DNA from: Nocardioides exalbidus
GTDB lineage: Bacteria > Actinomycetota > Actinomycetes > Propionibacteriales > Nocardioidaceae
DNA: 64,000 nt
NCBI RefSeq assembly: GCF_900105585.1
Contig: NZ_FNRT01000002.1
Coordinates: forward strand, 124,001-188,000
Reading direction: 5' to 3'
In this document: piece after piece, positions 1 through 64,000 of the stretch
How positions within the stretch are numbered: the stretch's first letter is position 1
Layout of the letters: each line of letters opens with the position of its first letter
The notes under the pieces: model-generated
The model's database searches: none
What the model saw: the letters and a program-made list of their open reading frames with translations, nothing else
What the model was told of the DNA's origin: nothing
Position numbers and translations under genes: made by a program

Positions 1-637
1 CGCGCACCAGGGCGAGCAGGTCGGTGATCGTCGCGGCCGTGCGGACCCGGGGACTGAGGTCGGTGTCCAGCACGACCCCGACCCAGCCGCCCGGGCAGGC
101 GTCCACGCCGAGCACCGGCGCCGGCGGGGCGAGCACCGGCGGCGGCTCGAGGTCGGACTGCCCGTCGGGCGCGACGAAGCGCGCCTCGCGCTCGCTGCTG
201 AGCGCGGCACCGATGCGGGCGACCATCTCCTCGCTCATCGGCGGCAGCCCGGAGACCGGCCACCACCGCACGTCGCTGGACTCGTCGTCGGCGACGTGGG
301 CCTCCCCCTCGAGCCACGTGCAGGCGAAGGTGAGGTCGAGGTAGGTCGCCCGGTCGCCGTTGACGTGCAGGATCTCGCCGTGGACCGCCGTCGAGGCGAG
401 GCGGTCCACCCGGATCCGCACGCCGGTCTCCTCCATCGCCTCACGCGCCGCGGCGACGGCGGGCTCCTCCCCCGGTTCGGGGATCCCGGTCACCGGCGTC
501 CAGCGGCCGTTGTCGGAGCGCCTGACGAGCAGCACCTGGTCGCCGCGCCGGATCACCGCGGTGACGCCGGGCAGCCACAGCGGGTCGTGCCCGATCTTCC
601 TGCGGATCTCGACGACGAAGTCGGGGATCGGGCTCAC
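1..637 (-). CDS. NUDIX hydrolase fused to DUF429-type domain (partial)
   Basis: The gene runs off the left edge. I chose the GTG at 637-635, 10 nt after the upstream stop; the ATG further upstream hits a stop after five codons. About 212 codons are present. Residues 15-130 form a NUDIX domain: the motif GIPEPGEEP, then AAREAMEETGV, matches the Nudix box Gx5Ex7REUxEEXGU except that some positions are relaxed. NUDIX enzymes hydrolyse nucleoside diphosphate derivatives. After a Pro-rich linker, VLGVDACPGGWVGVVLD opens a second domain typical of DUF429 proteins, a family without an assigned reaction. The DUF429 part is cut by the window end. It lies in a leftward cluster with the DUF2017 gene. 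The NUDIX call is firm; the DUF429 call is from the opening motif only. Confidence 0.8.
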   Translation of the reverse strand, partial: MSPIPDFVVEIRRKIGHDPLWLPGVTAVIRRGDQVLLVRRSDNGRWTPVTGIPEPGEEPAVAAAREAMEETGVRIRVDRLASTAVHGEILHVNGDRATYLDLTFACTWLEGEAHVADDESSDVRWWPVSGLPPMSEEMVARIGAALSSEREARFVAPDGQSDLEPPPVLAPPAPVLGVDACPGGWVGVVLDTDLSPRVRTAATITDLLALVR

Positions 638-647
638 GGCGCCGCAC

Positions 648-1238
648 TCATGAGGTCAGCGCCCCGACCACGGTCTCCTGGAGGTAGCCGACCCACTCGT
701 AGATGTCGTGCGCCTGCGCCCGGGGGTCGTCGTCGGGCAGCGAGTGCCAGTAGTCCTCGTCGTCGGCCTCGATGCCGAGCCGGGTCGCGAGCGCGAGCCG
801 GATGTCGGTGAAGGCGCGCATCCAGGTCTCGGCTTCGCCGGCGGTCAGCTCGACGTCGATGACCAGCCCGTCCTCGGTGAGCTCGGGCGGCAGCCCGGCG
901 TCCTCGAGGGTGTCGATGATCAGGCCGGCGGCGGCGGCCTTGCCGTCACGGAGGCCGCTCTCGGTGAAGCGCCGGAAGTCGGAGGCCGCCTCCTCGTCGT
1001 CGAGGTAGGCCGTCGGGAACAGGCGGGCGAGCACCGGGTCGTCCGGGATCGTGGTCGCCCCGGAGAACTCCGTCATCAGCACCTCGAACGGGTCGTCGGC
1101 CGGGGTGGCCGGCTCGGCGCGCTCGTTGCGCAGCAGCTCGACCATCTGCGAGGCCAGCGAGCGGAGCAGGTCGGCCTCGAAGCCGGAGAAGGTCGCGATG
1201 ACCTTGCCGGACTTCCGGTGCCGCTCGAAGCCGCTCAC
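648..1238 (-). CDS. DUF2017 family protein
   Basis: 196 residues from a GTG at 1238 that overlaps the stop of the VOC gene by 4 nt (GTGA), which decides the start; a longer reading upstream is possible but would overlap the VOC gene. The sequence is acidic (many Asp/Glu), without signal peptide or membrane segment, and holds the pattern FSGFEADLLRSLASQMVELL near the N-terminus. This matches the actinobacterial DUF2017 family, which is habitually encoded next to clpS. Function is unknown; the neighbourhood suggests a link to Clp-dependent proteolysis (inference). Confidence 0.8.
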   Translation of the reverse strand: MSGFERHRKSGKVIATFSGFEADLLRSLASQMVELLRNERAEPATPADDPFEVLMTEFSGATTIPDDPVLARLFPTAYLDDEEAASDFRRFTESGLRDGKAAAAGLIIDTLEDAGLPPELTEDGLVIDVELTAGEAETWMRAFTDIRLALATRLGIEADDEDYWHSLPDDDPRAQAHDIYEWVGYLQETVVGALTS

Positions 1239-1624
1239 GGCGCACCCCACGTGACCGCGTGACGGTCGAAGTCGTCCTGGTCGGTCCACACGGGCACGAC
1301 GCAGAAGACCAGCCCGCCCGGGTCGCCCATGACGGCCCAGGTGTCGTGGCGGGTCGTCACCGAGGCGCCGAGGGACTCCAGCCGCGCCACCTCGGCGTCG
1401 ACGTCGTCGGTCTCGAGGTCGAGGTGCACCCGCGGCGGCGTCCCGGCGCCGGTGCGCTGCAGCTCGAGCGCGACGTTGCCCGGGAGCCGGTCGAGCGCCT
1501 CGTACTCGGGCGACTCGTTGACGGTCCGGTGCGAGCCCCGCGCGGCGGCCCAGAAGGCGGCCGCGGGCTCGAAGGACTCCTCGGGGTGGTCGATCATGAC
1601 CACGGAGATGCGGGACCGGTGCAC
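1235..1624 (-). CDS. VOC family (glyoxalase-like) protein
   Basis: 129 residues from a GTG at 1624 that shares one base with the clpS stop (TAGTG). The protein carries a single vicinal-oxygen-chelate module pair: an N-terminal part with SRISVVMIDHP and a C-terminal part ending DPGGLVFCVVPV, with PRVHLDLETDDVDAEVARLESLGA in between, the usual inner helix and strand of the fold. Such proteins bind a metal or small ligand; many are lyases, dioxygenases or resistance proteins, and the substrate cannot be read here. Sandwiched in the clpS-DUF2017 operon by overlapping codons, so it is cotranscribed. Confidence 0.8.
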   Translation of the reverse strand: MHRSRISVVMIDHPEESFEPAAAFWAAARGSHRTVNESPEYEALDRLPGNVALELQRTGAGTPPRVHLDLETDDVDAEVARLESLGASVTTRHDTWAVMGDPGGLVFCVVPVWTDQDDFDRHAVTWGAP

Positions 1625-1929
1625 TACGACGCCTTCTCCATCGTCGCCCAGAGGCCGTACTCGTGCATCGCCTGCACGTCGCGCTCCATCTCCTCGCGGG
1701 TGCCGGTCGACACGACCGACTTGCCGTCGGTGTGCACCTCGAGCATCAGCTTCTCGGCCTTCGCCTTGTCGTAGCCGAAGTACTTCTGGAAGACGTAGGA
1801 GACGTAGGACATGAGGTTCACCGGGTCGTCCCACACGAGCGTCACCCACGGCTTGGACAGGAAGGTGATCTCGTCGGGAGCGAGGGTCGGCTCGACCTCT
1901 ACGGGACTGGCGGCTGACACGAGCACCAT
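1624..1929 (-). CDS. clpS: ATP-dependent Clp protease adaptor ClpS
   Basis: 101 residues. ClpS binds the N-domain of ClpA/ClpC and delivers N-degron substrates to ClpAP/ClpCP in the cytosol. The diagnostic core [16 protein letters not shown] (around residues 28-43) holds the conserved DDP..M..V that shapes the N-degron pocket; [14 protein letters not shown] follows, with the conserved LM..VH segment. Length is normal. First gene of a leftward operon with the VOC and DUF2017 genes; the divergent neighbour is pncB, an arrangement common in actinobacteria. Confidence 0.95.
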
Positions 1930-1947
1930 CGTGGCACAGTACGGGTC

Positions 1948-3237
1948 GTGACGAGCTCAGCCCTTCTCACCGACCACTACGAGCTCACCATGGTGCAGGC
2001 GGCGCGCCAGGCCGGGACCGCCGACCGGCGGGCGGTCTTCGAGCTGTTCCCGCGACGGCTCCCGCAGGGCCGCAGGTACGGCGTCGTGGCCGGCGTCGGC
2101 CGCGCGCTCGACGCGATCGAGGACTTCCGCTTCGACGCCGCCACGGTCGCCGCGCTCGAGGGCGTCGTCGACGCCGGCATGCTCGACTGGCTGGCGTCCT
2201 ACCGCTTCTCCGGCGACGTCTGGGGCTACGCGGAGGGCGAGGCCTACTTCCCCCACTCGCCGCTCCTCGTCGTCGAGGGCACCTTCGCCGAGGCCGTCCT
2301 GCTCGAGACGGTGCTCCTCTCGATCTACAACCACGACTCGGCGATCGCCTCCGCCGCCTCGCGCATGACCCTGGCCGCGGCCGGACGGCCCTGCATCGAG
2401 ATGGGCTCGCGCCGCACGCACGAGGAGGCGGCCGTGGCCGCCGCGCGGGCGGCGTACGTCGCCGGGTTCGACGCGAGCAGCAACCTGGCCGCGCGGGTCC
2501 GTCACGGCGTCCCCTCGACCGGCACCGCCGCCCACTCGTTCACGCTGCTCCACGACGCCGAGGCCGACGCGTTCCGGGCGCAGGTGCAGACGCTCGGCGT
2601 CGGCACGACCCTGCTGGTCGACACCTACGACGTGGCCGAGGCCGTCCGCCTCGCGGTCGAGGTGGCCGGCACGGAGCTCGGAGCGGTGCGGCTCGACTCC
2701 GGCGACCTGGCCGAGGTCGCCCGCGAGGTGCGCGCGCAGCTCGACGACCTGGGCGCGACCTCGACGCGGATCGTCGTCACCAGCGACCTCGACGAGCACG
2801 CGATCGCGGCGCTTGCGGCGGCCCCGGTCGACGCGTACGGCGTGGGCACGCAGCTCGTCACCGGCTCGGGCCACCCGACCTGCGGCTTCGTCTACAAGCT
2901 CGTCGCCCGCGAGGGCGACGACGGCGAGATGGTGTCGGTGGCGAAGAAGTCGAAGGACAAGCTCTCGATCGGTGGCCGGAAGTACGCCCTGCGCCGCCGG
3001 TCGTCGGACGGGGTCGCCGAGGCCGAGGTGATCGGCATCGGCGCGGCTCCCGAGGACGACGGCGACGACCGCGCGCTGCTGGTGCCGCTGGTCGAGTCGG
3101 GCGAGGTCATCGGCCGCGCGAGCCTCGACGACGCCCGCGCCCGCCACCGCGCCTCGCTCGCCGAGCTGCCGCGCGCGATCACCCAGATGTCCGCCGGCGA
3201 GGCCGTGATCCCGACGCTCCACCTCGAACCTCGCTAG
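1948..3237 (+). CDS. pncB: Nicotinate phosphoribosyltransferase
   Basis: 429 residues from a GTG at 1948; CACAGT lies 7 nt before it and may be a weak -10 of a leaderless transcript. The enzyme joins nicotinate and PRPP to nicotinate mononucleotide with ATP hydrolysis (Preiss-Handler NAD salvage). The N-terminus [13 protein letters not shown] is the family signature; the central [12 protein letters not shown] and [15 protein letters not shown] segments carry active-site residues of the PRPP site, and [11 protein letters not shown] closes the barrel. Followed after 9 nt by pncA, so both supply nicotinate and use it. Confidence 0.95.
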
Positions 3238-3246
3238 CCTGAGCGG

Positions 3247-3822
3247 ATGGCACGAGCCTTGATCGTGGTCGACGTCCAGAACGACTTCTGCGAGGGCGGG
3301 TCCCTCGCGGTCGCCGGCGGCGCCTGCGTGGCCGCCGACATCGGCGACCTGCTGCACCGGTGGTCGTCGCAGGTGCCCGGCGCGCCGACGTACGACCTCG
3401 TGGTCGCCACCAAGGACCACCACGTCGACCCGGGCGAGCACTGGTCCCTGAAGCCCGACTTCGTCGACTCGTGGCCGGTGCACTGCAAGGTCGGCACCGA
3501 GGGCGCCGGCTTCCACCCCAACCTCGACCCGCAGCCCTTCGACGAGGTGTTCTTCAAGGGCGAGCACGAGGCCGCCTACTCCGGCTTCGAGGGGCGTACG
3601 ACGACGGGCGACGACCTGGCCGGCTGGCTGAGGACGCGCGGCGTCGACGAGGTCGACGTGTGCGGGATCGCGACCGACCACTGCGTCCGCGCCACGGCGC
3701 TGGACAGCGCACGCGAGGGCTTCGACACCCGCGTGCTGACGGCGCTGTGCGCCGGCGTCGCCGAGGAGACGACTGCGGCAGCCATCCTCGAGATGACCGC
3801 GGCCGGCGTCGAGATCGCCTAG
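3247..3822 (+). CDS. pncA: Nicotinamidase / isochorismatase-family hydrolase
   Basis: 191 residues. Deamidates nicotinamide to nicotinate for PncB. VVDVQNDFCEGG gives the catalytic Asp (D10) and the metal-site region; TKDHHVDPGEHWS holds the metal-binding Asp/His and the active-site Lys region; GIATDHCVRATALDS carries the catalytic Cys. All three elements of the Cys-Asp-Lys triad are present. TAGCCT, overlapping the pncB stop, sits 6 nt before the ATG and could start a leaderless transcript, so pncA may have its own promoter as well as read-through. Confidence 0.95.
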   Translation: MARALIVVDVQNDFCEGGSLAVAGGACVAADIGDLLHRWSSQVPGAPTYDLVVATKDHHVDPGEHWSLKPDFVDSWPVHCKVGTEGAGFHPNLDPQPFDEVFFKGEHEAAYSGFEGRTTTGDDLAGWLRTRGVDEVDVCGIATDHCVRATALDSAREGFDTRVLTALCAGVAEETTAAAILEMTAAGVEIA

Positions 3823-3835
3823 CGGCGGACAGCCC

Positions 3836-4375
3836 TCAGCACCACTTCCCGGTGACCGTCCGCAGCACCTTGATCGTGCGGGCGGTGCCCTGCCCGAGAG
3901 CCTTGAACTCCTTGCTCGCCAGCAGCTTCGAGGTGTGGATGTTGCCGTCCAGGAGGACGTAGGCCGCCCGCCCGTCCACGACGATCCTCTCCCCTGCGTG
4001 ATCCAGTGCGTGGGCAGCCTCCACGGCGGCCGCGGTCGGTGCCGTCGCGTAGAGCGTCACGTAGTGGTTGCCGACGTCGCCCTCGTGGCCGTCGTGCAGC
4101 TCCTCGCCGCGCTCGGTGAGCGCCGCCAGGTCCCGGGCCGTGAAGACGATTGTGGGGACCTCGAAGCCGGCATCGGCGGCGTACGCCTCCTCCAGCGCGG
4201 CCTGCACCTTGGCGACGGACCGCGCCGCGTGGGTCAGCCGGACGTTGCCGGTGTTGATGTAGGTCTCGACGTCGGACCCGCCGGCGGCCTCGGTCGCGGC
4301 CTTGATCGCGTCCTTGGGGAACTTGCGCGTCGCGCCGAGGTTGATGGCGCGCAGGAACGCGACGTAGGTGGGCAT
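3836..4375 (-). CDS. DUF1697 domain-containing protein
   Basis: 179 residues from ATG 4375. The opening MPTYVAFLRAINLG and the following INTGNVRL are the signature of the DUF1697 family, cytosolic proteins of about 180 residues with no known reaction. Convergent with pncA (14-nt gap) and divergent from the amino-acid binding protein. A longer reading frame upstream is an artefact of the GC-rich background because it would run through the divergent promoter. Confidence 0.85.
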   Translation of the reverse strand: MPTYVAFLRAINLGATRKFPKDAIKAATEAAGGSDVETYINTGNVRLTHAARSVAKVQAALEEAYAADAGFEVPTIVFTARDLAALTERGEELHDGHEGDVGNHYVTLYATAPTAAAVEAAHALDHAGERIVVDGRAAYVLLDGNIHTSKLLASKEFKALGQGTARTIKVLRTVTGKWC

Positions 4376-4427
4376 GCCCCGATCATGCCGCCCGGCGCCG
4401 AAGTCGGCGCGGTCTAGGGTGGTGCAC

Positions 4428-5216
4428 ATGTTCCCCCGAAGCCTGGCCACTGGAATCAGCGTCGCTGCCCTCGCCCTCGTCGCGGCGGGATGTGCGAAGG
4501 ACGACACCACCACGACCACCGAGTCGGGCATCTCGCTCGTGAAGGACGGCACGCTGACCATCTGCACGCACCTGCCCTACGAGCCCTTCGAGTTCACCCA
4601 GGGTGGCGAGGTCGTGGGCTTCGACCCCGGCGTGCTCGAGATCGCCGCCGAGGCGGAGGGGCTCGACACCGAGGTCGTCGACGTGGCGTGGGAGACCATC
4701 ACGACGGGCGAGGCCCTCAACACGGGGCAGTGCGACGTCGCGGCAGGCGCGATGACGATCAACGACGAGCGGGCTGCCGTCATGGACTTCACCGACCCCT
4801 ACTTCACGGCCACCCAGGCCCTCATGACCAAGACCGGGTCCGGCATCACGTCGCTGGAGGACCTGGCCGGCAAGAAGGTCGCGGTCCAGGACGGCACCAC
4901 CGGCGCCGACTACGTCCGCGAGAACGCACCGGCGGACACCGAGGTCATCTCCTTCGAGGACTCCTCCCTCATGCAGCAGGCGGTCCTGACCGGCAAGACC
5001 GACGCGGGCGTGAACGACAACGGGCTCCTCAACTACTTCGTCAGCGAGAACCCCGAGGTCGAGGTGGTCACCGAGTTCGAGACCGGCGAGGAGTACGGCT
5101 TCTCGGTGAAGATGGACGGCAACGACGACCTGCTCACCGCGATCAACGACGCCATCGCGAGCGACGACTACGACACCGTCTACGAGAAGTGGTTCGGCAC
5201 CGCGCCCACGCAGTGA
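4428..5216 (+). CDS. Amino-acid ABC transporter substrate-binding lipoprotein
   Basis: 262 residues from ATG 4428, placed 7 nt after TAGGGT (4415-4420), a -10 box of leaderless type. A lipoprotein signal peptide ends in the lipobox VAAGC. The mature part is a family-3 binding protein of the polar amino-acid type: LTICTHLPYEPFEF, GFDPGVLEIAAE, then a Venus-flytrap with DFTDPYFTATQALM. It captures a polar or charged amino acid outside the membrane for the permease and ATPase that follow. Exact ligand cannot be read. First gene of a three-gene operon. Confidence 0.92.
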   Translation: MFPRSLATGISVAALALVAAGCAKDDTTTTTESGISLVKDGTLTICTHLPYEPFEFTQGGEVVGFDPGVLEIAAEAEGLDTEVVDVAWETITTGEALNTGQCDVAAGAMTINDERAAVMDFTDPYFTATQALMTKTGSGITSLEDLAGKKVAVQDGTTGADYVRENAPADTEVISFEDSSLMQQAVLTGKTDAGVNDNGLLNYFVSENPEVEVVTEFETGEEYGFSVKMDGNDDLLTAINDAIASDDYDTVYEKWFGTAPTQ

Positions 5217-5250
5217 AGCCCTGCCCACTCGACGAAGGTGACGTGAGTCC

Positions 5251-6042
5251 ATGGCCAGTCCCCGCCAGCGCGCCGCCCGGTGGCGCTACGTCCAGTACGC
5301 CGTCCTCGTGGTCGTGCTGCTCGCCATCCTCCTCGTCGCCGACTGGGGCCAGATCCAGCGCGCGTTCTGGAACTGGGAGCTCGTCAAGGAGCAGTTCCCC
5401 CGCGTCCTGACGGTCGCGCTGAAGAACACGCTCATCTACACCGCGTGCGGGTTCGCCTTCGGTCTGCTGCTCGGCCTGGTGCTGGCGTTGATGCGGCTCT
5501 CCAGCGTCGGGCCCTACCGCTGGCTCGCGACCGGCATCATCGAGCTGTTCCGCGGGCTGCCCGCACTGGTGGTCTTCATCGCGCTCAGCGTGGGCTTCAA
5601 CCTCGCCTTCCCGGCCTACGAGATCCCCTTCGGCAACCTCGGCGTCGTGACCCTCGCCCTCGGCCTCGTCGGGGGCGCCTACATGGCCGAGACCATCCGC
5701 GCCGGCATCCAGGCCGTGCCCAAGGGCCAACTGGAGGCCGCCCGCTCGCTCGGGATGTCACACGGTCGCGCCATGGTCAGCGTGGTGATCCCGCAGGCGT
5801 TCCGCATCATCCTCCCGCCGCTGACCAACGAGCTGATCCTGCTGACCAAGGACTCCTCACTGGTCTACATCCTCGGTCTCTCGCTGTCGGACTACGAGCT
5901 CACCAAGTTCGGCCGCGAGGGCATGAACTCCGCCTCCAACCTCACCCCGATCATCGTGATCGGGCTGTGCTACCTGTTGATCACGGTGCCGCTGTCGGTC
6001 GTCGTGCGCCGCATGGAAGCCCGCGCCGAGAGGGCCCGCTGA
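5251..6042 (+). CDS. Amino-acid ABC transporter permease
   Basis: 263 residues with about five to six membrane segments, beginning with a single helix at residues 10-30. The EAA loop reads [16 protein letters not shown], the contact site for the ATPase, and the segment [19 protein letters not shown] is characteristic of His/Glu/Gln-type permeases. Single permease gene, so the channel is probably a homodimer. Lies 34 nt after the binding protein and shares one base with the ATPase start (TGATG). Confidence 0.93.
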
Positions 6043-6809
6043 TGACCACCCCCACCCCCGCCACGCCGACCGATCGTTCCACCGCGGCGATCGACGTCCA
6101 GGACCTCCACAAGTACTTCGGCGCCAACGAGGTGCTCAAGGGGATCGACTTCCACGTCGGCAAGGCCCAGGTGGTCTGCGTCATCGGACCGTCGGGCTCC
6201 GGCAAGTCGACCCTGCTGCGCTGCGTCAACATGCTGGAGACCCCCACCAGCGGCAAGATCTTCGTCGAGGGTGCGGAGATCACCGATCCCGACGCCGACA
6301 TCGACAAGCTGCGGGCGCGGATCGGGATGGTCTTCCAGCAGTTCAACCTCTTCCCGCACATGACGGTCCTGCGCAACCTGACGATCGCGCAGGAGAAGGT
6401 CAAGGGACGCAAGAAGGATGAGGCGGTCCAGATCGCCCGCTCCACCCTGGCGAAGGTGGGGCTCTCCGAGAAGGAGTCGGCCTACCCCGCGCACCTGTCC
6501 GGCGGCCAGTCGCAGCGCGTCGCGATCGCCCGCGCTCTCTCGATGAGCCCCGACATGATGCTCTTCGACGAGCCCACGTCCGCGCTCGACCCCGAGCTGG
6601 TCGGCGACGTGCTGGCCGTGATGAAGGACCTGGCCTCGGAGGGCATGACCATGATGGTCGTGACCCACGAGATGGGCTTCGCGCGCGAGGTCGGCGACAA
6701 GCTCGTCTTCATGGACGGCGGCGTGATCGTCGAGGAGGGCGACCCGCGCACCGTCCTGGCCGACCCCCAGCACGAGAGGACCCAGTCGTTCCTCTCGAAG
6801 GTGCTCTAG
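6042..6809 (+). CDS. Amino-acid ABC transporter ATP-binding protein
   Basis: 255 residues; ATG shares a base with the permease stop. Walker A is GPSGSGKST (near residue 49), followed by Q-loop [17 protein letters not shown] signature [15 protein letters not shown], Walker [14 protein letters not shown] and H-loop [11 protein letters not shown]. This is a standard GlnQ/HisP-type ATPase that drives import of the amino acid. A long frame starting upstream inside the permease is only a shadow. Confidence 0.95.
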
Positions 6810-6825
6810 CCGGTACGGACCGCGC

Positions 6826-7632
6826 TCAGCCCCGCTTGCACTGGCTGGGAGGCGTCACCTTGTTGTCGAAGATGTACTTCGGCGGCACGATGCCGCTGCC
6901 GTCCTGCGAGGCCTGGAGCGTCATCGTCCACCAGCCCGCGTCGCGAGTGTCGACGTTGTTGCGCTGGCCCTTGGGGAGCTTGCGCCACATGCTGTTGAGG
7001 TCGACACCGACCTCGACCAGCGGGCCGTGGGGTGCGAAGAACGCACTCGCCTCGGTGTCGTAGGGCACGTTGGCGAGGGCCGGGACCAGGCCGCGGGGCA
7101 GGCCGGGCTTCACGGCCTTGAACCCGATGGCCACGGAGACGTCGTCGCCGTCGGCCTCGATCGCGCGGGCGGCCGGGAAGGGCCACCTCGGGTCGAAGTC
7201 GGTCGGCAGCGCCCACGAACGCTCGAGGTCCGAGGTGATCTCGGACCAGCAGTCCGCGGAGTTGGGCCCCCACAGGTCGCTGTTGAAGTAGGTGCGGTCG
7301 TTGATCACGAGGTAGTCGACCTGCTCGTCGGAGCCGCCGCGCTGCTGACGGAGCGAGAGCTCGCTGTAGCCCGTCGACGGGCTGTAGCGCCCGTCGATCC
7401 CGACGATCATCTTCCCGCCCTTGTCGGGGTTCTTGGTGAGCAGCTGGCCGTGCCACTCGATGACGCCCATCTTGTCGACCTGCGAGACCATCGCGCCGAG
7501 CTTCTGCCCCAGGAGCTGGGAGTCCTCGGTCTTGGTGGCGGCGGCGGTGCCGGAGCCACCGCACCCGGTCACGGTGACGAGCAGGCCGACGCCGACGGCG
7601 GCGGCCCAGACGGCCTTTCGACTGCGTGCCAC
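6826..7632 (-). CDS. Putative lipoprotein of unknown function
   Basis: 268 residues. Signal peptide with lipobox VTGCGG near residue 24, so membrane-anchored outside. The mature part lacks recognised catalytic motifs; it has alternating strands, for example KMIVGIDGRYSPSTGYSELSL and VDYLVINDRTYFNSD, of the sort seen in LppX/LprG-like actinobacterial lipoproteins (weak resemblance). Convergent with the ABC ATPase, transcribed alone. Confidence 0.7.
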   Translation of the reverse strand: MARSRKAVWAAAVGVGLLVTVTGCGGSGTAAATKTEDSQLLGQKLGAMVSQVDKMGVIEWHGQLLTKNPDKGGKMIVGIDGRYSPSTGYSELSLRQQRGGSDEQVDYLVINDRTYFNSDLWGPNSADCWSEITSDLERSWALPTDFDPRWPFPAARAIEADGDDVSVAIGFKAVKPGLPRGLVPALANVPYDTEASAFFAPHGPLVEVGVDLNSMWRKLPKGQRNNVDTRDAGWWTMTLQASQDGSGIVPPKYIFDNKVTPPSQCKRG

Positions 7633-7741
7633 GGTGGTTCCCCGATCGGGTCAGAGGGCGAGCGCGATGCCCGCACCTTCGCGAGCGTAGGGACGGCCCC
7701 GAGCCCGTGTCAGAGGAATCGACATTCTGCTTTGTCAATGT

Positions 7742-8653
7742 TCATGCAACCATCCAGTCCCGCGCGGCGCTCACCACGGCCTCGGTGAGGTCGGCGACGA
7801 GCCCCGACCCCAGCCGCCAGTGCTGCCAGAACAGCGGCACCTCCGGGCGTCGGCCGGGCACCAGCTCGACGAGGTCGCCGCGCTCGAGCTCGTCCGCCAC
7901 GTCGGACTCGGGCAGCAGCCCCCAGCCCATCCCGACACGGACCGCGCGGTCGAACTCGCGCACGGAGGGCAGGTACGTCACCGGCGGCGCGAGGTGGCGA
8001 CGGGTGACCCTGCGGACGAAGTCGTGCTGCAGCGAGTCGCTGCGGTCGAAGGCGATGATCGGCGCCTCGGCGAGGCTCGCCGCACCGACGCCGTCGGCGA
8101 AGTGCCGCGCGTGGAAGTCGCGCGTCGCCACGGCGGCGTACCTGAGCCGGCCCAGGCGCACCACCCGGCAGCCGGGCACCGGCTTCGGCTCGCCGGTGAT
8201 GGCTGCCATGACCTCACCGCGCCGCAGCCGCTCCGCCGTGCGGGTGTGGTCCTCGCGCACGACCTCGAAGACCACGCGGTGCCGGGTCTGCACGTCGGCC
8301 AGCGCATCGACGAACCAGCCGTAGAGGGCGTCGGCGTTCACCGCGATCGGCAGGGAGGTGTACAACGTCGACTCGTCGTCGACCTCCTCGACGAGCTCCG
8401 CGACCGCCTCCCGCTCCAGCAGCTCGGTCTGGGTGGACAGCCGGACGAGCACCAGGCCGGCCTCGGTCGGCTCCAGCGGCTTGACGCGGTGCAGCAGGAC
8501 GCGACCGATCCGGGTCTCCAGCGCCTTGATCCGCTGGCTCACCGCGGACGGCGTCACGTGGAGCTCGCGGGCCGCTGCCTCGAAGGTGCCGAGCCGCACC
8601 GCGACGGCCAGTGTGCGCAGGGCCACAGGGTCCAGCTGAGTGAGGTCTTTCAT
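7742..8653 (-). CDS. lysG: LysR-family regulator, ArgP/LysG type
   Basis: 303 residues from ATG 8653. N-terminal LysR winged helix-turn-helix at residues 10-65 (TFEAAARELHVTPSAVSQRIKALE) and an effector-binding domain after it. It is divergent from the LysE exporter across 72 nt, the arrangement known from Corynebacterium where LysG activates lysE in response to basic amino acids. The product here probably does the same (inference from family and context). The longer upstream frame runs through lysE and is rejected. Confidence 0.88.
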   Translation of the reverse strand: MKDLTQLDPVALRTLAVAVRLGTFEAAARELHVTPSAVSQRIKALETRIGRVLLHRVKPLEPTEAGLVLVRLSTQTELLEREAVAELVEEVDDESTLYTSLPIAVNADALYGWFVDALADVQTRHRVVFEVVREDHTRTAERLRRGEVMAAITGEPKPVPGCRVVRLGRLRYAAVATRDFHARHFADGVGAASLAEAPIIAFDRSDSLQHDFVRRVTRRHLAPPVTYLPSVREFDRAVRVGMGWGLLPESDVADELERGDLVELVPGRRPEVPLFWQHWRLGSGLVADLTEAVVSAARDWMVA

Positions 8654-8725
8654 ACTTAGAGATCCTAATGATTCCTCAGAATAGTTCGCTGGATTGAAGG
8701 CACTTTGCTTTCTACAGTTGTGGAC

Positions 8726-9325
8726 ATGTTCCAGGTTGCACTCACCGGTCTCCTCACCGGACTCGCCCTCATCGTCGCCGTCGGCGCCCAGAACGCATTC
8801 CTCCTGCGTCAGGGCATCCGCGGCGAACAGGTCCTGCCGATCGTGCTGACCTGCCTGCTCTCCGACGTCGTCGCGATCACCCTCGGCGTCGCCGGGCTCG
8901 GCGTGGTCCTCGAGCGCTGGCCGGCCGTCCTCCCGGTGGCCCAGGTCCTCGGCGGCCTCTACCTGATCGCCTTCGGCGTCCACGCCGCGATGCGCGCGTG
9001 GAAGCCCGGCAAGCTCGACGCCGGTGAGGGCGCCGCCCTCACCCCCGGCCGCGCCGTCCTCCTGACCCTCGCGCTGACCTGGCTCAACCCGCACTTCTAC
9101 CTCGACGCCGTCCTCATGCTCGGCACCGTGGCGAACAGCTTCGGCACCGACCGCTGGTGGTTCCTCGCCGGCACGCTGACGGCCAGCCTGCTGTGGTTCT
9201 TCGGCCTCGGCTTCGGCGCCCGGCTGCTGCGCGGCCTCTTCGCCCGCCCCGCCGCCTGGCGCGTGCTGGACTCCGGCATCGCCGTGATCATGGGCGCCCT
9301 CGGGATCGGCCTGCTCGCCCACTGA
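8726..9325 (+). CDS. lysE: LysE/ArgO-type amino-acid exporter
   Basis: 199 residues from ATG 8726, chosen because TACAGT (8713-8718) lies exactly 7 nt before it; a TTG at 8705 is the alternative. About six membrane helices. The N-terminal VAVGAQNAFLLRQGIRGE is the LysE signature, and LALTWLNPHFYLDAVLMLG carries the conserved NP(H/Y) motif. It exports L-lysine/L-arginine. A perfect hairpin follows the stop. Regulated by the divergent LysR gene. Confidence 0.93.
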   Translation: MFQVALTGLLTGLALIVAVGAQNAFLLRQGIRGEQVLPIVLTCLLSDVVAITLGVAGLGVVLERWPAVLPVAQVLGGLYLIAFGVHAAMRAWKPGKLDAGEGAALTPGRAVLLTLALTWLNPHFYLDAVLMLGTVANSFGTDRWWFLAGTLTASLLWFFGLGFGARLLRGLFARPAAWRVLDSGIAVIMGALGIGLLAH

Positions 9326-9353
9326 GGTCGCTGCTCCGCCCCGACCTCCTCGC

Positions 9354-9379
9354 GTGATCCCCGGCCAGCCGGGGATCAC
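9354..9379 (+). terminator. Hairpin terminator after lysE
   Basis: Perfect 11-bp stem (9354-9364 with 9369-9379) around a 4-nt loop, 28 nt after the lysE stop. There is no T-run after it, as is usual in high-GC actinobacteria. Confidence 0.7.
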
Positions 9380-9448
9380 TGAAGTTGTCAGGCCGTGCAC
9401 GGGCCGACAGGTTCGGTGATCGACAGTGGGATCAGTCACTGCCGGTGG

Positions 9449-9473
9449 ATATACATAGGTTTCCTATGTATAT
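9449..9473. promoter_or_regulatory. Perfect 11-bp inverted repeat: probable MarR operator
   Basis: ATATACATAGG at 9449-9459 and its exact complement at 9463-9473, spaced by TTT. It is AT-rich in a GC-rich background and ends 8 nt before the MarR start codon. The length and position match an autoregulatory MarR operator overlapping its own promoter. Confidence 0.8.
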
Positions 9474-9481
9474 TGGTGGTC

Positions 9482-9928
9482 GTGACCGCCCCTCTCCCCG
9501 ACCTCGCCAGCGACCTCGTCGTCCTGGCGGCGCGACTGACCCGCTCGGTGCGCCGCGAGCTCGAGCACCCTGCCGGCGTCCGGGCGCTCTCGCTGCTCGA
9601 CGAGCTCGGCCCGAGCGGCGTGACGGCGCTGGCGGCAGCCGACCGGTGCAGCCAGCCGACGATGACCGCCACCGTCAAGGCGCTGCTCGAGCAGGGCCTC
9701 GTCGCCAGCGAACCGCACCCGACCGACGGCCGGGCGCGCGTCGTCGTCCTCACCGACCCCGGCCGCGCCGAGCTCGCGCGCATCCGCCGGGCCAACGCCG
9801 AGCTCGTCATGGCCCGGCTCTCCGAGACCCACCACACTGCCGAGGAGGTCGCGACCGCCGTCGCGGTGCTCCGGGACGTCCTCGACCTGACCAGCGGTTC
9901 CACACCGCAGGAGGACACCACCCCGTGA
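9482..9928 (+). CDS. MarR-family transcriptional regulator
   Basis: About 148 residues from GTG 9482 (GTG 9476 is equally in frame). A longer frame starting at 9395 would run across the operator and is unlikely. The winged helix sits at residues 35-100: VTALAAADRCSQPTMTATVKALLEQGLVAS followed by the wing PTDGRARVVVLTD. Overlaps the MFS gene by 4 nt (GTGA), so regulator and efflux pump form one unit, presumably repressed by this protein until a toxic ligand binds (inference from family). Confidence 0.9.
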   Translation: MTAPLPDLASDLVVLAARLTRSVRRELEHPAGVRALSLLDELGPSGVTALAAADRCSQPTMTATVKALLEQGLVASEPHPTDGRARVVVLTDPGRAELARIRRANAELVMARLSETHHTAEEVATAVAVLRDVLDLTSGSTPQEDTTP

Positions 9929-11184
9929 GCAGCCCATCCACCACCAGCTCCACCACGGCCGAGACCGGCTCCATCCTCAAGCAGCCCCGCGCCGTCTGGG
10001 CCGTCGCCTTCGCCTGCGTCATCGCCTTCATGGGCATCGGGCTCGTCGACCCGATCCTCAAGGAGATCGCCGCCAAGCTCGACGCCACGCCGAGCCAGGT
10101 CTCGCTCCTCTTCACCAGCTACATGGCCGTCATGGGCGTCTCGATGCTCGTCACCGGCGTCGTCTCCAGCCGCATCGGCCCGAAGCGCACGCTGCTCGCC
10201 GGCCTCGCGCTCATCATCGTCTCGGCCGGCCTGGCCGGGATGTCCGACAGCGTCGGCGCGGTGATCGGCTTCCGCGCCGGCTGGGGCCTGGGCAACGCGC
10301 TCTTCGTCGCCACCGCGCTCGCCACGATCGTCAGCGCCTCCGCCGGACCGGTCGGCCAGGCGATCATCCTGTTCGAGGCCGCGCTCGGCCTCGGCATCGC
10401 CTCCGGTCCCCTGATCGGCGGCCTGCTCGGCGGGATCTCATGGCGCGGCCCGTTCTTCGGCGTCTCCGTGCTGATGGCCGTCGCCCTCGTCGCGACCGCG
10501 ATCTTCCTGCCGACAACACCTCCGACCGGACGACCCACGTCGCTGCTCGATCCGTTCCGCGCGCTGAAGCACCGCGCCCTGCTGCTGCTCGCACTGGTGG
10601 CGATCTTCTACAACCTCGGCTTCTTCACCCTCATGGCCGCCGGCCCCTTCGCGCTGCCGTCGTACTCCATCATGGGCATCGGCTGGACCTTCTTCGGCTG
10701 GGGCCTGCTGCTGGCCTTCACCTCGGTGTGGCTGGCCCCGCGCCTGCAGCGTCGCTTCGGGACGCTGCCGACGCTGACCGCGGTGCTCGCCCTCTTCGCG
10801 ATCGACCTCGCCGTCATGGCGCTGGGAGCGGCCCACGAGCCGGTCGTGACCGGCGGCATCATCGCCGCGGGCGCCTTCCTCGGCGTGACCAACACCCTCG
10901 TCACCGAAGCGGTGATGGGCGCGGCCCCGGTCGAGCGGCCTGTCGCGTCAGCGGCGTACTCCTTCGTCCGCTTCACCGGCGGCGCCCTCGGCCCGTGGGT
11001 GGCGCTCAAGCTGGCGGAGGACGTCGACCTCCACGCGCCGTTCTGGTTCGGTGCTGGCGCCGTCGCCATCGGTGTCGTGATCGTCGCCGCCGGCTCGCGC
11101 ACCATCAGCACCGCGCTCGGCGCGGCCCCGTCCGAGCACGGCGTGACCGAGGCCGAGAGCGAGCTCGTCGGCGACCTGGCCTGA
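9925..11184 (+). CDS. MFS efflux transporter
   Basis: 419 residues from GTG 9925, with a Shine-Dalgarno GGAG at 9910-9913. Twelve predicted membrane helices; motif A-like SSRIGPKRTLLAGL between helices 2 and 3 and the antiporter-type GSxxGP-like motif as ALGLGIASGPLIGGLLGG in helix 5 place it among drug:proton antiporters. Substrate unknown. Coupled to the MarR gene. Confidence 0.88.
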   Translation: MSSPSTTSSTTAETGSILKQPRAVWAVAFACVIAFMGIGLVDPILKEIAAKLDATPSQVSLLFTSYMAVMGVSMLVTGVVSSRIGPKRTLLAGLALIIVSAGLAGMSDSVGAVIGFRAGWGLGNALFVATALATIVSASAGPVGQAIILFEAALGLGIASGPLIGGLLGGISWRGPFFGVSVLMAVALVATAIFLPTTPPTGRPTSLLDPFRALKHRALLLLALVAIFYNLGFFTLMAAGPFALPSYSIMGIGWTFFGWGLLLAFTSVWLAPRLQRRFGTLPTLTAVLALFAIDLAVMALGAAHEPVVTGGIIAAGAFLGVTNTLVTEAVMGAAPVERPVASAAYSFVRFTGGALGPWVALKLAEDVDLHAPFWFGAGAVAIGVVIVAAGSRTISTALGAAPSEHGVTEAESELVGDLA

Positions 11185-11234
11185 GCCAGCGCGTCTCCCC
11201 GGCGGCGTGGGCGCGGCGCAGTAGCGTCGCGCCC

Positions 11235-11339
11235 ATGCCGTGCGACTTCTGTGGGAAAGAGTTCGACCCGATCTCCACGCGCTGGCTGTGCCCGCACTGC
11301 CACATGAAGGCCAACTGCTGCGACGGCGCGCCGCTCTGA
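11235..11339 (+). CDS. 34-residue zinc-ribbon-like miniprotein
   Basis: Short ORF from ATG 11235. Six Cys and two His in 34 residues, arranged as CDFCGKEF and CPHCHMKANCCDG. Two CxxC pairs are enough for one zinc site. I believe similar miniproteins ending in NCCDGAP occur in other actinobacteria (recollection, not searched). Downstream of the MFS gene by 50 nt and convergent with the ASCH gene. Function unknown. Confidence 0.65.
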   Translation: MPCDFCGKEFDPISTRWLCPHCHMKANCCDGAPL

Positions 11340-11349
11340 CGCGACGGGG

Positions 11350-12147
11350 CTAGTCGGCGGCCAGCCCGCTCCCCTGCTCGGCGAGCGCCTCACCGAGCCG
11401 GGCGATCGCGATCGGCCCGACGCCGTGCATCGCGGCGAGCTGCGCGGCGGAGTACGCCGCCACCTGCTCGAGCGTGGTCACGCCCGCCTCGCGCAGGGCC
11501 CGGGTCGCCGGGGCTCCGATCGAGCGCGGGAGCTGGGTGCCCTGCGCCCGCGGCTCGCGCACCCGTGGCTCGGGCAGCCCGGCGTCGACGACGGCCTCGC
11601 CGCGTGGCGAGAGCAGGTAGCCGATCGCCAGCGACTCCGTGAGGCCGAGCTCCTTGAGCTTGCGGACGTCCTTCTTGAAGTCCTGCGTCTCCCGACCCAC
11701 CTGTGCCGCCAGGTCGGGCGCCCGCACGGTGGGGTTGAGGTCGATCAGGTCGAGCGTCTCGCGCGTCCAGGCACCAGCGGCCGACGCCGCGTCGAGGCGG
11801 TCCAGGCGGGCGAGGATCGTGGCGAGCTCGTCGTCCGTCGGCACGGTGGACCGCAGGGCCTCGCGCGGGTCGGGTCCGGCGTACGCCACCCCGATGCGCC
11901 ACGCCGGATCCTCCGACCGCGCCGCGAGACCCTGCTTCAGCGCGGCCAGCGAGGCGGCGCCCGCACGGCGGGCGTCCTCGGCCCTGAGGCTGCCGACGCT
12001 CACCTGCTCGACGCTCGTCACCTCGATGAGCCCGACGCCCGTGCGCATCCGGGTCCCGACGACGACCCGCGGCCGGGCCCACCGGCGGAACGCGAGGTCG
12101 ATCGTGCCCGCCTTGATCGCGGCCAGCTCGGCCGGTCGGATCATCAT
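11350..12147 (-). CDS. ASCH/PUA-like domain protein with C-terminal helix-hairpin-helix
   Basis: 265 residues from ATG 12147 (ATG 12144 also possible). The N-terminal part, MIRPAELAAIKAGTIDLAFRRW then VGLIEVTSVEQV, has the layout of the ASCH superfamily, a beta-barrel that binds RNA or modified nucleotides. The middle is helical. The C-terminal 50 residues contain GAPATRALREAGVTTLEQVAAY and MHGVGPIAIARLG, two helix-hairpin-helix-like repeats for non-specific nucleic-acid binding. Target unknown. It sits beside the 83-bp tandem array. Confidence 0.72.
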   Translation of the reverse strand: MMIRPAELAAIKAGTIDLAFRRWARPRVVVGTRMRTGVGLIEVTSVEQVSVGSLRAEDARRAGAASLAALKQGLAARSEDPAWRIGVAYAGPDPREALRSTVPTDDELATILARLDRLDAASAAGAWTRETLDLIDLNPTVRAPDLAAQVGRETQDFKKDVRKLKELGLTESLAIGYLLSPRGEAVVDAGLPEPRVREPRAQGTQLPRSIGAPATRALREAGVTTLEQVAAYSAAQLAAMHGVGPIAIARLGEALAEQGSGLAAD

Positions 12148-12174
12148 GCGGCTCAGCCTAGATGTCGGCCCCGG

Positions 12175-12526
12175 GCGGTGAGTGAGCCACGTTCCCGGCG
12201 GTCGAAGTGTGGGTCGCACACCGCCCGTCGGCGCGCCGTACGCCGACACGCGCAGGAGCGGTGAGTGAGCCACGTTCCCGGCGGTCGAAGTGTGGGTCGC
12301 ACACCGCCCGTCGGCGCGCCGTACGCCGACACGCGCAGGAGCGGTGAGTGAGCCACGTTCCCGGCGGTCGAAGTGTGGGTCGCACACCGCCCGTCGGCGC
12401 GCCGTACGCCGACACGCGCAGGAGCGGTGAGTGAGCCACGTTCCCGGCGGTCGAAGTGTGGGTCGCACACCGCCCGTCGGCGCGCCGTACGCCGACACGC
12501 GCAGGAGCGGTGAGTGAGCCACGTCC
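12175..12526. repeat. 83-bp tandem array, four identical units plus a partial fifth
   Basis: Units start at 12181, 12264, 12347 and 12430, and a fifth begins at 12513 and breaks off after about 13 bases. The four complete units look identical. Each contains two inverted repeats (GTGTG/CACAC and GTCGGCG/CGCCGAC). The array lies between the ASCH gene and hpd, and apparent proteins here are only the repeat read in rotating frames because 83 is not a multiple of three. It fills most of the 420-nt gap 12148-12568. Confidence 0.95.
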
Positions 12527-12557
12527 CACGGCCGAGGAATGTGGCTCACTCACCGCT
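12506..12557. terminator. 17-bp stem hairpin between hpd and the tandem array
   Basis: The last repeat edge (12506-12522) pairs perfectly with 12541-12557 across an 18-nt loop. It lies 12 nt beyond the hpd stop on the minus strand, so it probably ends hpd transcription. The left arm is part of the repeat unit, so the array seems to have grown from this hairpin sequence. Confidence 0.65.
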
Positions 12558-12568
12558 CGCGGAGACGC

Positions 12569-13819
<1,251 letters not shown>

Positions 13820-13883
13820 TCACGGCAAGGTGTGCAACAGTACGTCGAAACGCTGGTCAATCTGTATGATGAAGGGCGGCCAG

Positions 13884-14354
13884 ATGGACGAGATCGACGG
13901 CAAGGTGATCGAGCTCTTCGCCAGCGAGCCCAGGCTGGGTGTGCTGGAGGCGAGCCGACGGCTCGGCATCGCGCGCGGCACCGTGCAGGCGCGGCTCGAC
14001 AAGCTCGCCGCGTCCGGTGTGATCACCGGCTGGGGGCCCGACCTCTCCCCTGAGGCGATCGGCTACCCGGTGACGGCCTTCCTGACCCTCGAGATCCGGC
14101 AAGGGGCCGGTCACGACGCCGTCGCTGGCCACCTCGCCGGCATCCCCGAGGTGCTCGAGGCCTACACGATCACCGGCGCCGGCGACATGTGGGCGCGTGT
14201 CGTCGCCCGCTCCAACGCCGACCTCCAGCGCGTCATCGACCTCGTCCTCACCGAGCCCGGCATCGACCGCTCGACCACCGTCATCGCGCTCGCGACGCAG
14301 ATCCCCTACCGCGTGGTGCCGCTGGCAGCAGCGGCTACTCGCCCGGACGCATGA
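13884..14354 (+). CDS. Lrp/AsnC-family transcriptional regulator
   Basis: 156 residues from ATG 13884 (AGGG about 10 nt upstream); ATG 13866 is the alternative. N-terminal helix-turn-helix at residues 5-50 (LEASRRLGIARGTVQARLDKL) and a C-terminal RAM ligand-binding domain (AYTITGAGDMWARVVARS). Lrp proteins sense amino acids. Divergent from hpd, so likely a regulator of tyrosine catabolism. Its 3' end overlaps the convergent thioesterase gene by 20 nt. Confidence 0.88.
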   Translation: MDEIDGKVIELFASEPRLGVLEASRRLGIARGTVQARLDKLAASGVITGWGPDLSPEAIGYPVTAFLTLEIRQGAGHDAVAGHLAGIPEVLEAYTITGAGDMWARVVARSNADLQRVIDLVLTEPGIDRSTTVIALATQIPYRVVPLAAAATRPDA

Positions 14355-14862
14355 TCAGGCAGGTCGACGTGGCGTGAGCGACCAGCCTGCCCGCGCCGTC
14401 GGTGAGCTGCGCCTGCGCGAGCGCCGTACGCCGTCCGCGCTGGATGACGGTGCCCTCGCAGGTCAGCAGCCCGGAGTCGACCGTGACCGGGCGGAGGAAC
14501 TTCACCGTGAGGTCGACCGAGGTGTAGAGCTCGCCGACCGCCAGGGTCGAGTGCACCGCGCATCCCGCGCCGGTGTCGAGCATCGTCGCGATCACGCCGC
14601 CGTGCACCCCGCCGAGCGGGTTGTAGTGGAACTCTGCGGCCGGCATCTCCACGACCACGCGGCCGCGCTCGGCGCGGAGGTCGGTGAAGCCGAGGGTGGC
14701 CATGATCGGCGGGGGCGGCATCAGCCCGTCGCGCATCGCGTGCAGCTGCCCGAGGCCGTCGAGCTCGACGAGCTTCGCGAGGTCGCCCTGCCCGGGCGTG
14801 GCCCAGCTGAAGGTGCGGCTCTCGGTCTCGAACTCGTGTGCCGGCCGCTGGGTCTGGGTCAT
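14335..14862 (-). CDS. PaaI-type hotdog-fold thioesterase
   Basis: 175 residues from ATG 14862. The central FHYNPLGGVHGGVIATMLDTGAG matches the PaaI thioesterase signature (HGG with the active-site Asp downstream), followed by TSVDLTVKFLRPV. Hydrolyses acyl- or aryl-CoA thioesters; substrate cannot be read. The start upstream at 14898 is less likely because it enters the HxlR promoter. Confidence 0.85.
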   Translation of the reverse strand: MTQTQRPAHEFETESRTFSWATPGQGDLAKLVELDGLGQLHAMRDGLMPPPPIMATLGFTDLRAERGRVVVEMPAAEFHYNPLGGVHGGVIATMLDTGAGCAVHSTLAVGELYTSVDLTVKFLRPVTVDSGLLTCEGTVIQRGRRTALAQAQLTDGAGRLVAHATSTCLIMRPGE

Positions 14863-14917
14863 GGATCCAGCGTGCCGGTCCTTGTCTGAGTCTGTCAAGC
14901 AGACCTAGACTCCGACG

Positions 14918-15394
14918 ATGACCACCCCGCCGGCGATGGCCTACTCCACCGACAACTGCACGATCGGTCGCGCCATGTCGGTGCTCGGCGAGCGCTGGAC
15001 GCTGGTCGTGCTGCGGGAGGTCGCCAACGGCATCCGACGCTTCGACGAGATGCGCCGCCACACCGGCATGCCGCGCCAGGTGCTCACCGACCGGCTGGCC
15101 GTGCTCGTCCAGCACGACATCCTCCGTCGCGTGCCCTACCGCGAGGCAGGGCAGCGCGAGCGCAGCGAGTACCGGCTGACCCGGAAGGGCTTCGAGCTGT
15201 TCCCGGTGATGGTGGCCGTCTCCCAGTGGGGCGATCGCTACTACGCCGATCCGGAGGGCCCACCCATCGAGTTCGCCCACCGGGGCTGCGACGCCCCGGT
15301 GGAGCTGCAGATCACCTGCGAGGCCGGGCACGTCCTCGACGACGAGCGCGAGGTCGTCGGCCGCCCCGGCCCGGGGATCAAGCCCTTCAGCTGA
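14918..15394 (+). CDS. HxlR-family transcriptional regulator
   Basis: 158 residues; TAGACT (14906-14911) lies 6 nt before the ATG, so probably leaderless. The HxlR winged helix follows a conserved Cys: DNCTIGRAMSVLGERWTLVVLREVANG, then RQVLTDRLAVLVQHDIL. The C-terminal tail HRGCDAPVELQITCEAGH adds two Cys and two His, seen in many actinobacterial HxlR proteins. Divergent from the thioesterase gene, which is its most likely target. Confidence 0.9.
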   Translation: MTTPPAMAYSTDNCTIGRAMSVLGERWTLVVLREVANGIRRFDEMRRHTGMPRQVLTDRLAVLVQHDILRRVPYREAGQRERSEYRLTRKGFELFPVMVAVSQWGDRYYADPEGPPIEFAHRGCDAPVELQITCEAGHVLDDEREVVGRPGPGIKPFS

Positions 15395-16022
15395 GCCGCT
15401 CGGCCACCTCGCGCGCGGCCGCGATCACCTGCGGCGCCACGACGTCCTCGTCGATCGCCTCGTCGAGCGTCACGATGCCGACGCTCGCCCGCAGCCCGTC
15501 GACGCCGCGCACCGGTGCCGCGAGGCCGCGCGCGCCCGACTGCAGCTCACCGATCGTGACGGCGTACGCCGCGTCCTCCCCGTCGAGCAGGCCGATGGCC
15601 TTGCCGGCCGCGCCCTGCGTGACCGGGTGGCGGGCGCCGACGCGGTAGGACACGTGGAAGTCGGTCCACGTCGGCTCGACGACGGCGAGCGCCAGGGCCT
15701 CGTCGCCGTCGGCGACAGTCAGGTGCGCGGTCGAGCCGATCGACTCGGCGAGCCGCCTCAGCACTGGCATCGCGAGGTCGCGCAGCAGCGGCTGCACGCC
15801 GCTCGCGAGGTGGAGCACGCCGAGGCCGACGAACAGGCGGGAGCGCGCGTCGCGTCGCACGAGCCCGTGCTGCTCGAGCGTGCTGATCAGGCGGTAGACG
15901 ACCGTGCGGTTGACCTCGAGCCGGGCGGACAGCTCGGTGATCGTCAGTCCCTCGGGGCTCCCGGCCAGCACCCGCAGGACCCGGAGCCCTCGGTCGAGCG
16001 TCTGGGAGGTCTCCGAGGCCAC
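15387..16022 (-). CDS. IclR-family transcriptional regulator
   Basis: 211 residues from GTG 16022; TAGTGT lies 6 nt upstream on the minus strand. IclR winged helix at residues 8-70 (LTITELSARLEVNRTVVYRLISTLEQHGLV) and a shortened effector domain that keeps GARHPVTQGAAGKAIGLL. Slightly shorter than the typical 250 residues. Stands alone between HxlR (convergent, 8-nt overlap) and the helicase. Confidence 0.88.
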   Translation of the reverse strand: MASETSQTLDRGLRVLRVLAGSPEGLTITELSARLEVNRTVVYRLISTLEQHGLVRRDARSRLFVGLGVLHLASGVQPLLRDLAMPVLRRLAESIGSTAHLTVADGDEALALAVVEPTWTDFHVSYRVGARHPVTQGAAGKAIGLLDGEDAAYAVTIGELQSGARGLAAPVRGVDGLRASVGIVTLDEAIDEDVVAPQVIAAAREVAERLS

Positions 16023-16063
16023 CTCACGACACTAGCGGGGCACGAGGACGCCGTACACCGCGG

Positions 16064-17842
16064 TCAGCTGGACTGGCGCATCGCCCAGTCGCGGATGCGG
16101 TCGATCCGCTCGCTGAGCTGCTCGGCGTTGGCCACCGCGGCGGGCGGGCCCCCGCACTCCTTGCGCAGCGCCGAGTGCGTGATGCCGTGCGCCTGGCCGG
16201 TGCGGTGGTGCCACGCGGCGACGAGTCCGTTGAGCTCGCGGCGCAGCACACCGAGCTGCTGGTGGGTGCTGAGCTGCTCCACGGACTCCACGACGCGGTC
16301 GCCCTTGCCCTCGGACCTCTGCTTGCGGGCCCGCTCGCTCTGGCGCGAGTGCAGCAGCTCGCGCACCTGGTCGGCCTCGAGCAGGCCGGGGATGCCAAGG
16401 AAGTCCATCTCCTCCTCGGAGCCGACGTGCACCTCGCCGGAGTGGCCGAACTGGGCGCCCTCGTAGAGCACGTGGTCGAAGGACGCCGTCGAGCCGAGCG
16501 CCTCCCACGACATCTCGAGCTCGTCGGAGGCACCCTCGCCCTGCTGGGCCTCCGCGAGGAGGCCCTCCTCGCCGGCGAAGATGTCGTCCTCGTCCTTCAC
16601 CCGGCGCCCGAGCACGTGGTCGCGCTGGGCCTCCATGTCGGAGGCGAACTCCAGCAGGTGCGGCACCGACGGCAGGAAGACCGACGCGGTCTCGCCGCGC
16701 GACCGGGCGCGCACGAAGCGGCCGACGGCCTGCGCGAAGAACAGCGGTGTCGAGACCGTCGTGGCCCAGACCCCGACCGCGAGCCGCGGCACGTCGACGC
16801 CCTCGGACACCATCCGCACAGCGACCATCCAGCGGTCCTCGGACGCGGTGAACTTCTCGATCTTCCTCGAGGAGCCCTTCTCGTCGGACAGCACCACGGT
16901 GGGCGTCTCGCCGGAGACCTTCTTGAGGATCGCGGCATAGGCGCGCGCGGTCTCCTGGTCGCCGGCGATGACCAGGCCACCGGCGTCGGGCACGTGGCGG
17001 CGTACCTCCGAGAGCCGCTTGTCAGCAGCCTCGAGCACGGCGGGGATCCACGACCCCTTCGGGTCGAGCGCGGTGCGCAGCGCCTGGGCGTGCATGTCCT
17101 TGGTGAGCGGCTCACCGAGCCGGGCGACGACCTCGTCACCGGCGCGGGTGCGCCACTGCATCTCGCCGGAGTAGGCCATGAAGAGCACGGGGCGGACGAC
17201 GTGGTCGGCCAGCGCGTGCGCGTAGCCGTAGGTGAAGTCGGCCGCCGACGTCGGGATGCCCTCCTCGCCCGGCGCGTAGCTCACGAACGGGATCGGGTTG
17301 ATGTCGGAGCGGAACGGGGTGCCGGTCAGCGCGAGCCGGCGGGTGGCCGGGTCGAAGGACTCGCGGACGCCCTCGCCCCACGACAGCGCGTCACCGGCGT
17401 GGTGGATCTCGTCGAGGATCACGAGGGTCTTGAAGCGCTCCGTGCGGATGCGCATCGCGAGCGGGTTGACCGCGACCCCGGCATAGGTCACCGCGATGCC
17501 GACGTAGTCGTCGGAGGTCTTTCCCTTGCCGGCGGAGTAGGTCGGGTCGATCGGGATGCCGGCGCGCGCGGCAGCCTCGGCCCACTGCGTCTTGAGGTGC
17601 TCGGTCGGCGCGACGACGGTGATCCGGTCGACGACGCGACGGCTCAGCAGGTCGGCCGCGACCGTCAGCGCGAAGGTCGTCTTGCCGGCTCCGGGCGTCG
17701 CGACGGCGAGGAAGTCGCGCGGCTGGCGCGAGGTGTAGGTGTCCATCGCCGCCTGCTGCCAGGCACGGAGGGAGGGCGCGGTGCCCCAGGCGGCCCGGTC
17801 GGGCCACGCGGGGGGCAGCGGCGCGTCAGGCCGCCCGGTCAC
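16064..17842 (-). CDS. DEAD/DEAH-box (SF2) helicase
   Basis: 592 residues from GTG 17842, which overlaps the DUF3039 stop by 4 nt. Walker A is ATPGAGKTT (49-57), Walker B/motif II is VILDEIHHAGD, motif III is LTGTPFRSD, and the C-terminal RecA domain carries EGVDVPRLAVG and AQAVGRFVRARSRGE. This matches actinobacterial XPB/SSL2-like or restriction-enzyme-like helicases of unassigned role, conserved beside DUF3039. No nuclease domain was seen in the roughly 200-residue C-terminal tail. Confidence 0.88.
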   Translation of the reverse strand: MTGRPDAPLPPAWPDRAAWGTAPSLRAWQQAAMDTYTSRQPRDFLAVATPGAGKTTFALTVAADLLSRRVVDRITVVAPTEHLKTQWAEAAARAGIPIDPTYSAGKGKTSDDYVGIAVTYAGVAVNPLAMRIRTERFKTLVILDEIHHAGDALSWGEGVRESFDPATRRLALTGTPFRSDINPIPFVSYAPGEEGIPTSAADFTYGYAHALADHVVRPVLFMAYSGEMQWRTRAGDEVVARLGEPLTKDMHAQALRTALDPKGSWIPAVLEAADKRLSEVRRHVPDAGGLVIAGDQETARAYAAILKKVSGETPTVVLSDEKGSSRKIEKFTASEDRWMVAVRMVSEGVDVPRLAVGVWATTVSTPLFFAQAVGRFVRARSRGETASVFLPSVPHLLEFASDMEAQRDHVLGRRVKDEDDIFAGEEGLLAEAQQGEGASDELEMSWEALGSTASFDHVLYEGAQFGHSGEVHVGSEEEMDFLGIPGLLEADQVRELLHSRQSERARKQRSEGKGDRVVESVEQLSTHQQLGVLRRELNGLVAAWHHRTGQAHGITHSALRKECGGPPAAVANAEQLSERIDRIRDWAMRQSS

Positions 17843-18117
17843 GCCTCGGGACCCGAACCGGAGTCGTCGCCGTCGCCCGGCTTCATCGACTCCCAGATCT
17901 CCTTGCAGTCCGGGCACACGGGGAATTTCTCAGGGGCCCTCGAAGGGACCCAGACCTTGCCGCACAGGGCGATCACGGGGGTGCCCAGGACCATCGCCTC
18001 GGTGAGCTTGTCCTTGGGGACGTAGTGCGAGAACCGCTCGTGGTCGCCCTCGTCGGTGGGCACCGTCTGTCGCTCTTCGACCGTCTGGCTGCCAGGCGAG
18101 AATCCGATGGTGCTCAT
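17839..18117 (-). CDS. DUF3039 domain-containing protein
   Basis: 92 residues from ATG 18117. The core RFSHYVPKDKLTEAMVLGTPVIALCGKVWVPSR, with CPDCKEIW downstream, is the DUF3039 signature; the three Cys may hold a metal. Small, cytosolic, function unknown; coupled by a 4-nt overlap to the helicase in a pair conserved across actinobacteria. Confidence 0.88.
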   Translation of the reverse strand: MSTIGFSPGSQTVEERQTVPTDEGDHERFSHYVPKDKLTEAMVLGTPVIALCGKVWVPSRAPEKFPVCPDCKEIWESMKPGDGDDSGSGPEA

Positions 18118-18149
18118 GATGGGCAAGCCTAACGCGCCCGGAGCGATGG

Positions 18150-18704
18150 TCAGTTCATGTCGGGGTCGACGGGCCGGTTCACGTGCCACGCGAGCATGCC
18201 CGGCTGGCGGCGCATCACGTCGCGCCAGAGCCCGGTCGTGTCGGGGCGGAACGCGTCGCCCGACTCGGCGTGGACGACGTACCAGTCACCGCGCTCGACC
18301 TCGCCGTCGAGCTGGCCCGCACCCCACCCGGCGTAGCCGGCGAAGACCCGCATCGCGGACACCGAGCCGTCGACCAGCTCGGTCGGGGTGTCGAGGTCGA
18401 CCATGCCGACACGGCCGTCGACCGGTCGCCAGCCGACCGGGGCGTCCTGGGGGTTGCGCAGCCGTGCGACCGCCAGGGCTCCGTCGAGGCCGACCGGGCC
18501 TCCCCGGAAGAGCACCTCGGGTTCCGCGACCACGTCACGCCACGGCGCCAGCACGTCGGCCACGAGCACCTGCGAGGGCCGGTTGAGCACCACGCCGAGC
18601 GCACCCTCGTCGTTGACGTCGAGCAGCAGCACGACGGTGTCGGCGAAGTTCGGGTCCTGCAGGGCAGGCGTCGCCACCAGCAGCATTCCCGAGGACAGCG
18701 CCAT
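18150..18704 (-). CDS. YqgE/AlgH family protein
   Basis: 184 residues from ATG 18704 (CATAGT lies 7 nt upstream); a GTG at 18713 is in frame. The opening SSGMLLVATPALQDPNFADTVVLLL, then EGALGVVLNRPS and the FRGGPVGLDG motif define the DUF179/YqgE family. Role in the cell is unsettled in the family. Length is normal (about 185). Confidence 0.9.
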   Translation of the reverse strand: MALSSGMLLVATPALQDPNFADTVVLLLDVNDEGALGVVLNRPSQVLVADVLAPWRDVVAEPEVLFRGGPVGLDGALAVARLRNPQDAPVGWRPVDGRVGMVDLDTPTELVDGSVSAMRVFAGYAGWGAGQLDGEVERGDWYVVHAESGDAFRPDTTGLWRDVMRRQPGMLAWHVNRPVDPDMN

Positions 18705-18752
18705 GGCGTCCACTATGGCAGGGGGCCGGCGCGGTCGTCAGCGCGCGGTCCG

Positions 18753-19331
18753 TCAGGCGGCCAGGACCGCCTTGAGGCGCTGGACGAGGCTCGGCGATCC
18801 CCCGCGGTGGTCCGCGGCCGCGTCCACAGCGGCATCCCCGGCGTCGTACGACGACCGCGCGGCGGCCTCGATCTCCCGGCCCGCCCGCTGGGCAGCGACG
18901 CCCGGTGCGCTGGCGTGGCCGGCCATCAGGGCGAGCAGCTCGTGCTCCTTGGCCGTGGCGATCGCGCTCGTGCGGGCCATCTCGGGGCTGGTCGGGTGGG
19001 CCAGGTGGTGGTCGATGACCGCCCTGGTGCCGGGCATCTCCGCGGCGGCCGAGCGCCAGGCGCGGGTGACCGCCTCGGCCAGGTCGAGGGGCTGGTCGGC
19101 GAGCTCGCGCTCGATGCGGCCGGCGAGGCGGGTGTGCCAGCGCAGCTGCAGCGCGCCGAGCAGGGTGGTCTCGTCGCCGAAGGTCTCGGCGACGCCGGCC
19201 ACGTCCATGGGAAGCGGCACGGTCGGCAGGGCGGGGCGACGGGTGTCGGGGTGGGCGGCCAGCCGGGTGTCGGCGGCGGCGATCACCTCGCGGAGCACGT
19301 CTCCGCGTTGGTGGTGGGACGTCCAGGTCAT
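18753..19331 (-). CDS. Hypothetical protein, Ala-rich helical
   Basis: 192 residues from ATG 19331 with a Shine-Dalgarno AAGGAG 8 nt upstream. Predicted all-helical, with repeated polar/Ala stretches and no signal peptide or membrane segment. No family recognised. Divergent from the TetR gene across 139 nt, so it may be the TetR target (inference). Confidence 0.65.
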   Translation of the reverse strand: MTWTSHHQRGDVLREVIAAADTRLAAHPDTRRPALPTVPLPMDVAGVAETFGDETTLLGALQLRWHTRLAGRIERELADQPLDLAEAVTRAWRSAAAEMPGTRAVIDHHLAHPTSPEMARTSAIATAKEHELLALMAGHASAPGVAAQRAGREIEAAARSSYDAGDAAVDAAADHRGGSPSLVQRLKAVLAA

Positions 19332-19470
19332 GACGGTCTCCTTGGTGACATACCGTGGGTACGTACTTTCAGTATGCCCGATACCGACGGCATGCCGAAG
19401 GCTCCCGCTGGTGAGCCCGCTCACCTAGGGTGAGCCGGATGGAGACAGCCCGGAACGAGACGACACGGCG

Positions 19471-20091
19471 ATGACCAGGCGTCAGCGCTACTCCGAGTCG
19501 ACCAAGCGCGCGCTGGTCGACGTCGCCGAGCAGCTCTTCACCGAGCACGGCTACACCGCCACGTCGCTCGATGCGATCGTGGCCGGCGCCGACGTCACCA
19601 AGGGCGCGCTCTACCACCACTTCAGCGGCAAGCAGGCGGTCTTCGAGGCCGCCTTCGAGCGGGTCGAGCAGCGCGCGACGTCGGGCATCGCGGAGGCCAC
19701 CGCGGGGCACGACGACCCGTGGGCCAAGTCGCAGGCCGGGCTGCGCGCGTTCCTCGCGGCCGTGCAGGAGCCCGGCTACCGCCAGATCGTCATCGCGGAC
19801 GGGCCCTCCGTGCTGGGCCACGAGCGCTACCGCGAGCAGGAGGAGCGGTCGACGTACGCCCTCGTCGACGAGATCGTGCGCTCGGTGCTCGGCGACGACG
19901 CGTGGGAGCTCGACGACGCGATGCTCGACACCTTCGCCCGGATCTTCTTCGGCGCGATGTCGGCCGCCGGCACGTCGGTGGCGGCGAGCGAAGACCCGGC
20001 CGCCGCGGCGGCGCGGGTCGAGGGCGCGATCGGCCTGATCATGGCCGGCCTCCAGCAGCTGCTGGAGAGCGGGGCTACTTCGCGAAGGTGA
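19471..20091 (+). CDS. TetR-family transcriptional regulator
   Basis: 206 residues. N-terminal TetR helix-turn-helix at 10-60: LVDVAEQLFTEHGYTATSLDAIVAGADVTKGALYHHFSGKQAVF. The C-terminal ligand domain is not classified further. The 3' end overlaps the convergent DUF3048 gene by 17 nt. Confidence 0.9.
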   Translation: MTRRQRYSESTKRALVDVAEQLFTEHGYTATSLDAIVAGADVTKGALYHHFSGKQAVFEAAFERVEQRATSGIAEATAGHDDPWAKSQAGLRAFLAAVQEPGYRQIVIADGPSVLGHERYREQEERSTYALVDEIVRSVLGDDAWELDDAMLDTFARIFFGAMSAAGTSVAASEDPAAAAARVEGAIGLIMAGLQQLLESGATSRR

Positions 20092-21096
20092 CGTCGCCGT
20101 TGACGGCGGGCACCAGCTCGACCCACACGTGCCCGGCCGGGACGGTGAGCTCGCCATCCTTCGTGGACAGCTGGATCGTGCCGGTCAGGCCGTCCTTCTC
20201 CCAGGTGCCGCGCACGACCCGGCCGCCGTGGAAGAGCAGCGCGGCGCCGGTGCCCTCGAACTTGGTCTCCGGGACCGGGTAGCCGGCGGGGTCGCGGTAG
20301 CCCGCGTCGCCGACCTTGACCCGCATCACGAGCACGGAGTCGGCCGGGAACTGGTCGCCCTGCGCGGCGTAGGAGTTGGTGTTGACGTAGGTGCCGCCCT
20401 GGTACTGCCACGAGGTGGAGTGGTTGCCGAAGTCGGCGGTCAGGGACGTCGCCTTGCCCCCTTGGGGAGGTCGGCCTCGGTGCCCCACGGGAGGTAGGCC
20501 GGCGGCTCGTCCTTCGTGGTGAGGCGCTTCGAGATCTCCGACAGGTGGGCGAAGAGGTTGTAGGGCGCGGAGCGCGAGCTGTCGCGGTAGACGCCCGCCG
20601 CACCCTCGGTGATCCACGGGATCCCAGCGGCGTTGATGCGGTTGATCGTGATCTGCGCGGCGCCGCTGGTCACCACGGTCGCGCCCTCGGGCACGATGCT
20701 GATGTCGCTGGCGCGCATCGAGCGGACCGGACCGATGTCGGCCGGGACCTGGGAGTAGTAGAACGCCGCCAGGCGGGTGTAGCCGCCCTCGACGAGCTCC
20801 TCGACCACGAGGTCCGCCGAGCCCAGGCCGACCTGCGGCGCGCTGGAGGAGGTGTTGTCGACCTTCGTCACGATCACCGGGTGCTTCGGCGCCTTGCCCG
20901 TGCGCTCGAGGCCGGTCAGCGGCCAGTACGTCGGCTCCGGCGGCTCGCTCGTCGCGGACGGGCTCGGCTCGGAGGACGAGGCGTCGCTCGGCTCCTCCTC
21001 GTCCGACCCGCCGGCGCAGCCCGCGAGGAGGAGCGAGGCGGCGACGAGCGTGGCGACCACTGCTCGGGACGAGGTGAGGTGGGGGCGGTGACGCAC
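20075..21096 (-). pseudogene. DUF3048 lipoprotein interrupted by a one-base frameshift
   Basis: The gene starts at GTG 21096 with a lipoprotein signal (LLLAGCAGG), a Ser/Glu/Pro-rich linker and the DUF3048 core (PLTGLERTGKAPKHPVIVTKVDNT, then DLVVEELVEGGYTRLAAFYYSQ). At about 20457-20461 the frame runs out after TEADLPKG into RRRP and a stop, while the continuation KATSLTADFGNHSTSWQYQ is in the next frame. Adding one C to the C5 run at 20457-20461 restores a single 340-residue protein. So it is either a real pseudogene or a sequencing deletion in a homopolymer. DUF3048 proteins are cell-surface proteins of unknown role. Confidence 0.85.
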
Positions 21097-21145
21097 GGGG
21101 GGCTCCGATCGAACGGGGAATGCGGGTGATCTCGTGGAAAGTGTG

Positions 21146-21181
21146 GTGGCGCGCCTACCCCGTTCGGGGTAGGCGCGCCAC
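21146..21181 (-). terminator. 16-bp perfect hairpin after the NlpC/P60 gene
   Basis: Stem 21146-21161 with 21166-21181, loop GTTC. It lies 10 nt beyond the NlpC/P60 stop on the minus strand and before the DUF3048 start, so it separates the two transcripts. Confidence 0.8.
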
Positions 21182-21191
21182 AAAAGGTAGG

Positions 21192-21764
21192 TCAGCGGCG
21201 CAAGGTCCCGCCGAACCACGACGACGTCCACGGCACGGCCACCTGGACCCGCTGGCCGGAGCCGGGCGCGTGGACCATCAGCGCGTGCCCGCGCACCCAG
21301 CGCAGGAAGACCGCGGCGTGGTAGACCCCGCCGGAGCCGTGGAAGAACATCAGGTCGCCGGGGCGCATGTCGCGCTTCGCGACGCGCGAGGTGTAGCCGG
21401 CCTGGGCGCCGGACGTGCGCGGCACGGGGAAGCCCGCACGGCGGTAGCTGTAGTAGACGAGGCCGGAGCAGTCGAAGGCGTTCGGGCCGGCTGCCCCGTA
21501 GGAATAGGCGTCGCCGCGCTGGCGCATCGCGGTGCCGAGGGCGCCGAGGACGCGGGTGTCGAGCCGCTCGGCCGCCCGGCGCTCGCGCTTCTCCTTCCGG
21601 TCCTTCGCGGACTGGTGGTGCTTGTCCTTCGCGACGACGAGCGGGCTCGCGTCGGTGCCCGTGGGGGCAGCAGTGGCCGGGAGGGCCACCATCGTCGATG
21701 CAGTGAGGCCGAGTCCGGCGAGCGCGAGCGCACCGGCTCGGGCCGTACGAGAGATCGCAGGCAT
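21192..21764 (-). CDS. NlpC/P60 family cell-wall endopeptidase
   Basis: 190 residues from ATG 21764. Signal peptide (LALAGLGLTASTMVALPATAAP), a Lys/Arg-rich linker, then an NlpC/P60 domain: FDCSGLVYYSYRRAGF holds the catalytic Cys, and GVYHAAVFL the catalytic His. It cleaves peptide bonds in peptidoglycan stem peptides outside the cell. The gene lies behind a c-di-AMP riboswitch, the usual arrangement for actinobacterial wall hydrolases. Confidence 0.93.
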   Translation of the reverse strand: MPAISRTARAGALALAGLGLTASTMVALPATAAPTGTDASPLVVAKDKHHQSAKDRKEKRERRAAERLDTRVLGALGTAMRQRGDAYSYGAAGPNAFDCSGLVYYSYRRAGFPVPRTSGAQAGYTSRVAKRDMRPGDLMFFHGSGGVYHAAVFLRWVRGHALMVHAPGSGQRVQVAVPWTSSWFGGTLRR

Positions 21765-21811
21765 GAGTGTCGTTCCTTCCCACGCCTGTGAGGTGAGCTG
21801 TCGGGCTAGGG

Positions 21812-21960
21812 CTGGAAAGTGCCCTGCCACCGGCGGTGGCTTCGCCCCGAGCCGACGCGTGTCGGCGTGGAACCTGTGGGTCCCCCACTCCTGCCCTCGA
21901 CGTGTTCTCGGGGGACGCCCCGGCCGGGCAGGACTCGGCGTTGTCCGGGGCGGTTCGGCC
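21812..21960 (-). ncRNA. ydaO/yuaA-type cyclic di-AMP riboswitch
   Basis: On the minus strand, 50-200 nt before the NlpC/P60 start, the leader contains the conserved blocks of the ydaO class: CGCCGAGTCCTGCC, GGGGGACCCA, GGGGCGAAGCC and GGCAGGGC, in the right order. The element is an OFF switch for c-di-AMP in known cases; here it should reduce wall-hydrolase synthesis when c-di-AMP is high. Boundaries are approximate. The gap 21765-22092 is filled by this element plus two terminators. Confidence 0.88.
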
Positions 21961-22011
21961 ACGAAGGCCGCGAAACAACGTGACAGACCGTCCCGACGGC
22001 CGCAAACCGAC

Positions 22012-22050
22012 CACGGCCCGGCGCCGCCTCGCTGGCGGCACCGGGCCGTG
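22012..22050 (-). terminator. GC-rich hairpin between the SDR gene and the riboswitch leader
   Basis: Outer 10-bp stem 22012-22021 with 22041-22050 and an inner 6-bp stem (22023-22028 with 22034-22039), one mismatch between. Insulates the leader from the upstream SDR transcript. Confidence 0.7.
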
Positions 22051-22064
22051 ACGTACCTCACTCA

Positions 22065-22087
22065 AAGTCGAGTGGTCCACTCGACTT
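22065..22087 (-). terminator. Palindromic hairpin just after the SDR stop
   Basis: 11-bp arms 22065-22075 and 22077-22087 around one central base, 6 nt beyond the SDR stop; on the minus strand it is followed by TTTGAG. Likely first of two tandem terminators. Confidence 0.65.
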
Positions 22088-22092
22088 CACGC

Positions 22093-22860
22093 TCAGCCGA
22101 GCTTGCGTCCTCCGTCGACGTAGAGCGTCTGTCCTGTGATGAAGGACGCATCGTCGCTGCAGAGGAACGCGGCCGCGGCGGCGATGTCCTCGGGCTGGCC
22201 GACGCGTCGTACGGGCGTGGCCTCGGCGTTGAGGCGCTGCAGCTCCTCGGGCTCCATCTTGAGGCGGCGAGCGGTCGCGTCGGTCATCTCGGTGACGATG
22301 AAGCCGGGCGCGATGGCGTTGGCGGTGATGCCGTAGGGGCCGAGCTCGATGCCCAGCGTGCGGGTCAGCCCCTGGATGCCCATCTTGGCGGCCGAGTAGT
22401 TGGCCTGGCCGCGGTTGCCGAGCGCCGAGACGCTCGAGAGGTTGAGGATCTTGCCGTACTTCTGCTCCACGAATCGCGACTGGGCGGACTTGGTCATGTT
22501 GAAGACGCCCTTGAGGTGGACGCCCATGACGAGGTCCCAGTCGTCCTCGGTCATCTTGAACAGCAGGTTGTCGCGGGTGATGCCGGCGTTGTTGACGAGG
22601 ACGTGGATGCCGCCGAGCTCGTCGACCACGCGCTGGACAGCCGTCTCCGCCGCTGCGGAGTCGACGACGTCGCAGCCGATGCCGACGGCGCGCGCTCCCT
22701 CGGTCAGCTCCAGCCGGCCGGCAGCGTCCTGGGCGGCGGCCTCGTCGAGGTCGAGGATCGCGATCGAGGCGCCCTCGCTCGCGAAGCGCTGGGCGATGCC
22801 GAACCCGATGCCCCGGGCGGCTCCGGTGACGACGGCGACGCGGTGGTCGAAACGACCCAT
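22093..22860 (-). CDS. Short-chain dehydrogenase/reductase, 3-oxoacyl-ACP reductase type
   Basis: 255 residues. NAD(P)-binding GAARGIGFGIA near residue 13, NNAG (LVNNAGITRDN), catalytic Ser in NLSSVSALGNRGQANYSAAK with the Tyr-x-x-x-Lys pair, and IAPGFIVTEM. The closest family is FabG, reducing 3-oxoacyl-ACP to 3-hydroxyacyl-ACP with NADPH. Actinobacteria carry several FabG paralogues, so acyl-CoA substrates are possible. Single-gene unit ended by tandem hairpins. Confidence 0.88.
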   Translation of the reverse strand: MGRFDHRVAVVTGAARGIGFGIAQRFASEGASIAILDLDEAAAQDAAGRLELTEGARAVGIGCDVVDSAAAETAVQRVVDELGGIHVLVNNAGITRDNLLFKMTEDDWDLVMGVHLKGVFNMTKSAQSRFVEQKYGKILNLSSVSALGNRGQANYSAAKMGIQGLTRTLGIELGPYGITANAIAPGFIVTEMTDATARRLKMEPEELQRLNAEATPVRRVGQPEDIAAAAAFLCSDDASFITGQTLYVDGGRKLG

Positions 22861-22979
22861 CTCGATGACTCCTGACGCGTGGATGACAGTGCGACTGTCA
22901 CCCTAGACCGGCGGGTCCACCACCCCTCCCGAGGACGTCTCCGCACCCGTCCGTGCGCGGACATGGCTACGGTGTGCAG

Positions 22980-24050
22980 GTGCGTCGAGGGGAATTCAGG
23001 GCCGCTGGGGTCGTGGCGGCGGCGATGGCCCTCGCCGCGGTGCTGGTGGCGTGGGAGCACCACCTGCCCATCCGTGACCCCGACGGGGCCAACCTGCCGA
23101 CGTGGTTCCGCCTCCCGGTGATCGTGGGCTCCGCGATCGTCCTGGACATCCTCGCCCGGTGGGCGCTGCTGGCGTGGCGCTCCGGATCCCCGGGGTCGAC
23201 CACCCTGCGGGTCGTGGCCGTCGAGCGGTGGAACCGCGACCAGATCCGCTTCACGCTGAGCGGACTGGTGACCTGGTACGTCGCCTACGTGGCGTTCCGC
23301 AACCTCAAGAGCTACGTCCCCTTCGTCACCGACCGCCTCGCCGACCCGGAGCTGGCCAGGATCGACCGGCTGCTGTGGCTCGGCCACGACCCGGCCGTCG
23401 TCCTCCACGACGTGCTCGGCACGACCTGGGCCAACTGGGTCGTGGCCGCGGTCTACCTGATCTGGATCGGGCTCGTGCCCGCCAGCCTGGCCGTCGCGCT
23501 CGTCTGGACGCGCCGGTCCGTCTACGGCGCCTGGTACGTCACCGCGATCTCGGTGGACTGGTGCCTGGGCGCGATCCTCTACTACGCGGTCCCCTCGTTG
23601 GGGCCGACGTACTCCTCCCCCGAGTGGTTCGCCTCCCTCGCACGGACGCCCAACACCGCCGTGCGCGACACGCTCCTCTCCGACCGCATCGAGGTCCTCG
23701 CCGGACCGTGGGACACGCACACGGTCCAGACGATCGCCGCGTTCGCCTCGCTCCACGTCGCGGTGATGGTCACCCTCTGCCTGGTGGCGGAGGCCATGCG
23801 CCTCCCCGTGGTCTTGCGTGCCGTGGCCTGGGTCTTCCTCGGGCTGACGATGGTGGCCACGGTCTACCTCGGCTGGCACTTCTTCGTCGACGTCCTGGCG
23901 GGCGTCGTCGTCGGCGCCGCTGCCTTCGTGATCGCCGCGGTGGCGACCGGCAACCCGCTCCGACGGCGTGCCGAGCCCTGGACGTTCCGCGCGGCACTCG
24001 ACGAGTCCGCCCGCGTCGAGGTCCGTCCGCTCGACACCCAGGTCGACTGA
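22980..24050 (+). CDS. PAP2-superfamily membrane phosphatase / inositolphosphotransferase-like
   Basis: 356 residues from GTG 22980, chosen because TACGGT (22966-22971) lies near it in the leaderless spacing; GTG 22953 gives a longer form. About seven membrane helices. The PAP2 motifs appear as FASLHVAVMV (SxxxH-like, with the catalytic His region) and YLGWHFFVDVLAGVVVG (SRxxxxxHxxxD-like). Length and the N-terminal helices resemble the Aur1/Ipt1-like group that transfers inositol phosphate to lipids, so a phosphotransferase is as likely as a lipid phosphatase. Confidence 0.82.
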   Translation: MRRGEFRAAGVVAAAMALAAVLVAWEHHLPIRDPDGANLPTWFRLPVIVGSAIVLDILARWALLAWRSGSPGSTTLRVVAVERWNRDQIRFTLSGLVTWYVAYVAFRNLKSYVPFVTDRLADPELARIDRLLWLGHDPAVVLHDVLGTTWANWVVAAVYLIWIGLVPASLAVALVWTRRSVYGAWYVTAISVDWCLGAILYYAVPSLGPTYSSPEWFASLARTPNTAVRDTLLSDRIEVLAGPWDTHTVQTIAAFASLHVAVMVTLCLVAEAMRLPVVLRAVAWVFLGLTMVATVYLGWHFFVDVLAGVVVGAAAFVIAAVATGNPLRRRAEPWTFRAALDESARVEVRPLDTQVD

Positions 24051-24059
24051 CCTCCGCCG

Positions 24060-24473
24060 CTAGGCGTCCAGCGCCGCGCGCAGCCGCTCGGCGTGGTCCT
24101 CGGCCTCCCCGTCGGCGTACTTCGTGCGGGGCCAGAAGAAGCCGCGCAGGCCGTCGCCCTTCGTCCGGGGCACGACGTGCAGGTGCAGGTGCGGGACCGA
24201 CTGGCTCACCGTGTTGTTGATCGCCACGAACGACCCCTGCGCGCCGAGCCCCTCCATCACCGCGGTCGCCAGCCGCTGGGAGGCCCTGACGAACCCGGCC
24301 CCGAGCTCCTCGGGCAGCTCGGGCAGGGTCTCGACGTGCACGCGCGGCACCAGCAGGACGTGCCCCTTGAACACCGGGCGGGTGTCGAGGAACGCCATGA
24401 AGTCGTCGGTCTCGAGCACGACGTGACCGGGGAGGTCACCGGCGACGATCCGGCAGAACACGCAGTCGGCCAC
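24060..24473 (-). CDS. HIT family protein
   Basis: 137 residues from GTG 24473. N-terminal CVFCRIVAGDLP supplies the CxxC often seen in bacterial HIT proteins; the histidine triad is HLHLHVVPR (HxHxHxx). Hydrolyses nucleotide phosphoramidates or dinucleotides in the family. The last gene before the UvrA-like gene, separated by 26 nt. Confidence 0.9.
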   Translation of the reverse strand: MADCVFCRIVAGDLPGHVVLETDDFMAFLDTRPVFKGHVLLVPRVHVETLPELPEELGAGFVRASQRLATAVMEGLGAQGSFVAINNTVSQSVPHLHLHVVPRTKGDGLRGFFWPRTKYADGEAEDHAERLRAALDA

Positions 24474-24499
24474 CGGACCAGTGTGCCCGCCACGGCCTG

Positions 24500-26980
24500 T
24501 CACGACCCGCGCCGGTCCGGTTGACGGGCCGGTTGCCGGGCCGGTTGCCGGTGCAGGTGGCGGGCCAGGTACGGCGCGGTCGCGCTGCCCGCCGTGCCCG
24601 CGATGTCGGCCGGCGTCCCCGTGGCCACCACCCGACCGCCCTGGTCGCCACCTCCCGGGCCGAGGTCGATGACCCAGTCGGCGGTGGCGATGGTGTCCAG
24701 GTCGTGCTCCACGAGCACCACGGTGTTGCCGGCGTCGACGAGTCGGTGCAGCTGGCGCAGCAGCAGCGCGATGTCGGCGGGGTGCAGGCCTGCGGTGGGT
24801 TCGTCGAGCAGGTAGAGGGCGTGACCACGACGGGCGCGTTGCAGCTCGGTCGCGAGCTTGATGCGCTGCGCCTCGCCGCCGCTGAGCTCGGTGGCCGGCT
24901 GCCCCAGGCGCAGGTAGCCGAGCCCGACCTCGCGCAGGGTCTGGAGGCTGCGGGCGGCCGCCGGCGTCCCGGCCAGGACGTCGACCGCCTGCTCCACGGT
25001 CAGGTCGAGGACGTCGGCGATGGTCAGGCCGTGCCAGGTGATCTCGAGGGTCTCGGCGTTGTAGCGGGCCCCGCGGCACGTCGGGCACGGTGCGTAGGTG
25101 CCGGGCAGGAAGAGCAGCTCGACCGAGACGAAGCCCTCCCCCTGGCAGGTCTCGCAGCGACCTTCGGCGACGTTGAAGGAGAACCGGCCGACGCCGTAGC
25201 CGCGCGCCATCGCCTCGGGTGTCGCGGCGAAGACCTTGCGGACCGCGTCGAAGAGGCCGGTGTAGGTCGCGAGGTTGGACCGCGGGGTGCGGCCGATGGG
25301 GCGCTGGTCGACGCGCACGAGGCGGTCGAACGACTCCAGGCCCGTCACGTCGTGGACGTCGATCTCGAGCTCGCTGTCCTCGGCGTCGTCCGGCGCCTGC
25401 CCGAGGTGGCGCCGCACGAGCTCGGCGAGCACCTGCGTGACGAGGGTGGACTTGCCCGAGCCGGAGACCCCGGTGACCGCGGTCAGCACGCAGAGCGGGA
25501 GGTCGACGGACAGGTCGGTCAGGTTGTGCCGGCTGACGCCGTGCAGGTGCAGCCAGCCGTGCGGGGTGCGTCCGTGGCGCTCGAGGGGTGCGACGCGACC
25601 GAAGAGGTGCGCCCCGGTGACCGAGTCCCCGACCTCCTCGAGGCCGGCGACCGGCCCGGAGTAGAGGACCTGTCCCCCGGCCTCACCGGCTCCCGGGCCG
25701 ATGTCGACGATCCAGTCGGCACGGCGTACGACGTCGAGGTCGTGCTCCACGACGAAGAGCGAGTTCCCCGAGTCCTTCAGGCGGTCGAGCACGTCGAGCA
25801 GGGGCTCGGCGTCGGCCGGGTGCAGACCGGCTGACGGCTCGTCGAGGACGTAGACGACGCCGAACAGCCCCGAGCGCAGCTGGGTGGCGATCCGGAGCCG
25901 CTGGGCCTCGCCCGGCGAGAGCGTCGTCGAGCTCCGACCGAGCGCGAGGTAGCCCAGGCCCAGGTCCAGGAGGACCTCGACGCGCTCCACGATGTCCTGG
26001 GTGAGGCGCCTCGCCACCTCGCCCTCGCCGTCCTCGCTCTCCGGGCGGAGGAACGTGGCCAGCTCGGCGAACGTGAGCGCACTCGTCTCGGCGATGCTCA
26101 GCCCACGGAAGGTGACCGCCAGCGACTCCGGCTGCAGACCGGTGCCGTGGCAGACCGGGCAGACGGTGCTGCGCACGAAGCGCATCGCCTTGTCCCGCAT
26201 CATCTGGCTCTTGGTGTCGGCCAGCGTGTGGCGCACGTGCTTGCGAGCGCTCCAGAAGGTTCCGTGGTAGTCGCGGCCGGTGGTGTCGTCGGCCTCCCCG
26301 CGTCGGTCGATGAGCACCCGCGGCTGCTCGTCGGTGTAGAGCAACCAGTCCCGGTCCTTCCGGTCCAGCTCGCGCCACGGCACGTCGACGTCGATGCCGA
26401 CCGCCTTGGTCACCCGCAGCAGGTTCTTGCCCTGCCAGGCGCCCGGCCACGCAGCGATCGCACCGTCGCGGATGCTCAGCGACTCGTCGGGCACGAGGAG
26501 GTCCTCGGCGACGTCGTGGGCCTCCCCCAGCCCGTGGCAGGTGGGGCACGCGCCAGCCACCGTGTTCGGCGAGAAGGCCTCGGCGGCCAGCGGCGGCGCT
26601 CCCTCGGGATAGGTGCCGGCACGGGAGTAGAGGATGCGGAGGAGGTTGGACAGCGTCGTCAGCGTGCCGACCGTGGACCGCGAGCTCGGCGCGCCGCGAC
26701 GCTGCTGCAGGGCCACCGCCGGCGGCAGCCCGGTGATCTCCCGGACGTGCGGTGCACCGACCTGCTGCAGCAGCCGGCGGGCGTAGGGGGCGACGGACTC
26801 GAAGTAGCGCCGCTGGGCCTCGGCGTAGAGGGTGCCGAAGGCGAGGGAGGACTTGCCGGATCCCGACACGCCGGTGAAGGCCACCATCGCATCGCGGGGG
26901 AGGTCCAGGTCGACGTCGCGGAGGTTGTTCTCGCTGGCTCCCCGCACGTGGACGAAGCGGTCCGTCGGGTCGTGGGTCAC
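24500..26980 (-). CDS. UvrA-like ABC ATPase (UvrA2 type)
   Basis: 826 residues, about 120 shorter than canonical UvrA. Two ABC ATPase halves: the first Walker A GVSGSGKSS at 37-45, zinc-knuckle CPTCHG, signature SPGEAQRLRIA and Walker B VLDEPSAGLHP; the second GVSGSGKST near residue 497, CETCQGEG and CPTCRG, signature SGGEAQRIKLA and LLDEPTAGLHP. The shortening fits the loss of the UvrB-binding region seen in UvrA2 and drug-resistance paralogues, which bind DNA or drugs rather than drive excision repair. C-terminal RQPARQPARQP comes from short tandem DNA repeats at 24519-24552. Confidence 0.9.
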   Translation of the reverse strand: MTHDPTDRFVHVRGASENNLRDVDLDLPRDAMVAFTGVSGSGKSSLAFGTLYAEAQRRYFESVAPYARRLLQQVGAPHVREITGLPPAVALQQRRGAPSSRSTVGTLTTLSNLLRILYSRAGTYPEGAPPLAAEAFSPNTVAGACPTCHGLGEAHDVAEDLLVPDESLSIRDGAIAAWPGAWQGKNLLRVTKAVGIDVDVPWRELDRKDRDWLLYTDEQPRVLIDRRGEADDTTGRDYHGTFWSARKHVRHTLADTKSQMMRDKAMRFVRSTVCPVCHGTGLQPESLAVTFRGLSIAETSALTFAELATFLRPESEDGEGEVARRLTQDIVERVEVLLDLGLGYLALGRSSTTLSPGEAQRLRIATQLRSGLFGVVYVLDEPSAGLHPADAEPLLDVLDRLKDSGNSLFVVEHDLDVVRRADWIVDIGPGAGEAGGQVLYSGPVAGLEEVGDSVTGAHLFGRVAPLERHGRTPHGWLHLHGVSRHNLTDLSVDLPLCVLTAVTGVSGSGKSTLVTQVLAELVRRHLGQAPDDAEDSELEIDVHDVTGLESFDRLVRVDQRPIGRTPRSNLATYTGLFDAVRKVFAATPEAMARGYGVGRFSFNVAEGRCETCQGEGFVSVELLFLPGTYAPCPTCRGARYNAETLEITWHGLTIADVLDLTVEQAVDVLAGTPAAARSLQTLREVGLGYLRLGQPATELSGGEAQRIKLATELQRARRGHALYLLDEPTAGLHPADIALLLRQLHRLVDAGNTVVLVEHDLDTIATADWVIDLGPGGGDQGGRVVATGTPADIAGTAGSATAPYLARHLHRQPARQPARQPDRRGS
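24519..24552. repeat. 12-bp tandem repeat inside the UvrA-like C-terminus
   Basis: Nearly three copies of GGGCCGGTTGCC (one with GAC instead of GCC) encode the tail QPARQPARQP. In frame, so copy changes would alter only tail length. Confidence 0.75.
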
Positions 26981-27049
26981 CTGCCATTCCTACTCGCCCG
27001 GGGTCTGCGCGGCGACACCCGGTGTCTCTCCGGCGATAGCGTCCCTCCC

Positions 27050-27565
27050 ATGATCCTGCCTCAGGTCCGTGATCCCCGACTGGTCACGATCCGTCGCGGC
27101 GGGAGCCTGACCGACGACCACCACCGGCTCCTCGCCCTGTGGGCGGCCGCGTGCGCCGAGCACGTGCTGGACCACTTCGAGACCGCGCAGCCGTCTGACG
27201 CGCGACCGCGGGACGCGATCGGGGCGACGCGCCGCTGGGCCCGCGGCGAGGCTCCGATGATGGCGACCCGTGCCGTCGGCGGGCACGCGATGGGAGCCGC
27301 CCGCGAGCTGGTCGGCGCCCCGCGCTTCGCGGCGTACGCCGCCGGGCAGGCCGCCGTCGTGGCGCACGTGGCCGAGCACGACCTGGGGGCGGCGGCGTAC
27401 GCCATCAGGGCCGCGGTGGCCGCGGCGCCGGCCGACGCCGCGGAGTCGACCAGGCTCGCGGAGCGCGCGTGGCAGCGCGACCGGTTGCCGGCCGACGTCC
27501 GCGACCTCGTGCTCGAGGACCAGCAGCGTCGCAGCGACATCTGCTGGAACGTCTTCGACGACTGA
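27050..27565 (+). CDS. Putative immunity protein (Imm5-like)
   Basis: 171 residues; TAGCGT (27037-27042) lies 7 nt before the ATG. All-helical, Ala-rich, with RRWARGEAPMMATRAVGGHAMGAARE and AAYAAGQAAVVAHVAEHDLGAAAYAI. This matches proteins annotated as putative immunity proteins of the Imm-5-like type, which often contain such Ala/His helices. No toxin gene is next to it, so the assignment rests on resemblance only. The next gene, a BtuF-like binding protein, follows by 14 nt. Confidence 0.6.
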   Translation: MILPQVRDPRLVTIRRGGSLTDDHHRLLALWAAACAEHVLDHFETAQPSDARPRDAIGATRRWARGEAPMMATRAVGGHAMGAARELVGAPRFAAYAAGQAAVVAHVAEHDLGAAAYAIRAAVAAAPADAAESTRLAERAWQRDRLPADVRDLVLEDQQRRSDICWNVFDD

Positions 27566-27579
27566 CCTACGGTCGAGGG

Positions 27580-28470
27580 ATGCGCATCGTCTCGCTCATC
27601 CCGTCGGCCACCGAGATCCTGTTCGCGGTCGGTGCGGGTGACGACGTGGTCGCGGTGACCTTCGAGTGCGACCACCCGCCGGAGGCCCGTGAGCGTCGCA
27701 TCGTGTCGACGTCGGCGATGCCGGAGGGCCTGGCGCCGAAGGAGATCGACGACTTCGTCGCCGCCGCCGTGCATGCCGGCGAGAACCTCTACCGGCTCGA
27801 CGCGGGCGCCCTCGCCGAGGTCGACGCCGACCTGGTCGTGACCCAGGACCTCTGCGCGGTGTGCGCGATCGACGTCGACACCGTCGACGAGGCGCTGTCC
27901 CACCTCGGCTGCCGCGCCGAGGTGGCGACGCTCGACCCCCACACCATCGACGACGTGCTCGGCACCATCACGGAGGTCGGGCGCCTCACCGGCCGCACCG
28001 CGGAGGCGGAGGCGGTGATCGCATTTTTCCGCGCCCGCCTGGCAGCGGTGGCCGACCGGGTCGCGGGCCGCGAGCGTCCCCGCGTGCTGGTGCTGGAGTG
28101 GACCGAACCGCCCTTCTCCCCCGGCCACTGGATCCCGGAGATGGTCGACCTCGCGGGCGGCGTGCCGTCGCTCGGCGTCGCGGGCGCCCGCTCGAGCCGG
28201 ATCACGTGGGACGACGCCGTCGCGTCACGACCGGACGTCGTGGTGTGCGCCCCGTGCGGGTACGACGTCGAGGGCAGCGCGGCGCTGGCCGAGGACGTAC
28301 GACAGCGCTTCCCCGGCACGCCCGTGTGGGCCGTGGACGCCGACGGGCTCTTCGCCCGGCCGGGTCCGCGGCTCGTCGAGGGCGTCGAGGTGCTGGCCGG
28401 GATCCTGCACCCCGATGCCGTGGACGGGTCAGCGACGGGGGTCGACGAGCACCTTCGCCTGCGTCCGTAG
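27580..28470 (+). CDS. BtuF/FecB-like periplasmic-binding fold protein, cytosolic-looking
   Basis: 296 residues; TACGGT (27568-27573) lies 6 nt before the ATG. The opening RIVSLIPSATEILFAVGAGDDVVAVTFECDHPP is the cobalamin-binding (BtuF) signature; the C-terminal half has HWIPEMVDLAGG and WAVDADGLFARPGPRLVEGVEVLA. There is no signal peptide or lipobox and no ABC permease/ATPase nearby, so it may act as a stand-alone cobalamin- or corrinoid-binding protein. A hairpin at 28506-28544 ends the transcript. Confidence 0.82.
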   Translation: MRIVSLIPSATEILFAVGAGDDVVAVTFECDHPPEARERRIVSTSAMPEGLAPKEIDDFVAAAVHAGENLYRLDAGALAEVDADLVVTQDLCAVCAIDVDTVDEALSHLGCRAEVATLDPHTIDDVLGTITEVGRLTGRTAEAEAVIAFFRARLAAVADRVAGRERPRVLVLEWTEPPFSPGHWIPEMVDLAGGVPSLGVAGARSSRITWDDAVASRPDVVVCAPCGYDVEGSAALAEDVRQRFPGTPVWAVDADGLFARPGPRLVEGVEVLAGILHPDAVDGSATGVDEHLRLRP

Positions 28471-28505
28471 TGCTCGCGACCGTGTGCGCGCGCGATCGGG
28501 CAACA

Positions 28506-28544
28506 GTGGAGCCGGCGGCCCGTAGGTCGGGCGGCTGGCTCCAC
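28506..28544. terminator. Bidirectional terminator between convergent genes
   Basis: 17-bp stem 28506-28522 with 28528-28544, with one G-T pair and one mismatch, loop TAGGT. It lies between the BtuF-like gene (+) and the secreted protein gene (-). Confidence 0.7.
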
Positions 28545-28569
28545 CGTCGGGCAGCCGGCCGGGCCTCGA

Positions 28570-30078
28570 TCAGCCGCAGGTCGTCACCGTGGCGGCGATC
28601 TTCTTCGTCGCCGCCTTTCCCCGAGTGACCGAGACGTGCACCTTCGCCGTGACCGTGTAGGTCGCGCCCGCCTTCGGCCTCGGGATCCGGAGCGTCTGCG
28701 TGAAGGGCGCCGACCTGTCTTTCTTCAGGAGCTTGCCGGAGAAGAAGTCCACACGGACGACCTTCTTGAACGTGGCCTTCCTCCCTGCGCCCTTCTTGCC
28801 GTCCACCTTCGCGACCAGCTTCGTGCCGGGCGGGACGCAGAGGTTGGGCACGGTGAGCGAGACGGTGCCGCCGGCGACCTTCGCCGTGACGGTCCTGGTG
28901 GCCGCTGTCGGCGTCGTGGGCGTCGGCGTGATGGGTGTCGTGGTCGGCGTGGTCGGCGGCGGGACAGGATCGGGCACCGTCGACAGGTCCGCGATCCGGA
29001 TCTGCGAGGTGGCGCCGGTGGTCGCTCCCTCCCAGACCGCGAAGCCGCCGTTGTCGGAGAGGGCGACCTCCATGTCGGCCATCGCGCTGTCCTCGCGGGC
29101 GATCGTGGTGACGCCGTACGACGTGCCGTCGGGCGAGAGGGCAAGCTGCAGCCGGTTGCCACCCGCGGCCTCGTTGCGTCGCCAGATGGCCGCGACCGCT
29201 CCCGAGGGTCCGACCGTGACGTCGTTGACGTGGCCCGCCTCGTTGGCGACCACCGTCGGTGGCCCGAACGACGTCGAGGCCTGGTCCCACTTCCGCACGA
29301 CCTGTCCCGCGGCGCTGCTGCCGAACAGGTAGACGCCGCTGGGGCCGTGGCCGAGGCGGGTGTTGCTCATGGCACCGAGAGCGGTCGCCGGTCCCCATCC
29401 CGCCTGGTTCCGGGGGTCGCTGCCGGTCGGCGTGCGCCACAGCGTCGCGGTCGTGCCGTCGTTGCCGACGGCGATGGTCTGGTTGCCGGTCGGGAGCGGG
29501 GCGACCTGGAAGTCGATGACGCCGCCGCCGGTCAGGGTCGCGTGCGTGGTGGACGAGGCGTCGTCGGTGCCCATGGTCCGCCACACCCGGCCACCGGCAC
29601 CCAGGACGAACCCCTTCCAGCCCACCGGGTTGTAGAACGCCGGTCCGGCGGCCACCTGCTGCCCGACGGAGCCGTGCACCCCGGCCTGCAGCCAGGCGCC
29701 ATCACCGTTGGACGACACCCAGCTGTAGGTCTTGTCCGTCTCGGGGATCGCCATGACGACGGCGAGCGACGACGGGGACGTGCGCAGGATGGTCGCTCGC
29801 GCTGGGAAGCCGATGGGCCCGCCCGCCGGAGCCGGGAGGCTGGTCGTGACCGAGCACGACGTCGCGCCCCGTGGGACGCGGCAGTAGGTGAGCGTGTGGT
29901 CGGCCGTGTTGATCCACACCACGTGGGCCGTGCCGGTCGCCGGGTCGACGTAGATCGACGGCGAGGACCCGACGCCCAGGGTGGACGCGGTCCCGGCCTG
30001 CGCGGGCGGTGACACCAGGACGACGACCGCCAGCACTGCTGTGAGGACCGTGGCCAGCGCGGCCGAGAGGGGCTTCAT
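28570..30078 (-). CDS. Large secreted protein with beta-propeller-like repeats
   Basis: 502 residues from ATG 30078. Signal peptide (ALATVLTAVLAVVVLVSPPAQAG). Residues 30-390 are Gly/Ser/Thr-rich repeats with recurring W and DG (VVWINTADHTLTYC, GNDGTTATLWRTPTG, DNGGFAVWEGATTG), suggesting a propeller. Then a Pro/Thr linker (VPPPTTPTTTPITPTPTTPT) and a C-terminal beta-sandwich with KLVAKVDGKKGAGRKATFKKV. No catalytic residues or anchor seen. Exported, function unknown. Confidence 0.75.
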   Translation of the reverse strand: MKPLSAALATVLTAVLAVVVLVSPPAQAGTASTLGVGSSPSIYVDPATGTAHVVWINTADHTLTYCRVPRGATSCSVTTSLPAPAGGPIGFPARATILRTSPSSLAVVMAIPETDKTYSWVSSNGDGAWLQAGVHGSVGQQVAAGPAFYNPVGWKGFVLGAGGRVWRTMGTDDASSTTHATLTGGGVIDFQVAPLPTGNQTIAVGNDGTTATLWRTPTGSDPRNQAGWGPATALGAMSNTRLGHGPSGVYLFGSSAAGQVVRKWDQASTSFGPPTVVANEAGHVNDVTVGPSGAVAAIWRRNEAAGGNRLQLALSPDGTSYGVTTIAREDSAMADMEVALSDNGGFAVWEGATTGATSQIRIADLSTVPDPVPPPTTPTTTPITPTPTTPTAATRTVTAKVAGGTVSLTVPNLCVPPGTKLVAKVDGKKGAGRKATFKKVVRVDFFSGKLLKKDRSAPFTQTLRIPRPKAGATYTVTAKVHVSVTRGKAATKKIAATVTTCG

Positions 30079-30141
30079 GCTCGGAGCGTAGGGGCCTCGG
30101 TGCTCCCCCGGTCGCCGAATCGACGGGTTGGTGGCCCGAGG

Positions 30142-30226
30142 CAGGCCTTCGGAGCAGGGGGTGCGGGTGGCGAAGCGCCCGCTCACACGGACAGGCCCTC
30201 GGAACAGGGGGTGCGGGTGGCGAAGC
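30142..30226. repeat. Pair of 35-bp direct repeats, 50-bp period
   Basis: 30142-30176 and 30192-30226 match at 33 of 35 positions. They lie upstream of the secreted protein gene, in a 329-nt gap (30079-30407) that otherwise holds only a terminator and no convincing gene. Confidence 0.8.
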
Positions 30227-30263
30227 CCCCGTCCGCCGCGCGGAGCGCGGCACAGATGACGAA

Positions 30264-30300
30264 CCGACGTGGCCTGCGCTCGTGCGCAGGCACACGTCGG
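30264..30300 (-). terminator. 16-bp hairpin after gene 30408-31007
   Basis: 8-bp outer stem 30264-30271 with 30293-30300 and 8-bp inner stem 30272-30279 with 30284-30291, loop TCGT, one bulged A. About 110 nt beyond the stop of the leftward gene. No T-run. Confidence 0.65.
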
Positions 30301-30407
30301 CCAGAGGTGAGTGGGGTGTTCGTGGATTCCTGAAGGTGCAGGTCAGGGGTTGGATTTCGCGAAGAGCGCCCGGCGGTTGCACCCACGGGTCTCGGAATCA
30401 GCACCCA

Positions 30408-31007
30408 TCAGTGAGGACACTGGGCCGGGTCCGTCTTCGTGCACCAACCCTTGGGACAGATCTCTGTGGCTCCGGGCACGTACGTCATCGGCATCTCGAG
30501 GCTTTGCCAGCTGGTCCGAGTCGCCCAGTCGGGATCAGGAGCTAGGGCCCACCAAGAGATCTGCTGGTTGTAGTCCCAGCGGCCTGTTGCTGGGCCGGCG
30601 TGGAACAGCACGTCTCCACTTCGGCTCAGGCGACCCAGGGTCGCAGCGATGAAGGCGGATGCGGTGTAGTTCTTCGCCTTGATGGCGGTGTGGCCGTAGC
30701 GCTCGACCAGACGCGCGAAGTCCACCGGGTTTGCTTCGGCATAGGCGGCCTCAACCACCCCGTACTCGACCCAGCGCCCTGAGTTCCGTGCGATGGCGGC
30801 AGGAAGCTCCACTTGCAGCCCGAGCTCATCCGCAAGGCCCGACAGCCCGGGGAAATCGGGTGGCTCGGGGGCTTGGAGCCAGGTGTAGGAGCCGGGTTGA
30901 GGGTGCCCGCTGGTGTGCTCACACGTGAAGGTGTAGCCACCTTCGTCGTTGAGCCGAACCCCGGCAATGTCGTCGTCAGCGTGAAAGTGGCAGTACTGGC
31001 GGTTCAT
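30408..31007 (-). CDS. Hypothetical Cys/His-containing protein
   Basis: 199 residues from ATG 31007, sharing one base with the upstream stop (TGATG). Cys/His cluster at the N-terminus (YCHFHADD, then FTCEHTSGH) and three Cys at the C-terminus (EICPKGWCTKTDPAQCPH), so a metal site is possible. The middle has several Trp (DYNQQISWWALAP). No signal peptide or membrane segment. No family recognised. Coupled with the gene upstream in a two-gene operon. Confidence 0.7.
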   Translation of the reverse strand: MNRQYCHFHADDDIAGVRLNDEGGYTFTCEHTSGHPQPGSYTWLQAPEPPDFPGLSGLADELGLQVELPAAIARNSGRWVEYGVVEAAYAEANPVDFARLVERYGHTAIKAKNYTASAFIAATLGRLSRSGDVLFHAGPATGRWDYNQQISWWALAPDPDWATRTSWQSLEMPMTYVPGATEICPKGWCTKTDPAQCPH

Positions 31008-31495
31008 CAAGCCTCACTCCCTGCTCGCGCAGCCAGCCACCATTCGGCGACCGCGGCGGGCATCCGGTAGTAGTACTTGCCCTTGCCCTTGCGCCACTGC
31101 ATGGGCCAGGTCGCTGCTCCCCCGAACAAGCGCTTGGTGAGCTTGCTCAGCGCGCCAAGCTCATTACGAAGCTGAATCGGGCTGATGCCGCCCGCTTGCT
31201 CGACGTCCGATTTCACCACCCACCGGTCGGGCTCCGCGGCACAACGATCCAGAAGTGCGGTCACGCCCGGGTAAGTGAGGCCGTCAGCGAGTTGCCGGAC
31301 CATGCCCTCTGTCCAGAGCCCCTGGTCGGGCACCAACACCGTCGCGTCAGCGTCAGCATCGGAAACAGTACCGACGTCGCCGCGCGCCGCCGGCGTCTCA
31401 TTCTCGCCCTCGAGGCTCTCCAGAAACGCCGCGACGCGATGCGCCAGTTTCAGCGGGACCGGCAGTAGCACGGTGTCCGTGGTCCAAGTTGTCAT
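31007..31495 (-). CDS. Hypothetical protein with possible winged-helix C-terminus
   Basis: 162 residues from ATG 31495. The N-terminal PVPLKLAHRVAAFLESLE is helical, a Thr/Asp-rich linker follows, and residues 85-160 (SPIQLRNELGALSKLTKRLFGGAATWPMQWRKGKGKYYYRMP) have the helix-helix-strand-strand order of a winged helix with a basic wing. It may be a DNA-binding regulator, and the GACGTC sites 24-85 nt upstream would be the natural operator (inference). Confidence 0.6.
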   Translation of the reverse strand: MTTWTTDTVLLPVPLKLAHRVAAFLESLEGENETPAARGDVGTVSDADADATVLVPDQGLWTEGMVRQLADGLTYPGVTALLDRCAAEPDRWVVKSDVEQAGGISPIQLRNELGALSKLTKRLFGGAATWPMQWRKGKGKYYYRMPAAVAEWWLAARAGSEA

Positions 31496-31513
31496 GCGCT
31501 GTCTCCGCATCTT

Positions 31514-31580
31514 CGTGTGACGTCGGATGACGTCACACGAGAATCCTGTCACGGGACATGTCTGACGTCAAGCGACGTCA
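31514..31580. promoter_or_regulatory. Cluster of GACGTC operator-like sites
   Basis: GACGTC occurs at 31519, 31529, 31564 and 31574, two pairs each 10 bp apart (one helical turn). The first pair sits inside a perfect 11-bp inverted repeat (31514-31524 with 31529-31539, spacer GGAT). They lie directly before the start codon of 31007-31495. The rest of the 215-nt gap to 31710 holds nothing else I can recognise. Confidence 0.7.
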
Positions 31581-31710
31581 CTCGTAATCTGGCGCCACCG
31601 AAGCCCGTCGCGCGCGGCCTTGACTCGTGACCTCCTGCGCTCGGCATGACCACGGACCGACGCCGCATGAGTGCGCGGCCTCGTGTCCCCGTCGGCGTGT
31701 GAAAGCACTG

Positions 31711-33240
31711 CTAAAGCCGGAACCAGACGCCGCAACCCTCCGTGTAAAACGAGTAGTCGCTCGGGGCGATCGTGACGGTGATTTCATGCGCCCGCCCCTG
31801 GTTCGCGCCACCTTGGGCGATCGGGAGGTCGGACGCGTTACGCCGCGACCAGATGCACGAGAACACTCCACCGGCGGTGAAGGTTCGGTACGTGCCTGGC
31901 TCAACGTCCTGACCCACGACAAAGGTGTCGTCACCGCGGATGGTCTCTCCGTTGGCGATCTGCTGTCCGAAGCCCGCTTGAACCACGATGCGCTTCTTGA
32001 TGGCTGCGGCGTTCGGGTGATCGGGACACAGGAGGAGCATGTTGCGGGCTTCTTCGACGAGGTTGGGCGCGCTCGGGTAGTCCTTCAAGAGGGCAGGCGT
32101 GTCGTGCTCGACGCACTGAACGTACACATTGGTCAGCGTTGAACGCTGCCTCTTGTAGATGCTGTTGCCCTTGGCGCTGTTCCAGATCGTCTGCTCGACG
32201 GCAGTGACGGGTGTGAGTTTGGGTCCGCCGCCGTAGACCCCCGTGTCCGCCTCAGAGCACATCGAAAAGTCGAGCTTCTTGTCGACAGGGATCGGAGTTG
32301 TCCATGCCTCGCTGAAATCGGGATTAGACCGACTGATGGGGAATGCGACGACTGAATCCAGGTTGTTCGGATCGACGCATTCAACCTTGAGAAGCGGTCC
32401 AACCGGCTCGGCCTCCTCGCCGGCATCGGACGCGGGCTCTGCGGAGGGCTCCGATGCAGAAGGTGCCTCGGTCGCGTCCGGGGAAGTCGAGACGACGGGC
32501 TGCCACGTCTCGAGCTCACCGTCCGCGTATGGACGCCAGAGAATCTCGTACGCCGACGGATCGTCGCTCGGTTCTCCGGAAACAGGGTCGGCCCCACCGG
32601 TGTAGTTGGCGGCCCACCCCATCTCCTCGAGCGGCAGGATTGTGTTGGTCACGTAGTCGTCGCCACGCTCAGCCGAGAAGTCGAGTGACGTGGTGATCGA
32701 CTCCGCGAGCGCGATCTCCTTGTTGGTCACCACGTTGGCGATGAAATCGGCCGAGCCATGGTCGCGGGCAAGGTCGGCAAGGATGAGTTTGACCTGGTCC
32801 TTGTAACCATCGTGGGCAAAGTTGAACTTGGCCGCCGTGAGCACCCAGTACTGAGTTGGCTTTCCCGGGCCCAGTGTTCTCTCAGTGATGACGGTCTCGT
32901 ACTTTGGTCCCTCGTAGGTGTACGAATCGACCTCAGAGGTCTCCGATGCCTCTGGTTCCCCGGCGGATTCCTCTGACGGCTCGCCAGACTGGTCTTCAGT
33001 GGGCTCCGCGGTTGCCGTTGGCTTCTCGCCATGCGCGGCTGCTGGCTTGGAAGCCTCGGGCTTCTCGCCGTCACCCCCGAACGCTGCGGACAACGTGCCC
33101 CACAGGACTAGAACACCAACCACGCCGCCAACGCCCGCGAGCACTCGCTTCTGCGTTGTCGGCTCGAGTCGGCGGAAGGCTGCATACCCCTGGGCGACGT
33201 ATGCGCCAAATGCCTTCGGCTTGGGCTTGCGGAACGTCAG
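31711..33240 (-). CDS. Membrane-anchored exported protein, possibly the broken 3' part of a larger gene
   Basis: The frame is open from CTG 33240, but the first ordinary start is GTG 33144. A cytosolic basic stretch (TFRKPKPKAFGAYVAQGY) precedes one membrane helix (LAGVGGVVGVLVLWGTLSAAF) and a Pro/Glu/Ser linker. The last about 85 residues form a domain seen at the C-terminus of many actinobacterial exported proteins: VVGQDVEPGTYRTFTAGGVFSCIW and CGVWF, with a Cys pair. So the C-terminal domain is outside the cell. Starting at 33144 would cut off the basic stretch; the CTG overlaps the upstream TGA (CTGA), so either a rare start, or a frameshift that split one gene. Function unknown. Confidence 0.7.
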   Translation of the reverse strand: MTFRKPKPKAFGAYVAQGYAAFRRLEPTTQKRVLAGVGGVVGVLVLWGTLSAAFGGDGEKPEASKPAAAHGEKPTATAEPTEDQSGEPSEESAGEPEASETSEVDSYTYEGPKYETVITERTLGPGKPTQYWVLTAAKFNFAHDGYKDQVKLILADLARDHGSADFIANVVTNKEIALAESITTSLDFSAERGDDYVTNTILPLEEMGWAANYTGGADPVSGEPSDDPSAYEILWRPYADGELETWQPVVSTSPDATEAPSASEPSAEPASDAGEEAEPVGPLLKVECVDPNNLDSVVAFPISRSNPDFSEAWTTPIPVDKKLDFSMCSEADTGVYGGGPKLTPVTAVEQTIWNSAKGNSIYKRQRSTLTNVYVQCVEHDTPALLKDYPSAPNLVEEARNMLLLCPDHPNAAAIKKRIVVQAGFGQQIANGETIRGDDTFVVGQDVEPGTYRTFTAGGVFSCIWSRRNASDLPIAQGGANQGRAHEITVTIAPSDYSFYTEGCGVWFRL

Positions 33241-33419
33241 TTCTGACCCAAAATCCCCGGTGTCTGACTGACGAACTCCCAGCCTTCACTTTCGTGCTTC
33301 GTCCTCGCGGCCGTCTCACGGCCACGGATGACGTTGACGGTCAGGAACTGGTAATTGACGGCACGCTCGACGGACTGATCCGCCGACAGTGCCGAGCCAG
33401 ACTCATCGCTCGTGCGCAT
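33237..33419 (-). CDS. Short protein with DUF4177-like segment, probable N-terminus of the next gene
   Basis: 60 residues from ATG 33419. The part YQFLTVNVIRGRE then SEGWEFVSQTPGILG resembles the short DUF4177 strand pattern (moderate to weak). It ends at 33237, where the frame one base back continues as LTFRKPKPK. Loss of one base in the A4 or C4 run just upstream (33250-33258) would explain the split. Thus 31711-33419 may be one gene of about 570 residues. A long gap of 105 nt separates it from the large helicase gene upstream. Confidence 0.55.
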   Translation of the reverse strand: MRTSDESGSALSADQSVERAVNYQFLTVNVIRGRETAARTKHESEGWEFVSQTPGILGQN

Positions 33420-33524
33420 CGATCCCCCATTCACTCGCGGCACCCTAATCGCGAGGTCGGTGTCGTGGAGGTGGTATGTCAAGAAGCGTCTGACAACACC
33501 AGTCAACCGAAGAACGCCGACCGA

Positions 33525-36500
33525 CTAGCCTTCCCGGATCAGTCCGTTGTTGTCCCAAACGAGCAACTGGTCGTCCAGCGCCATGTGCAGGGTTGAGCGG
33601 AGACGTGCGACCGCGGGTGCGGTCCGCCGCTTCCAGCCGAACTGGGTGAGCGTCTCGGCATACAGGTCGTCCTCACTGATCCCCCAAGCGGACCGGCTGA
33701 TCGCTACCATCGCGTTCACCATCTCCAGTGGGTGGATCTCTTCGAGCACGCGCGGTTCGTCATTGGTCGCCGTTCGGAACCCGGTGAAGGTCGCAATGTC
33801 GGCCGGCTCCCGCCAGGCGAAGCCGAAGCTGTCTCGCTGTGTCGGGGGCACCTGGGCGGAGATCGCTTCGATCCGCCCTGGGGTGACGCGGGACAGCCCG
33901 AAGGCGTTCGCCGTGAGCTTGCTCAGCCGCGTCAGCAGGATCGGCGACTCGGTCTCCAGGATGGTCGCCATCACGTTGCGGACGTGGGTCCGCGCTCTGG
34001 GGTCATGGAGGTTGTCCAGCCAACTGACGTCCCCAGCCAACTCCGGCGTCCATCGGCGGTAAGGCGACGCCCCATTCAGGCCCTCGGGCATTGACGCGAT
34101 CCGCCCGCCGGCATCAGGTGGGAACGCGGCGTACGCCGGCGCCGCTGCTGCACCGGTTGCCGCAGCCACCGGCGCAGCCGAAGCGGCCGGCACCGGGGCA
34201 GGGGTCGGCTCCGGGACCAACACGGGCGCAGGCTCCCCTGCACGGGCGCGCCGGACGGAGTCGACGAGCCGGTCGAGCACTGCTTCCCGGTCACGCAGCC
34301 ATTCGGGCAGCCACACCCGCTCGACAGCCTGCCAGCGCATCATCTGGCTGAGCACCGTGACGGGGAGCCCGTCGCGGTCGCCGACCGTGCGGCGTCGAGC
34401 CCATCCCTCGCCGTCGAGGAGCACCGCCACCACCGGCTCGTCGGGTGCAGCGGCGGTCGCCAGGGCCAGGTCGATCTTGAACTCGGACAGCCCCAGATCT
34501 GTGGTGGCCACCAGCCCGCGGGTGCGCAGCGCGACGGCGAGCTCGTCGCGGTGCCGGTCGACGACGGCGCGCGACGAGGTACTCGCCAGTGATTCGGTTC
34601 CGCGCTGTGCGAGCTCGAGGTAGTTCTTCAGGTGCTTGATGCCTAGATGCTTCGTGTCTTCGGCACGCAAGTCTGAGGGGTCGAACGAGCAGTAGATGAT
34701 CACCTGCTGCCGCGCGCGGGTGACAGCGACGTTGAGCCGCCGCTCCCCGCGATCGAGGCCGAGCGGACCGAAGTTGAGCGGTAGGACGTTCTTCTCGTTC
34801 TTGCTGAACGCGATCGAGAACAGGATCACGTCTCGCTCGTCGCCCTGGACGTTCTCTAGGTTCTTCACGAAGAGGCCCTCACCGTTGCTTCCGTCGAGCG
34901 CCTCAACGATGCGCTCGTCGCCGGCGTCACGCAGCATCGTTTCGATCAAGGTGCGCTGCTGGGCGTTGAAGGTGACGACGCCGATCGACGGTGGCTGGTC
35001 CGGGGACAGAGCGAATCGTCGCCGGATCTCTGCGACGATCTGCGACGCCTCCTCCGGATTGGTCCGTAGCGCCTTGCCGGTGCCGCTGCGCAGGAATGTG
35101 CCGTCTACCCGCACGAAGCTCAGCCCCGCGGTGGGACGGCCGTGGGCGTCGAGCTCGGGCGGCGGCGTCGGGAAGGACGACAACTGGTTCTGGTAGTAGT
35201 GCTCGTTGCTGAACGCGATGAGCGCCTCGTCGCGGCTGCGGTAATGCCAGGTCAGCGAGCGGCTGAAAAGTCCGGTGCTGACAGCCTCGGTCAGGATGCT
35301 CTCGTCGTCGGCGACCAGCTGGATGCCGTCGAGCTCCTGGCTCTCCTCGTTGTCGACCGCGGACTCCGCGACCGAGGTTGGCGGCATTTGCTTGCTGTCG
35401 CCGACGATGACCACCGCCTCGGCCCGGCCGATCGCCCCGACCGCGTCTGCGACACGGATCTGTGAGGCCTCGTCGAAGACGACCAAGTCGAAGGACTGTG
35501 AGCCGACCGGGAAGAAGCGGGCCACCGAGTCCGGACTGACCAGCACACACGGCATGAGCTGGGTGATCAAGTCGCCGTACCGGTCTAAGAGCGCGCGGAC
35601 CTTCATACCACCGCGCTGACGTCCCAGCTGTCGTCGCAGTTCGTTGACCTGGCCGCGTTCCGCGGTGGCCGAGAACGGGCGGGCCGCGACGATCTGTTGC
35701 GGGATGACGGTGCGGAGATGGTCACGGACCGATCCGGAGGACACCCCAAAGCGGGCGACCGTCATGTTGTGGGCACCCGGGTCGAACACGTCGAGGCCGG
35801 TGGCACCACGTCGCTCGACCAAGGAAGTCTCGGCGATGCCGCGTTCGAACGCCTTCGCCGCCAGGTGCGCCGGGATGATGCCGTCGCGCAACTGGTCGGC
35901 GGCCTCGTGCAGGCCCGCCTCGCGCAGCGGCTCGAGTGCCTGCAGATGATTCAGCCACCGGGTCAACGCCATGCTGTGCTCGGCGCCAGACTCGCGGGCC
36001 GCGCGGCCCTCGGACCAGGTGCGCAGCAGCGGCGCGCCGGCCAGCCAGCCGACTAGGTTCGCGCCGGGTGCGGCCTGGTGCAGGTGGTCGAGGGCGAGCA
36101 CGAGCTCGGCAATGTCGTCCACGACACCCTGAGGGGCCGTCATGTCGGCCTCAAGGTACGAGCGCAGAGCGGCGGTGTAAGGGTTCGTGGCAACGTTGTC
36201 CGGCTCGACCGCACTCGCCACCGACAGTAGCCAGGCGATGTGGTCCTGGAGCTGCTGCTGCGTGGCAGGGTCCCACGGGTTCCAGGGATCTGGCGATCGG
36301 AGTGCGGGCAGGATGTGGAGGGCCGGCGAGAGCTGGGCCGCGTGGCTGCGGGTCTCGAGCAGCGCGTCGATCAGCGGCAATGCCTCCTTCCGCTTCGGCA
36401 TGGCCGACAGGTGCGGCGCCAATGGCGCAAGGGCGGCGGCGATTCGCTTCTTGCGGCCGAAGAAGCCCGAATTCACTGCGGTGGCGACCTCGACCCGGAC

Positions 36501-39428
36501 CTGGTCCAGCGGCAGGTTGAGAACCATCGGGTCTGCCCGATCGAGGCCGGGATGAGCAGACGCGGTGAACGAGGCGAGCTGCTGCTCGTATTGCGTGCGC
36601 CGCTCCGCCCAGGACCGGGTCCGGACCTCGTCCAGGTCGCGCAGCCCGACCGCGGGTCCGGTGAGCACGGCGCGCAGGATCTGCAGATCGGCCGGCGATC
36701 CGACGCTTTCCAACGCCGCGCCTAGGAGACCCGGCGCCTGTGTGAGCCGGTGCGCGGCGGTGTCGGCGCGGCGCACGGCTTCCTTGAGCTCCTCGACCGC
36801 GACGCCGGGGCCCTGTACGAAGCCCCACGGGTGGTGCACGCGCGGGACAGCTAGATCTGCGGTTTCGTTGAGCCGACCCAGCAGATGCCTCAAGTTCGAG
36901 GTGACCTCGCCGGCAAGGCGGCTGAGCGCGTCGACCGGGACCGGCAGCGCCGGCGTCTCCTCGCCAACGGCCAGGGCCTGGGTGCGGGCGGAGTAGTAGG
37001 AGAAGCCGGCGGAGTTCTTCTCGTGTAGACGCCGGGCGTACAGGTCGAGGGCACGGGCCGAGGCGTCGAGATCTTGGCGCTGCACGGCGAAGCCTTGCTC
37101 GTCGATGACCGGGGCGAGGTCGAGCGCCTGCAGGATCTGCGCCCGGACTCCGGCCGGCTTGCTGGACTTGTCGTGCAGGTCCAGGCAAAACGGACTGAGT
37201 CCGATCGCGTCAAGGCGGGCGCTCACAACGTCCAAGGCCGCCCGCTTCTCCGCGACGAACAGCACCCTCTTGCCCTCGGCGATCGCCCGCGCGAGCAAGT
37301 TGGTGATGGTTTGCGACTTGCCTGTCCCAGGAGGTCCCTCAAGGACGAACGTCCTTCCGGCAACAGCCGCGGCGATCGCCTCCAGCTGAGATCCGTCCGC
37401 CGGGATGGGGCAGGAGGCATCCAGCTCGTTGAGGTCACCGAGCTCGGCGTCGGCGGCCGGGTCGCGGTAGTCCGTCCCCGGCGTCTCGATCATGTGCCGG
37501 ACGAGCGGGGAGGTGGCGAGCTGCTCCCAGCTGTCGTCGAGGTCCTTCCAGAGCCGGAACTTCGCGAACTGCAGGATTGCAAGGTCTGCGGTCTCGTCGA
37601 CGTGGAAGTCGAGTCCGTTCTCCGCGAGCGCCTTCCGCACGGCGTCGAAGGCCGCGGCAAGGTCGATGCCGTGCTCGTCCTCGACCGGGTTCTCGAGGCC
37701 GGCGATGGACAACTTCTCCTCCTGCCTCAGCTTCTCGATCAGGCAGAAGTTCGGGGTGCTCGCACCAGACTCGTCCAGAACCAGCTGGTAGTGCCCGCCG
37801 CGCCGACCGGGAACCAGGGTCACGGGCACCAAGATGAGCGGCGACTTCACGGCACGCCGCGGACCGCCCTGCTTTGGCGCGACCGACCAGTTCAGCGAGC
37901 CGAGGGCAAGGTAGAGGTTGTTGGCACCGGTCTCTTCAACAATGGTCTTCGCCTTGTATGCCAGGCCTCGGAACCGGCTCAGGTAGGTGTCGCTACTGAC
38001 CGGCGTGAACACCTGGCCCTTGTCGAGGAACTCGTGCAACTGGTCCTGCGGCAGGTGCGCCCCGAACTGGACGCCGCGGGCGCGCTGAATGTGATCGTGC
38101 CCATCGGAGGGCAGCAGCGTGATCGGCTTGCCAGCATTGAGCAGGTCCTCGACGTGCGGCAAGGCGCCGTCCGGTATCGCGAGTGCAACGGTCCCGGACT
38201 CGGTGAAGTTGATGAGCTTGTTGCGCAGAGAGAGGTCGAGGAGGTTGTTCTTCCACCGCTGAACCCGCGGCGGGATTGCTCGTCCCCGGCCGTCCACGCC
38301 GGCTTGCTCCTCAGCCGGGACGGAGCCGGCGACGAAGTGTTGCCCGGAGTGGGTCTCGGGCCGGTACTCAACGACCTCGACCACGCCGTCCGCGCGGTGG
38401 TGTGTGGCCGGCAGCGGCAGGATTCGGCTCCTGCGACAGGCGTAGACGTCGACCACCCCGTCGACCTGGGACATGTCGCCGGAGAGGTAGGTGATCACTG
38501 CCTTGCGGTGGCCATCGTGGTCGAGAGGTGCGCTGTTGGCTCCCCCCGCGACCAGCGTCGTCTCGATGATGCGCAGTGCGCCGATGTCGATCAGATTCTT
38601 CAGCCCGGACGCGTCGACGGTGGCGGGCATTCCGGTGCTCATCGGTGTGAGGTCGTCGATCGTGTGTCGCCACACGCCAAGAAATGCGTGCCCGCGAAGC
38701 AACCAGAGCGTGGTGTTGATGCCGACGGACTCAAGGGCCGCGGCTAGAACGACGGTCGTGTCGAGGCAGGTGCCGGCTCGCCCGACAAGCACCTCTTCCG
38801 GCGTCCGAATCTTCTGTTCCGCGGTCCAGCTGGCAGGTGGGTTGCTGTAGGCGATGTCCCGATTGCGTGCCGCGTCCCAGATCGCCTCGACGATCTCGTC
38901 GACACGCTTTTCGCCAGACTGGTAACCCTGCGTCGCGGAGCTGCCGGTGCGCTGCTCGAGGAGCGTGCGCGCCTCCGCGACGAGCGCGGTGATGGCCGGG
39001 TCGTTCGGCATGACGTAGGAGCCGAGCAGCTCATGGGTGAGCTCGGGCTGGTCCTCGATGAACCGCCACGAGCGTGGGCTGACGACGCTGATCGACCGGC
39101 TCGTTTCACCGATGAGGATGTCATCGGCGCTGACCCTGATCGTCACCTCTCCGGTCCGGTCCTCCTCGATCGCCCACATCGCCGCCGGATCGAGCTTTAC
39201 CGATGGCGTGAAGTCCACGCTCTCTCCGCGGTGGATCAGGATTTCCGCTTCCCACGGCCGGCTCAGCGGTGTGCCGCGGTCAGCCAGGGCGATGGAGACG
39301 GCGATGCATTCAAGATCGTCTGGTAGGCGGGAGAGCTTGATGCTCTTCAAAAAGTCGACCGAGTTGTGCGCCATAGCGAAGCTGACGAACTCCCACATCC
39401 GGACGTCGATGCGGACCTGAACTGCCAC
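33525..39428 (-). CDS. 1967-residue DUF4011 / SF1 helicase / nuclease / DUF3320 protein
   Basis: Domains in order: an N-terminal beta-rich part (1-120); a transglutaminase-like core with Cys221 (GRAGTCLD) and His247 (LLRGHAFLGVW); DUF4011 from about 388 (RWKNNLLDLSLRNKLINF); an SF1 (UPF1-like) helicase with Walker A GPPGTGKS (698-705), Walker B VVFDEASQI (1316-1324), GDSKQMPP (1343-1350), TWHYRSRDEALIAFSN, NVQGDERDVILFS (1526-1538) and LNVAVTRAR (1565-1573); a PD-(D/E)xK-like region resembling MTES_1575/DUF559 (about 1645-1715); and DUF3320 (about 1785-1860). Such giant proteins occur in defence islands and are thought to act on foreign nucleic acid; the biochemical role here is not known. 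Confidence 0.9.
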   Translation of the reverse strand: MAVQVRIDVRMWEFVSFAMAHNSVDFLKSIKLSRLPDDLECIAVSIALADRGTPLSRPWEAEILIHRGESVDFTPSVKLDPAAMWAIEEDRTGEVTIRVSADDILIGETSRSISVVSPRSWRFIEDQPELTHELLGSYVMPNDPAITALVAEARTLLEQRTGSSATQGYQSGEKRVDEIVEAIWDAARNRDIAYSNPPASWTAEQKIRTPEEVLVGRAGTCLDTTVVLAAALESVGINTTLWLLRGHAFLGVWRHTIDDLTPMSTGMPATVDASGLKNLIDIGALRIIETTLVAGGANSAPLDHDGHRKAVITYLSGDMSQVDGVVDVYACRRSRILPLPATHHRADGVVEVVEYRPETHSGQHFVAGSVPAEEQAGVDGRGRAIPPRVQRWKNNLLDLSLRNKLINFTESGTVALAIPDGALPHVEDLLNAGKPITLLPSDGHDHIQRARGVQFGAHLPQDQLHEFLDKGQVFTPVSSDTYLSRFRGLAYKAKTIVEETGANNLYLALGSLNWSVAPKQGGPRRAVKSPLILVPVTLVPGRRGGHYQLVLDESGASTPNFCLIEKLRQEEKLSIAGLENPVEDEHGIDLAAAFDAVRKALAENGLDFHVDETADLAILQFAKFRLWKDLDDSWEQLATSPLVRHMIETPGTDYRDPAADAELGDLNELDASCPIPADGSQLEAIAAAVAGRTFVLEGPPGTGKSQTITNLLARAIAEGKRVLFVAEKRAALDVVSARLDAIGLSPFCLDLHDKSSKPAGVRAQILQALDLAPVIDEQGFAVQRQDLDASARALDLYARRLHEKNSAGFSYYSARTQALAVGEETPALPVPVDALSRLAGEVTSNLRHLLGRLNETADLAVPRVHHPWGFVQGPGVAVEELKEAVRRADTAAHRLTQAPGLLGAALESVGSPADLQILRAVLTGPAVGLRDLDEVRTRSWAERRTQYEQQLASFTASAHPGLDRADPMVLNLPLDQVRVEVATAVNSGFFGRKKRIAAALAPLAPHLSAMPKRKEALPLIDALLETRSHAAQLSPALHILPALRSPDPWNPWDPATQQQLQDHIAWLLSVASAVEPDNVATNPYTAALRSYLEADMTAPQGVVDDIAELVLALDHLHQAAPGANLVGWLAGAPLLRTWSEGRAARESGAEHSMALTRWLNHLQALEPLREAGLHEAADQLRDGIIPAHLAAKAFERGIAETSLVERRGATGLDVFDPGAHNMTVARFGVSSGSVRDHLRTVIPQQIVAARPFSATAERGQVNELRRQLGRQRGGMKVRALLDRYGDLITQLMPCVLVSPDSVARFFPVGSQSFDLVVFDEASQIRVADAVGAIGRAEAVVIVGDSKQMPPTSVAESAVDNEESQELDGIQLVADDESILTEAVSTGLFSRSLTWHYRSRDEALIAFSNEHYYQNQLSSFPTPPPELDAHGRPTAGLSFVRVDGTFLRSGTGKALRTNPEEASQIVAEIRRRFALSPDQPPSIGVVTFNAQQRTLIETMLRDAGDERIVEALDGSNGEGLFVKNLENVQGDERDVILFSIAFSKNEKNVLPLNFGPLGLDRGERRLNVAVTRARQQVIIYCSFDPSDLRAEDTKHLGIKHLKNYLELAQRGTESLASTSSRAVVDRHRDELAVALRTRGLVATTDLGLSEFKIDLALATAAAPDEPVVAVLLDGEGWARRRTVGDRDGLPVTVLSQMMRWQAVERVWLPEWLRDREAVLDRLVDSVRRARAGEPAPVLVPEPTPAPVPAASAAPVAAATGAAAAPAYAAFPPDAGGRIASMPEGLNGASPYRRWTPELAGDVSWLDNLHDPRARTHVRNVMATILETESPILLTRLSKLTANAFGLSRVTPGRIEAISAQVPPTQRDSFGFAWREPADIATFTGFRTATNDEPRVLEEIHPLEMVNAMVAISRSAWGISEDDLYAETLTQFGWKRRTAPAVARLRSTLHMALDDQLLVWDNNGLIREG

Positions 39429-39429
39429 G

Positions 39430-39809
39430 AGATGCCTCCACGGTGAAAACGGCCGCCTACCAGCGGCCAGAGGACAGGCTTACACACGGAGCCGGCGCGT
39501 GAGGCACGTTCGTACGGCTACGGGCAGCCCTGCAGGCGACGAACCTCCGCGTGGTGTTGCCGGACGTCTACGCGCAATGGAAGTAGTCATTCTCGATCTC
39601 GACGAGGTCGCTGTCGATCTCGAGGGTGCAGCAGCCAGCAGGCGACAAGCGGGAACTCGTCCCTCGGCCGAAACCTGGCGTCGACCCCGTGGGACGGGCC
39701 GCTGACGGGGCGACACGCTTGCAGCTCATGAGGCGGAGACAGTCGGGGGCAATGACGACGCGGATACCCCTGCTTGCAGGGCAAGGATCGCGAAGAGGGC
39801 TCGTCGGAC
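39430..39809. other. 380-nt gap upstream of the giant helicase gene
   Basis: No RNA gene or strong hairpin seen; only a 6-bp stem near 39448 and a short CCCTG/CAGGG palindrome near 39770. It contains one minus-strand small ORF (listed separately) and presumably the helicase promoter. Confidence 0.5.
39568..39729 (-). CDS. Possible 53-residue small ORF upstream of the helicase
   Basis: ATG 39729, stop 39568. The peptide ends TLEIDSDLVEIENDYFHCA, an acidic stretch unlike random GC-rich translation, which usually yields Arg/Ala/Pro-rich sequence. It has three Cys before that. No family recognised and no strong ribosome-binding site seen. Could be a small regulatory or leader peptide, or chance. 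Confidence 0.3.
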   Translation of the reverse strand: MSCKRVAPSAARPTGSTPGFGRGTSSRLSPAGCCTLEIDSDLVEIENDYFHCA

Positions 39810-40949
39810 TCAGCGCATGTCGCGGGACCCCATGCGATCAGCCAGTACGTGCACGGTCCCCGCAAGGTTCGAGTTCGTCTTGTCGAGTAGGTCAGCCAAA
39901 GACCGCATCACGAGCGTTTCGTGCCGCCGCTTGCCTAAGGCTTCGCCGATGCGGAGGCTTTGCAGCATCATGCCTTGAGCCTGACGCCAGTCTGACGCCC
40001 GACTGCTACGCCCCAAAGACTGCCCATAGGTGTGCAGGACCTTTGCAGCGCCGAACGAGTCATGCTCCCGAAGCAAGGTCTGCAGACTCTTGTCGAGCAA
40101 AGCGTGAGCTTCCTGATGCTTCTGTTCGCGATCGTTGATGAGAAGAATCAATGCGAGGCTGTGCTGCGCTTGGGCGACATGCAACGCGTTGCCTAGTTGC
40201 TCGCCGATGCGAATGCTCCGACGGAGCATTTTTACCGCAATGCGATAGTCGACATCAGACCGGCGGTCGCCGTCCCAACGCCCAACGAGGTGACATGCCA
40301 CTGCGATCGGCATCGAGGCGCCTTTCGCTGCTGCGACCGGGCGGAGGCCCTCAATCGCCGCGCTTCGAGCGCCGTCGCTGTACAGACTCATCGCGTTCAA
40401 GAAGTCGAGAGCAGTTGACTCGTTAGGCAGCACGCCTAGTTGCTGCTGATCACGGGCGAGACGGTTGGCGAGCCACGTGGTGCTTTGATCCCCATCGAAC
40501 TCTGCCGCAACCGCCAAGTCCGAGTACGTGGCCGTTCCGGCTTCCGGATCGATGGCCGCCAAGTGATACGCGCGGCCAGCCGGGTCCCTCAAGTAGGTCG
40601 GAAGGCTCTCGTCCCTCGCGCCTGCAGACTTCGCTAGGTCGAACAGAATCGAGTTGACTTCGAACCACAGCTCCTTTGCCTGGAAGCACAATGGTTGCAG
40701 ATACGTTTTGGCGTCGTCACTAAGACGCCATTCGCCGTTTCGGTCCACAACGAAAGCGCACGATCGAATTAGACCTGCAAATCTTCGAGCTGACTGGCCC
40801 AGTCCGCATGCCTCAAGCAGGCTAACTGCAAGAGCGTCCGTGACTGCCTCTGGCACCGACAACGCCATTAGCCCCCGATCCTCACGTTCGGACATCCCAC
40901 GCACCAGATCGATGTCATTGGGCATTCCGGCGGCAAGTGCCTCAGTCAT
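39810..40949 (-). CDS. Winged-helix plus TPR-like protein (third gene of a three-gene operon)
   Basis: 379 residues from ATG 40949, overlapping the upstream gene by 8 nt. Residues 30-90 (SVPEAVTDALAVSLLEACGLG then NGEWRLSDDAKTYL) look like a winged helix of the kind that follows the NTPase in STAND proteins. Residues 175-375 are helical repeats with TPR spacing: ALHVAQAQHSLALILLIN, HQEAHALLDKSLQTLLREHD, QAQGMMLQSLRIGEALGK. So it probably binds a protein or ligand partner. GC content and codon use fall below the neighbouring chromosome, suggesting transfer. No catalytic motif. Confidence 0.7.
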   Translation of the reverse strand: MTEALAAGMPNDIDLVRGMSEREDRGLMALSVPEAVTDALAVSLLEACGLGQSARRFAGLIRSCAFVVDRNGEWRLSDDAKTYLQPLCFQAKELWFEVNSILFDLAKSAGARDESLPTYLRDPAGRAYHLAAIDPEAGTATYSDLAVAAEFDGDQSTTWLANRLARDQQQLGVLPNESTALDFLNAMSLYSDGARSAAIEGLRPVAAAKGASMPIAVACHLVGRWDGDRRSDVDYRIAVKMLRRSIRIGEQLGNALHVAQAQHSLALILLINDREQKHQEAHALLDKSLQTLLREHDSFGAAKVLHTYGQSLGRSSRASDWRQAQGMMLQSLRIGEALGKRRHETLVMRSLADLLDKTNSNLAGTVHVLADRMGSRDMR

Positions 40950-41814
40950 GAGATCCGCCTGGCTCTGAACCCGATTGGAGGGCTCCGAAGACGCGTAGTC
41001 TTGTGTGCACCCACCGCACCGACTCAGCGCCAATCACGAGTCCTCTTGCGAAAGCGTGCGCCTCCGGCTGGGTCACGAACCACCCCGCGCCGAGAGCGAT
41101 GTCAGCCACATCATCGATCGCATCCGGCTGATCATCAGGTCCAATCCTGACAGGAAGGTCGATAACGGTGGTCGCAGGTGGCGGAAATCCAGTTCCGTCA
41201 GGTATGTCCAGTCCGCAGTCACTCGCATAAAGAAACAATGCCATTACACCAGAATCGGCAAAGTCGGCTAGGCAGTTCTTCCACAATTCGCGGCATAGGG
41301 TAACCCGAGAGCGCTCGCTGAGCAATTGGACATCTCGAAAAACGATCACAAGCTTCCGATTGACCAGAAACTCGTCGAGTCCAGCGCGCAGGACTTCAAG
41401 GGGGTCTGCGCTGTCGAAACCCTTGTATTGGTTTACGACGACCCGGATGTCGTTATCTCTGACTTCAATGTCGCCTCGCGCGCGCAGATCCTTCATTATC
41501 TCAATCAACGGAGCACCGTGAACTTCTTCAGGTGACGACAACCCGCAGGCGTTTGCAATCTTCTGCGCAAGTCCAGCGACGTGATGAGTCGCGGGATCAG
41601 ACGGATCGACGTGGACGACGACGACTTCGTCATCGTCCCAGTGCTCATTGATCCAGTGCTCAGTCAACGTGCGAATGAAGACGGTTTCAGCGGCCTGCGC
41701 ATCCGGAACCCGCACATGGATGACTCCCGTCACGGTCGCGATGTGCTCCGAGATTCGAGACTTCAGGTCCCGCCAATCGATCTGAAGCACCTCAGGGAGC
41801 GTCCCGTCACCCAT
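40942..41814 (-). CDS. STAND/AAA-like protein without a Walker A motif (second gene)
   Basis: 290 residues from ATG 41814, overlapping the upstream gene by 8 nt. Order of strands and helices resembles an AAA/STAND NTPase: VIHVRVPDAQAAETVFIRTL (31-50) stands where a P-loop GxxxxGKT would be but lacks Gly-Lys-Thr; RKLVIVFRDVQLL (153-165) fits Walker B; VMALFLYASD (190-199) fits sensor 1. The missing P-loop suggests a pseudo-ATPase or nucleotide-free scaffold. The C-terminus ends where the next gene's winged helix begins, so genes 2 and 3 together look like a split STAND protein. Confidence 0.65.
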   Translation of the reverse strand: MGDGTLPEVLQIDWRDLKSRISEHIATVTGVIHVRVPDAQAAETVFIRTLTEHWINEHWDDDEVVVVHVDPSDPATHHVAGLAQKIANACGLSSPEEVHGAPLIEIMKDLRARGDIEVRDNDIRVVVNQYKGFDSADPLEVLRAGLDEFLVNRKLVIVFRDVQLLSERSRVTLCRELWKNCLADFADSGVMALFLYASDCGLDIPDGTGFPPPATTVIDLPVRIGPDDQPDAIDDVADIALGAGWFVTQPEAHAFARGLVIGAESVRWVHTRLRVFGALQSGSEPGGSHD

Positions 41815-42184
41815 CCGCGTCGTTGCTCCGATCGCCCCGCGAATCTCTGTGCGTGAACTTCGATCCAGTGATTCGAATCGAACCTCCGGCCTTTGAGTCG
41901 GACACGTGACTCGCGGCGTCTCCCGCGGAGCCGACGGACGTGTCCCGAACCTCCAGATCCGTCTTCGCCCGCAAACCACTAGCGAAGTTGTACGAACTGT
42001 TTTCGTTTTCGGAACCGACCCTGCGTCGGGCGACATAGAACAGCAGCGCGAGGGTCACGAGCGCGACTGCCGCCGCTGCTACCCATGCTTGCCAGCCATC
42101 AAGCCAGTCGAGTCCGACGGTCACGGCCAGCACTATCAGGCCGGCAGCCACGGCCAGGGCAAGGTCGTAAGACCACCGCTTCAT
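41807..42184 (-). CDS. Two-TM membrane protein with Gly/Ser-rich tail (first gene)
   Basis: 125 residues from ATG 42184. Two hydrophobic helices at about 8-24 and 32-52 joined by a short loop, then a 70-residue cytosolic tail. The tail ends SDSKAGGSIRITGSKFTH, a strand-rich Gly/Asp/Ser pattern like the short amyloid-type signalling motifs attached to bacterial NLR/STAND partners (weak resemblance). As first gene of the operon it may be the membrane effector that the other two products control (inference). Confidence 0.65.
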   Translation of the reverse strand: MKRWSYDLALAVAAGLIVLAVTVGLDWLDGWQAWVAAAAVALVTLALLFYVARRRVGSENENSSYNFASGLRAKTDLEVRDTSVGSAGDAASHVSDSKAGGSIRITGSKFTHRDSRGDRSNDADG

Positions 42185-42366
42185 GGCGCAACAGTAGCGA
42201 TACGCGGTTAGTGGCGTGGCAAAGACGGTTGTGCGTGTCAGAGTCATACGACGTTCTCGGAAGCGGGCGACGTCCGGTGCCGATGACTGCTAGGTCTGTC
42301 AGCCTCTGAATCACGCTCATCGAACTGCACCCCGGCTATTGGCGGCTGCGACCTACGACAGTCCAG

Positions 42367-42669
42367 TCAGGGCGTGTCCGTCGGCTCGTCCAGGTAGTCC
42401 TCGAGTCCGTGCTCGTACTCGATGTCGGCGAAGTCGGTGAGGATCTCGAGGGAGAGCATCCAGTAGGCGACGAACCGGCCCTTCTCGTCCCTCGGCTGGT
42501 AATTGGGGCCGACGACGGTCGAAGAGCACCCGGAGGAGGTCTTGGCTCCCTGAGCGACGAGCCGGAGGCCGTCGAGGGCGACGACCGCGCGGAGGTTCAT
42601 GTCCCGGAGGGCGAGGGCGGTGAGGCGGCCGTCAGTGTTGGTCGGGGTGAAGATGTCGAAGGCGTCCAT
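42367..42669 (-). CDS. Hypothetical protein
   Basis: 100 residues from ATG 42669. Acidic C-terminus (DFADIEYEHGLEDYLDEPTDTP). No recognised motif. About 80 nt upstream of its start lies the palindrome at 42746-42760. The 182-nt gap to its left (42185-42366) holds nothing recognised beyond the promoter of the three-gene operon. Confidence 0.55.
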   Translation of the reverse strand: MDAFDIFTPTNTDGRLTALALRDMNLRAVVALDGLRLVAQGAKTSSGCSSTVVGPNYQPRDEKGRFVAYWMLSLEILTDFADIEYEHGLEDYLDEPTDTP

Positions 42670-42745
42670 TGCTTGGTCCTTTGTCTTGGTCGATGCCCGG
42701 CTGCTTGCCGTGGCGAGACGGGACCGTGCGGCGGGGTCCGGCCGC

Positions 42746-42760
42746 GTGCAAACGCTGCAC
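42746..42760. promoter_or_regulatory. GTGCA-N5-TGCAC palindrome
   Basis: GTGCAAACGCTGCAC, about 77 bp before the start of the leftward gene 42367-42669. A related copy in reverse orientation (14 of 15 positions) lies at 44349-44363, about 76 bp before another gene. Shared sequence and similar position suggest a common regulator. The remainder of this 284-nt gap is otherwise featureless. Confidence 0.6.
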
Positions 42761-42953
42761 AACCCGCCGTGGACGGCTTGTTCACGGCTTGGTGACCACG
42801 CGACGCAAAGCGAGGGACGTGCCGGAACGACTCGTGCCAGCGCCGGTTTGGGACGCGGCTTCACTCGCGAACGGTGCTCGTCGAGCGCTTCGCCGCTCCG
42901 TGCCACGGCCCGGCATACGGGCTGGTCCGGGCACCAACGCCCCAGGAGGGCGG

Positions 42954-43307
42954 ATGTCCACAAACAAGTTGAGCCCAGCGGGTCGACGCGTCACTGACCT
43001 CCCCGAGGTCAAGCGGCGCCGACGCCTGGAGAACCTGCTGTACACCCGCAAGCCAGTGGCGCACCTCGTCGCCGAGTACCGGTCGCACGGACTCGACGAG
43101 CACATCGAGCTCTACTTCCTGCAGTTGGAGGTGGAGCAGGTCCTCGCTGACGAGTTCCCCGACGCCTACGAGGACCACGTCGGTGACTGGGACGACGAGG
43201 AGGTGGGGGCCGAGCACCACCCGATGGTCACGGCCGCGACCTGCAGCCTGTGCCACGCCATCGCGCTGCACAACGGCGGAGACTCGGGCTCACCGCTCGC
43301 GGCCTGA
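42954..43307 (+). CDS. Hypothetical protein with CxxC
   Basis: 117 residues from ATG 42954, behind a strong Shine-Dalgarno AGGAGGG (42944-42950). Basic N-terminus (EVKRRRRLENLLYTRK), acidic middle (DWDDEEVGAEHH), and a C-terminal CSLCHAIALHNGG that may bind a metal. No family recognised. Confidence 0.65.
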   Translation: MSTNKLSPAGRRVTDLPEVKRRRRLENLLYTRKPVAHLVAEYRSHGLDEHIELYFLQLEVEQVLADEFPDAYEDHVGDWDDEEVGAEHHPMVTAATCSLCHAIALHNGGDSGSPLAA

Positions 43308-43409
43308 CGGCCGGACATCACGCAGTAGGGCGGGCCGACTCGGCCCGCCCCACTGTTCTGCGGATCGCGCCGCCCCTGCGCCGCGCGCCAACGGAGGTCG
43401 ACTCAGTGC

Positions 43410-43452
43410 GCTATCCGCGTGTACACATCGCCGATGTGTACGGACGGATAGC
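43410..43452. promoter_or_regulatory. 43-bp interrupted inverted repeat
   Basis: Outer 8-bp arms 43410-43417/43445-43452 and inner 10-bp arms 43421-43430/43432-43441, perfect, with a single central base. It sits 62-104 nt before gene 43514-44308 and after 42954-43307. It could be an operator, a terminator or a recombinase site. Little else is seen in the 206-nt gap. Confidence 0.65.
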
Positions 43453-43513
43453 CGCCTCGCGGCCATGAAGGGCGGTGGTTGCGGAGCGACGACCACGGCG
43501 GACGGTCGGCGCC

Positions 43514-44308
43514 ATGACAGAACACGACGCCACCAACACCTCCGACTCCATCGACGCACCCGAGGAGCTCCACCGCTTCCTGACGGCCTACCGACCCACC
43601 AGCGTGAGCGAGGAGAACTGGGCCCTCATCGCCGACGACGCGGTGCAGCTCGTGCTCCGCGCCGGCGCTCTGACGCGGCTCCGGGTGGAGAAGGACATCC
43701 AGCTGCTCGGCGCGGTGGTCGCGCACCTGATCGAGCGCGGACGACCCGTGACTCTGGACGAGGCCCTCAGCGACGTCACCCTGCTCTCGTTCGACACGTC
43801 CCTGGAGGTGGGTGAGAAGACGAAGGAGAACAAGCGCGGCATCACCCGACGCCTGCAGGCCGTCCACCGCGGCCTGCCCTGGCGCGCGGAGAAGCGGTCA
43901 CCCGAGGCGCGCACGGACAACCTGGTCGCGCACACCGAAGTCGACACCATGCACCGCATCCTCGGTCACGCGCACGCGATGGTCGACGACGCCGAGGGCG
44001 TCGCGTTCATCGCGGCCATCTCTGCAGCCCGGGAGGCTCGGCGCGGTCAGGGTGCCGGCCCCGGTGCGAGCGCACACGACTGGACTTCGGCTCGTGAGTT
44101 CGCGGGCCGGTACGGGTGGAACATGACCCAGCGCCTGCTCAAGGCCTGCGTCACGCACGAGACCCTGAACACCGATCAACCCCTCGCCATCGTGATCCGT
44201 GACTACGGGCTGTCGCGCCGCGACCTAGACCTCGGGTTCACCCGCGTGCGCGACCTGCCCGACGTCCCCGTTCCGTCGCACCACGACCTTCTTCGAGGCC
44301 CGGCCTGA
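43514..44308 (+). CDS. Hypothetical protein of the recombinase/transposase-like cluster
   Basis: 264 residues from ATG 43514. Mostly helical; TSAREFAGRYGWNMTQRLLKACV near residue 195 looks like a helical DNA-binding element. No known domain recognised. Same strand and spacing (130 nt) as the next two genes, so probably part of the same cluster. Confidence 0.6.
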   Translation: MTEHDATNTSDSIDAPEELHRFLTAYRPTSVSEENWALIADDAVQLVLRAGALTRLRVEKDIQLLGAVVAHLIERGRPVTLDEALSDVTLLSFDTSLEVGEKTKENKRGITRRLQAVHRGLPWRAEKRSPEARTDNLVAHTEVDTMHRILGHAHAMVDDAEGVAFIAAISAAREARRGQGAGPGASAHDWTSAREFAGRYGWNMTQRLLKACVTHETLNTDQPLAIVIRDYGLSRRDLDLGFTRVRDLPDVPVPSHHDLLRGPA

Positions 44309-44348
44309 GGCTGCGGAGTCGCCCTGCCAGACCCATTCGGCCGCTGGC

Positions 44349-44363
44349 GTGCAGCGATTGCAC
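44349..44363. promoter_or_regulatory. GTGCA-N5-TGCAC palindrome, second copy
   Basis: GTGCAGCGATTGCAC; its reverse complement matches the 42746-42760 site at 14 of 15 positions. It lies 76 bp before the recombinase-like gene. Confidence 0.6.
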
Positions 44364-44438
44364 ACCGGCGTCCCGGCGGCACGGTGCACGTCCAGATCGC
44401 CCGCCAATGACGGGTGACTGGATGAGAGGAACGGCCTG

Positions 44439-45464
44439 ATGGCCAAGAATCCCAAGCGCACGAAGCGCCCGAGCAAGGCCGCAGTCGCCCGGCTGCGGGA
44501 AGAGGTCGAGACCCGGCCGAAGAACGACGAGCTGCCCGCCGAGGTCCTCGCGGTCATCGAGGCCTACGTGCCCGCCCGCGTCAGCGACACTACGATGGAG
44601 AAGGTCCGCCCGTTCCTAGTCGACGCCATCACCGCGTCGAGCCTGCACGGCAAGGAGAGCGTTCGCAAGCACTGCAACCACATCACGCAGCTGGCCTGCT
44701 TCGCCCTGAAGCGTGGGCTGCCGCTCGAGGTCACCGCCCTCCTCACCACCGCCTTCATCGACGAGTACGTCCGCGTTGAGATGGCGGAGGAGACCGAGCA
44801 CAACCGGGCCGAGCGCCGGCGTCGACTGCTGGCGCTGGCGCGGAGCGCCAACCCCGGGCCGGGCGTTCCGCCGAAGCTCACCCCGATCGGGCACAGCTCG
44901 GTCAAGCCCTGCTACTCCCCCGCCGAGCTCGCCGTCATCACGCGGGCGGCACGGGTCCAGCCCACCGCAGCCCGCCAGCGCGACCTGGCCATCGTCGTCG
45001 CACTCAGCGGCGGCGCGGGTCTCGACAGCGTCGACATGCGCGACCTGCTCACCGACAACATCGAGGACCTCGGCGAGGCGGGCATCCGCATCCACGTGCA
45101 GCGGCCCCGCCCGCGCGTCGTGGTGCTGCGCCGGCCGTTCGAGTCCCTGCTGCGCGACGCCCTCAAGGGCAAGCCGGCCGGCAAGCTTCTGATCGGCCGC
45201 AAGCAGGACCGCCGCAACACCGCCGCCCGCGCCACCGAGCGCGCCGCGCTGCACAACGTCCCCCACATCGAGCCCGCCCGCCTGCGCGCGACCTGGATCG
45301 CGGACCTGATGACCGACTCCATCCCCCTCGCGGTCATCCTGCAGGCGGCCGGGCTGAAGTCCGCCCGTACCCTCGCCGAGCTGCAGCCCCACCTGGGGCC
45401 CTGGCTGGCGCACAAGGGCCTCACCGAGGCACCCAGCGCCGGGATGCGCGGTGAGCAGCGATGA
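44439..45464 (+). CDS. Degenerate tyrosine-recombinase-like protein
   Basis: 341 residues; AGAGGA 8 nt before the ATG. The C-terminal half has the tyrosine recombinase layout: RQRDLAIVVALSGGAGLDSVDMRDLL in place of the Arg-I box, ARLRATWIADLM in place of HxLRHTxAT (second Arg kept), then GLKSARTLAELQ in place of GHSSxxTTxxY. The first catalytic Arg, the His and the nucleophilic Tyr are not seen. So it is probably inactive as a recombinase but may bind DNA. Ends in a 4-nt overlap with the transposase-like gene. Confidence 0.6.
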   Translation: MAKNPKRTKRPSKAAVARLREEVETRPKNDELPAEVLAVIEAYVPARVSDTTMEKVRPFLVDAITASSLHGKESVRKHCNHITQLACFALKRGLPLEVTALLTTAFIDEYVRVEMAEETEHNRAERRRRLLALARSANPGPGVPPKLTPIGHSSVKPCYSPAELAVITRAARVQPTAARQRDLAIVVALSGGAGLDSVDMRDLLTDNIEDLGEAGIRIHVQRPRPRVVVLRRPFESLLRDALKGKPAGKLLIGRKQDRRNTAARATERAALHNVPHIEPARLRATWIADLMTDSIPLAVILQAAGLKSARTLAELQPHLGPWLAHKGLTEAPSAGMRGEQR

Positions 45465-47299
45465 GCGCAAAGCGCCTCACCCGGCCGATGGTCGAGCGCA
45501 CCCTGTGGATCGTCGACGAGAGCAACGTAATGGACGTCCTCGCCCCGCCCACGCCCGCAGGGCAGCGCGGCCGCAAGGGCCGGATCAGGGACAACACCCG
45601 GCTCTGGGTGATCGGCGTGATCCTGTGCACCCGGATGGGCCACGAGACCACGGTCAAGGGCGTCTATGACGTCCTCACCCAGGCGCTGCCCCGGGAGATG
45701 CAGTGGGAGCTCGGCGTCCTGCGCCCCCTCACCACCACCAAGGAGACCACGCGTGCCGCCCACGACCCCGAGGCGGCGCGCCTGACGAAGAACGGCAAGC
45801 CGCGCAAGGAGATCTGGACCGACTTGGGGTACGAGCGCCTGGGCTACGACGACCTCGTCAACGCCACCAACAAGCTGCGCGACCGCCTCGACTACGGGCA
45901 CGGATCCGCGCCGGACCTCCCTCCAGGAGAGCGGGTTCGTCGGCGGAGTCTGGTCGAGGACGCCGTGGACCGCCTCATCAAGGTCTCCGTCATCCCCCGC
46001 ACGTGCAGCACCGTGACCATCGATGGTACCGGCCAGTGGTCGTGGAACATCGGGCCCAAGATGGAGCAGCGCAACGCCCAGAAGCGCCTCGCGGCCGGCA
46101 CCGCTCACGCCGTCAGCGAGGACGTCGAGACCGCCCTGCAGGTCACCAGCATCGTCGCCGACGACGACACGACACCGGCACCCAAGGGCGCCGCCACGAC
46201 GCGGCTGCGCCACTGCCTGGACGCCGCGTGGGGCTACAAGACCGGCAAGGGCGGCCAAAAGGAGGTCGGCTACGGCTTCCACCAGCACACCGTCGTCCGG
46301 ACTGCCGACCCGAACTCCACCGGTCGGCCGGAGCCGCTGCTCGTCGAGGGACTGGTCGTCGTGCCCGCCAACGAGGACGTCGTGGACGCCTCGCTGCGGC
46401 TCCTGGACCGCATCCAGCTCCGCTCCAAGATCACCCGGCTCGCCGGGGACCTGCTCTACACCAACCTCAAGGCCGACCGGTGGGCAGTGCCCCTGGCCCA
46501 GCGCGGCATCGAGCAGATCCTCGCCATGCGCGAGGACGGAGGCGGGTGCGTCGACATCAACGGCGCCGTCATGCAGTACGGCTGGATGCACTGCCCCGCC
46601 GCGCCGATGGACCAGCGCCCCCTGCCGGCGACCTTCGCCCGGGACGAGGACGAGGAGCACTACGACACCGTCGAGGAGTTCAAGGCCAACTGGTCCTTCG
46701 ACCGCAAGGAGTCCGGACTGGGACGCAACCCCTCCTCGAAGTGGATCTGCCCGGCCATGGCCGGCAGGGGCGGTTGCTGGGCGCGAGGCACGGACAACGT
46801 CACCGTCGCCCGGGAGGCCGGCCTGCCCATCATCACTCCGCCCGAGGACTGGCAGACGCGCCCCTGCTGCACCAACAAGACCATGGACTTCACTCCGGAC
46901 CCGAAGAACCCGCACCACCAGCGCAAGCTCATGCAGCGCGAGTACGTCGGCACCCGCCGCTGGCGGCGCGCCTTCAACCTCAGCTCCAGCGTGGAGGGCG
47001 CGTTCGGGATCCTGAAGAACCCCAGCAGGCAGCGCATGCGCCGCGGCCAGAACCGGCTGCCCGGGCTCGCCATGGCCAACCTCATCAACGGCCTCAAGGC
47101 GTCGGTGTTCAACGAGGAGCAGCTGCGCAGCTGGCACGAGGAGACCGGTCTCGGTCCGGCCGAGCACCCGCTCCTCCAGGCCGACCCGCACGACTGGGGG
47201 TTCACCGACCCGACGAAGGAACAGGCCAAGGAGATCGACGCCCGCCACCTGCTGGTGGCTCGGACGGAGAACAGCACGGTCGCCGAAGAGGCCGCCTGA
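45461..47299 (+). CDS. DDE-transposase-like protein
   Basis: 612 residues. Candidate catalytic acids: D188 (STVTIDGTGQW), D330 (LAGDLLYTN) and E512 (SSSVEGAFGILKN). WGYKTGKGG near residue 257 and the ending RRAFNLSSSVEGAFGILKN, RMRRGQNRLPGLAMANLINGL resemble IS4/DDE_Tnp_1-type transposases. An insertion between the second Asp and the Glu (about 360-475) has several Cys and may bind zinc. No terminal inverted repeats or target duplications were found at the ends. Coupled to the recombinase-like gene. Confidence 0.65.
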   Translation: MSAKRLTRPMVERTLWIVDESNVMDVLAPPTPAGQRGRKGRIRDNTRLWVIGVILCTRMGHETTVKGVYDVLTQALPREMQWELGVLRPLTTTKETTRAAHDPEAARLTKNGKPRKEIWTDLGYERLGYDDLVNATNKLRDRLDYGHGSAPDLPPGERVRRRSLVEDAVDRLIKVSVIPRTCSTVTIDGTGQWSWNIGPKMEQRNAQKRLAAGTAHAVSEDVETALQVTSIVADDDTTPAPKGAATTRLRHCLDAAWGYKTGKGGQKEVGYGFHQHTVVRTADPNSTGRPEPLLVEGLVVVPANEDVVDASLRLLDRIQLRSKITRLAGDLLYTNLKADRWAVPLAQRGIEQILAMREDGGGCVDINGAVMQYGWMHCPAAPMDQRPLPATFARDEDEEHYDTVEEFKANWSFDRKESGLGRNPSSKWICPAMAGRGGCWARGTDNVTVAREAGLPIITPPEDWQTRPCCTNKTMDFTPDPKNPHHQRKLMQREYVGTRRWRRAFNLSSSVEGAFGILKNPSRQRMRRGQNRLPGLAMANLINGLKASVFNEEQLRSWHEETGLGPAEHPLLQADPHDWGFTDPTKEQAKEIDARHLLVARTENSTVAEEAA

Positions 47300-47386
47300 G
47301 CCGACACCGCTTCGTCAGTGCACGGCAGTGCGCTTGATCCTTGACAACTCAACAGCGAGACGTGGCTGCGGCGCCCGGCCGCGGTC

Positions 47387-50300
47387 TCACGCCACGGTGA
47401 CGTCCGGGAGGGCGTGCGTTCGGACGTCGTCGAGGACGGCGACGATGTCGTCGACCTGGGCGTCGGTGAACAGCGAGTCCGGCCCGTTGGGTGCGTGGTC
47501 GGTGAACGGGGACTCGTAGAGCCTGGCGACCTCCACCACGCCGTTCGCGGTCAGCTCCTCGACCACCATCTGCACGAACCGGAGCTGGTTGGTCGAGAAC
47601 GAGGTGTCGGAGAGGTAGCGGTCGAATGCGGCCGTGGCGGCTTCACGGTCCAGTCCCACGAGGGACCGGACAAAGAGGCCCAGGCCGTGGGCTTCCTCGC
47701 GGGCCTTGGCGATGTCGGTCTCGGTACCGGCACCGGACTCCAGCAGCATCGTCTCCAAGGAGGTGAGGTCACCGGCGGTGAGCTGGAGGTTACGGCGCAG
47801 GCGCTGCAGCGCGAGGTGGTCCTCGTGGTCAAGCAGGTAGGCCCGGGCTTTGGCGCGGAACCGTTCCCAGTTGGTGCCGGGCAGGACTCCCGGGAGGTCG
47901 ACGATGCTGGAGTCGCCGAGCTCGTCCTCGAAGTCGGAGTAGACGATGGCGCGCTTGGTCGAGTCGACGAACCGCACCAGGCCTCGGACCCGTCGGCGAG
48001 CCAGCTCAAGCATCGGCAGGGTCGCGTCGACCCACCACTCGTCACCGGCCAGCTGGTCCAGCAGTTGCACCTGAGCCTTGACCGACGGGATGGTCGTCTG
48101 GCCGAGCAGCGCCGAGCTGATGTCTTGGACCTGCTTGCGCAGCCGTTCGTAGGTGAGTGCGTCGCTCTCCAGTCGGGCGAGTTGCAGACGCAGCAGGATC
48201 AGGTCGAAGCGTTTGGCGTTCTCGTCCTCGTCGCGATGCGCGGAGGGCAACCCGGCCAGATGCCGGGCGATGTCACCGGCCTTGTCCGTGTCCAGATGCT
48301 TCCACGAGCGCCACTCGGCGTAGGTCTCGACCCACTGCCGAGCGGGGCGCACCAGGAAGTTGTGGACGTTCATGCCCGCCACGAGCTCGTGGAGCGACCA
48401 GGCGACGTCGACCCTAAGCCCGCGCTCGGACGTCTCACCTTCACCCACCTCCGGATCCTCGGTCGTCTCACCAGAGGTGTGGTCAAGGGCTGCGACCAGA
48501 CCCAGGCGGGCCTCGAAGAGGCGCTCGGCCAGCGATTTCTGCACACTGCCACCGGTCTCGGGGAGGTCCTGGCTGAAGTACTCGAGGTTGCCGCAGACGT
48601 CGAAGACATAGAAGTTCTTCTTGTCCTCACTGGGGCCGTAGAGATTGGCGCACAGGCGGGTGCCGCGGCCGATCATCTGCCAGAACTTGGACTTGGACCG
48701 GACGGCCTTGAAGAAGACGAGGTTGACGACCTCAGGGACGTCGATGCCGGTGTCGAGCATGTCGACAGAGATCGCGATGTGCGGTGCCTTGTCCTTGATC
48801 GAGAAGTCGTCGATCAGCGACTGTGCGTAGGTGACGGAGTGGGTGATCACGCGGGCGAAGTCGCCGGCGTAGTGGGGGTAGGCGAGGTTGAAGCGCTGCT
48901 CGATGAACTCGGCGTGCTTCTGGTTCTTGGCGAAGATGATGGTCTTGCCCAGGCGGTCGCCGCCGGCGACCTTGTGACCGTCCTTCATCAGGGTTGCCAG
49001 GACCTTGTCGACGGTGTCGGCGTTGAACAGGAACCGGTTCAGCTCCTCGGCGCTGATGGCGTCGGGGATCTCGCCGTCCTCGCTCCACTCGTAGGAGTCC
49101 CAGTCGTCCTTCTCCTCCTCGGAGAGTTCGTCGTAACGGATCCCCTGCCGCAGGAACTTGGTGGACATGGACACCCCCACCGGGGGGACGAGGTAGCCCT
49201 CGGCCACGGCCTCGTCGAGGCTGTATGCGTCGGTGGGAACACCGTCCTCCAGGTTGAACAGGCCGTAGGTGTTGCGGTCGACCTCGTCCTTGGGGGTCGC
49301 GGTCAGACCCACCAGCAGCGAGTCGAACCAGGAGAAGATCGCGCCGTACTTCTGGTAGACCGACCGGTGGGCCTCATCGATCACGACGAGGTCGAAGTAG
49401 CCGGGTCCGAACAGGCGTCGGCCGCTGTCGATGTCGTTGATGAGGTTGAGCATCGTCGGGTAGGTCGAGACGTACACGCGGCCGTCGTTGTTCTTCTCGG
49501 TGACCAGGTTGACGGTCGTGACGTTGGGGAGGTGGGTCTTGAACGCATTCGCTGCCTGGCGGACCAAGGCGGTGCGGTCGGCGAGGAACAGCACACGTTT
49601 CACCCAGCCGGCTCGCATGAGTTGGTCAACCAGCGCGATCGTCACGCGCGTCTTTCCCGACCCGGTGGCCATCACGAGCAGGGCGTCGCGCTGCTTGGCG
49701 GTGAAGGCGTCGCCGACGGCGCGGATGGCGCGTTGCTGGTAGTGCCGCCCGACGATCTCCTTGGTGATCGTCGCGGTGGCGAGTGGGAGCCGACCGGTGC
49801 GGCGTCCCACCATGAGCTCCAGCTCGGCGTCGGTGAAGAAGCCCTCGACCTTGCGGGGTGGGTAGCCGGCGGCGTCGTCCCAGAGCCAGGTCTGGTAGCC
49901 GTTCGTGTAGAGAATCACCGGGCGTCGGCCGGTCATCTGCTCGAGGCAGTCGGCGTAGAGCTTGGCCTGCTGCTGGCCGACGGCCGGCTCAACCGTGGTG
50001 CGCTTCGCCTCCACCACGGCCAGCGGCAGACCGTCTGCACCCCAGAGCACGTAGTCGACGTAGCCGGTGTTCTTCTCGTTGGGCATGCCGGTGACCTCGA
50101 ACTCACGGTCCCGGACCTCTGTGAGTAGCCACCCCGCCTCGCGGAGCAGCTGGTCGATGATCAGCTCGCGGGTCTTGGCCTCGGAGTAGTCCCGGGTGTC
50201 CGGCAACGTGTTGGCAGCCTGTGCCGCCTTGATCTGCGCCCGGAGCTTCTCGATCTCGGCGTCCTTGGCCGCGGCCAGGTCGTCGCGCTCAGCTAGCGCC

Positions 50301-50803
50301 TTCGTGTGCGCCTCGTCTTGGGCTTGGAACTTCTCCGCGAGCTTGACGACGTCGTCGCGACTCAGCGGGGCGTTCTTTCCGGCCACCGACGGGTCGAACA
50401 CCGCACCGGTGGGCACAGAGGCCGGATTCGTCGAGTAGCGGAAGGCAGTCCACACCACGACGTGGTGGAGCTCCCGAAGGACGTCGACGGCTGCTTTCGC
50501 CGGAATCGGCTGAATGTCGTGGACGGCCTTGTTGCCGAGACTGCGGATCAGGTTGAGCTTCTGCCCGATCCCCACACCGACCCGGTTGCGGAACTCTGCC
50601 TGGTTGATCCGCGCGGCCAGATCGTTCTTGTACGGCAACGGCAGGCGGTCCACGTCGTAGATCAGGCCGACAAGCTGCTCGGCAGCCCGACGCGCGTAGA
50701 TGCACGCGGTGCGCGGGTCCGAGGCCAGGTAGCCCTCTGCCTGCGCGCAGTCCGCGTGCGTCTGCGGCCAGTCCGCCTTGATGAACTCGAAGTTGCTGCT
50801 CAT
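47387..50803 (-). CDS. hsdR: Type I restriction enzyme R subunit
   Basis: 1138 residues from ATG 50803. N-terminal DUF4145-like helical part (1-120), coiled-coil (150-200), PD-(D/E)xK nuclease with D250 and E265-A-K267 (PLAVVEAKRT), then SF2 translocase: Walker A MATGSGKT (378-385), DEAH (476-479), LTATPKD, and motif VI in FWQMIGRGTRLC. C-terminal helical region. Cleaves unmodified DNA after ATP-driven translocation, in complex with HsdM and HsdS. It overlaps the upstream membrane-protein gene by 4 nt. Confidence 0.95.
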   Translation of the reverse strand: MSSNFEFIKADWPQTHADCAQAEGYLASDPRTACIYARRAAEQLVGLIYDVDRLPLPYKNDLAARINQAEFRNRVGVGIGQKLNLIRSLGNKAVHDIQPIPAKAAVDVLRELHHVVVWTAFRYSTNPASVPTGAVFDPSVAGKNAPLSRDDVVKLAEKFQAQDEAHTKALAERDDLAAAKDAEIEKLRAQIKAAQAANTLPDTRDYSEAKTRELIIDQLLREAGWLLTEVRDREFEVTGMPNEKNTGYVDYVLWGADGLPLAVVEAKRTTVEPAVGQQQAKLYADCLEQMTGRRPVILYTNGYQTWLWDDAAGYPPRKVEGFFTDAELELMVGRRTGRLPLATATITKEIVGRHYQQRAIRAVGDAFTAKQRDALLVMATGSGKTRVTIALVDQLMRAGWVKRVLFLADRTALVRQAANAFKTHLPNVTTVNLVTEKNNDGRVYVSTYPTMLNLINDIDSGRRLFGPGYFDLVVIDEAHRSVYQKYGAIFSWFDSLLVGLTATPKDEVDRNTYGLFNLEDGVPTDAYSLDEAVAEGYLVPPVGVSMSTKFLRQGIRYDELSEEEKDDWDSYEWSEDGEIPDAISAEELNRFLFNADTVDKVLATLMKDGHKVAGGDRLGKTIIFAKNQKHAEFIEQRFNLAYPHYAGDFARVITHSVTYAQSLIDDFSIKDKAPHIAISVDMLDTGIDVPEVVNLVFFKAVRSKSKFWQMIGRGTRLCANLYGPSEDKKNFYVFDVCGNLEYFSQDLPETGGSVQKSLAERLFEARLGLVAALDHTSGETTEDPEVGEGETSERGLRVDVAWSLHELVAGMNVHNFLVRPARQWVETYAEWRSWKHLDTDKAGDIARHLAGLPSAHRDEDENAKRFDLILLRLQLARLESDALTYERLRKQVQDISSALLGQTTIPSVKAQVQLLDQLAGDEWWVDATLPMLELARRRVRGLVRFVDSTKRAIVYSDFEDELGDSSIVDLPGVLPGTNWERFRAKARAYLLDHEDHLALQRLRRNLQLTAGDLTSLETMLLESGAGTETDIAKAREEAHGLGLFVRSLVGLDREAATAAFDRYLSDTSFSTNQLRFVQMVVEELTANGVVEVARLYESPFTDHAPNGPDSLFTDAQVDDIVAVLDDVRTHALPDVTVA

Positions 50804-51732
50804 ACCGTTTCTGTCCCCCTCGCCGTCGACGCGATCTGCGTCTGCCGCCACAAGAACCACGCGAAAACAAATGACCCGAGCCCCACCGTGAACAGGAACG
50901 ACAGGACGCCAGCTGTCAGGAAGATCGGCGCCAGGATGACGCTCCCCGCCACACGACCGGCACTGGCCTTGGGGACAGGGACCTTCCACAAGAACCAAGC
51001 CATCGCCGGAAGGCTCACGATCGTGGGCATCGTCACGAGCAGGTGATCGACCCACGGCAGAGAGGCACTGGGTTCATTGAGGTAGGCGACCGAGAGTGGG
51101 AGGGAAACGAACCAGGCGAGAAGCATCGACAGAACGGTCCACCAGCCGATGGTCCGTTGCGACGACGTACCAGCAAACTGGAGCGCTGGGGCGCCCGCGA
51201 TGGGCGCCGTGGAGACTGCCCCAGGACCGCTGGTCACGCGTGCGTCCCGTTCGGCATTGCGCATAGCCCGTTGGGCTCGCCGCGCCGCTCGCCGCTCATC
51301 GGCTAACGCAACCTTGCGAGCTCTTGCCTCAGCCCTCTTCTGTCCGCGCTCGTAGGCCGCCCTGGCCTGTTGTGCTGCCAGGTCGTCGAACCGGTAGCCA
51401 GCCATGCACGGGTGTTTCGGCCACGGGATGCCGAGGGCGTCGAAGTAAGCGCAGCCACCTCGCCTGTTGCGGAAGAACCAGACTCTGGCGCCGCAGACCG
51501 GACAGTTCGCATTCGGCTCCGACGGGACTCGGCGCCACAACACCGGAGGTGGAAACGCCGGAGTGCTGGGTCGAGGGGCTCTCCGGGCACGTGGGGCCCG
51601 ACGTACGCGCCGTGACGACCGGTTGCGGGTCACAGCATGAGTCGAGACCCAGTGCAGCTGTCCGTCCCTACCTCGGCGATAGTGGCCACGGCGTTGGTAG
51701 GTCGACACCTCAGGCCCCGCCTTCGTAGCCAA
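50800..51732 (-). CDS. Membrane protein with zinc-binding N-terminus
   Basis: 310 residues if TTG 51732 is used; GTG 51708 also fits. The N-terminal part is Arg-rich and contains CPVCGARVWFFRNRRGG, then CAYFDALGIPWPKHPC: four Cys and a His, likely a zinc site. Residues 200-310 carry about four membrane helices. Overlaps hsdR by 4 nt, so it is translated as part of the Type I operon. The Cys motif recurs in proteins beside restriction genes (recollection). Function unknown. Confidence 0.7.
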   Translation of the reverse strand: MATKAGPEVSTYQRRGHYRRGRDGQLHWVSTHAVTRNRSSRRVRRAPRARRAPRPSTPAFPPPVLWRRVPSEPNANCPVCGARVWFFRNRRGGCAYFDALGIPWPKHPCMAGYRFDDLAAQQARAAYERGQKRAEARARKVALADERRAARRAQRAMRNAERDARVTSGPGAVSTAPIAGAPALQFAGTSSQRTIGWWTVLSMLLAWFVSLPLSVAYLNEPSASLPWVDHLLVTMPTIVSLPAMAWFLWKVPVPKASAGRVAGSVILAPIFLTAGVLSFLFTVGLGSFVFAWFLWRQTQIASTARGTETV

Positions 51733-51783
51733 CCGCGGCTATGTCCGTCGTCGGAGACTCGAACATGCTCGCCCCCAGGTGGC

Positions 51784-52707
51784 TCACTCGAAGAAGTCCT
51801 CGTCCATCTCGACGATCTGGACTGTCCTCTTCACCTGTACACCGACGCCGTAGCGGATCATCAGCCTGGTCAACTTCTCGCCGTCGATGAGCACGATGCG
51901 CGTCGGCACCTGGTCGGCGTAGGCCTGTGCCTCACCACTGAACCGACTGGTCGTGATGAAGACCCCTTGGTTGGCCTGATTACCGGCCAAGGCACCGACG
52001 AAGGCCTGAATCGCCGGCCGACCGATGGCGTTGCCCTCGGCGTAGCGCTTCGCCTGGACGTAGATCCTGCTCAACCCGAGCGCATCCTGATCGACGATCC
52101 CGTCGATGCCGCCGTCGCTGGACAGCTGGGTGCGGGTCGCTGACCCCTCCGCGCCGCCGTAGCCCATGGCGATCAGCAGGTCGAGCACGGCCTGCTCGAA
52201 GAAGACCGGCTCCTGCGCGAGAATGCGGGTCAGCAACTGGTCGGCGACATCAGCGTTGATACGAGCAACCCCGGACGCAATCTGCTCCTCGGGGTCGAGC
52301 CTGGATGACTCTTCCACCGCAGCGGGCGCGGACACCTGCACGGGCGAGGGAAACGCCTTGAAGGTGTGCGGGGCGTTCTCATCGCCGGACAGCGCGCGCA
52401 GGTGCTTCTCGGTGATGCCGTTCGGGTGCTCCGAGAGGAGCTGCCGACCGACATCAGTGATCCGGTAGCGGCCCCGACTCGGCCGCTCGGCCGCACCCGA
52501 CCGGGCCAGATAGGACAACGCCCAGTTGCCGCGGTTCACCCACTGCTCCTGCCCCGAGGGAATCAGGATCTGCCGCTGCTCGTCCGTCACCCCGAGGAGG
52601 TCGGCTGCCCCCTCCACGATCGGGCGTGTGCGATGCACCTCCCCATCAGACAGCACCCGTAGGCATGGCGCCATGTACTGATCCCAGGTCGGCACTGGAG
52701 ACGTCAC
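51784..52707 (-). CDS. mrr: Mrr-type restriction endonuclease
   Basis: 307 residues from GTG 52707, overlapping the hsdS stop by 4 nt. N-terminal Mrr-N winged helix (QEQWVNRGNWALSYLARSGAAERPSRGRYRITDVG), then the Mrr nuclease: ALDLLIAMGYG, DGGIDGIVDQDALGLSRIYVQAKRY supplies the catalytic D and QxK. Mrr cleaves methylated DNA in the family. Inside a Type I operon it could guard against foreign modified DNA, or serve the host system in some other way. Confidence 0.9.
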   Translation of the reverse strand: MTSPVPTWDQYMAPCLRVLSDGEVHRTRPIVEGAADLLGVTDEQRQILIPSGQEQWVNRGNWALSYLARSGAAERPSRGRYRITDVGRQLLSEHPNGITEKHLRALSGDENAPHTFKAFPSPVQVSAPAAVEESSRLDPEEQIASGVARINADVADQLLTRILAQEPVFFEQAVLDLLIAMGYGGAEGSATRTQLSSDGGIDGIVDQDALGLSRIYVQAKRYAEGNAIGRPAIQAFVGALAGNQANQGVFITTSRFSGEAQAYADQVPTRIVLIDGEKLTRLMIRYGVGVQVKRTVQIVEMDEDFFE

Positions 52708-53866
52708 AACTCACCCCGAAACGCGCTAGCTTGTAGCGCCTCGAACAATTCTTCAACTTCTCGCGAGCACGGGTCAAATACCGCCCGCAACGCGGCGGCT
52801 TTCCGCACTCGCTTCATGAATCGCCGCTGAACCTCAATCGGCGGCAGGATCAGTGAGAGTTTTTCGATCCTAAACAATGCCAACTTTCCAATCGTCACCT
52901 GGCCGACGTGGCTGCGGATCTGCGACTGGAGACCAGCGGACCGCAAAGCGGCGGCCAGCCACTCGGCCTCGTAAAGGTCCTTCTGATGTGGGACCAACTT
53001 GGCGGCATTCTCCGTGAGGTTCGCACCAACGAGCTCGTCCGGTACTGGTGCTACTAGCCCGATTGAACCGGCAATGGAGATAACAACGTCGCCTGACGCA
53101 ACCGTGTAGCGACTGATCGTTGCCTGAACGTCGGACGTGAGATACCGGAGATCTGCGGTGGAGATGGCGCCGTTCTTCAGGTCCACGACCCGAACGTACG
53201 GATAAGGCGTCGGGGCGGCTGCGTAATCGGCTCCCTTCGGTAGCCTTTTACCCCCCTTCACCGATGCGATGTCCTTCACGGTGACCGTCGGCCACTCAGA
53301 GTCGGGCTCGCCGAACATTTCGTGAAAGATCGACTGGGCGAGACCGTCGAGGTAGGCGAGGGCTTCGCGACGCTTTGCGCGGAGGGCATCGGCCCGGTCC
53401 AGGATCGCGGCGATACGGCGCTGCTCGTCGAGGGGGGTATCTCGACATCAAGCTCGAGCAAGCTCTCGATCGGGAAGTTGTCCGCTGTAGTCGCTCGGAC
53501 CCAGGTCAGTACGCGCGGCTGAAGGGACTTGACCAGTCTGGCAAGGAACGCAGGATGGACTTCAGCCGAAGGTGTCAACGCCTTCATGTCTTGGTTCACG
53601 GTGACCGGTGCGGTCGTCAGAGCGACGGGGAGCGTGTGCTTCAGCACTCCCGAGCGCACAACAACCAGGACAGATCCGGAAGCGATCAGTTTCGCGGGAG
53701 AATTGTCCACCCCGGCTTGCGTCAGCCTGACTGAAGAGTCGGACACAATCGCCCGCTTCATGTCCTTTGGAGTCACCCAGGGGATGGAACCGCCGTAGAA
53801 CTCAGCCGTTGACCTTCGAGGGGTACCCCCACCTCGCACAGCCACCACGTCGCGCAGTTTTGTCAC
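52704..53866 (-). pseudogene. hsdS: Type I specificity subunit hsdS, frameshifted
   Basis: Starts at GTG 53866 (4-nt overlap with hsdM). TRD1 (TKLRDVVAVRGGGTPRRSTAEFY ... LLELDVEIPP) then breaks; the next-frame continuation LDEQRRIAAILDRADALRAKRREALAYLDGL and EMFGEPDSEW leads to a full second TRD (residues 1-204 of the 52704-53318 frame). The break is at G6 (53432-53437); adding one G gives a single protein of 387 residues. As sequenced, only TRD1 is made in frame. It determines the DNA sequence methylated by HsdM and recognised by HsdR. See the findings for error versus phase variation. Confidence 0.9.
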
Positions 53867-55323
53867 GAGAGCATCGCCCTCAACTCGCCAAGCTCCTGTT
53901 GGATCTGTTCCTCGAGCTTCTCCAAGTCCGCGATGATGTCGAGCGGAGCACGGTGCTCGGTCTCGTCGTGGACGATCTCCCTGTAACGGTTCAGGGATAG
54001 GTCGTAGCCCTGCTCCTCGATGTCGGCCTTGGGCACACAGAAACTCTGCTCAGTGCGGGCCCGGTGCTGCTCGTCAGAATCGCGATTCGCCCAGCGCGAC
54101 AGCACGTCTGGGAGATCGTTTGCCTGGATCGGGCTGCGCTTGTCGTCAAGACTGAAGCCGTCAGCCTGAACGTCGTAGAACCAGACATGGTCGGTGCCGC
54201 CAGAGTTAGTCTTGGTGAAGAAGAGGATGGCGGTAGAGACCCCCGCGTACGGCCTGAACACCCCCGAGGGGAGCTTGACCACTGCGTCAAGTTTCTGGTC
54301 CTCAACAAGGATCTTGCGGAGGTCCTTGTGTGCCGTGGATGACCCGAAGAGCACGCCGTCCGGGACGATGACCGCCGCCCGACCTCCCGGCTTGAGCAGC
54401 CGGAGGAAGAGGGCGAGAAACAGGAGTTCCGTCTTCTTGGTCTTGACGACCCGCTGCAGGTCCTTGGAGGTGGACTCGTAGTCGAGGCTGCCGGCGAAGG
54501 GCGGGTTCGCCAGGATCAGCGAGTACGTCCCTTCCTCACCGGACGCGCCCTCGGAGAGGGAGTCGCGGTAGCGGATGTCAGGCTGCTCGACTCCGTGGAG
54601 CAGCATGTTCATGCTGCCGATGCGGAGCATGGTGGAGTCGAAGTCGTAGCCGTGGAACATGCTCTGGTGGAAGTGCTGACGCTGGGCGGCGTCGGTCATC
54701 ACGGACGGGTGGTGCTCGCGGACGTACTGAGCCGCCGAAACCAGGAACCCCGACGTGCCCGAGGCCGGGTCGCAGATCTCGTCGGTGGGTTGTGGCGCGG
54801 TCATCGCGACCATGAGGTCGATGACGTGGCGCGGCGTCCGGAACTGACCGTTGGTGCCAGCGGTCGCGATCTTGCTGAGCATGTACTCGTACAGATCACC
54901 GCTGGTGTCGCGGTCGTTCATCGGGATCTCGTCGAGCAGATCGACGACCTTGGACAGCAGCGCCGGTGTCGGGATCGTGAAGCGGGCGTCCTTCATGTGG
55001 GTGGAGTAGGTCGATCCGTCACCGCCGAGTGCGCGCAGGAACGGGAAGACGCCTTCGCCCACGACCTGGTGCATCACGCCGGGCTCGAGGTCCTTGAACT
55101 TCGACCACCGGAGGTCGGCCTGCCCGGGCTGGAAGAGCGGGTTCTCGACGGGCTGTCCCGTGCGGTTGGCCTTCTTCTCGGCCAGCGTCTGGAGGTCATC
55201 GAGGCGACGGACGAACAGGAGGTAGGTGATCTGCTCGATCACCTCGAGGGGGTTCGCGATGCCGCCTGACCAGAACGCGTTCCAGATGGTGTCGATCTTG
55301 CTCTTTAGCTCCCCGGTGATCAC
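53863..55323 (-). CDS. hsdM: Type I DNA methyltransferase M subunit
   Basis: 486 residues from ATG 55323. N-terminal helical domain (LKSKIDTIWNAFWSGG), SAM-binding motif I DPASGTSGFLV, and catalytic motif IV NPPF (ANPPFAGSLDY), so an N6-adenine methylase. First gene of a leftward hsdM-hsdS-mrr-membrane-hsdR operon in which all but one junction overlap by 4 nt (mrr to the membrane gene has a 51-nt gap). Confidence 0.95.
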   Translation of the reverse strand: MITGELKSKIDTIWNAFWSGGIANPLEVIEQITYLLFVRRLDDLQTLAEKKANRTGQPVENPLFQPGQADLRWSKFKDLEPGVMHQVVGEGVFPFLRALGGDGSTYSTHMKDARFTIPTPALLSKVVDLLDEIPMNDRDTSGDLYEYMLSKIATAGTNGQFRTPRHVIDLMVAMTAPQPTDEICDPASGTSGFLVSAAQYVREHHPSVMTDAAQRQHFHQSMFHGYDFDSTMLRIGSMNMLLHGVEQPDIRYRDSLSEGASGEEGTYSLILANPPFAGSLDYESTSKDLQRVVKTKKTELLFLALFLRLLKPGGRAAVIVPDGVLFGSSTAHKDLRKILVEDQKLDAVVKLPSGVFRPYAGVSTAILFFTKTNSGGTDHVWFYDVQADGFSLDDKRSPIQANDLPDVLSRWANRDSDEQHRARTEQSFCVPKADIEEQGYDLSLNRYREIVHDETEHRAPLDIIADLEKLEEQIQQELGELRAMLS

Positions 55324-55365
55324 ACCCGAACTCTAAGCGGCACCTCCGACGCCCGCAGACAGACC

Positions 55366-55403
55366 ACGAGAGCCGCCCCGACGGGTGTCGAGACGGCTCT
55401 CGT
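55366..55403 (-). terminator. Hairpin between ssrA and hsdM
   Basis: 10-bp stem 55366-55375 with 55394-55403, loop 18 nt. About 90 nt beyond the ssrA 3' end and 40 nt before hsdM. Could terminate ssrA or insulate the hsd operon. The rest of 55324-55489 also holds two copies of ATTCTGCGAAGA at 55448 and 55470. Confidence 0.5.
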
Positions 55404-55489
55404 TCAAGAGGGCTGGCTCCCGGCGGTGTGACCCACCGGGACCGGTAATTCTGCGAAGAGTCCACGCTTATTCTGCGAAGACCCCTGAG

Positions 55490-55857
55490 TGGAGCTGCGG
55501 GGAATCGAACCCCGGTCCTCGAGCGTCGAACCAGGTCTTCTCCGGGTGCAGTCTGTGCTGTCGCTTTTCTCGGCCCCGGCGCTCGCACAGACACGTCGCC
55601 GACAGGCTCAGTCAGGATTGAGTCCCGGTCACCCCTCCTGACAGAGAGTGACCAGCAAGTCTCCTAGATGAGGCCTGGGTCCGGGACGGAGACGGATGCC
55701 CGGTCAGACCCTTCGATCACTGCTCAGGCAGCGAGAGCGAAGTCGTTGCGCTTGGAGTTGGCAACTATAGGTTTCCAGCGATCGTTAACGAGATGACGCT
55801 GGCTTCTCGACCCGCTTCTCCTGGAACTAACGTCCCAAGTCGAAACCGATCAGCCCC
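55490..55857 (-). ncRNA. ssrA: tmRNA
   Basis: Minus strand. The 5' end begins GGGGCTGATCGGTTTCGAC and the 3' end closes with the T-arm GGGGTTCGATTCCCC and CAGCTCC-A; GGGGCTG pairs with CAGCTCC as the acceptor stem. CCA is not encoded. The tag frame at 55762-55727 reads ANSKRNDFALAA followed by TGA at 55726-55724, a normal proteolysis tag. tmRNA rescues stalled ribosomes. The 3' end abuts the accessory island. Confidence 0.97.
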
Positions 55858-55916
55858 TCTTGAGTTGTGTGTCGATCATACGTGCCAACGCCGACAGCCG
55901 TCGCGCGCATTCCCGC

Positions 55917-56447
55917 TCAGTGCAGGGTGAGGCGCTCGTCGGTCACGATGTCGGCCATCTGGTCGACCGTGATCCCGAGGTCCAGGTCGCGGGGATCGCC
56001 CGTGATCCCGACACCGGAGTAGTGGGCCAGCACGGCCTCGTCGTCGCGGACGTCGGCGACGTACACGACTCCCGGGTCCTCCTCGGGCTCCAGCTCCTGC
56101 CACGCGAGGACGAGGTCACTGCCACCGTGGCTGAAGGTGACGCACGCGTCGAAGAAGGACGTGTCGCTGCACACGAACGGGTTCTCGGTGCTGGGCGTCA
56201 CCGCGACGGCGAGGAAGTCGTCGCCGAAGCGCAGGGCGGCGCCGGGCGACTCGACCTCGAGCTCGCGGGTCATCACGTCCCACGACTCGACCGAGGTGGG
56301 CCGACGGTCGACGTGCTCGCCGACCACCTCCGCCATTCCTTCAGGGGTGAGCTCGGCGGGATCCCGGTCGGACGCGCCATCCGGGCTCCCGCAGGCCGCG
56401 AGCCCCGCGGCTGCGACGGCGAGCGCGAGGCCGACTGGTGGCCTCAC
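55917..56447 (-). CDS. Putative lipoprotein
   Basis: 176 residues from GTG 56447, overlapping the CNNM stop by 4 nt. Lipobox LAACGS at about residue 19. Acidic mature part with two Cys (FVCSDTSFFDACVTF) likely forming a disulphide outside the cell. No family recognised. Cotranscribed with the CNNM/CBS gene. Confidence 0.7.
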   Translation of the reverse strand: MRPPVGLALAVAAAGLAACGSPDGASDRDPAELTPEGMAEVVGEHVDRRPTSVESWDVMTRELEVESPGAALRFGDDFLAVAVTPSTENPFVCSDTSFFDACVTFSHGGSDLVLAWQELEPEEDPGVVYVADVRDDEAVLAHYSGVGITGDPRDLDLGITVDQMADIVTDERLTLH

Positions 56448-57760
56448 TGCTCGTCGTCCGGGGGCGCCGCTCCATCCGGGGTCGGCTCGGCTGCCGCGAC
56501 CGGGGCGTGGAGCCGTACGCGCGTGATGCGGTGGCCGTCGACCTCGGCGACCTCCAGGACGCGGTCGCCGACCGTCACCCGGTCGCCGGTGTCGGCCATC
56601 CGGGCGAGGCGGTGGAGCACGAAGCCGGCCACCGTCTCGTAGGGGCCGTCCTCGAGCTCGACACCCGTGCGGTCCGCGAAGTCCTCGATGGTGAGCCCGG
56701 CGTCGACCGTCTCGGGATCGGCGGACGCGGCCAGCTCGGCGTCGCGGTCGTACTCGTCCTGGATCTCCCCGACGAGCTCCTCCATCAGGTCCTCGAGGGT
56801 GACGATGCCGTCGGTGCCGCCGTACTCGTCGACGACGAGCGCGATGTGCGCTCCGAGGTTGCGCAGCTGGTCGATCGAGGGCAGCACCCGGTTGGTGCGC
56901 GGCAGCACCGGGAGGTCGCGCACGATCGCGGACACCGGCGTCGCCGCGTCGTCGCTGCGACCGAGGACGTCGCGCAGGTGGAGGTAGCCCAGGATCTCGT
57001 CGAACGACTCACCGGTCACCGGGTAGCGCGTGTAGGGCTCGCCGACGATGACCGAGACCGCGTCGGCGAGCGACATGTCGCCGCGCAGGAAGACCACGTC
57101 GCCGCGGGGCTTCATCACCTCGCTGATCGAGCGGTCGCCGGCGTCGAAGACGTCGTCGACGATCTTGCGCTCGCCCTCGGGGATGTCCTCGTGGCCGGAG
57201 ATCATGATCCGGAGCTCCTCCTCGTCGACCTCGTCGCCGGCGGCGTCGGGGTTGCCGCCGAGGAGGCGGAGCAGGAGGTTGGTTGACAGCGACAGCAGCC
57301 AGATCACCGGCGTCATCACGACGGCGAACTTGCCGAGGGGCGGTGCGAAGAGCTTCGCGACGCCGGCCGAGCGCTGGAGCGCGAGCCTCTTGGGCACGAG
57401 CTCGCCGAGCACGAGCGAGAGGTACGACACGACGAGGGTCGTCACGATCAGGGAGACCGTCTCGGGCGCCGGTGACCCGATCCCCTCGAAGAACGGGACG
57501 AAGGACGGCGCGAGGGTGGACGCACCGAACGACGCCGACAGGAAGCCCGCGACGGTGACGCCGATCTGCACCGCGGACAGGAACCGCCCGGGGTCGCGCG
57601 CGAGCGCCGCGACCGCGTGACCACGACCGCCCTCGCGCTCGAGCCGGTCGACCTGCGCGGAGCGCAGGGACACCAGCGCCATCTCGGTCGCGGCGAACAC
57701 CCCGCCCACGAGCACGAAGGCGAGCACCAGCAGGACGTCGACCCACAACCCCGATTCCAC
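56444..57760 (-). CDS. CNNM/HlyC-CorC family protein
   Basis: 438 residues from GTG 57760. DUF21/CNNM domain with about four membrane helices (residues 5-165), a CBS pair (about 205-330; EVMKPRGDVVFL, then GTDGIVTLEDLMEELVGEI) and a C-terminal CorC_HlyC domain. Family members affect Mg2+ or Co2+ homeostasis; some older names (hemolysin C) are historical. Cotranscribed with the lipoprotein gene. Confidence 0.88.
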   Translation of the reverse strand: MESGLWVDVLLVLAFVLVGGVFAATEMALVSLRSAQVDRLEREGGRGHAVAALARDPGRFLSAVQIGVTVAGFLSASFGASTLAPSFVPFFEGIGSPAPETVSLIVTTLVVSYLSLVLGELVPKRLALQRSAGVAKLFAPPLGKFAVVMTPVIWLLSLSTNLLLRLLGGNPDAAGDEVDEEELRIMISGHEDIPEGERKIVDDVFDAGDRSISEVMKPRGDVVFLRGDMSLADAVSVIVGEPYTRYPVTGESFDEILGYLHLRDVLGRSDDAATPVSAIVRDLPVLPRTNRVLPSIDQLRNLGAHIALVVDEYGGTDGIVTLEDLMEELVGEIQDEYDRDAELAASADPETVDAGLTIEDFADRTGVELEDGPYETVAGFVLHRLARMADTGDRVTVGDRVLEVAEVDGHRITRVRLHAPVAAAEPTPDGAAPPDDEQ

Positions 57761-57782
57761 GCGCCGACCCTATCGAGAGGGG

Positions 57783-58568
57783 TCAGAGCCCCTGCCAGTC
57801 CGGCTTCCCGGCGTAGACCTCGCGGTAGTAGTCGACACGTCCCAGCCTCGACGCCGCACCCGGGTCGAGCAGCACGGTGACGTGGGGGTGCAGCTGGAGC
57901 ACGGACGCGGGGCAGGACGCGGACACGGGACCCTCGACCGCGTCCGCGACAGCCTGCGCCTTGCCCTCGCCCGAGACCACGAGGAGCAGGTGGCGGGCCC
58001 GGCCGATGGTGCCGAGGCCCTGCGTCAGGACGTGGCGTGGCACCTCGTCGATCGAGTCGAAGAAGCGCGCGTTGTCCTGGCGCGTGCGGTCGGTCAGTGT
58101 CTTGAGCCGGGTCAGCGAGACGAGGGACGAGCCGGGCTCGTTGAAGGCCAGGTGGCCGTCGCTGCCGATGCCGAGCACCTGCACGTCGACTCCCCCGGCG
58201 TCCACGAGCGCGGCCTCGTAGCGCGCACCCGCCTCCGGCAGGCCGGCGGGGTCGACGTCGGGGCTGGCGACGCGGTCGCGGTCGATGCCGAGCCCGTCGG
58301 TCACCTCCGCGAAGATGGTCTCGCGGTAGGTCTGCGGGTGCCCGAGCGGCAGGCCGACGTACTCGTCGAGGGTGAAGCACCTGACCTGGTCGTACGACGG
58401 CCCGGTGCCGGCCTCGTGCCGCCGGACCAACTCCTGGTAGGTCGGCAGCGGGCTCGACCCGGTCGCCAGCCCCAGCACGGCTGTCGGCTTGCTGTGCACC
58501 AGCGCCTCGAACGTGTCGGCGGCGAGCGCGCCCACGGCCTCGGCGCTGTCGAGTGGTACGACCTCCAT
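57783..58568 (-). CDS. nagB: Glucosamine-6-phosphate deaminase
   Basis: 261 residues; ATG shares a base with the ROK stop. GLATGSSPLPTYQELVRRH holds the phosphate loop, FTLDEYVGLP the catalytic Asp of the lid, and GIGSDGHLAFNEPG the catalytic histidine region. Converts glucosamine-6-P to fructose-6-P and ammonia. Last gene of the amino-sugar operon. Confidence 0.95.
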   Translation of the reverse strand: MEVVPLDSAEAVGALAADTFEALVHSKPTAVLGLATGSSPLPTYQELVRRHEAGTGPSYDQVRCFTLDEYVGLPLGHPQTYRETIFAEVTDGLGIDRDRVASPDVDPAGLPEAGARYEAALVDAGGVDVQVLGIGSDGHLAFNEPGSSLVSLTRLKTLTDRTRQDNARFFDSIDEVPRHVLTQGLGTIGRARHLLLVVSGEGKAQAVADAVEGPVSASCPASVLQLHPHVTVLLDPGAASRLGRVDYYREVYAGKPDWQGL

Positions 58569-59485
58569 CAGTCCCTCCCCAGGATCGCGGCGCCGACGGT
58601 CGCCAGCGGGTAGTGCTGCGGCACCATGCTCAGCCGGTCGGCCAGCCCGAGCGAGTCGAGGAAGGGCGAGCCCTCCCCCAGCGAGCGCAGCTGGCGGACG
58701 ACCTCCACCCTGAGCGGCTCGCCGACCTCGCTGACACCGCCGCCCAGCACGATGCGCTCGGGATCGATCGTCAGGCCGAGGGCGCGGATCGCGCAGGCCA
58801 CGCCCCAGCAGAACCGGTCACGCACGGCGATCGCCTTCACGTCGCCGTCGGCCGCGGCCGCGAAGAGGTCGGCGGCCGGCGGTCCGTCCGGGGTGGGCCA
58901 CGCACGCGCGAGCGCGCGACCCGACGCGATGGTCTCCAGGCAGCCGACCTGGCCACAGCCGCACTCGGCGCCGGCGGGGTCGATGGGCAGGTGGCCGATC
59001 TCGCCGGCCGCGCCGTGCTCGCCGCGGCGCAGGCGGCCGTCGATCACCAGCCCGGCGGCCAGTCCGGTGCCGACGCTGAGGTAGACGACGTCGTCGGCCT
59101 CGACCAGCGCCCGGGCGGCGAGGGCGGCGACGTTGACGTCGTTCTCCACGACCACCGGCACCCCGAGCCGGATCGCGAGCAGGTCGCGCAACGGCAGGTC
59201 GTCGCCGTTGACGCCGAGGTTGACCGCGTGGCGCAGCGTCCCGCGCTCGGTGTCGACCAGCCCGGGCACACCGACGCCGACGCGGCAGATCAGCGGCTCC
59301 CCGATCTCCTTCGCCAGCGCCTCGAAGACCCGCGCCGCACTCCCGACGACGCCCTCGGCGCCGGACCGCGTGGACTTGCGGGCCTGGGCCAGGATCTCGC
59401 CGTCCTCGCCGAGGACCACGCCGTGGGTCTTGGTGCCGCCGATGTCGAGACCGACGGACCGCGTCCCTGCCAGTGCCGGCCTCAC
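58568..59485 (-). CDS. ROK-family sugar kinase (N-acetylglucosamine kinase-like)
   Basis: 305 residues from GTG 59485 (4-nt overlap with the GH3 gene). ATP-binding GLDIGGTKTHG at the N-terminus and the ROK zinc motif GEIGHLP then CGCGQVGCLE (one His, three Cys). Phosphorylates a hexose; the operon suggests N-acetylglucosamine, giving GlcNAc-6-P for a deacetylase encoded elsewhere and then NagB (inference). Confidence 0.9.
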   Translation of the reverse strand: MRPALAGTRSVGLDIGGTKTHGVVLGEDGEILAQARKSTRSGAEGVVGSAARVFEALAKEIGEPLICRVGVGVPGLVDTERGTLRHAVNLGVNGDDLPLRDLLAIRLGVPVVVENDVNVAALAARALVEADDVVYLSVGTGLAAGLVIDGRLRRGEHGAAGEIGHLPIDPAGAECGCGQVGCLETIASGRALARAWPTPDGPPAADLFAAAADGDVKAIAVRDRFCWGVACAIRALGLTIDPERIVLGGGVSEVGEPLRVEVVRQLRSLGEGSPFLDSLGLADRLSMVPQHYPLATVGAAILGRD

Positions 59486-60915
59486 CGCGTCCACCCTGCC
59501 TCTCGCAACAGCTCGGTCACCGCGGCCACGCCGGGTGCCGACGAGCCGCGCGTGCTGATTCTCGCAAGCCCGACGTCGTACGCCGCCGGCCAGCCCCACT
59601 CCACGACCACGGCGGTCCGGCCGGCCCCGGCCAGCGACCGCAGGAAGTCGAGCAGCTCGGGGCGCCGACCTGCGTCGCGCACCTGCACGACGAGCGGGAC
59701 CCCGGCTGGTACGTCGTCGGGCACGGCCAGCGCCTCCGGGTCGACCCGGAGGTCCGGGGTGATGCCCCAGGCGACCTCGCCGACCGCGATGTTGGCGACC
59801 GTCTCGACGCTGACCACGACGGCGCCGGTGAGGTCGGGCAGCTCGCCGTCGATCGACATCGCGAAGGCCGCGGCGCCGGCCTGCCACGCCTCGTCGGGTG
59901 CGGTGACGTCGACCTCGGAGGCGAGCACGCTCAGCGCCCGCACCCGCCCGACGGCGTCGGCGAGGCGCTCGCGGGTGAGCCGGCCCTCGTCGACCGCGCG
60001 GACCACCGCGTCGCGGATCTCCTCCACGAGCGAGGCGGGCTTGTCGGGACCGATGCAGAGCAGGTCGCACCCCGCGGCCAGCGCGAGGACCGCGGCCTCC
60101 GGGATGCCGGTCTCGGCCGACGCGCCAGCCATGTCGAGCGCGTCACTGACGATGACCCCGTCGAACCCGAGGTCCTCGCGCAGCAGCCGCAGCACGGCCG
60201 GGCTGAGCGTGGCCGGGCGGTCGGGGTCGATGGCGGGCACGACGATGTGCGAGGTCATCACGGACGCGATGCCGGCCTGGACGACGCCGGCGAACGGCAC
60301 CAGCTCGCGCTCGGCCAGGGTCTGCGCGTCGACGTCGATGCGGGGCAGCGCGAGGTGGCTGTCGGTGGCGGTGTCGCCGTGGCCAGGGAAGTGCTTGGCG
60401 CAGGCACCCACGCCGGTCGCCTGGAGTCCGCGGGTCCAGGCCGAGACGTGCGCGGCGACGTCGTCGGGCTCGGTGCCGAAGCTGCGCGTGCCGATGACGG
60501 GGTTGTCGGGGTTGCAGTTGATGTCCGCGACCGGCGCGAGGTCGAGGGTGATGCCGACCGCCGCGAGCTCGTGGCCGATCCAGCGCCCGACCGACTCGGT
60601 GAGCCGGAAGTCGCCGGCACCGCCGAGCGCCGCCGCGCCCAGCACCGGGCTGGGCTCGAGGGTGTGCAGTCGGCTGACGTCGCCGCCCTCCTCGTCGACG
60701 GCGATGACGGCGAGCGGGTTGGCGGCGGTGATGGCGGCGCTCAGCGCACGGATGCTGTCTGGACCTCCGGCGGTGTTGCTGCCGAAGTAGCAGATCCCAC
60801 CGAGGCCCTCCTCGAGGAGGGCGCGGTAGTCGTCGGGCAGCGTGGTGCCGTGGAAGCCCGGCAGCTGCACCTGCAGGGCCAGGGCGCGGACGTCGTTGGT
60901 CATCCCGGTCATCAT
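59482..60915 (-). CDS. GH3 beta-N-acetylhexosaminidase-like enzyme
   Basis: 477 residues from ATG 60915 (ATG 60903 also possible). GH3 motifs KHFPGHGDTATDSH and VIVSDALDMAGA, the latter with the nucleophile Asp. No signal peptide, so it acts inside the cell, likely splitting GlcNAc from imported chitobiose or muropeptide sugars (NagZ-like). Overlaps the frameshift-corrected permease by 4 nt. Confidence 0.88.
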   Translation of the reverse strand: MMTGMTNDVRALALQVQLPGFHGTTLPDDYRALLEEGLGGICYFGSNTAGGPDSIRALSAAITAANPLAVIAVDEEGGDVSRLHTLEPSPVLGAAALGGAGDFRLTESVGRWIGHELAAVGITLDLAPVADINCNPDNPVIGTRSFGTEPDDVAAHVSAWTRGLQATGVGACAKHFPGHGDTATDSHLALPRIDVDAQTLAERELVPFAGVVQAGIASVMTSHIVVPAIDPDRPATLSPAVLRLLREDLGFDGVIVSDALDMAGASAETGIPEAAVLALAAGCDLLCIGPDKPASLVEEIRDAVVRAVDEGRLTRERLADAVGRVRALSVLASEVDVTAPDEAWQAGAAAFAMSIDGELPDLTGAVVVSVETVANIAVGEVAWGITPDLRVDPEALAVPDDVPAGVPLVVQVRDAGRRPELLDFLRSLAGAGRTAVVVEWGWPAAYDVGLARISTRGSSAPGVAAVTELLREAGWTR

Positions 60916-61750
60916 CCCTTCACCGCACCTGCGGTGAGGCCGCTGACCATCCGTCCCTGGACGATCAGGAAGAAGATGATGACGGGCACCGCGATGAGCG
61001 TCGAGCCGGCCATGATGCCCCCCAGTCGGTGCCGCTGTTGACGTCGGTGAAGGTCGACAGCCACAGCGGGAGCGTGCGCTTCTCCTCACGGGTCATCACG
61101 ACCAGGGCGAGGGTGAACTCGTTCCAGGCCTGGATGAAGCCGAAGACGCCCGTGGCGACGAGGCCCGGTGCGAGCAGCGGGAAGGTGATCCGGAAGAACG
61201 CCTGGATGCGGGTGCAGCCGTCCATCATGGCCGCCTCCTCGAGCTCGTAGGGCACCCCGGCGACGAAGCCGCGCAGCGTCCAGATCGTGAAGGGCAGCAC
61301 GCCGGCGACGTAGACGATCGTCAGGCCGACCACGGTGTTGAGCAGTTCCATCGTCTCGAGCATCTTGTACTGGGAGATGAACAGGCCCTCGACCGGGATC
61401 ATCTGGATCACGAGCAGCGTGACGATGAACGACATCCGGCCCTTGAACCGGAAGCGCGAGACGGCGACCGCCGCGACGAACGCGAAGGCGAGCGACACCA
61501 CGATCGTGAGGCCGGTGACCATCAGGCTCATCTTCAGCGCGTTGACGAACTGGTCGGTCTCGAAGACCGTGCGGAAGTTGTCGAGGTCGCCGCCGAACGG
61601 CACCCAGGTCGGCACCGGGTTGCGGATCTCGTTGCGGTCGAGGAACGAGCTGTTGACCATCCAGTAGACGGGGAAGGCGGCGACCACGAAGGTGATCACG
61701 CCGACGGTGTTGGCCAGCCAGCGGGCGGGACGGGACGTGGTCCGGGACAT
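60912..61750 (-). pseudogene. MalG-type ABC permease, frameshifted near its 3' end
   Basis: Starts at ATG 61750. Five to six membrane helices and the EAA-loop YELEEAAMMDGCTRIQAFFRITFPLLAPG. At C6 (61018-61023) the frame turns from NSGTDWG to SWPARRS; with one more C it continues IMAGSTLIAVPVIIFFLIVQ and ends GLTAGAVKG at 60912, giving 279 residues. As sequenced, the last helix is lost. Pairs with the MalF-type permease for sugar import. Confidence 0.88.
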
Positions 61751-62661
61751 CAGGCCTGGTTCCTCTCCTGCCGGATCATGGACCGGACGTAGGGGGCGGT
61801 CAGGACGACGGTGAGCGCGAGCATGAAGATCGCGACCGCGGCCGACGTGCCGAAGTCACCACCGCCGATGCCGAGCCGGTAGATGTAGGTGCCGAGCAGG
61901 TTGGTGTCGGTCGCGCTGCCGCCGGCCTTCTGGAGGATGTAGATCTGCGCGAAGACGCGCAGGTCCCAGATGACCTGGAGCAGGCCGACGACCATCAGGA
62001 CGGGCCGGATGCTCGGGATGATGACGTAGCGCAGTCGCTGGCCCATCCCGGCGCCGTCGATCTCGGCGGCCTCCATCAGCTCCTCCGGCACCTGGGTGAG
62101 GGCGGCGTACACCGTGAACGCGACGAACGGCACGCTCATCCAGACGATGATCACGGTCGCGACGAAGTAGAACGAGAGCGGCCGCAGCAGCCAGCCGTGG
62201 CCCTGGAAGTCGCCGCCCAGTGCGGTCAGCAGGTAGTTGACGACGCCGTACTGGGTGTCGAACAGCCACTGCCACACGGTGAGCGAGGCGACCACCGGCA
62301 TCGCCCACGCGAGCAGCAGCCCGGTCTGGGCGAGCAGACGTACGCCCTTCGACATCGCGCGCATGACCAGCGCGAGGCCGACGCCGACCACCATCGTGAC
62401 GGCGGCGTTGACGAGGCAGAAGACGATCGTGCGGAGGGTGACCTTCCACAGGTAGGCGTCGGTCACCAGGTCGCGGTAGTTCTCCAGCCCGACCCACTCC
62501 GGCGGGGTGCCGAACTGCTGGGCGAGGCCGAACTCCTGGAAGGACAGCACCACCTGGCGGACGAGCGGGTAGCCCAGCGCCAGGCACAGGGCGAGCACCG
62601 CCGGGGTGATGAGGAGGTAGGGCAGGGACGCGGCGCGGGCGCGGTCGGCGCGCTCACTCAT
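61750..62661 (-). CDS. MalF-type ABC sugar permease
   Basis: 303 residues from ATG 62661, behind a GAGGAG ribosome-binding site. Six membrane helices; EAA loop EELMEAAEIDGAGMGQRLRYVIIPSIRP. The upstream repeats give in-frame ATGs that could lengthen it (MPDPMPDP...), but the ribosome-binding site supports 62661. It overlaps the MalG gene by one base. Confidence 0.92.
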   Translation of the reverse strand: MSERADRARAASLPYLLITPAVLALCLALGYPLVRQVVLSFQEFGLAQQFGTPPEWVGLENYRDLVTDAYLWKVTLRTIVFCLVNAAVTMVVGVGLALVMRAMSKGVRLLAQTGLLLAWAMPVVASLTVWQWLFDTQYGVVNYLLTALGGDFQGHGWLLRPLSFYFVATVIIVWMSVPFVAFTVYAALTQVPEELMEAAEIDGAGMGQRLRYVIIPSIRPVLMVVGLLQVIWDLRVFAQIYILQKAGGSATDTNLLGTYIYRLGIGGGDFGTSAAVAIFMLALTVVLTAPYVRSMIRQERNQA

Positions 62662-62674
62662 GGCTCTGCTCCTC

Positions 62675-62722
62675 TCTGGCATGGGGTCTGGCATGGGGTC
62701 TGGCATGGGGTCTGGCACGTGG
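62675..62722. repeat. 12-bp tandem repeats before the permease gene
   Basis: TCTGGCATGGGG three times from 62675 to 62710, then a degenerate fourth copy. It lies between the binding protein and MalF genes and would read PMPD in frame. Confidence 0.8.
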
Positions 62723-62795
62723 TCGTGGTGGGGGCAGGCAGCGGCGGGGGCGGCGATGGAGCCGCCCCCGCCGGAGCCGGATCGGGTGGTGCGGG

Positions 62796-64000
62796 TCAGC
62801 CGTTCAGCTGGCCGTTCATCTGCTCGTCGGCCTTGCTGGCGAGCTCCTCGACGTCACCGCCCTGGGCGATGGCGCTGAAGAGGTCCTCCAGGACGCGGGA
62901 GCCCTCGACCGTGGCCCAGCCCGGCGCGGCCGGGGTGAGCTTGGCGTTGGACGCGGCCTCGATCGTGGCCTGGGCGTACTCGTCGTCACCGAGCTCCGAG
63001 GCGAGCGAGACCTTGGCGGGCGTGAGGCCGGCCTTGGCTAGGATCGTCTGGTAGTCGTCGCTCAGCATGAGGGCGATCGCCTCCTGGGCGAGGTCCTGGT
63101 TGGGCGACTTCGCGGCGACGGCCAGGTCGGAGCCACCGAGCAGCACCGGGGCGGGCGAGCCGTCGTTGCCCGGCAGGGCGAAGACGCCCATCTGCTTGGC
63201 GAAGGTGTCCGGGCAGCCGGTGTCGTCGGCCTCGATCAGGCCCTTGACCCAGCCGGGGGTCGACATCATGCCGACCTCACCCGCGCAGAACGGGGTCCAC
63301 GGGTCGGCCTCGTTGCCGTCCTTCGGCGCGCCGGAGGCGTCCTCGAACAGCTGCTGGGCCATCTCCAGGCCGGCGATCGAGCCGTCGGCGGTCAGGTCGC
63401 CGGACCAGGTGCCGCCGTCGTCGACCGCGAGGTCGCCGCCGGCCGCCCAGACGAACGCGGCGCCGTTGCGCCAGTCCTGGCCGGGGAACCAGAAGCCCGA
63501 GAAGTTGGCCGGCTTGGGGTTGGCCTCCTTGAGCTTGATGGCCGTGTCGACGAACTCGTCGAGCGTGGTCGGCACGTCGAGACCGGCCTTCTTGAGGAGG
63601 TCCTTGCGGTAGAAGATGTACTTCGAGCCTGCGTAGTAGGGAACGGCGTAGGTCTTGCCGTCGACGGTCGCACCCTCCACGAAGCCCGGCAGCAGGTCGT
63701 CGCCACCGAGGTCACCGAGGTCACCGGTGAGGTCGGCGAACGCGCCGGCCGAGGTGAAGGTCGGGGCCTGCGTGTTGCCGATCTCGACGACGTCAGGCGT
63801 CTCGGACGCGCTGGAGAGCGAGGTCGTCAGCTTCTCGACCAGGCCGTCCCACTCCTGCTGCTCGATGGTGAGCGTGGAGCCGGGGTTCTCGTCCTCGAAC
63901 GTCTTCTTGAGCCAGTCGCGAGCCTCCTGCGGGGTGTCCGTGCCGTTGAGCCAGACCCGGATGTCCGCGCTCTCGGGACCGCCGTCCTCGCTCGACGAGC
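62796..64000 (-). CDS. Extracellular sugar-binding protein (partial)
   Basis: The N-terminus lies beyond the window edge; about 400 residues are visible, without the signal peptide. A family-1 binding protein: IRVWLNGTDTPQEARDWLKKTFEDENPG, VVEIGNTQAPTF, KTYAVPYYAGSKYIFYRKDLL, with a C-terminal helix ASKADEQMNGQLNG. It captures a sugar for the following permeases. Context points to GlcNAc or chitobiose, like DasA systems (inference). The gene for the ATPase is not here; such systems often share MsiK. Confidence 0.92.
   Translation of the reverse strand, partial: SSSEDGGPESADIRVWLNGTDTPQEARDWLKKTFEDENPGSTLTIEQQEWDGLVEKLTTSLSSASETPDVVEIGNTQAPTFTSAGAFADLTGDLGDLGGDDLLPGFVEGATVDGKTYAVPYYAGSKYIFYRKDLLKKAGLDVPTTLDEFVDTAIKLKEANPKPANFSGFWFPGQDWRNGAAFVWAAGGDLAVDDGGTWSGDLTADGSIAGLEMAQQLFEDASGAPKDGNEADPWTPFCAGEVGMMSTPGWVKGLIEADDTGCPDTFAKQMGVFALPGNDGSPAPVLLGGSDLAVAAKSPNQDLAQEAIALMLSDDYQTILAKAGLTPAKVSLASELGDDEYAQATIEAASNAKLTPAAPGWATVEGSRVLEDLFSAIAQGGDVEELASKADEQMNGQLNG

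What the first reader, a model, noticed from the sequence alone, without database searches (positions are those of the whole stretch)
43514..47299. Degenerate tyrosine recombinase translationally coupled to a DDE-transposase-like protein
Two DNA-rearranging enzyme folds in one overlapping pair is unusual; the first seems to have lost its catalytic Arg, His and Tyr, while the second keeps D188/D330/E512. No terminal repeats are found. It could be a domesticated element, a targeting factor plus transposase, or a new mobile element family.
Basis: partly seen in the sequence, partly recalled or inferred. Interest (0 to 1): 0.6.

Follow-up and report, generated by a model that had tools for sequence, protein, structure and literature searches.

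The report
Transposon that homes to tRNA-like genes
The gene pair belongs to a 25-kilobase jumping DNA element that inserts exactly at the end of a tmRNA or tRNA gene; it seems to combine a cutting enzyme of one kind with the dead remains of a different DNA-rearranging enzyme as the likely guide, and here it carries anti-virus defence genes.

Summary
Comparison with relatives' empty ssrA sites puts the element at 30313-55485 (25,173 bp), with terminal inverted repeats (GGGGTSTTCG) and a 5-bp target duplication (TGAGT), its right end abutting the tmRNA gene's 3' end. Related elements of three clades sit at tmRNA and tRNA 3' ends; an exact 5-bp duplication was found in 17 of 24 loci examined. 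Two 6.5-kb elements 99.7% identical have different duplications, each the same at its own two ends, so the duplicated bases come from the target, as for a DDE transposase. C keeps D188/D330/E512 across clades. B has a tyrosine-recombinase fold but has lost four catalytic residues in every row aligned; A is its partner, and an A-like stretch seems fused to B elsewhere. Best reading: a non-Tn7 DDE transposon homing to tRNA/tmRNA 3' ends, with dead recombinase A/B as probable target selector. Nearest precedent: TnsF of Tn6022. The target-selector role is inferred, not shown.

The parts
30308..30312 (.). Left copy of the 5-bp target-site duplication (TGAGT)
   Evidence: Identical to 55486-55490; part of a flank that is contiguous with ssrA in relatives without the element
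30313..30400 (+). Left end (LE): terminal inverted repeat GGGGTGTTCG, conserved GCAGGTCAG block, and an inward copy of the end motif in inverted orientation (TTTCGCGAAG)
   Evidence: Compared with the left ends of relatives
33525..39428 (-). Cargo: large helicase/nuclease (DUF4011, AAA_11/12, MTES_1575)
   Evidence: Pfam
42954..43307 (+). Small ORF left of gene A, with similar DNA in several relatives; function unknown
   Evidence: DNA similarity in L023, L025, L030 and L031; no family
43514..44308 (+). Gene A, 264 aa; N-terminal domain related to that of B; an A-like stretch precedes B in one frame in other clades; proposed half of the target selector
   Evidence: A against B: hhalign probability 83.7, E 8e-6 over 104 columns. 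A against the N-terminal extensions of clade-2/3 B: probability 87.0 and 86.6 as small alignments, only 13.8 and 21.7 as single sequences
44439..45464 (+). Gene B, 341 aa; tyrosine-recombinase fold without catalytic residues (first Arg to Asp, His lost, His/Trp to Leu/Phe, Tyr to Leu; second Arg kept)
45461..47299 (+). Gene C, 612 aa; DDE transposase (D188, D330, E512); start overlaps the stop of B by 4 nt
47387..50803 (-). Cargo: type I restriction subunit HsdR
   Evidence: start set by similarity of relatives from about residue 85 of the longer ORF
51784..52707 (-). Cargo: Mrr-type restriction enzyme
52704..53866 (-). Cargo: HsdS in two overlapping ORFs (52704-53318, 53276-53866)
53863..55323 (-). 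Cargo: type I methyltransferase HsdM
55356..55415 (-). Hairpin inside the right end that resembles the native ssrA terminator of relatives
   Evidence: 91.7% to L071, 96% to L079 and L076; hits in 11 of 20 flanks (77-96%), one of them (L081) itself an element end
55446..55485 (-). Right end (RE): GGGGTCTTCGCAGAAT with a second TCTTCGCAGAAT 22 bp further in
   Evidence: 11-mer repeat reached by 0 of 500 shuffles
55486..55490 (.). Right copy of the 5-bp target-site duplication (TGAGT)
55489..55857 (-). Target: ssrA (tmRNA) gene, 3' end facing the element
   Evidence: ARAGORN; Rfam

Best explanation
The window holds a 25,173-bp transposon of an undescribed family. SHOWN by comparison: its two ends (inverted terminal repeats starting G[AG]GG in most elements), a 5-bp duplication, insertion in one orientation directly beyond the 3' end of tmRNA or tRNA genes, presence and absence in relatives, and the conserved genes A, B and C. 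INFERRED: C, a DDE transposase related to the DDE_Tnp_1 / IS1182-like superfamily, binds the end repeats (two copies 22-23 bp apart at the right end, a differently arranged pair at the left end) and does all cutting and joining, with a 5-bp stagger. INFERRED with less certainty: B, a tyrosine recombinase that has lost its active site, and its partner A recognise the T-arm/acceptor end of the RNA gene, the classic attachment site of tRNA-targeting integrases, and bring C to it, so that a dead recombinase acts as target selector. The duplicated bases and a carried copy of the ssrA terminator keep the RNA gene intact after insertion. Cargo here is restriction and helicase/nuclease defence. Whether it moves by cut-and-paste or by copying is not known.
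For: Ends and target duplication: exact 5-bp duplication at both ends in 17 of 24 loci examined, over three clades and several genera. The flank left of the window's element is contiguous with ssrA in relatives without it: the joined flanks match L065 at 92.8% and L064 at 87.5% across the junction. Target-derived duplication: two elements of 6.5 kb, 99.73% identical, at the same tRNA-Ser have CTGGC and TTGGC, each the same at both of its own ends. End anatomy: right-end repeats 22-23 bp apart, reached by 0 of 500 shuffles in 10 of 12 elements. Catalysis: D/D/E invariant in 8 aligned sequences and in 9 of 12 rows over three clades, the other 3 rows being fragments or wrong frames; two clade-2 C proteins pass the Pfam cut-off. 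B is dead in 10 of 10 rows but has the fold. No other Phage_integrase hit lies inside 15 of 16 elements checked and no serine recombinase inside 12 of 12. Non-autonomous copies: elements of 991, 1,020 and 5,283 bp keep both ends and the duplication in genomes where no C was found. Precedent: TnsF, an inactivated tyrosine recombinase, selects the comM target for Tn6022 (PMC10293859, passages read).
Against: No experiment. AlphaFold2 failed on C and B's model is middling (pLDDT 64.6; Foldseek TM-scores 0.2-0.3). Seven of 24 loci lack a clean pair of ends: G172 has a left end with a 15/16 repeat match but CGAGT instead of TTGGT; G703 shares CGGGA only with a 1-nt shift; none was found in G226, G142 and G708; contigs end too soon in G241 and G705. 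When candidate left ends were ranked without the duplication, the true-looking one was in the best four in 9 of 11 but only in 2 of 8. G078 has a canonical integrase inside its span. A 5-bp spacer flanked by inverted arms also resembles a recombinase core site. Nothing ties A or B directly to target recognition; they could be regulators. The A-like nature of the extension in clades 2-3 is weak on single sequences, and one row (L097) was not significant. C in G137 appears frameshifted near its end.
Confidence: 0.66

Rival explanations
1. DDE transposon as above, but C itself chooses the target, and A/B are DNA-binding regulators (repressor or excision control), like the dead recombinase MrpR of phage SPbeta.
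For: MrpR is a tyrosine-recombinase-fold repressor that has lost recombinase function (PMC10516654, passages); its chains 8a0a and YopR 8bj6 appear in the fold list for B, though only at Z 5.3-5.5, where chance matches also lie. A palindrome lies upstream of A (43410-43452), a possible operator. IS1202-family elements find dif sites without encoding Tn7-like targeting proteins (PMC10132070, abstract).
Against: The palindrome is seen only in the window and its nearest relative L023 among five loci looked at. B stays next to C across clades, with overlapping start and stop in 7 of 9 clade-1 loci scored, and the target class (tRNA/tmRNA 3' ends) is the classic site of tyrosine integrases, which speaks for a targeting role.
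Confidence: 0.24
2. An integrative element moved by tyrosine recombination, in which B or A/B is still active by an unusual mechanism, the 5-7 bp being the overlap region and the inverted repeats its core-binding arms.
For: Position at tRNA/tmRNA 3' ends is typical for tyrosine integrases; inverted arms around a short spacer look like a core site; B has the fold.
Against: B lacks the first Arg, His, His/Trp and Tyr in 10 of 10 rows. The 5 bp vary between loci and are the same at both ends in 17 of 24 loci, also for two 99.7% identical elements; strand exchange between unlike overlaps should leave unlike junctions (established knowledge of the reaction, not tested). By eye, the target has no inverted arms. 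C with an intact DDE triad would be unexplained. The one clean mismatch, G172, would fit this rival.
Confidence: 0.08
3. A domesticated or fixed chromosomal gene set, or an accessory of the neighbouring type I restriction system.
For: In the window, L025 and L031 the module lies next to the same hsdR.
Against: In L023 and L030 no hsdR relative was found near the module, and in L026 the hsd genes lie on the other side of it. Distribution is sporadic, 19 of 294 genomes; targets differ (tmRNA, tRNA-Ser, tRNA-Gly, tRNA-Leu).
Confidence: 0.02

Closest known systems
TnsF of Tn6022 (Tn7-like transposons, comM target)
   Same: A DDE-type transposon that uses a protein with an inactivated tyrosine-recombinase domain as target selector; target-site duplications; one specific target (PMC10293859, passages)
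   Different: [quoted passage not shown] Here no TniQ or TniB hit lies inside the elements of 13 genomes, and no such gene was found among the window's cargo proteins scanned. The transposase matches DDE_Tnp_1, not TnsB, and the target is an RNA gene's 3' end
Tn7 / Tn7-like elements homing downstream of glmS or at tRNA genes
   Same: Single-site homing in one orientation beyond the end of an essential gene, 5-bp duplication, unlike left and right ends with repeated transposase sites about 22 bp apart (Tn7 end anatomy recalled)
   Different: No TniQ or TniB found; ends begin G[AG]GG rather than TGT (Tn7 ends: PMC10132070 abstract)
IS1182 / IS4-like insertion sequences (Pfam DDE_Tnp_1, DDE_Tnp_1_6)
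   Same: C shares the DDE profile and the 'VE..FG.LK' region
   Different: Those are mostly short single-gene elements of low target specificity (recalled); here large cargo, extra proteins and a fixed target class
tRNA- or tmRNA-targeting genomic islands with tyrosine integrase
   Same: Same attachment place, cargo of defence genes
   Different: No active integrase in 15 of 16 elements checked; 5-bp target-derived duplication instead of an element-borne att core
IS1202 family (ISAjo2), pdif/dif hunters
   Same: DDE elements with 5-bp duplications at sites tied to tyrosine recombinases (PMC10132070 abstract)
   Different: They are 1.5 kb, may use host XerC, encode no further Tn7-type targeting proteins; transposase modelled on TnsB
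MrpR / YopR of phage SPbeta
   Same: Dead tyrosine recombinase kept as a DNA-binding protein (PMC10516654, passages)
   Different: A phage repressor, not part of a transposon

Membership tests
DDE transposon (any) | Terminal inverted repeats | tested here: met
   12 to 17 of the first 17 end bases match between left and right end in 12 of 12 elements compared
DDE transposon (any) | Target-site duplication of fixed length derived from the target | tested here: met
   Exactly 5 bp in 17 of 24 loci; near-identical elements with different duplications
DDE transposon (any) | Transposase with conserved DDE triad and RNase H fold | tested here: inconclusive
   Triad conserved and profile match above cut-off in clade 2; the fold itself was not resolved by AlphaFold2
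Tn7-like transposons | TniQ/TnsD target selector | tested here: not met
   No PF06527 hit at E <= 0.01 inside the elements of 13 genomes searched
Tn7-like transposons | AAA+ regulator TnsC/TniB | tested here: not met
   No PF05621 hit at E <= 0.01 inside the elements of 13 genomes searched; none among the window's cargo proteins scanned
Active tyrosine-recombinase integrative elements | Catalytic R...H-x-x-R...H/W...Y | tested here: not met
   Only the second Arg is kept in B, 10 of 10 rows (motif positions assigned by eye against a recalled consensus; the Lys was not examined)
Active tyrosine-recombinase integrative elements | Canonical integrase gene inside the element | tested here: not met
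   None in 15 of 16 elements checked, apart from weak hits to B itself in G078 and to A-B in G048; one canonical hit inside G078
Serine-recombinase integrative elements | Resolvase/serine integrase inside the element | tested here: not met
   No PF00239 hit inside 12 of 12 elements checked
TnsF-type target selectors | Inactivated tyrosine-recombinase domain | tested here: met
TnsF-type target selectors | Binding to the target and requirement for transposition | not testable with these tools
   Needs gel shift and transposition assays
IS1182-like insertion sequences | Transposase above the curated cut-off of PF13751 or PF01609 | tested here: inconclusive
   The window's C below both; two clade-2 proteins above PF01609, one clade-3 protein above PF13751

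The most novel reading that the evidence does not exclude
A whole family of actinobacterial transposons, independent of Tn7, has turned a tRNA-targeting tyrosine integrase into a catalytically dead two-part guide (A+B) that delivers an IS1182-like DDE transposase to the 3' ends of tmRNA and tRNA genes, so that integrase-like homing and DDE chemistry are joined in one machine. It would be a second, separate origin of recombinase-derived target selection, carrying defence islands of up to tens of kilobases.
Probability: 0.55. Interest if true: 0.87.

Novelty: new variant of a known kind. Interest (0 to 1): 0.8.

Why it matters
Islands at tRNA and tmRNA 3' ends are commonly assigned to tyrosine integrases; here is a family at the same sites that moves, on this evidence, by DDE chemistry with a target-derived 5-bp duplication. 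That makes a general question testable: how a transposase acquires a homing protein. With three genes (two reading frames in other clades), short ends, natural 1-kb non-autonomous copies and a conserved target, it is a compact candidate system for site-specific insertion of large cargo without an AAA+ regulator of the TniB kind or TniQ. It also offers a way by which defence genes (type I restriction, Mrr, helicase/nuclease) could spread among actinobacteria such as Nocardioides, Blastococcus and Cellulomonas, where the module was found.

Tried and rejected
Rejected: element limited to 43514-47299 (no convincing end repeats there). Rejected: TTGACAACTCAACAG (47341), which I first took for an element end; it is a boxA-like sequence that also lies just upstream of tmRNA in other genomes. 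Rejected: left boundary at 28466, where synteny with G117 stops; the flank next to ssrA maps to 30194-30307. Searches for C in viral contigs, plasmids and phages gave no match; a clade-2 C hit one Streptomyces plasmid at 26%. The class-wide search found 8 of 394 genomes, the own one included, most of them partial matches. PF13751 in 16 relatives: none, so no ordinary IS1182 set was at hand for a profile-profile test. A loose right-end pattern over 215 genomes was too noisy to use (195 matched; counts of the reversed control pattern were of the same order in the rows listed), except that it pointed to right ends beside ssrA in G029 and G170. AlphaFold2 on C was unusable, so I did no fold search with it. 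Rfam on the insertion sites of L026 and L031 found no RNA gene above its cut-off; by eye L031's site looks like an altered ssrA 3' fragment. Paper searches (seen as listings) found no description of this family in the held open-access library; most subscription papers are not in it. Read further: PMC10293859 (passages and outline), PMC5704250 (passages), PMC10516654 (passages), PMC10132070 (abstract and outline).

Rows dropped: C of L025 and L030 (frameshifts), L032 and L033 (fragments) were left out of A1; B of L027, L030, L032 and L033 out of A2; A of L024, L025, L030, L032 and L033 out of A3. In the clade alignment rows L098, L099 and L103 of C were fragments or wrong frames and are not counted for the triad. 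BLAST hits of 80 bp or less and of 150 bp or less were not printed.


Full report
What is in the stretch. Gene A (43514-44308, 264 aa), B (44439-45464, 341 aa) and C (45461-47299, 612 aa) lie in a row on the + strand; C starts inside the last codons of B, with a 4-nt overlap. A has no family hit. B gives a weak Phage_integrase match and C a weak DDE_Tnp_1 match. The genome has one copy of C. The host is a Nocardioides: the same-genus genome G196 and the record of Nocardioides sp. Soil805 have the match at the same coordinates.

Relatives. C has a match at E <= 1e-3 in 19 of 294 genomes of the family, some of them short, and 11 loci came from the genome collection, among them Nocardioides, Blastococcus and Cellulomonas. 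Of these 11, eight have A, B and C; L024's contig begins before A; L032 and L033 show only a piece of C. Three clades can be told apart: the window's (55-93% identical in C), a second (about 30-34%) and a third (about 26-31%). In the clade-2 and clade-3 loci B is the end of a longer frame of 577-777 aa (farthest start taken), except G226 (354 aa). Its N-terminal part resembles A in profile comparison (probability 87.0 over 222 columns for clade 2, 86.6 over 102 columns for clade 3), but weakly for single sequences (13.8 and 21.7). If right, A and B work as one unit.

The clue. In 8 loci including the window the module points at a tmRNA gene, in L027 at tRNA-Gly, in clade 3 at tRNA-Ser or tRNA-Leu. 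Beyond the RNA gene's 3' end lies a pair of direct repeats, TCTTCGCAGAAT in the window, 22 bp apart; L032 has an altered pair some 160 bp from ssrA. A search for this clade-1 type of pair in 20 relatives whose ssrA flank was fetched found it beside ssrA in one (L081 = G197); a second hit, in L072, lay elsewhere. It is thus absent beside ssrA in 19 of 20.

The ends. The flank next to ssrA in a relative without the module (G117) matches window 30194-30307 at 76%, E 2e-17, and the flank of G261 is identical over 29 of 29 bases. The element therefore runs from 30313 to 55485, 25,173 bp. It starts GGGGTGTTCG and, read inwards from the other side, GGGGTCTTCG. The five bases TGAGT stand outside both ends. 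Joined flanks of the window match the uninterrupted site of G261 (92.8%) and G117 (87.5%) across the junction. Of nine elements tested so, six had at least one spanning match among 47 ssrA sequences from 28 relatives (in G078 and G197 reaching only 25-40 bp into the left flank); G029, G120 and G290 had none.

How general. A right end was taken beside the RNA gene, and the same five bases followed by a matching repeat were sought to the left. Exact pairs: G000, G196, G137, G029, G120, G078, G221, G290, G197, G245, G154, G048, G702, G704, G706, G707 and G170: 17 of 24 loci examined. Not found or not clean: G226 and G142 (none), G708 (none), G172 (left end 15 of 16 but another 5-mer), G703 (shared CGGGA with a 1-nt shift), G241 and G705 (contig ends). 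For the eleven the mean number of hits for a random 5-mer was 0.06-0.59 at the 7-of-10 threshold, so single weak hits mean little; the accepted left ends score 8-10 of 10 (clade 3: 9-12 of 12), and the clade-1 ones go on into a shared GGTCAG block in most cases. Ranked without using the duplication, the candidate preceded by it stands among the best four in 9 of 11 and in 2 of 8 (G702 and G704). G029 and G078 each show a second left end with the same five bases, which suggests tandem copies. In G290 a clade-1 right end stands 11 bp left of a clade-2 left end, two families stacked at one ssrA.

Which chemistry. A tyrosine recombinase would carry the overlap bases with it. The elements of G245 and G154 (aligned stretch 6.67 kb, 99.73% identical) sit at the same tRNA-Ser, yet have CTGGC and TTGGC, each at both of its own ends. 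The bases thus come from the target, as with DDE transposases. B has lost the first Arg (to Asp), the His (to Ala, Ser or Met), the His/Trp (to Leu or Phe) and the Tyr (to Leu) in 10 of 10 rows (positions read by eye against a recalled consensus). C keeps its Asp, Asp and Glu in all complete rows and passes the Pfam cut-off in two clade-2 members. No other Phage_integrase hit lies inside 15 of 16 elements checked (G078 is the exception; weak hits to B or A-B themselves not counted), no serine recombinase inside 12 of 12, and no TniQ or TniB inside 13 of 13. C is thus the best candidate for catalysis.

End anatomy. The right end has two direct copies of its motif 22-23 bp apart (0 of 500 shuffles reach this in 10 of 12 elements, 7 in G245, 208 in G048). 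The left end has one copy, then in clade 1 a (G)CAGGTCAG-like block and an inverted copy about 36 bp in. Unlike ends would explain why the right end faces the RNA gene in the loci found. Inside the right end lies a hairpin 92-96% identical to the native ssrA terminator of some relatives (hits in 11 of 20 flanks, 77-96%, one of them itself an element): the element brings a terminator for the gene it displaces.

Non-autonomous copies. G197 (991 bp), G029 (1,020 bp) and G170 (5,283 bp) have both ends and the 5-bp duplication, and no C was found in these genomes (that G170 and G197 were's sample follows from their handle numbers). The two small ones hold one gene resembling a solute-binding protein (my reading; not searched). 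The content of the G170 element was not examined.

Role of A and B. B's predicted structure is middling (pLDDT 64.6), but its best matches are Cre, XerH and XerA, and VIA-align lists Cre at Z 8-9, with MrpR, YopR and SroF at Z 5.3-5.5 among unrelated rows. A shares the N-terminal domain of B. Dead tyrosine recombinases are known as a target selector (TnsF in Tn6022; PMC10293859, passages) and as a repressor (MrpR; PMC10516654, passages). Target selector is the better guess here, because the target class is that of tyrosine integrases, but this is inference. By eye the targets share the T-arm GTTCGA (or close to it) and the acceptor end; even the odd sites of L026 and L031 keep part of this.

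Cargo in the window: DUF4011 helicase/nuclease, a protein with TPR repeats (below cut-off), type I restriction (HsdR, split HsdS, HsdM) and Mrr. In relatives the cargo differs, and in L026 the hsd genes sit on the other side of the module.

Verdict. An unreported transposon family as far as nine paper searches in an open-access library can tell. It works like a homing Tn7-type transposon but fails the Tn7 membership tests. The general idea of a recombinase-derived selector is known from TnsF, so I rate it a new variant of a known kind.

Noticed in passing
window 47341-47355: A boxA-like sequence TTGAnAACTCAACAG lies shortly after the stop of C in the window, L023, L024, L025, L031, L032 and G078 (L005), not in L030; in L026-L029 a like sequence lies on the other strand upstream of A. 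Similar sequences stand just upstream of tmRNA in other loci. Role unknown.
   Followed up: partly
window 43410-43452: A 21-nt-arm palindrome (86% complementary) upstream of gene A, shared with L023 only among five loci looked at; a possible operator for A/B.
   Followed up: partly
window 52704-53866: HsdS is split in two overlapping ORFs, each matching one specificity domain; a possible half-subunit arrangement or a frameshift.
   Followed up: no
G197 and G029 beside ssrA (L081, L144): Mini-elements of about 1 kb with complete ends carry a single solute-binding-protein-like gene; why this gene rides alone is open.
   Followed up: partly
L097 (G290), about 2.1 kb in reversed orientation: Right end of one clade 11 bp from the left end of another at one ssrA: stacked insertions.
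   Followed up: partly
window 28466-30194: An alcohol-dehydrogenase-like gene (my reading) present beside ssrA in G117 is replaced in the window by an unrelated 538-aa ORF; a separate event outside the element.
   Followed up: no
window 42954-43307: Small ORF with a CxxC motif near its C-terminus, similar DNA left of gene A in several loci but 6 kb away in L031; may be a fourth component.
   Followed up: no
G172, L152/L162: A clade-2 left end (15 of 16 match) is preceded by CGAGT while the right end has TTGGT: perhaps the product of recombination between stacked elements.
   Followed up: no
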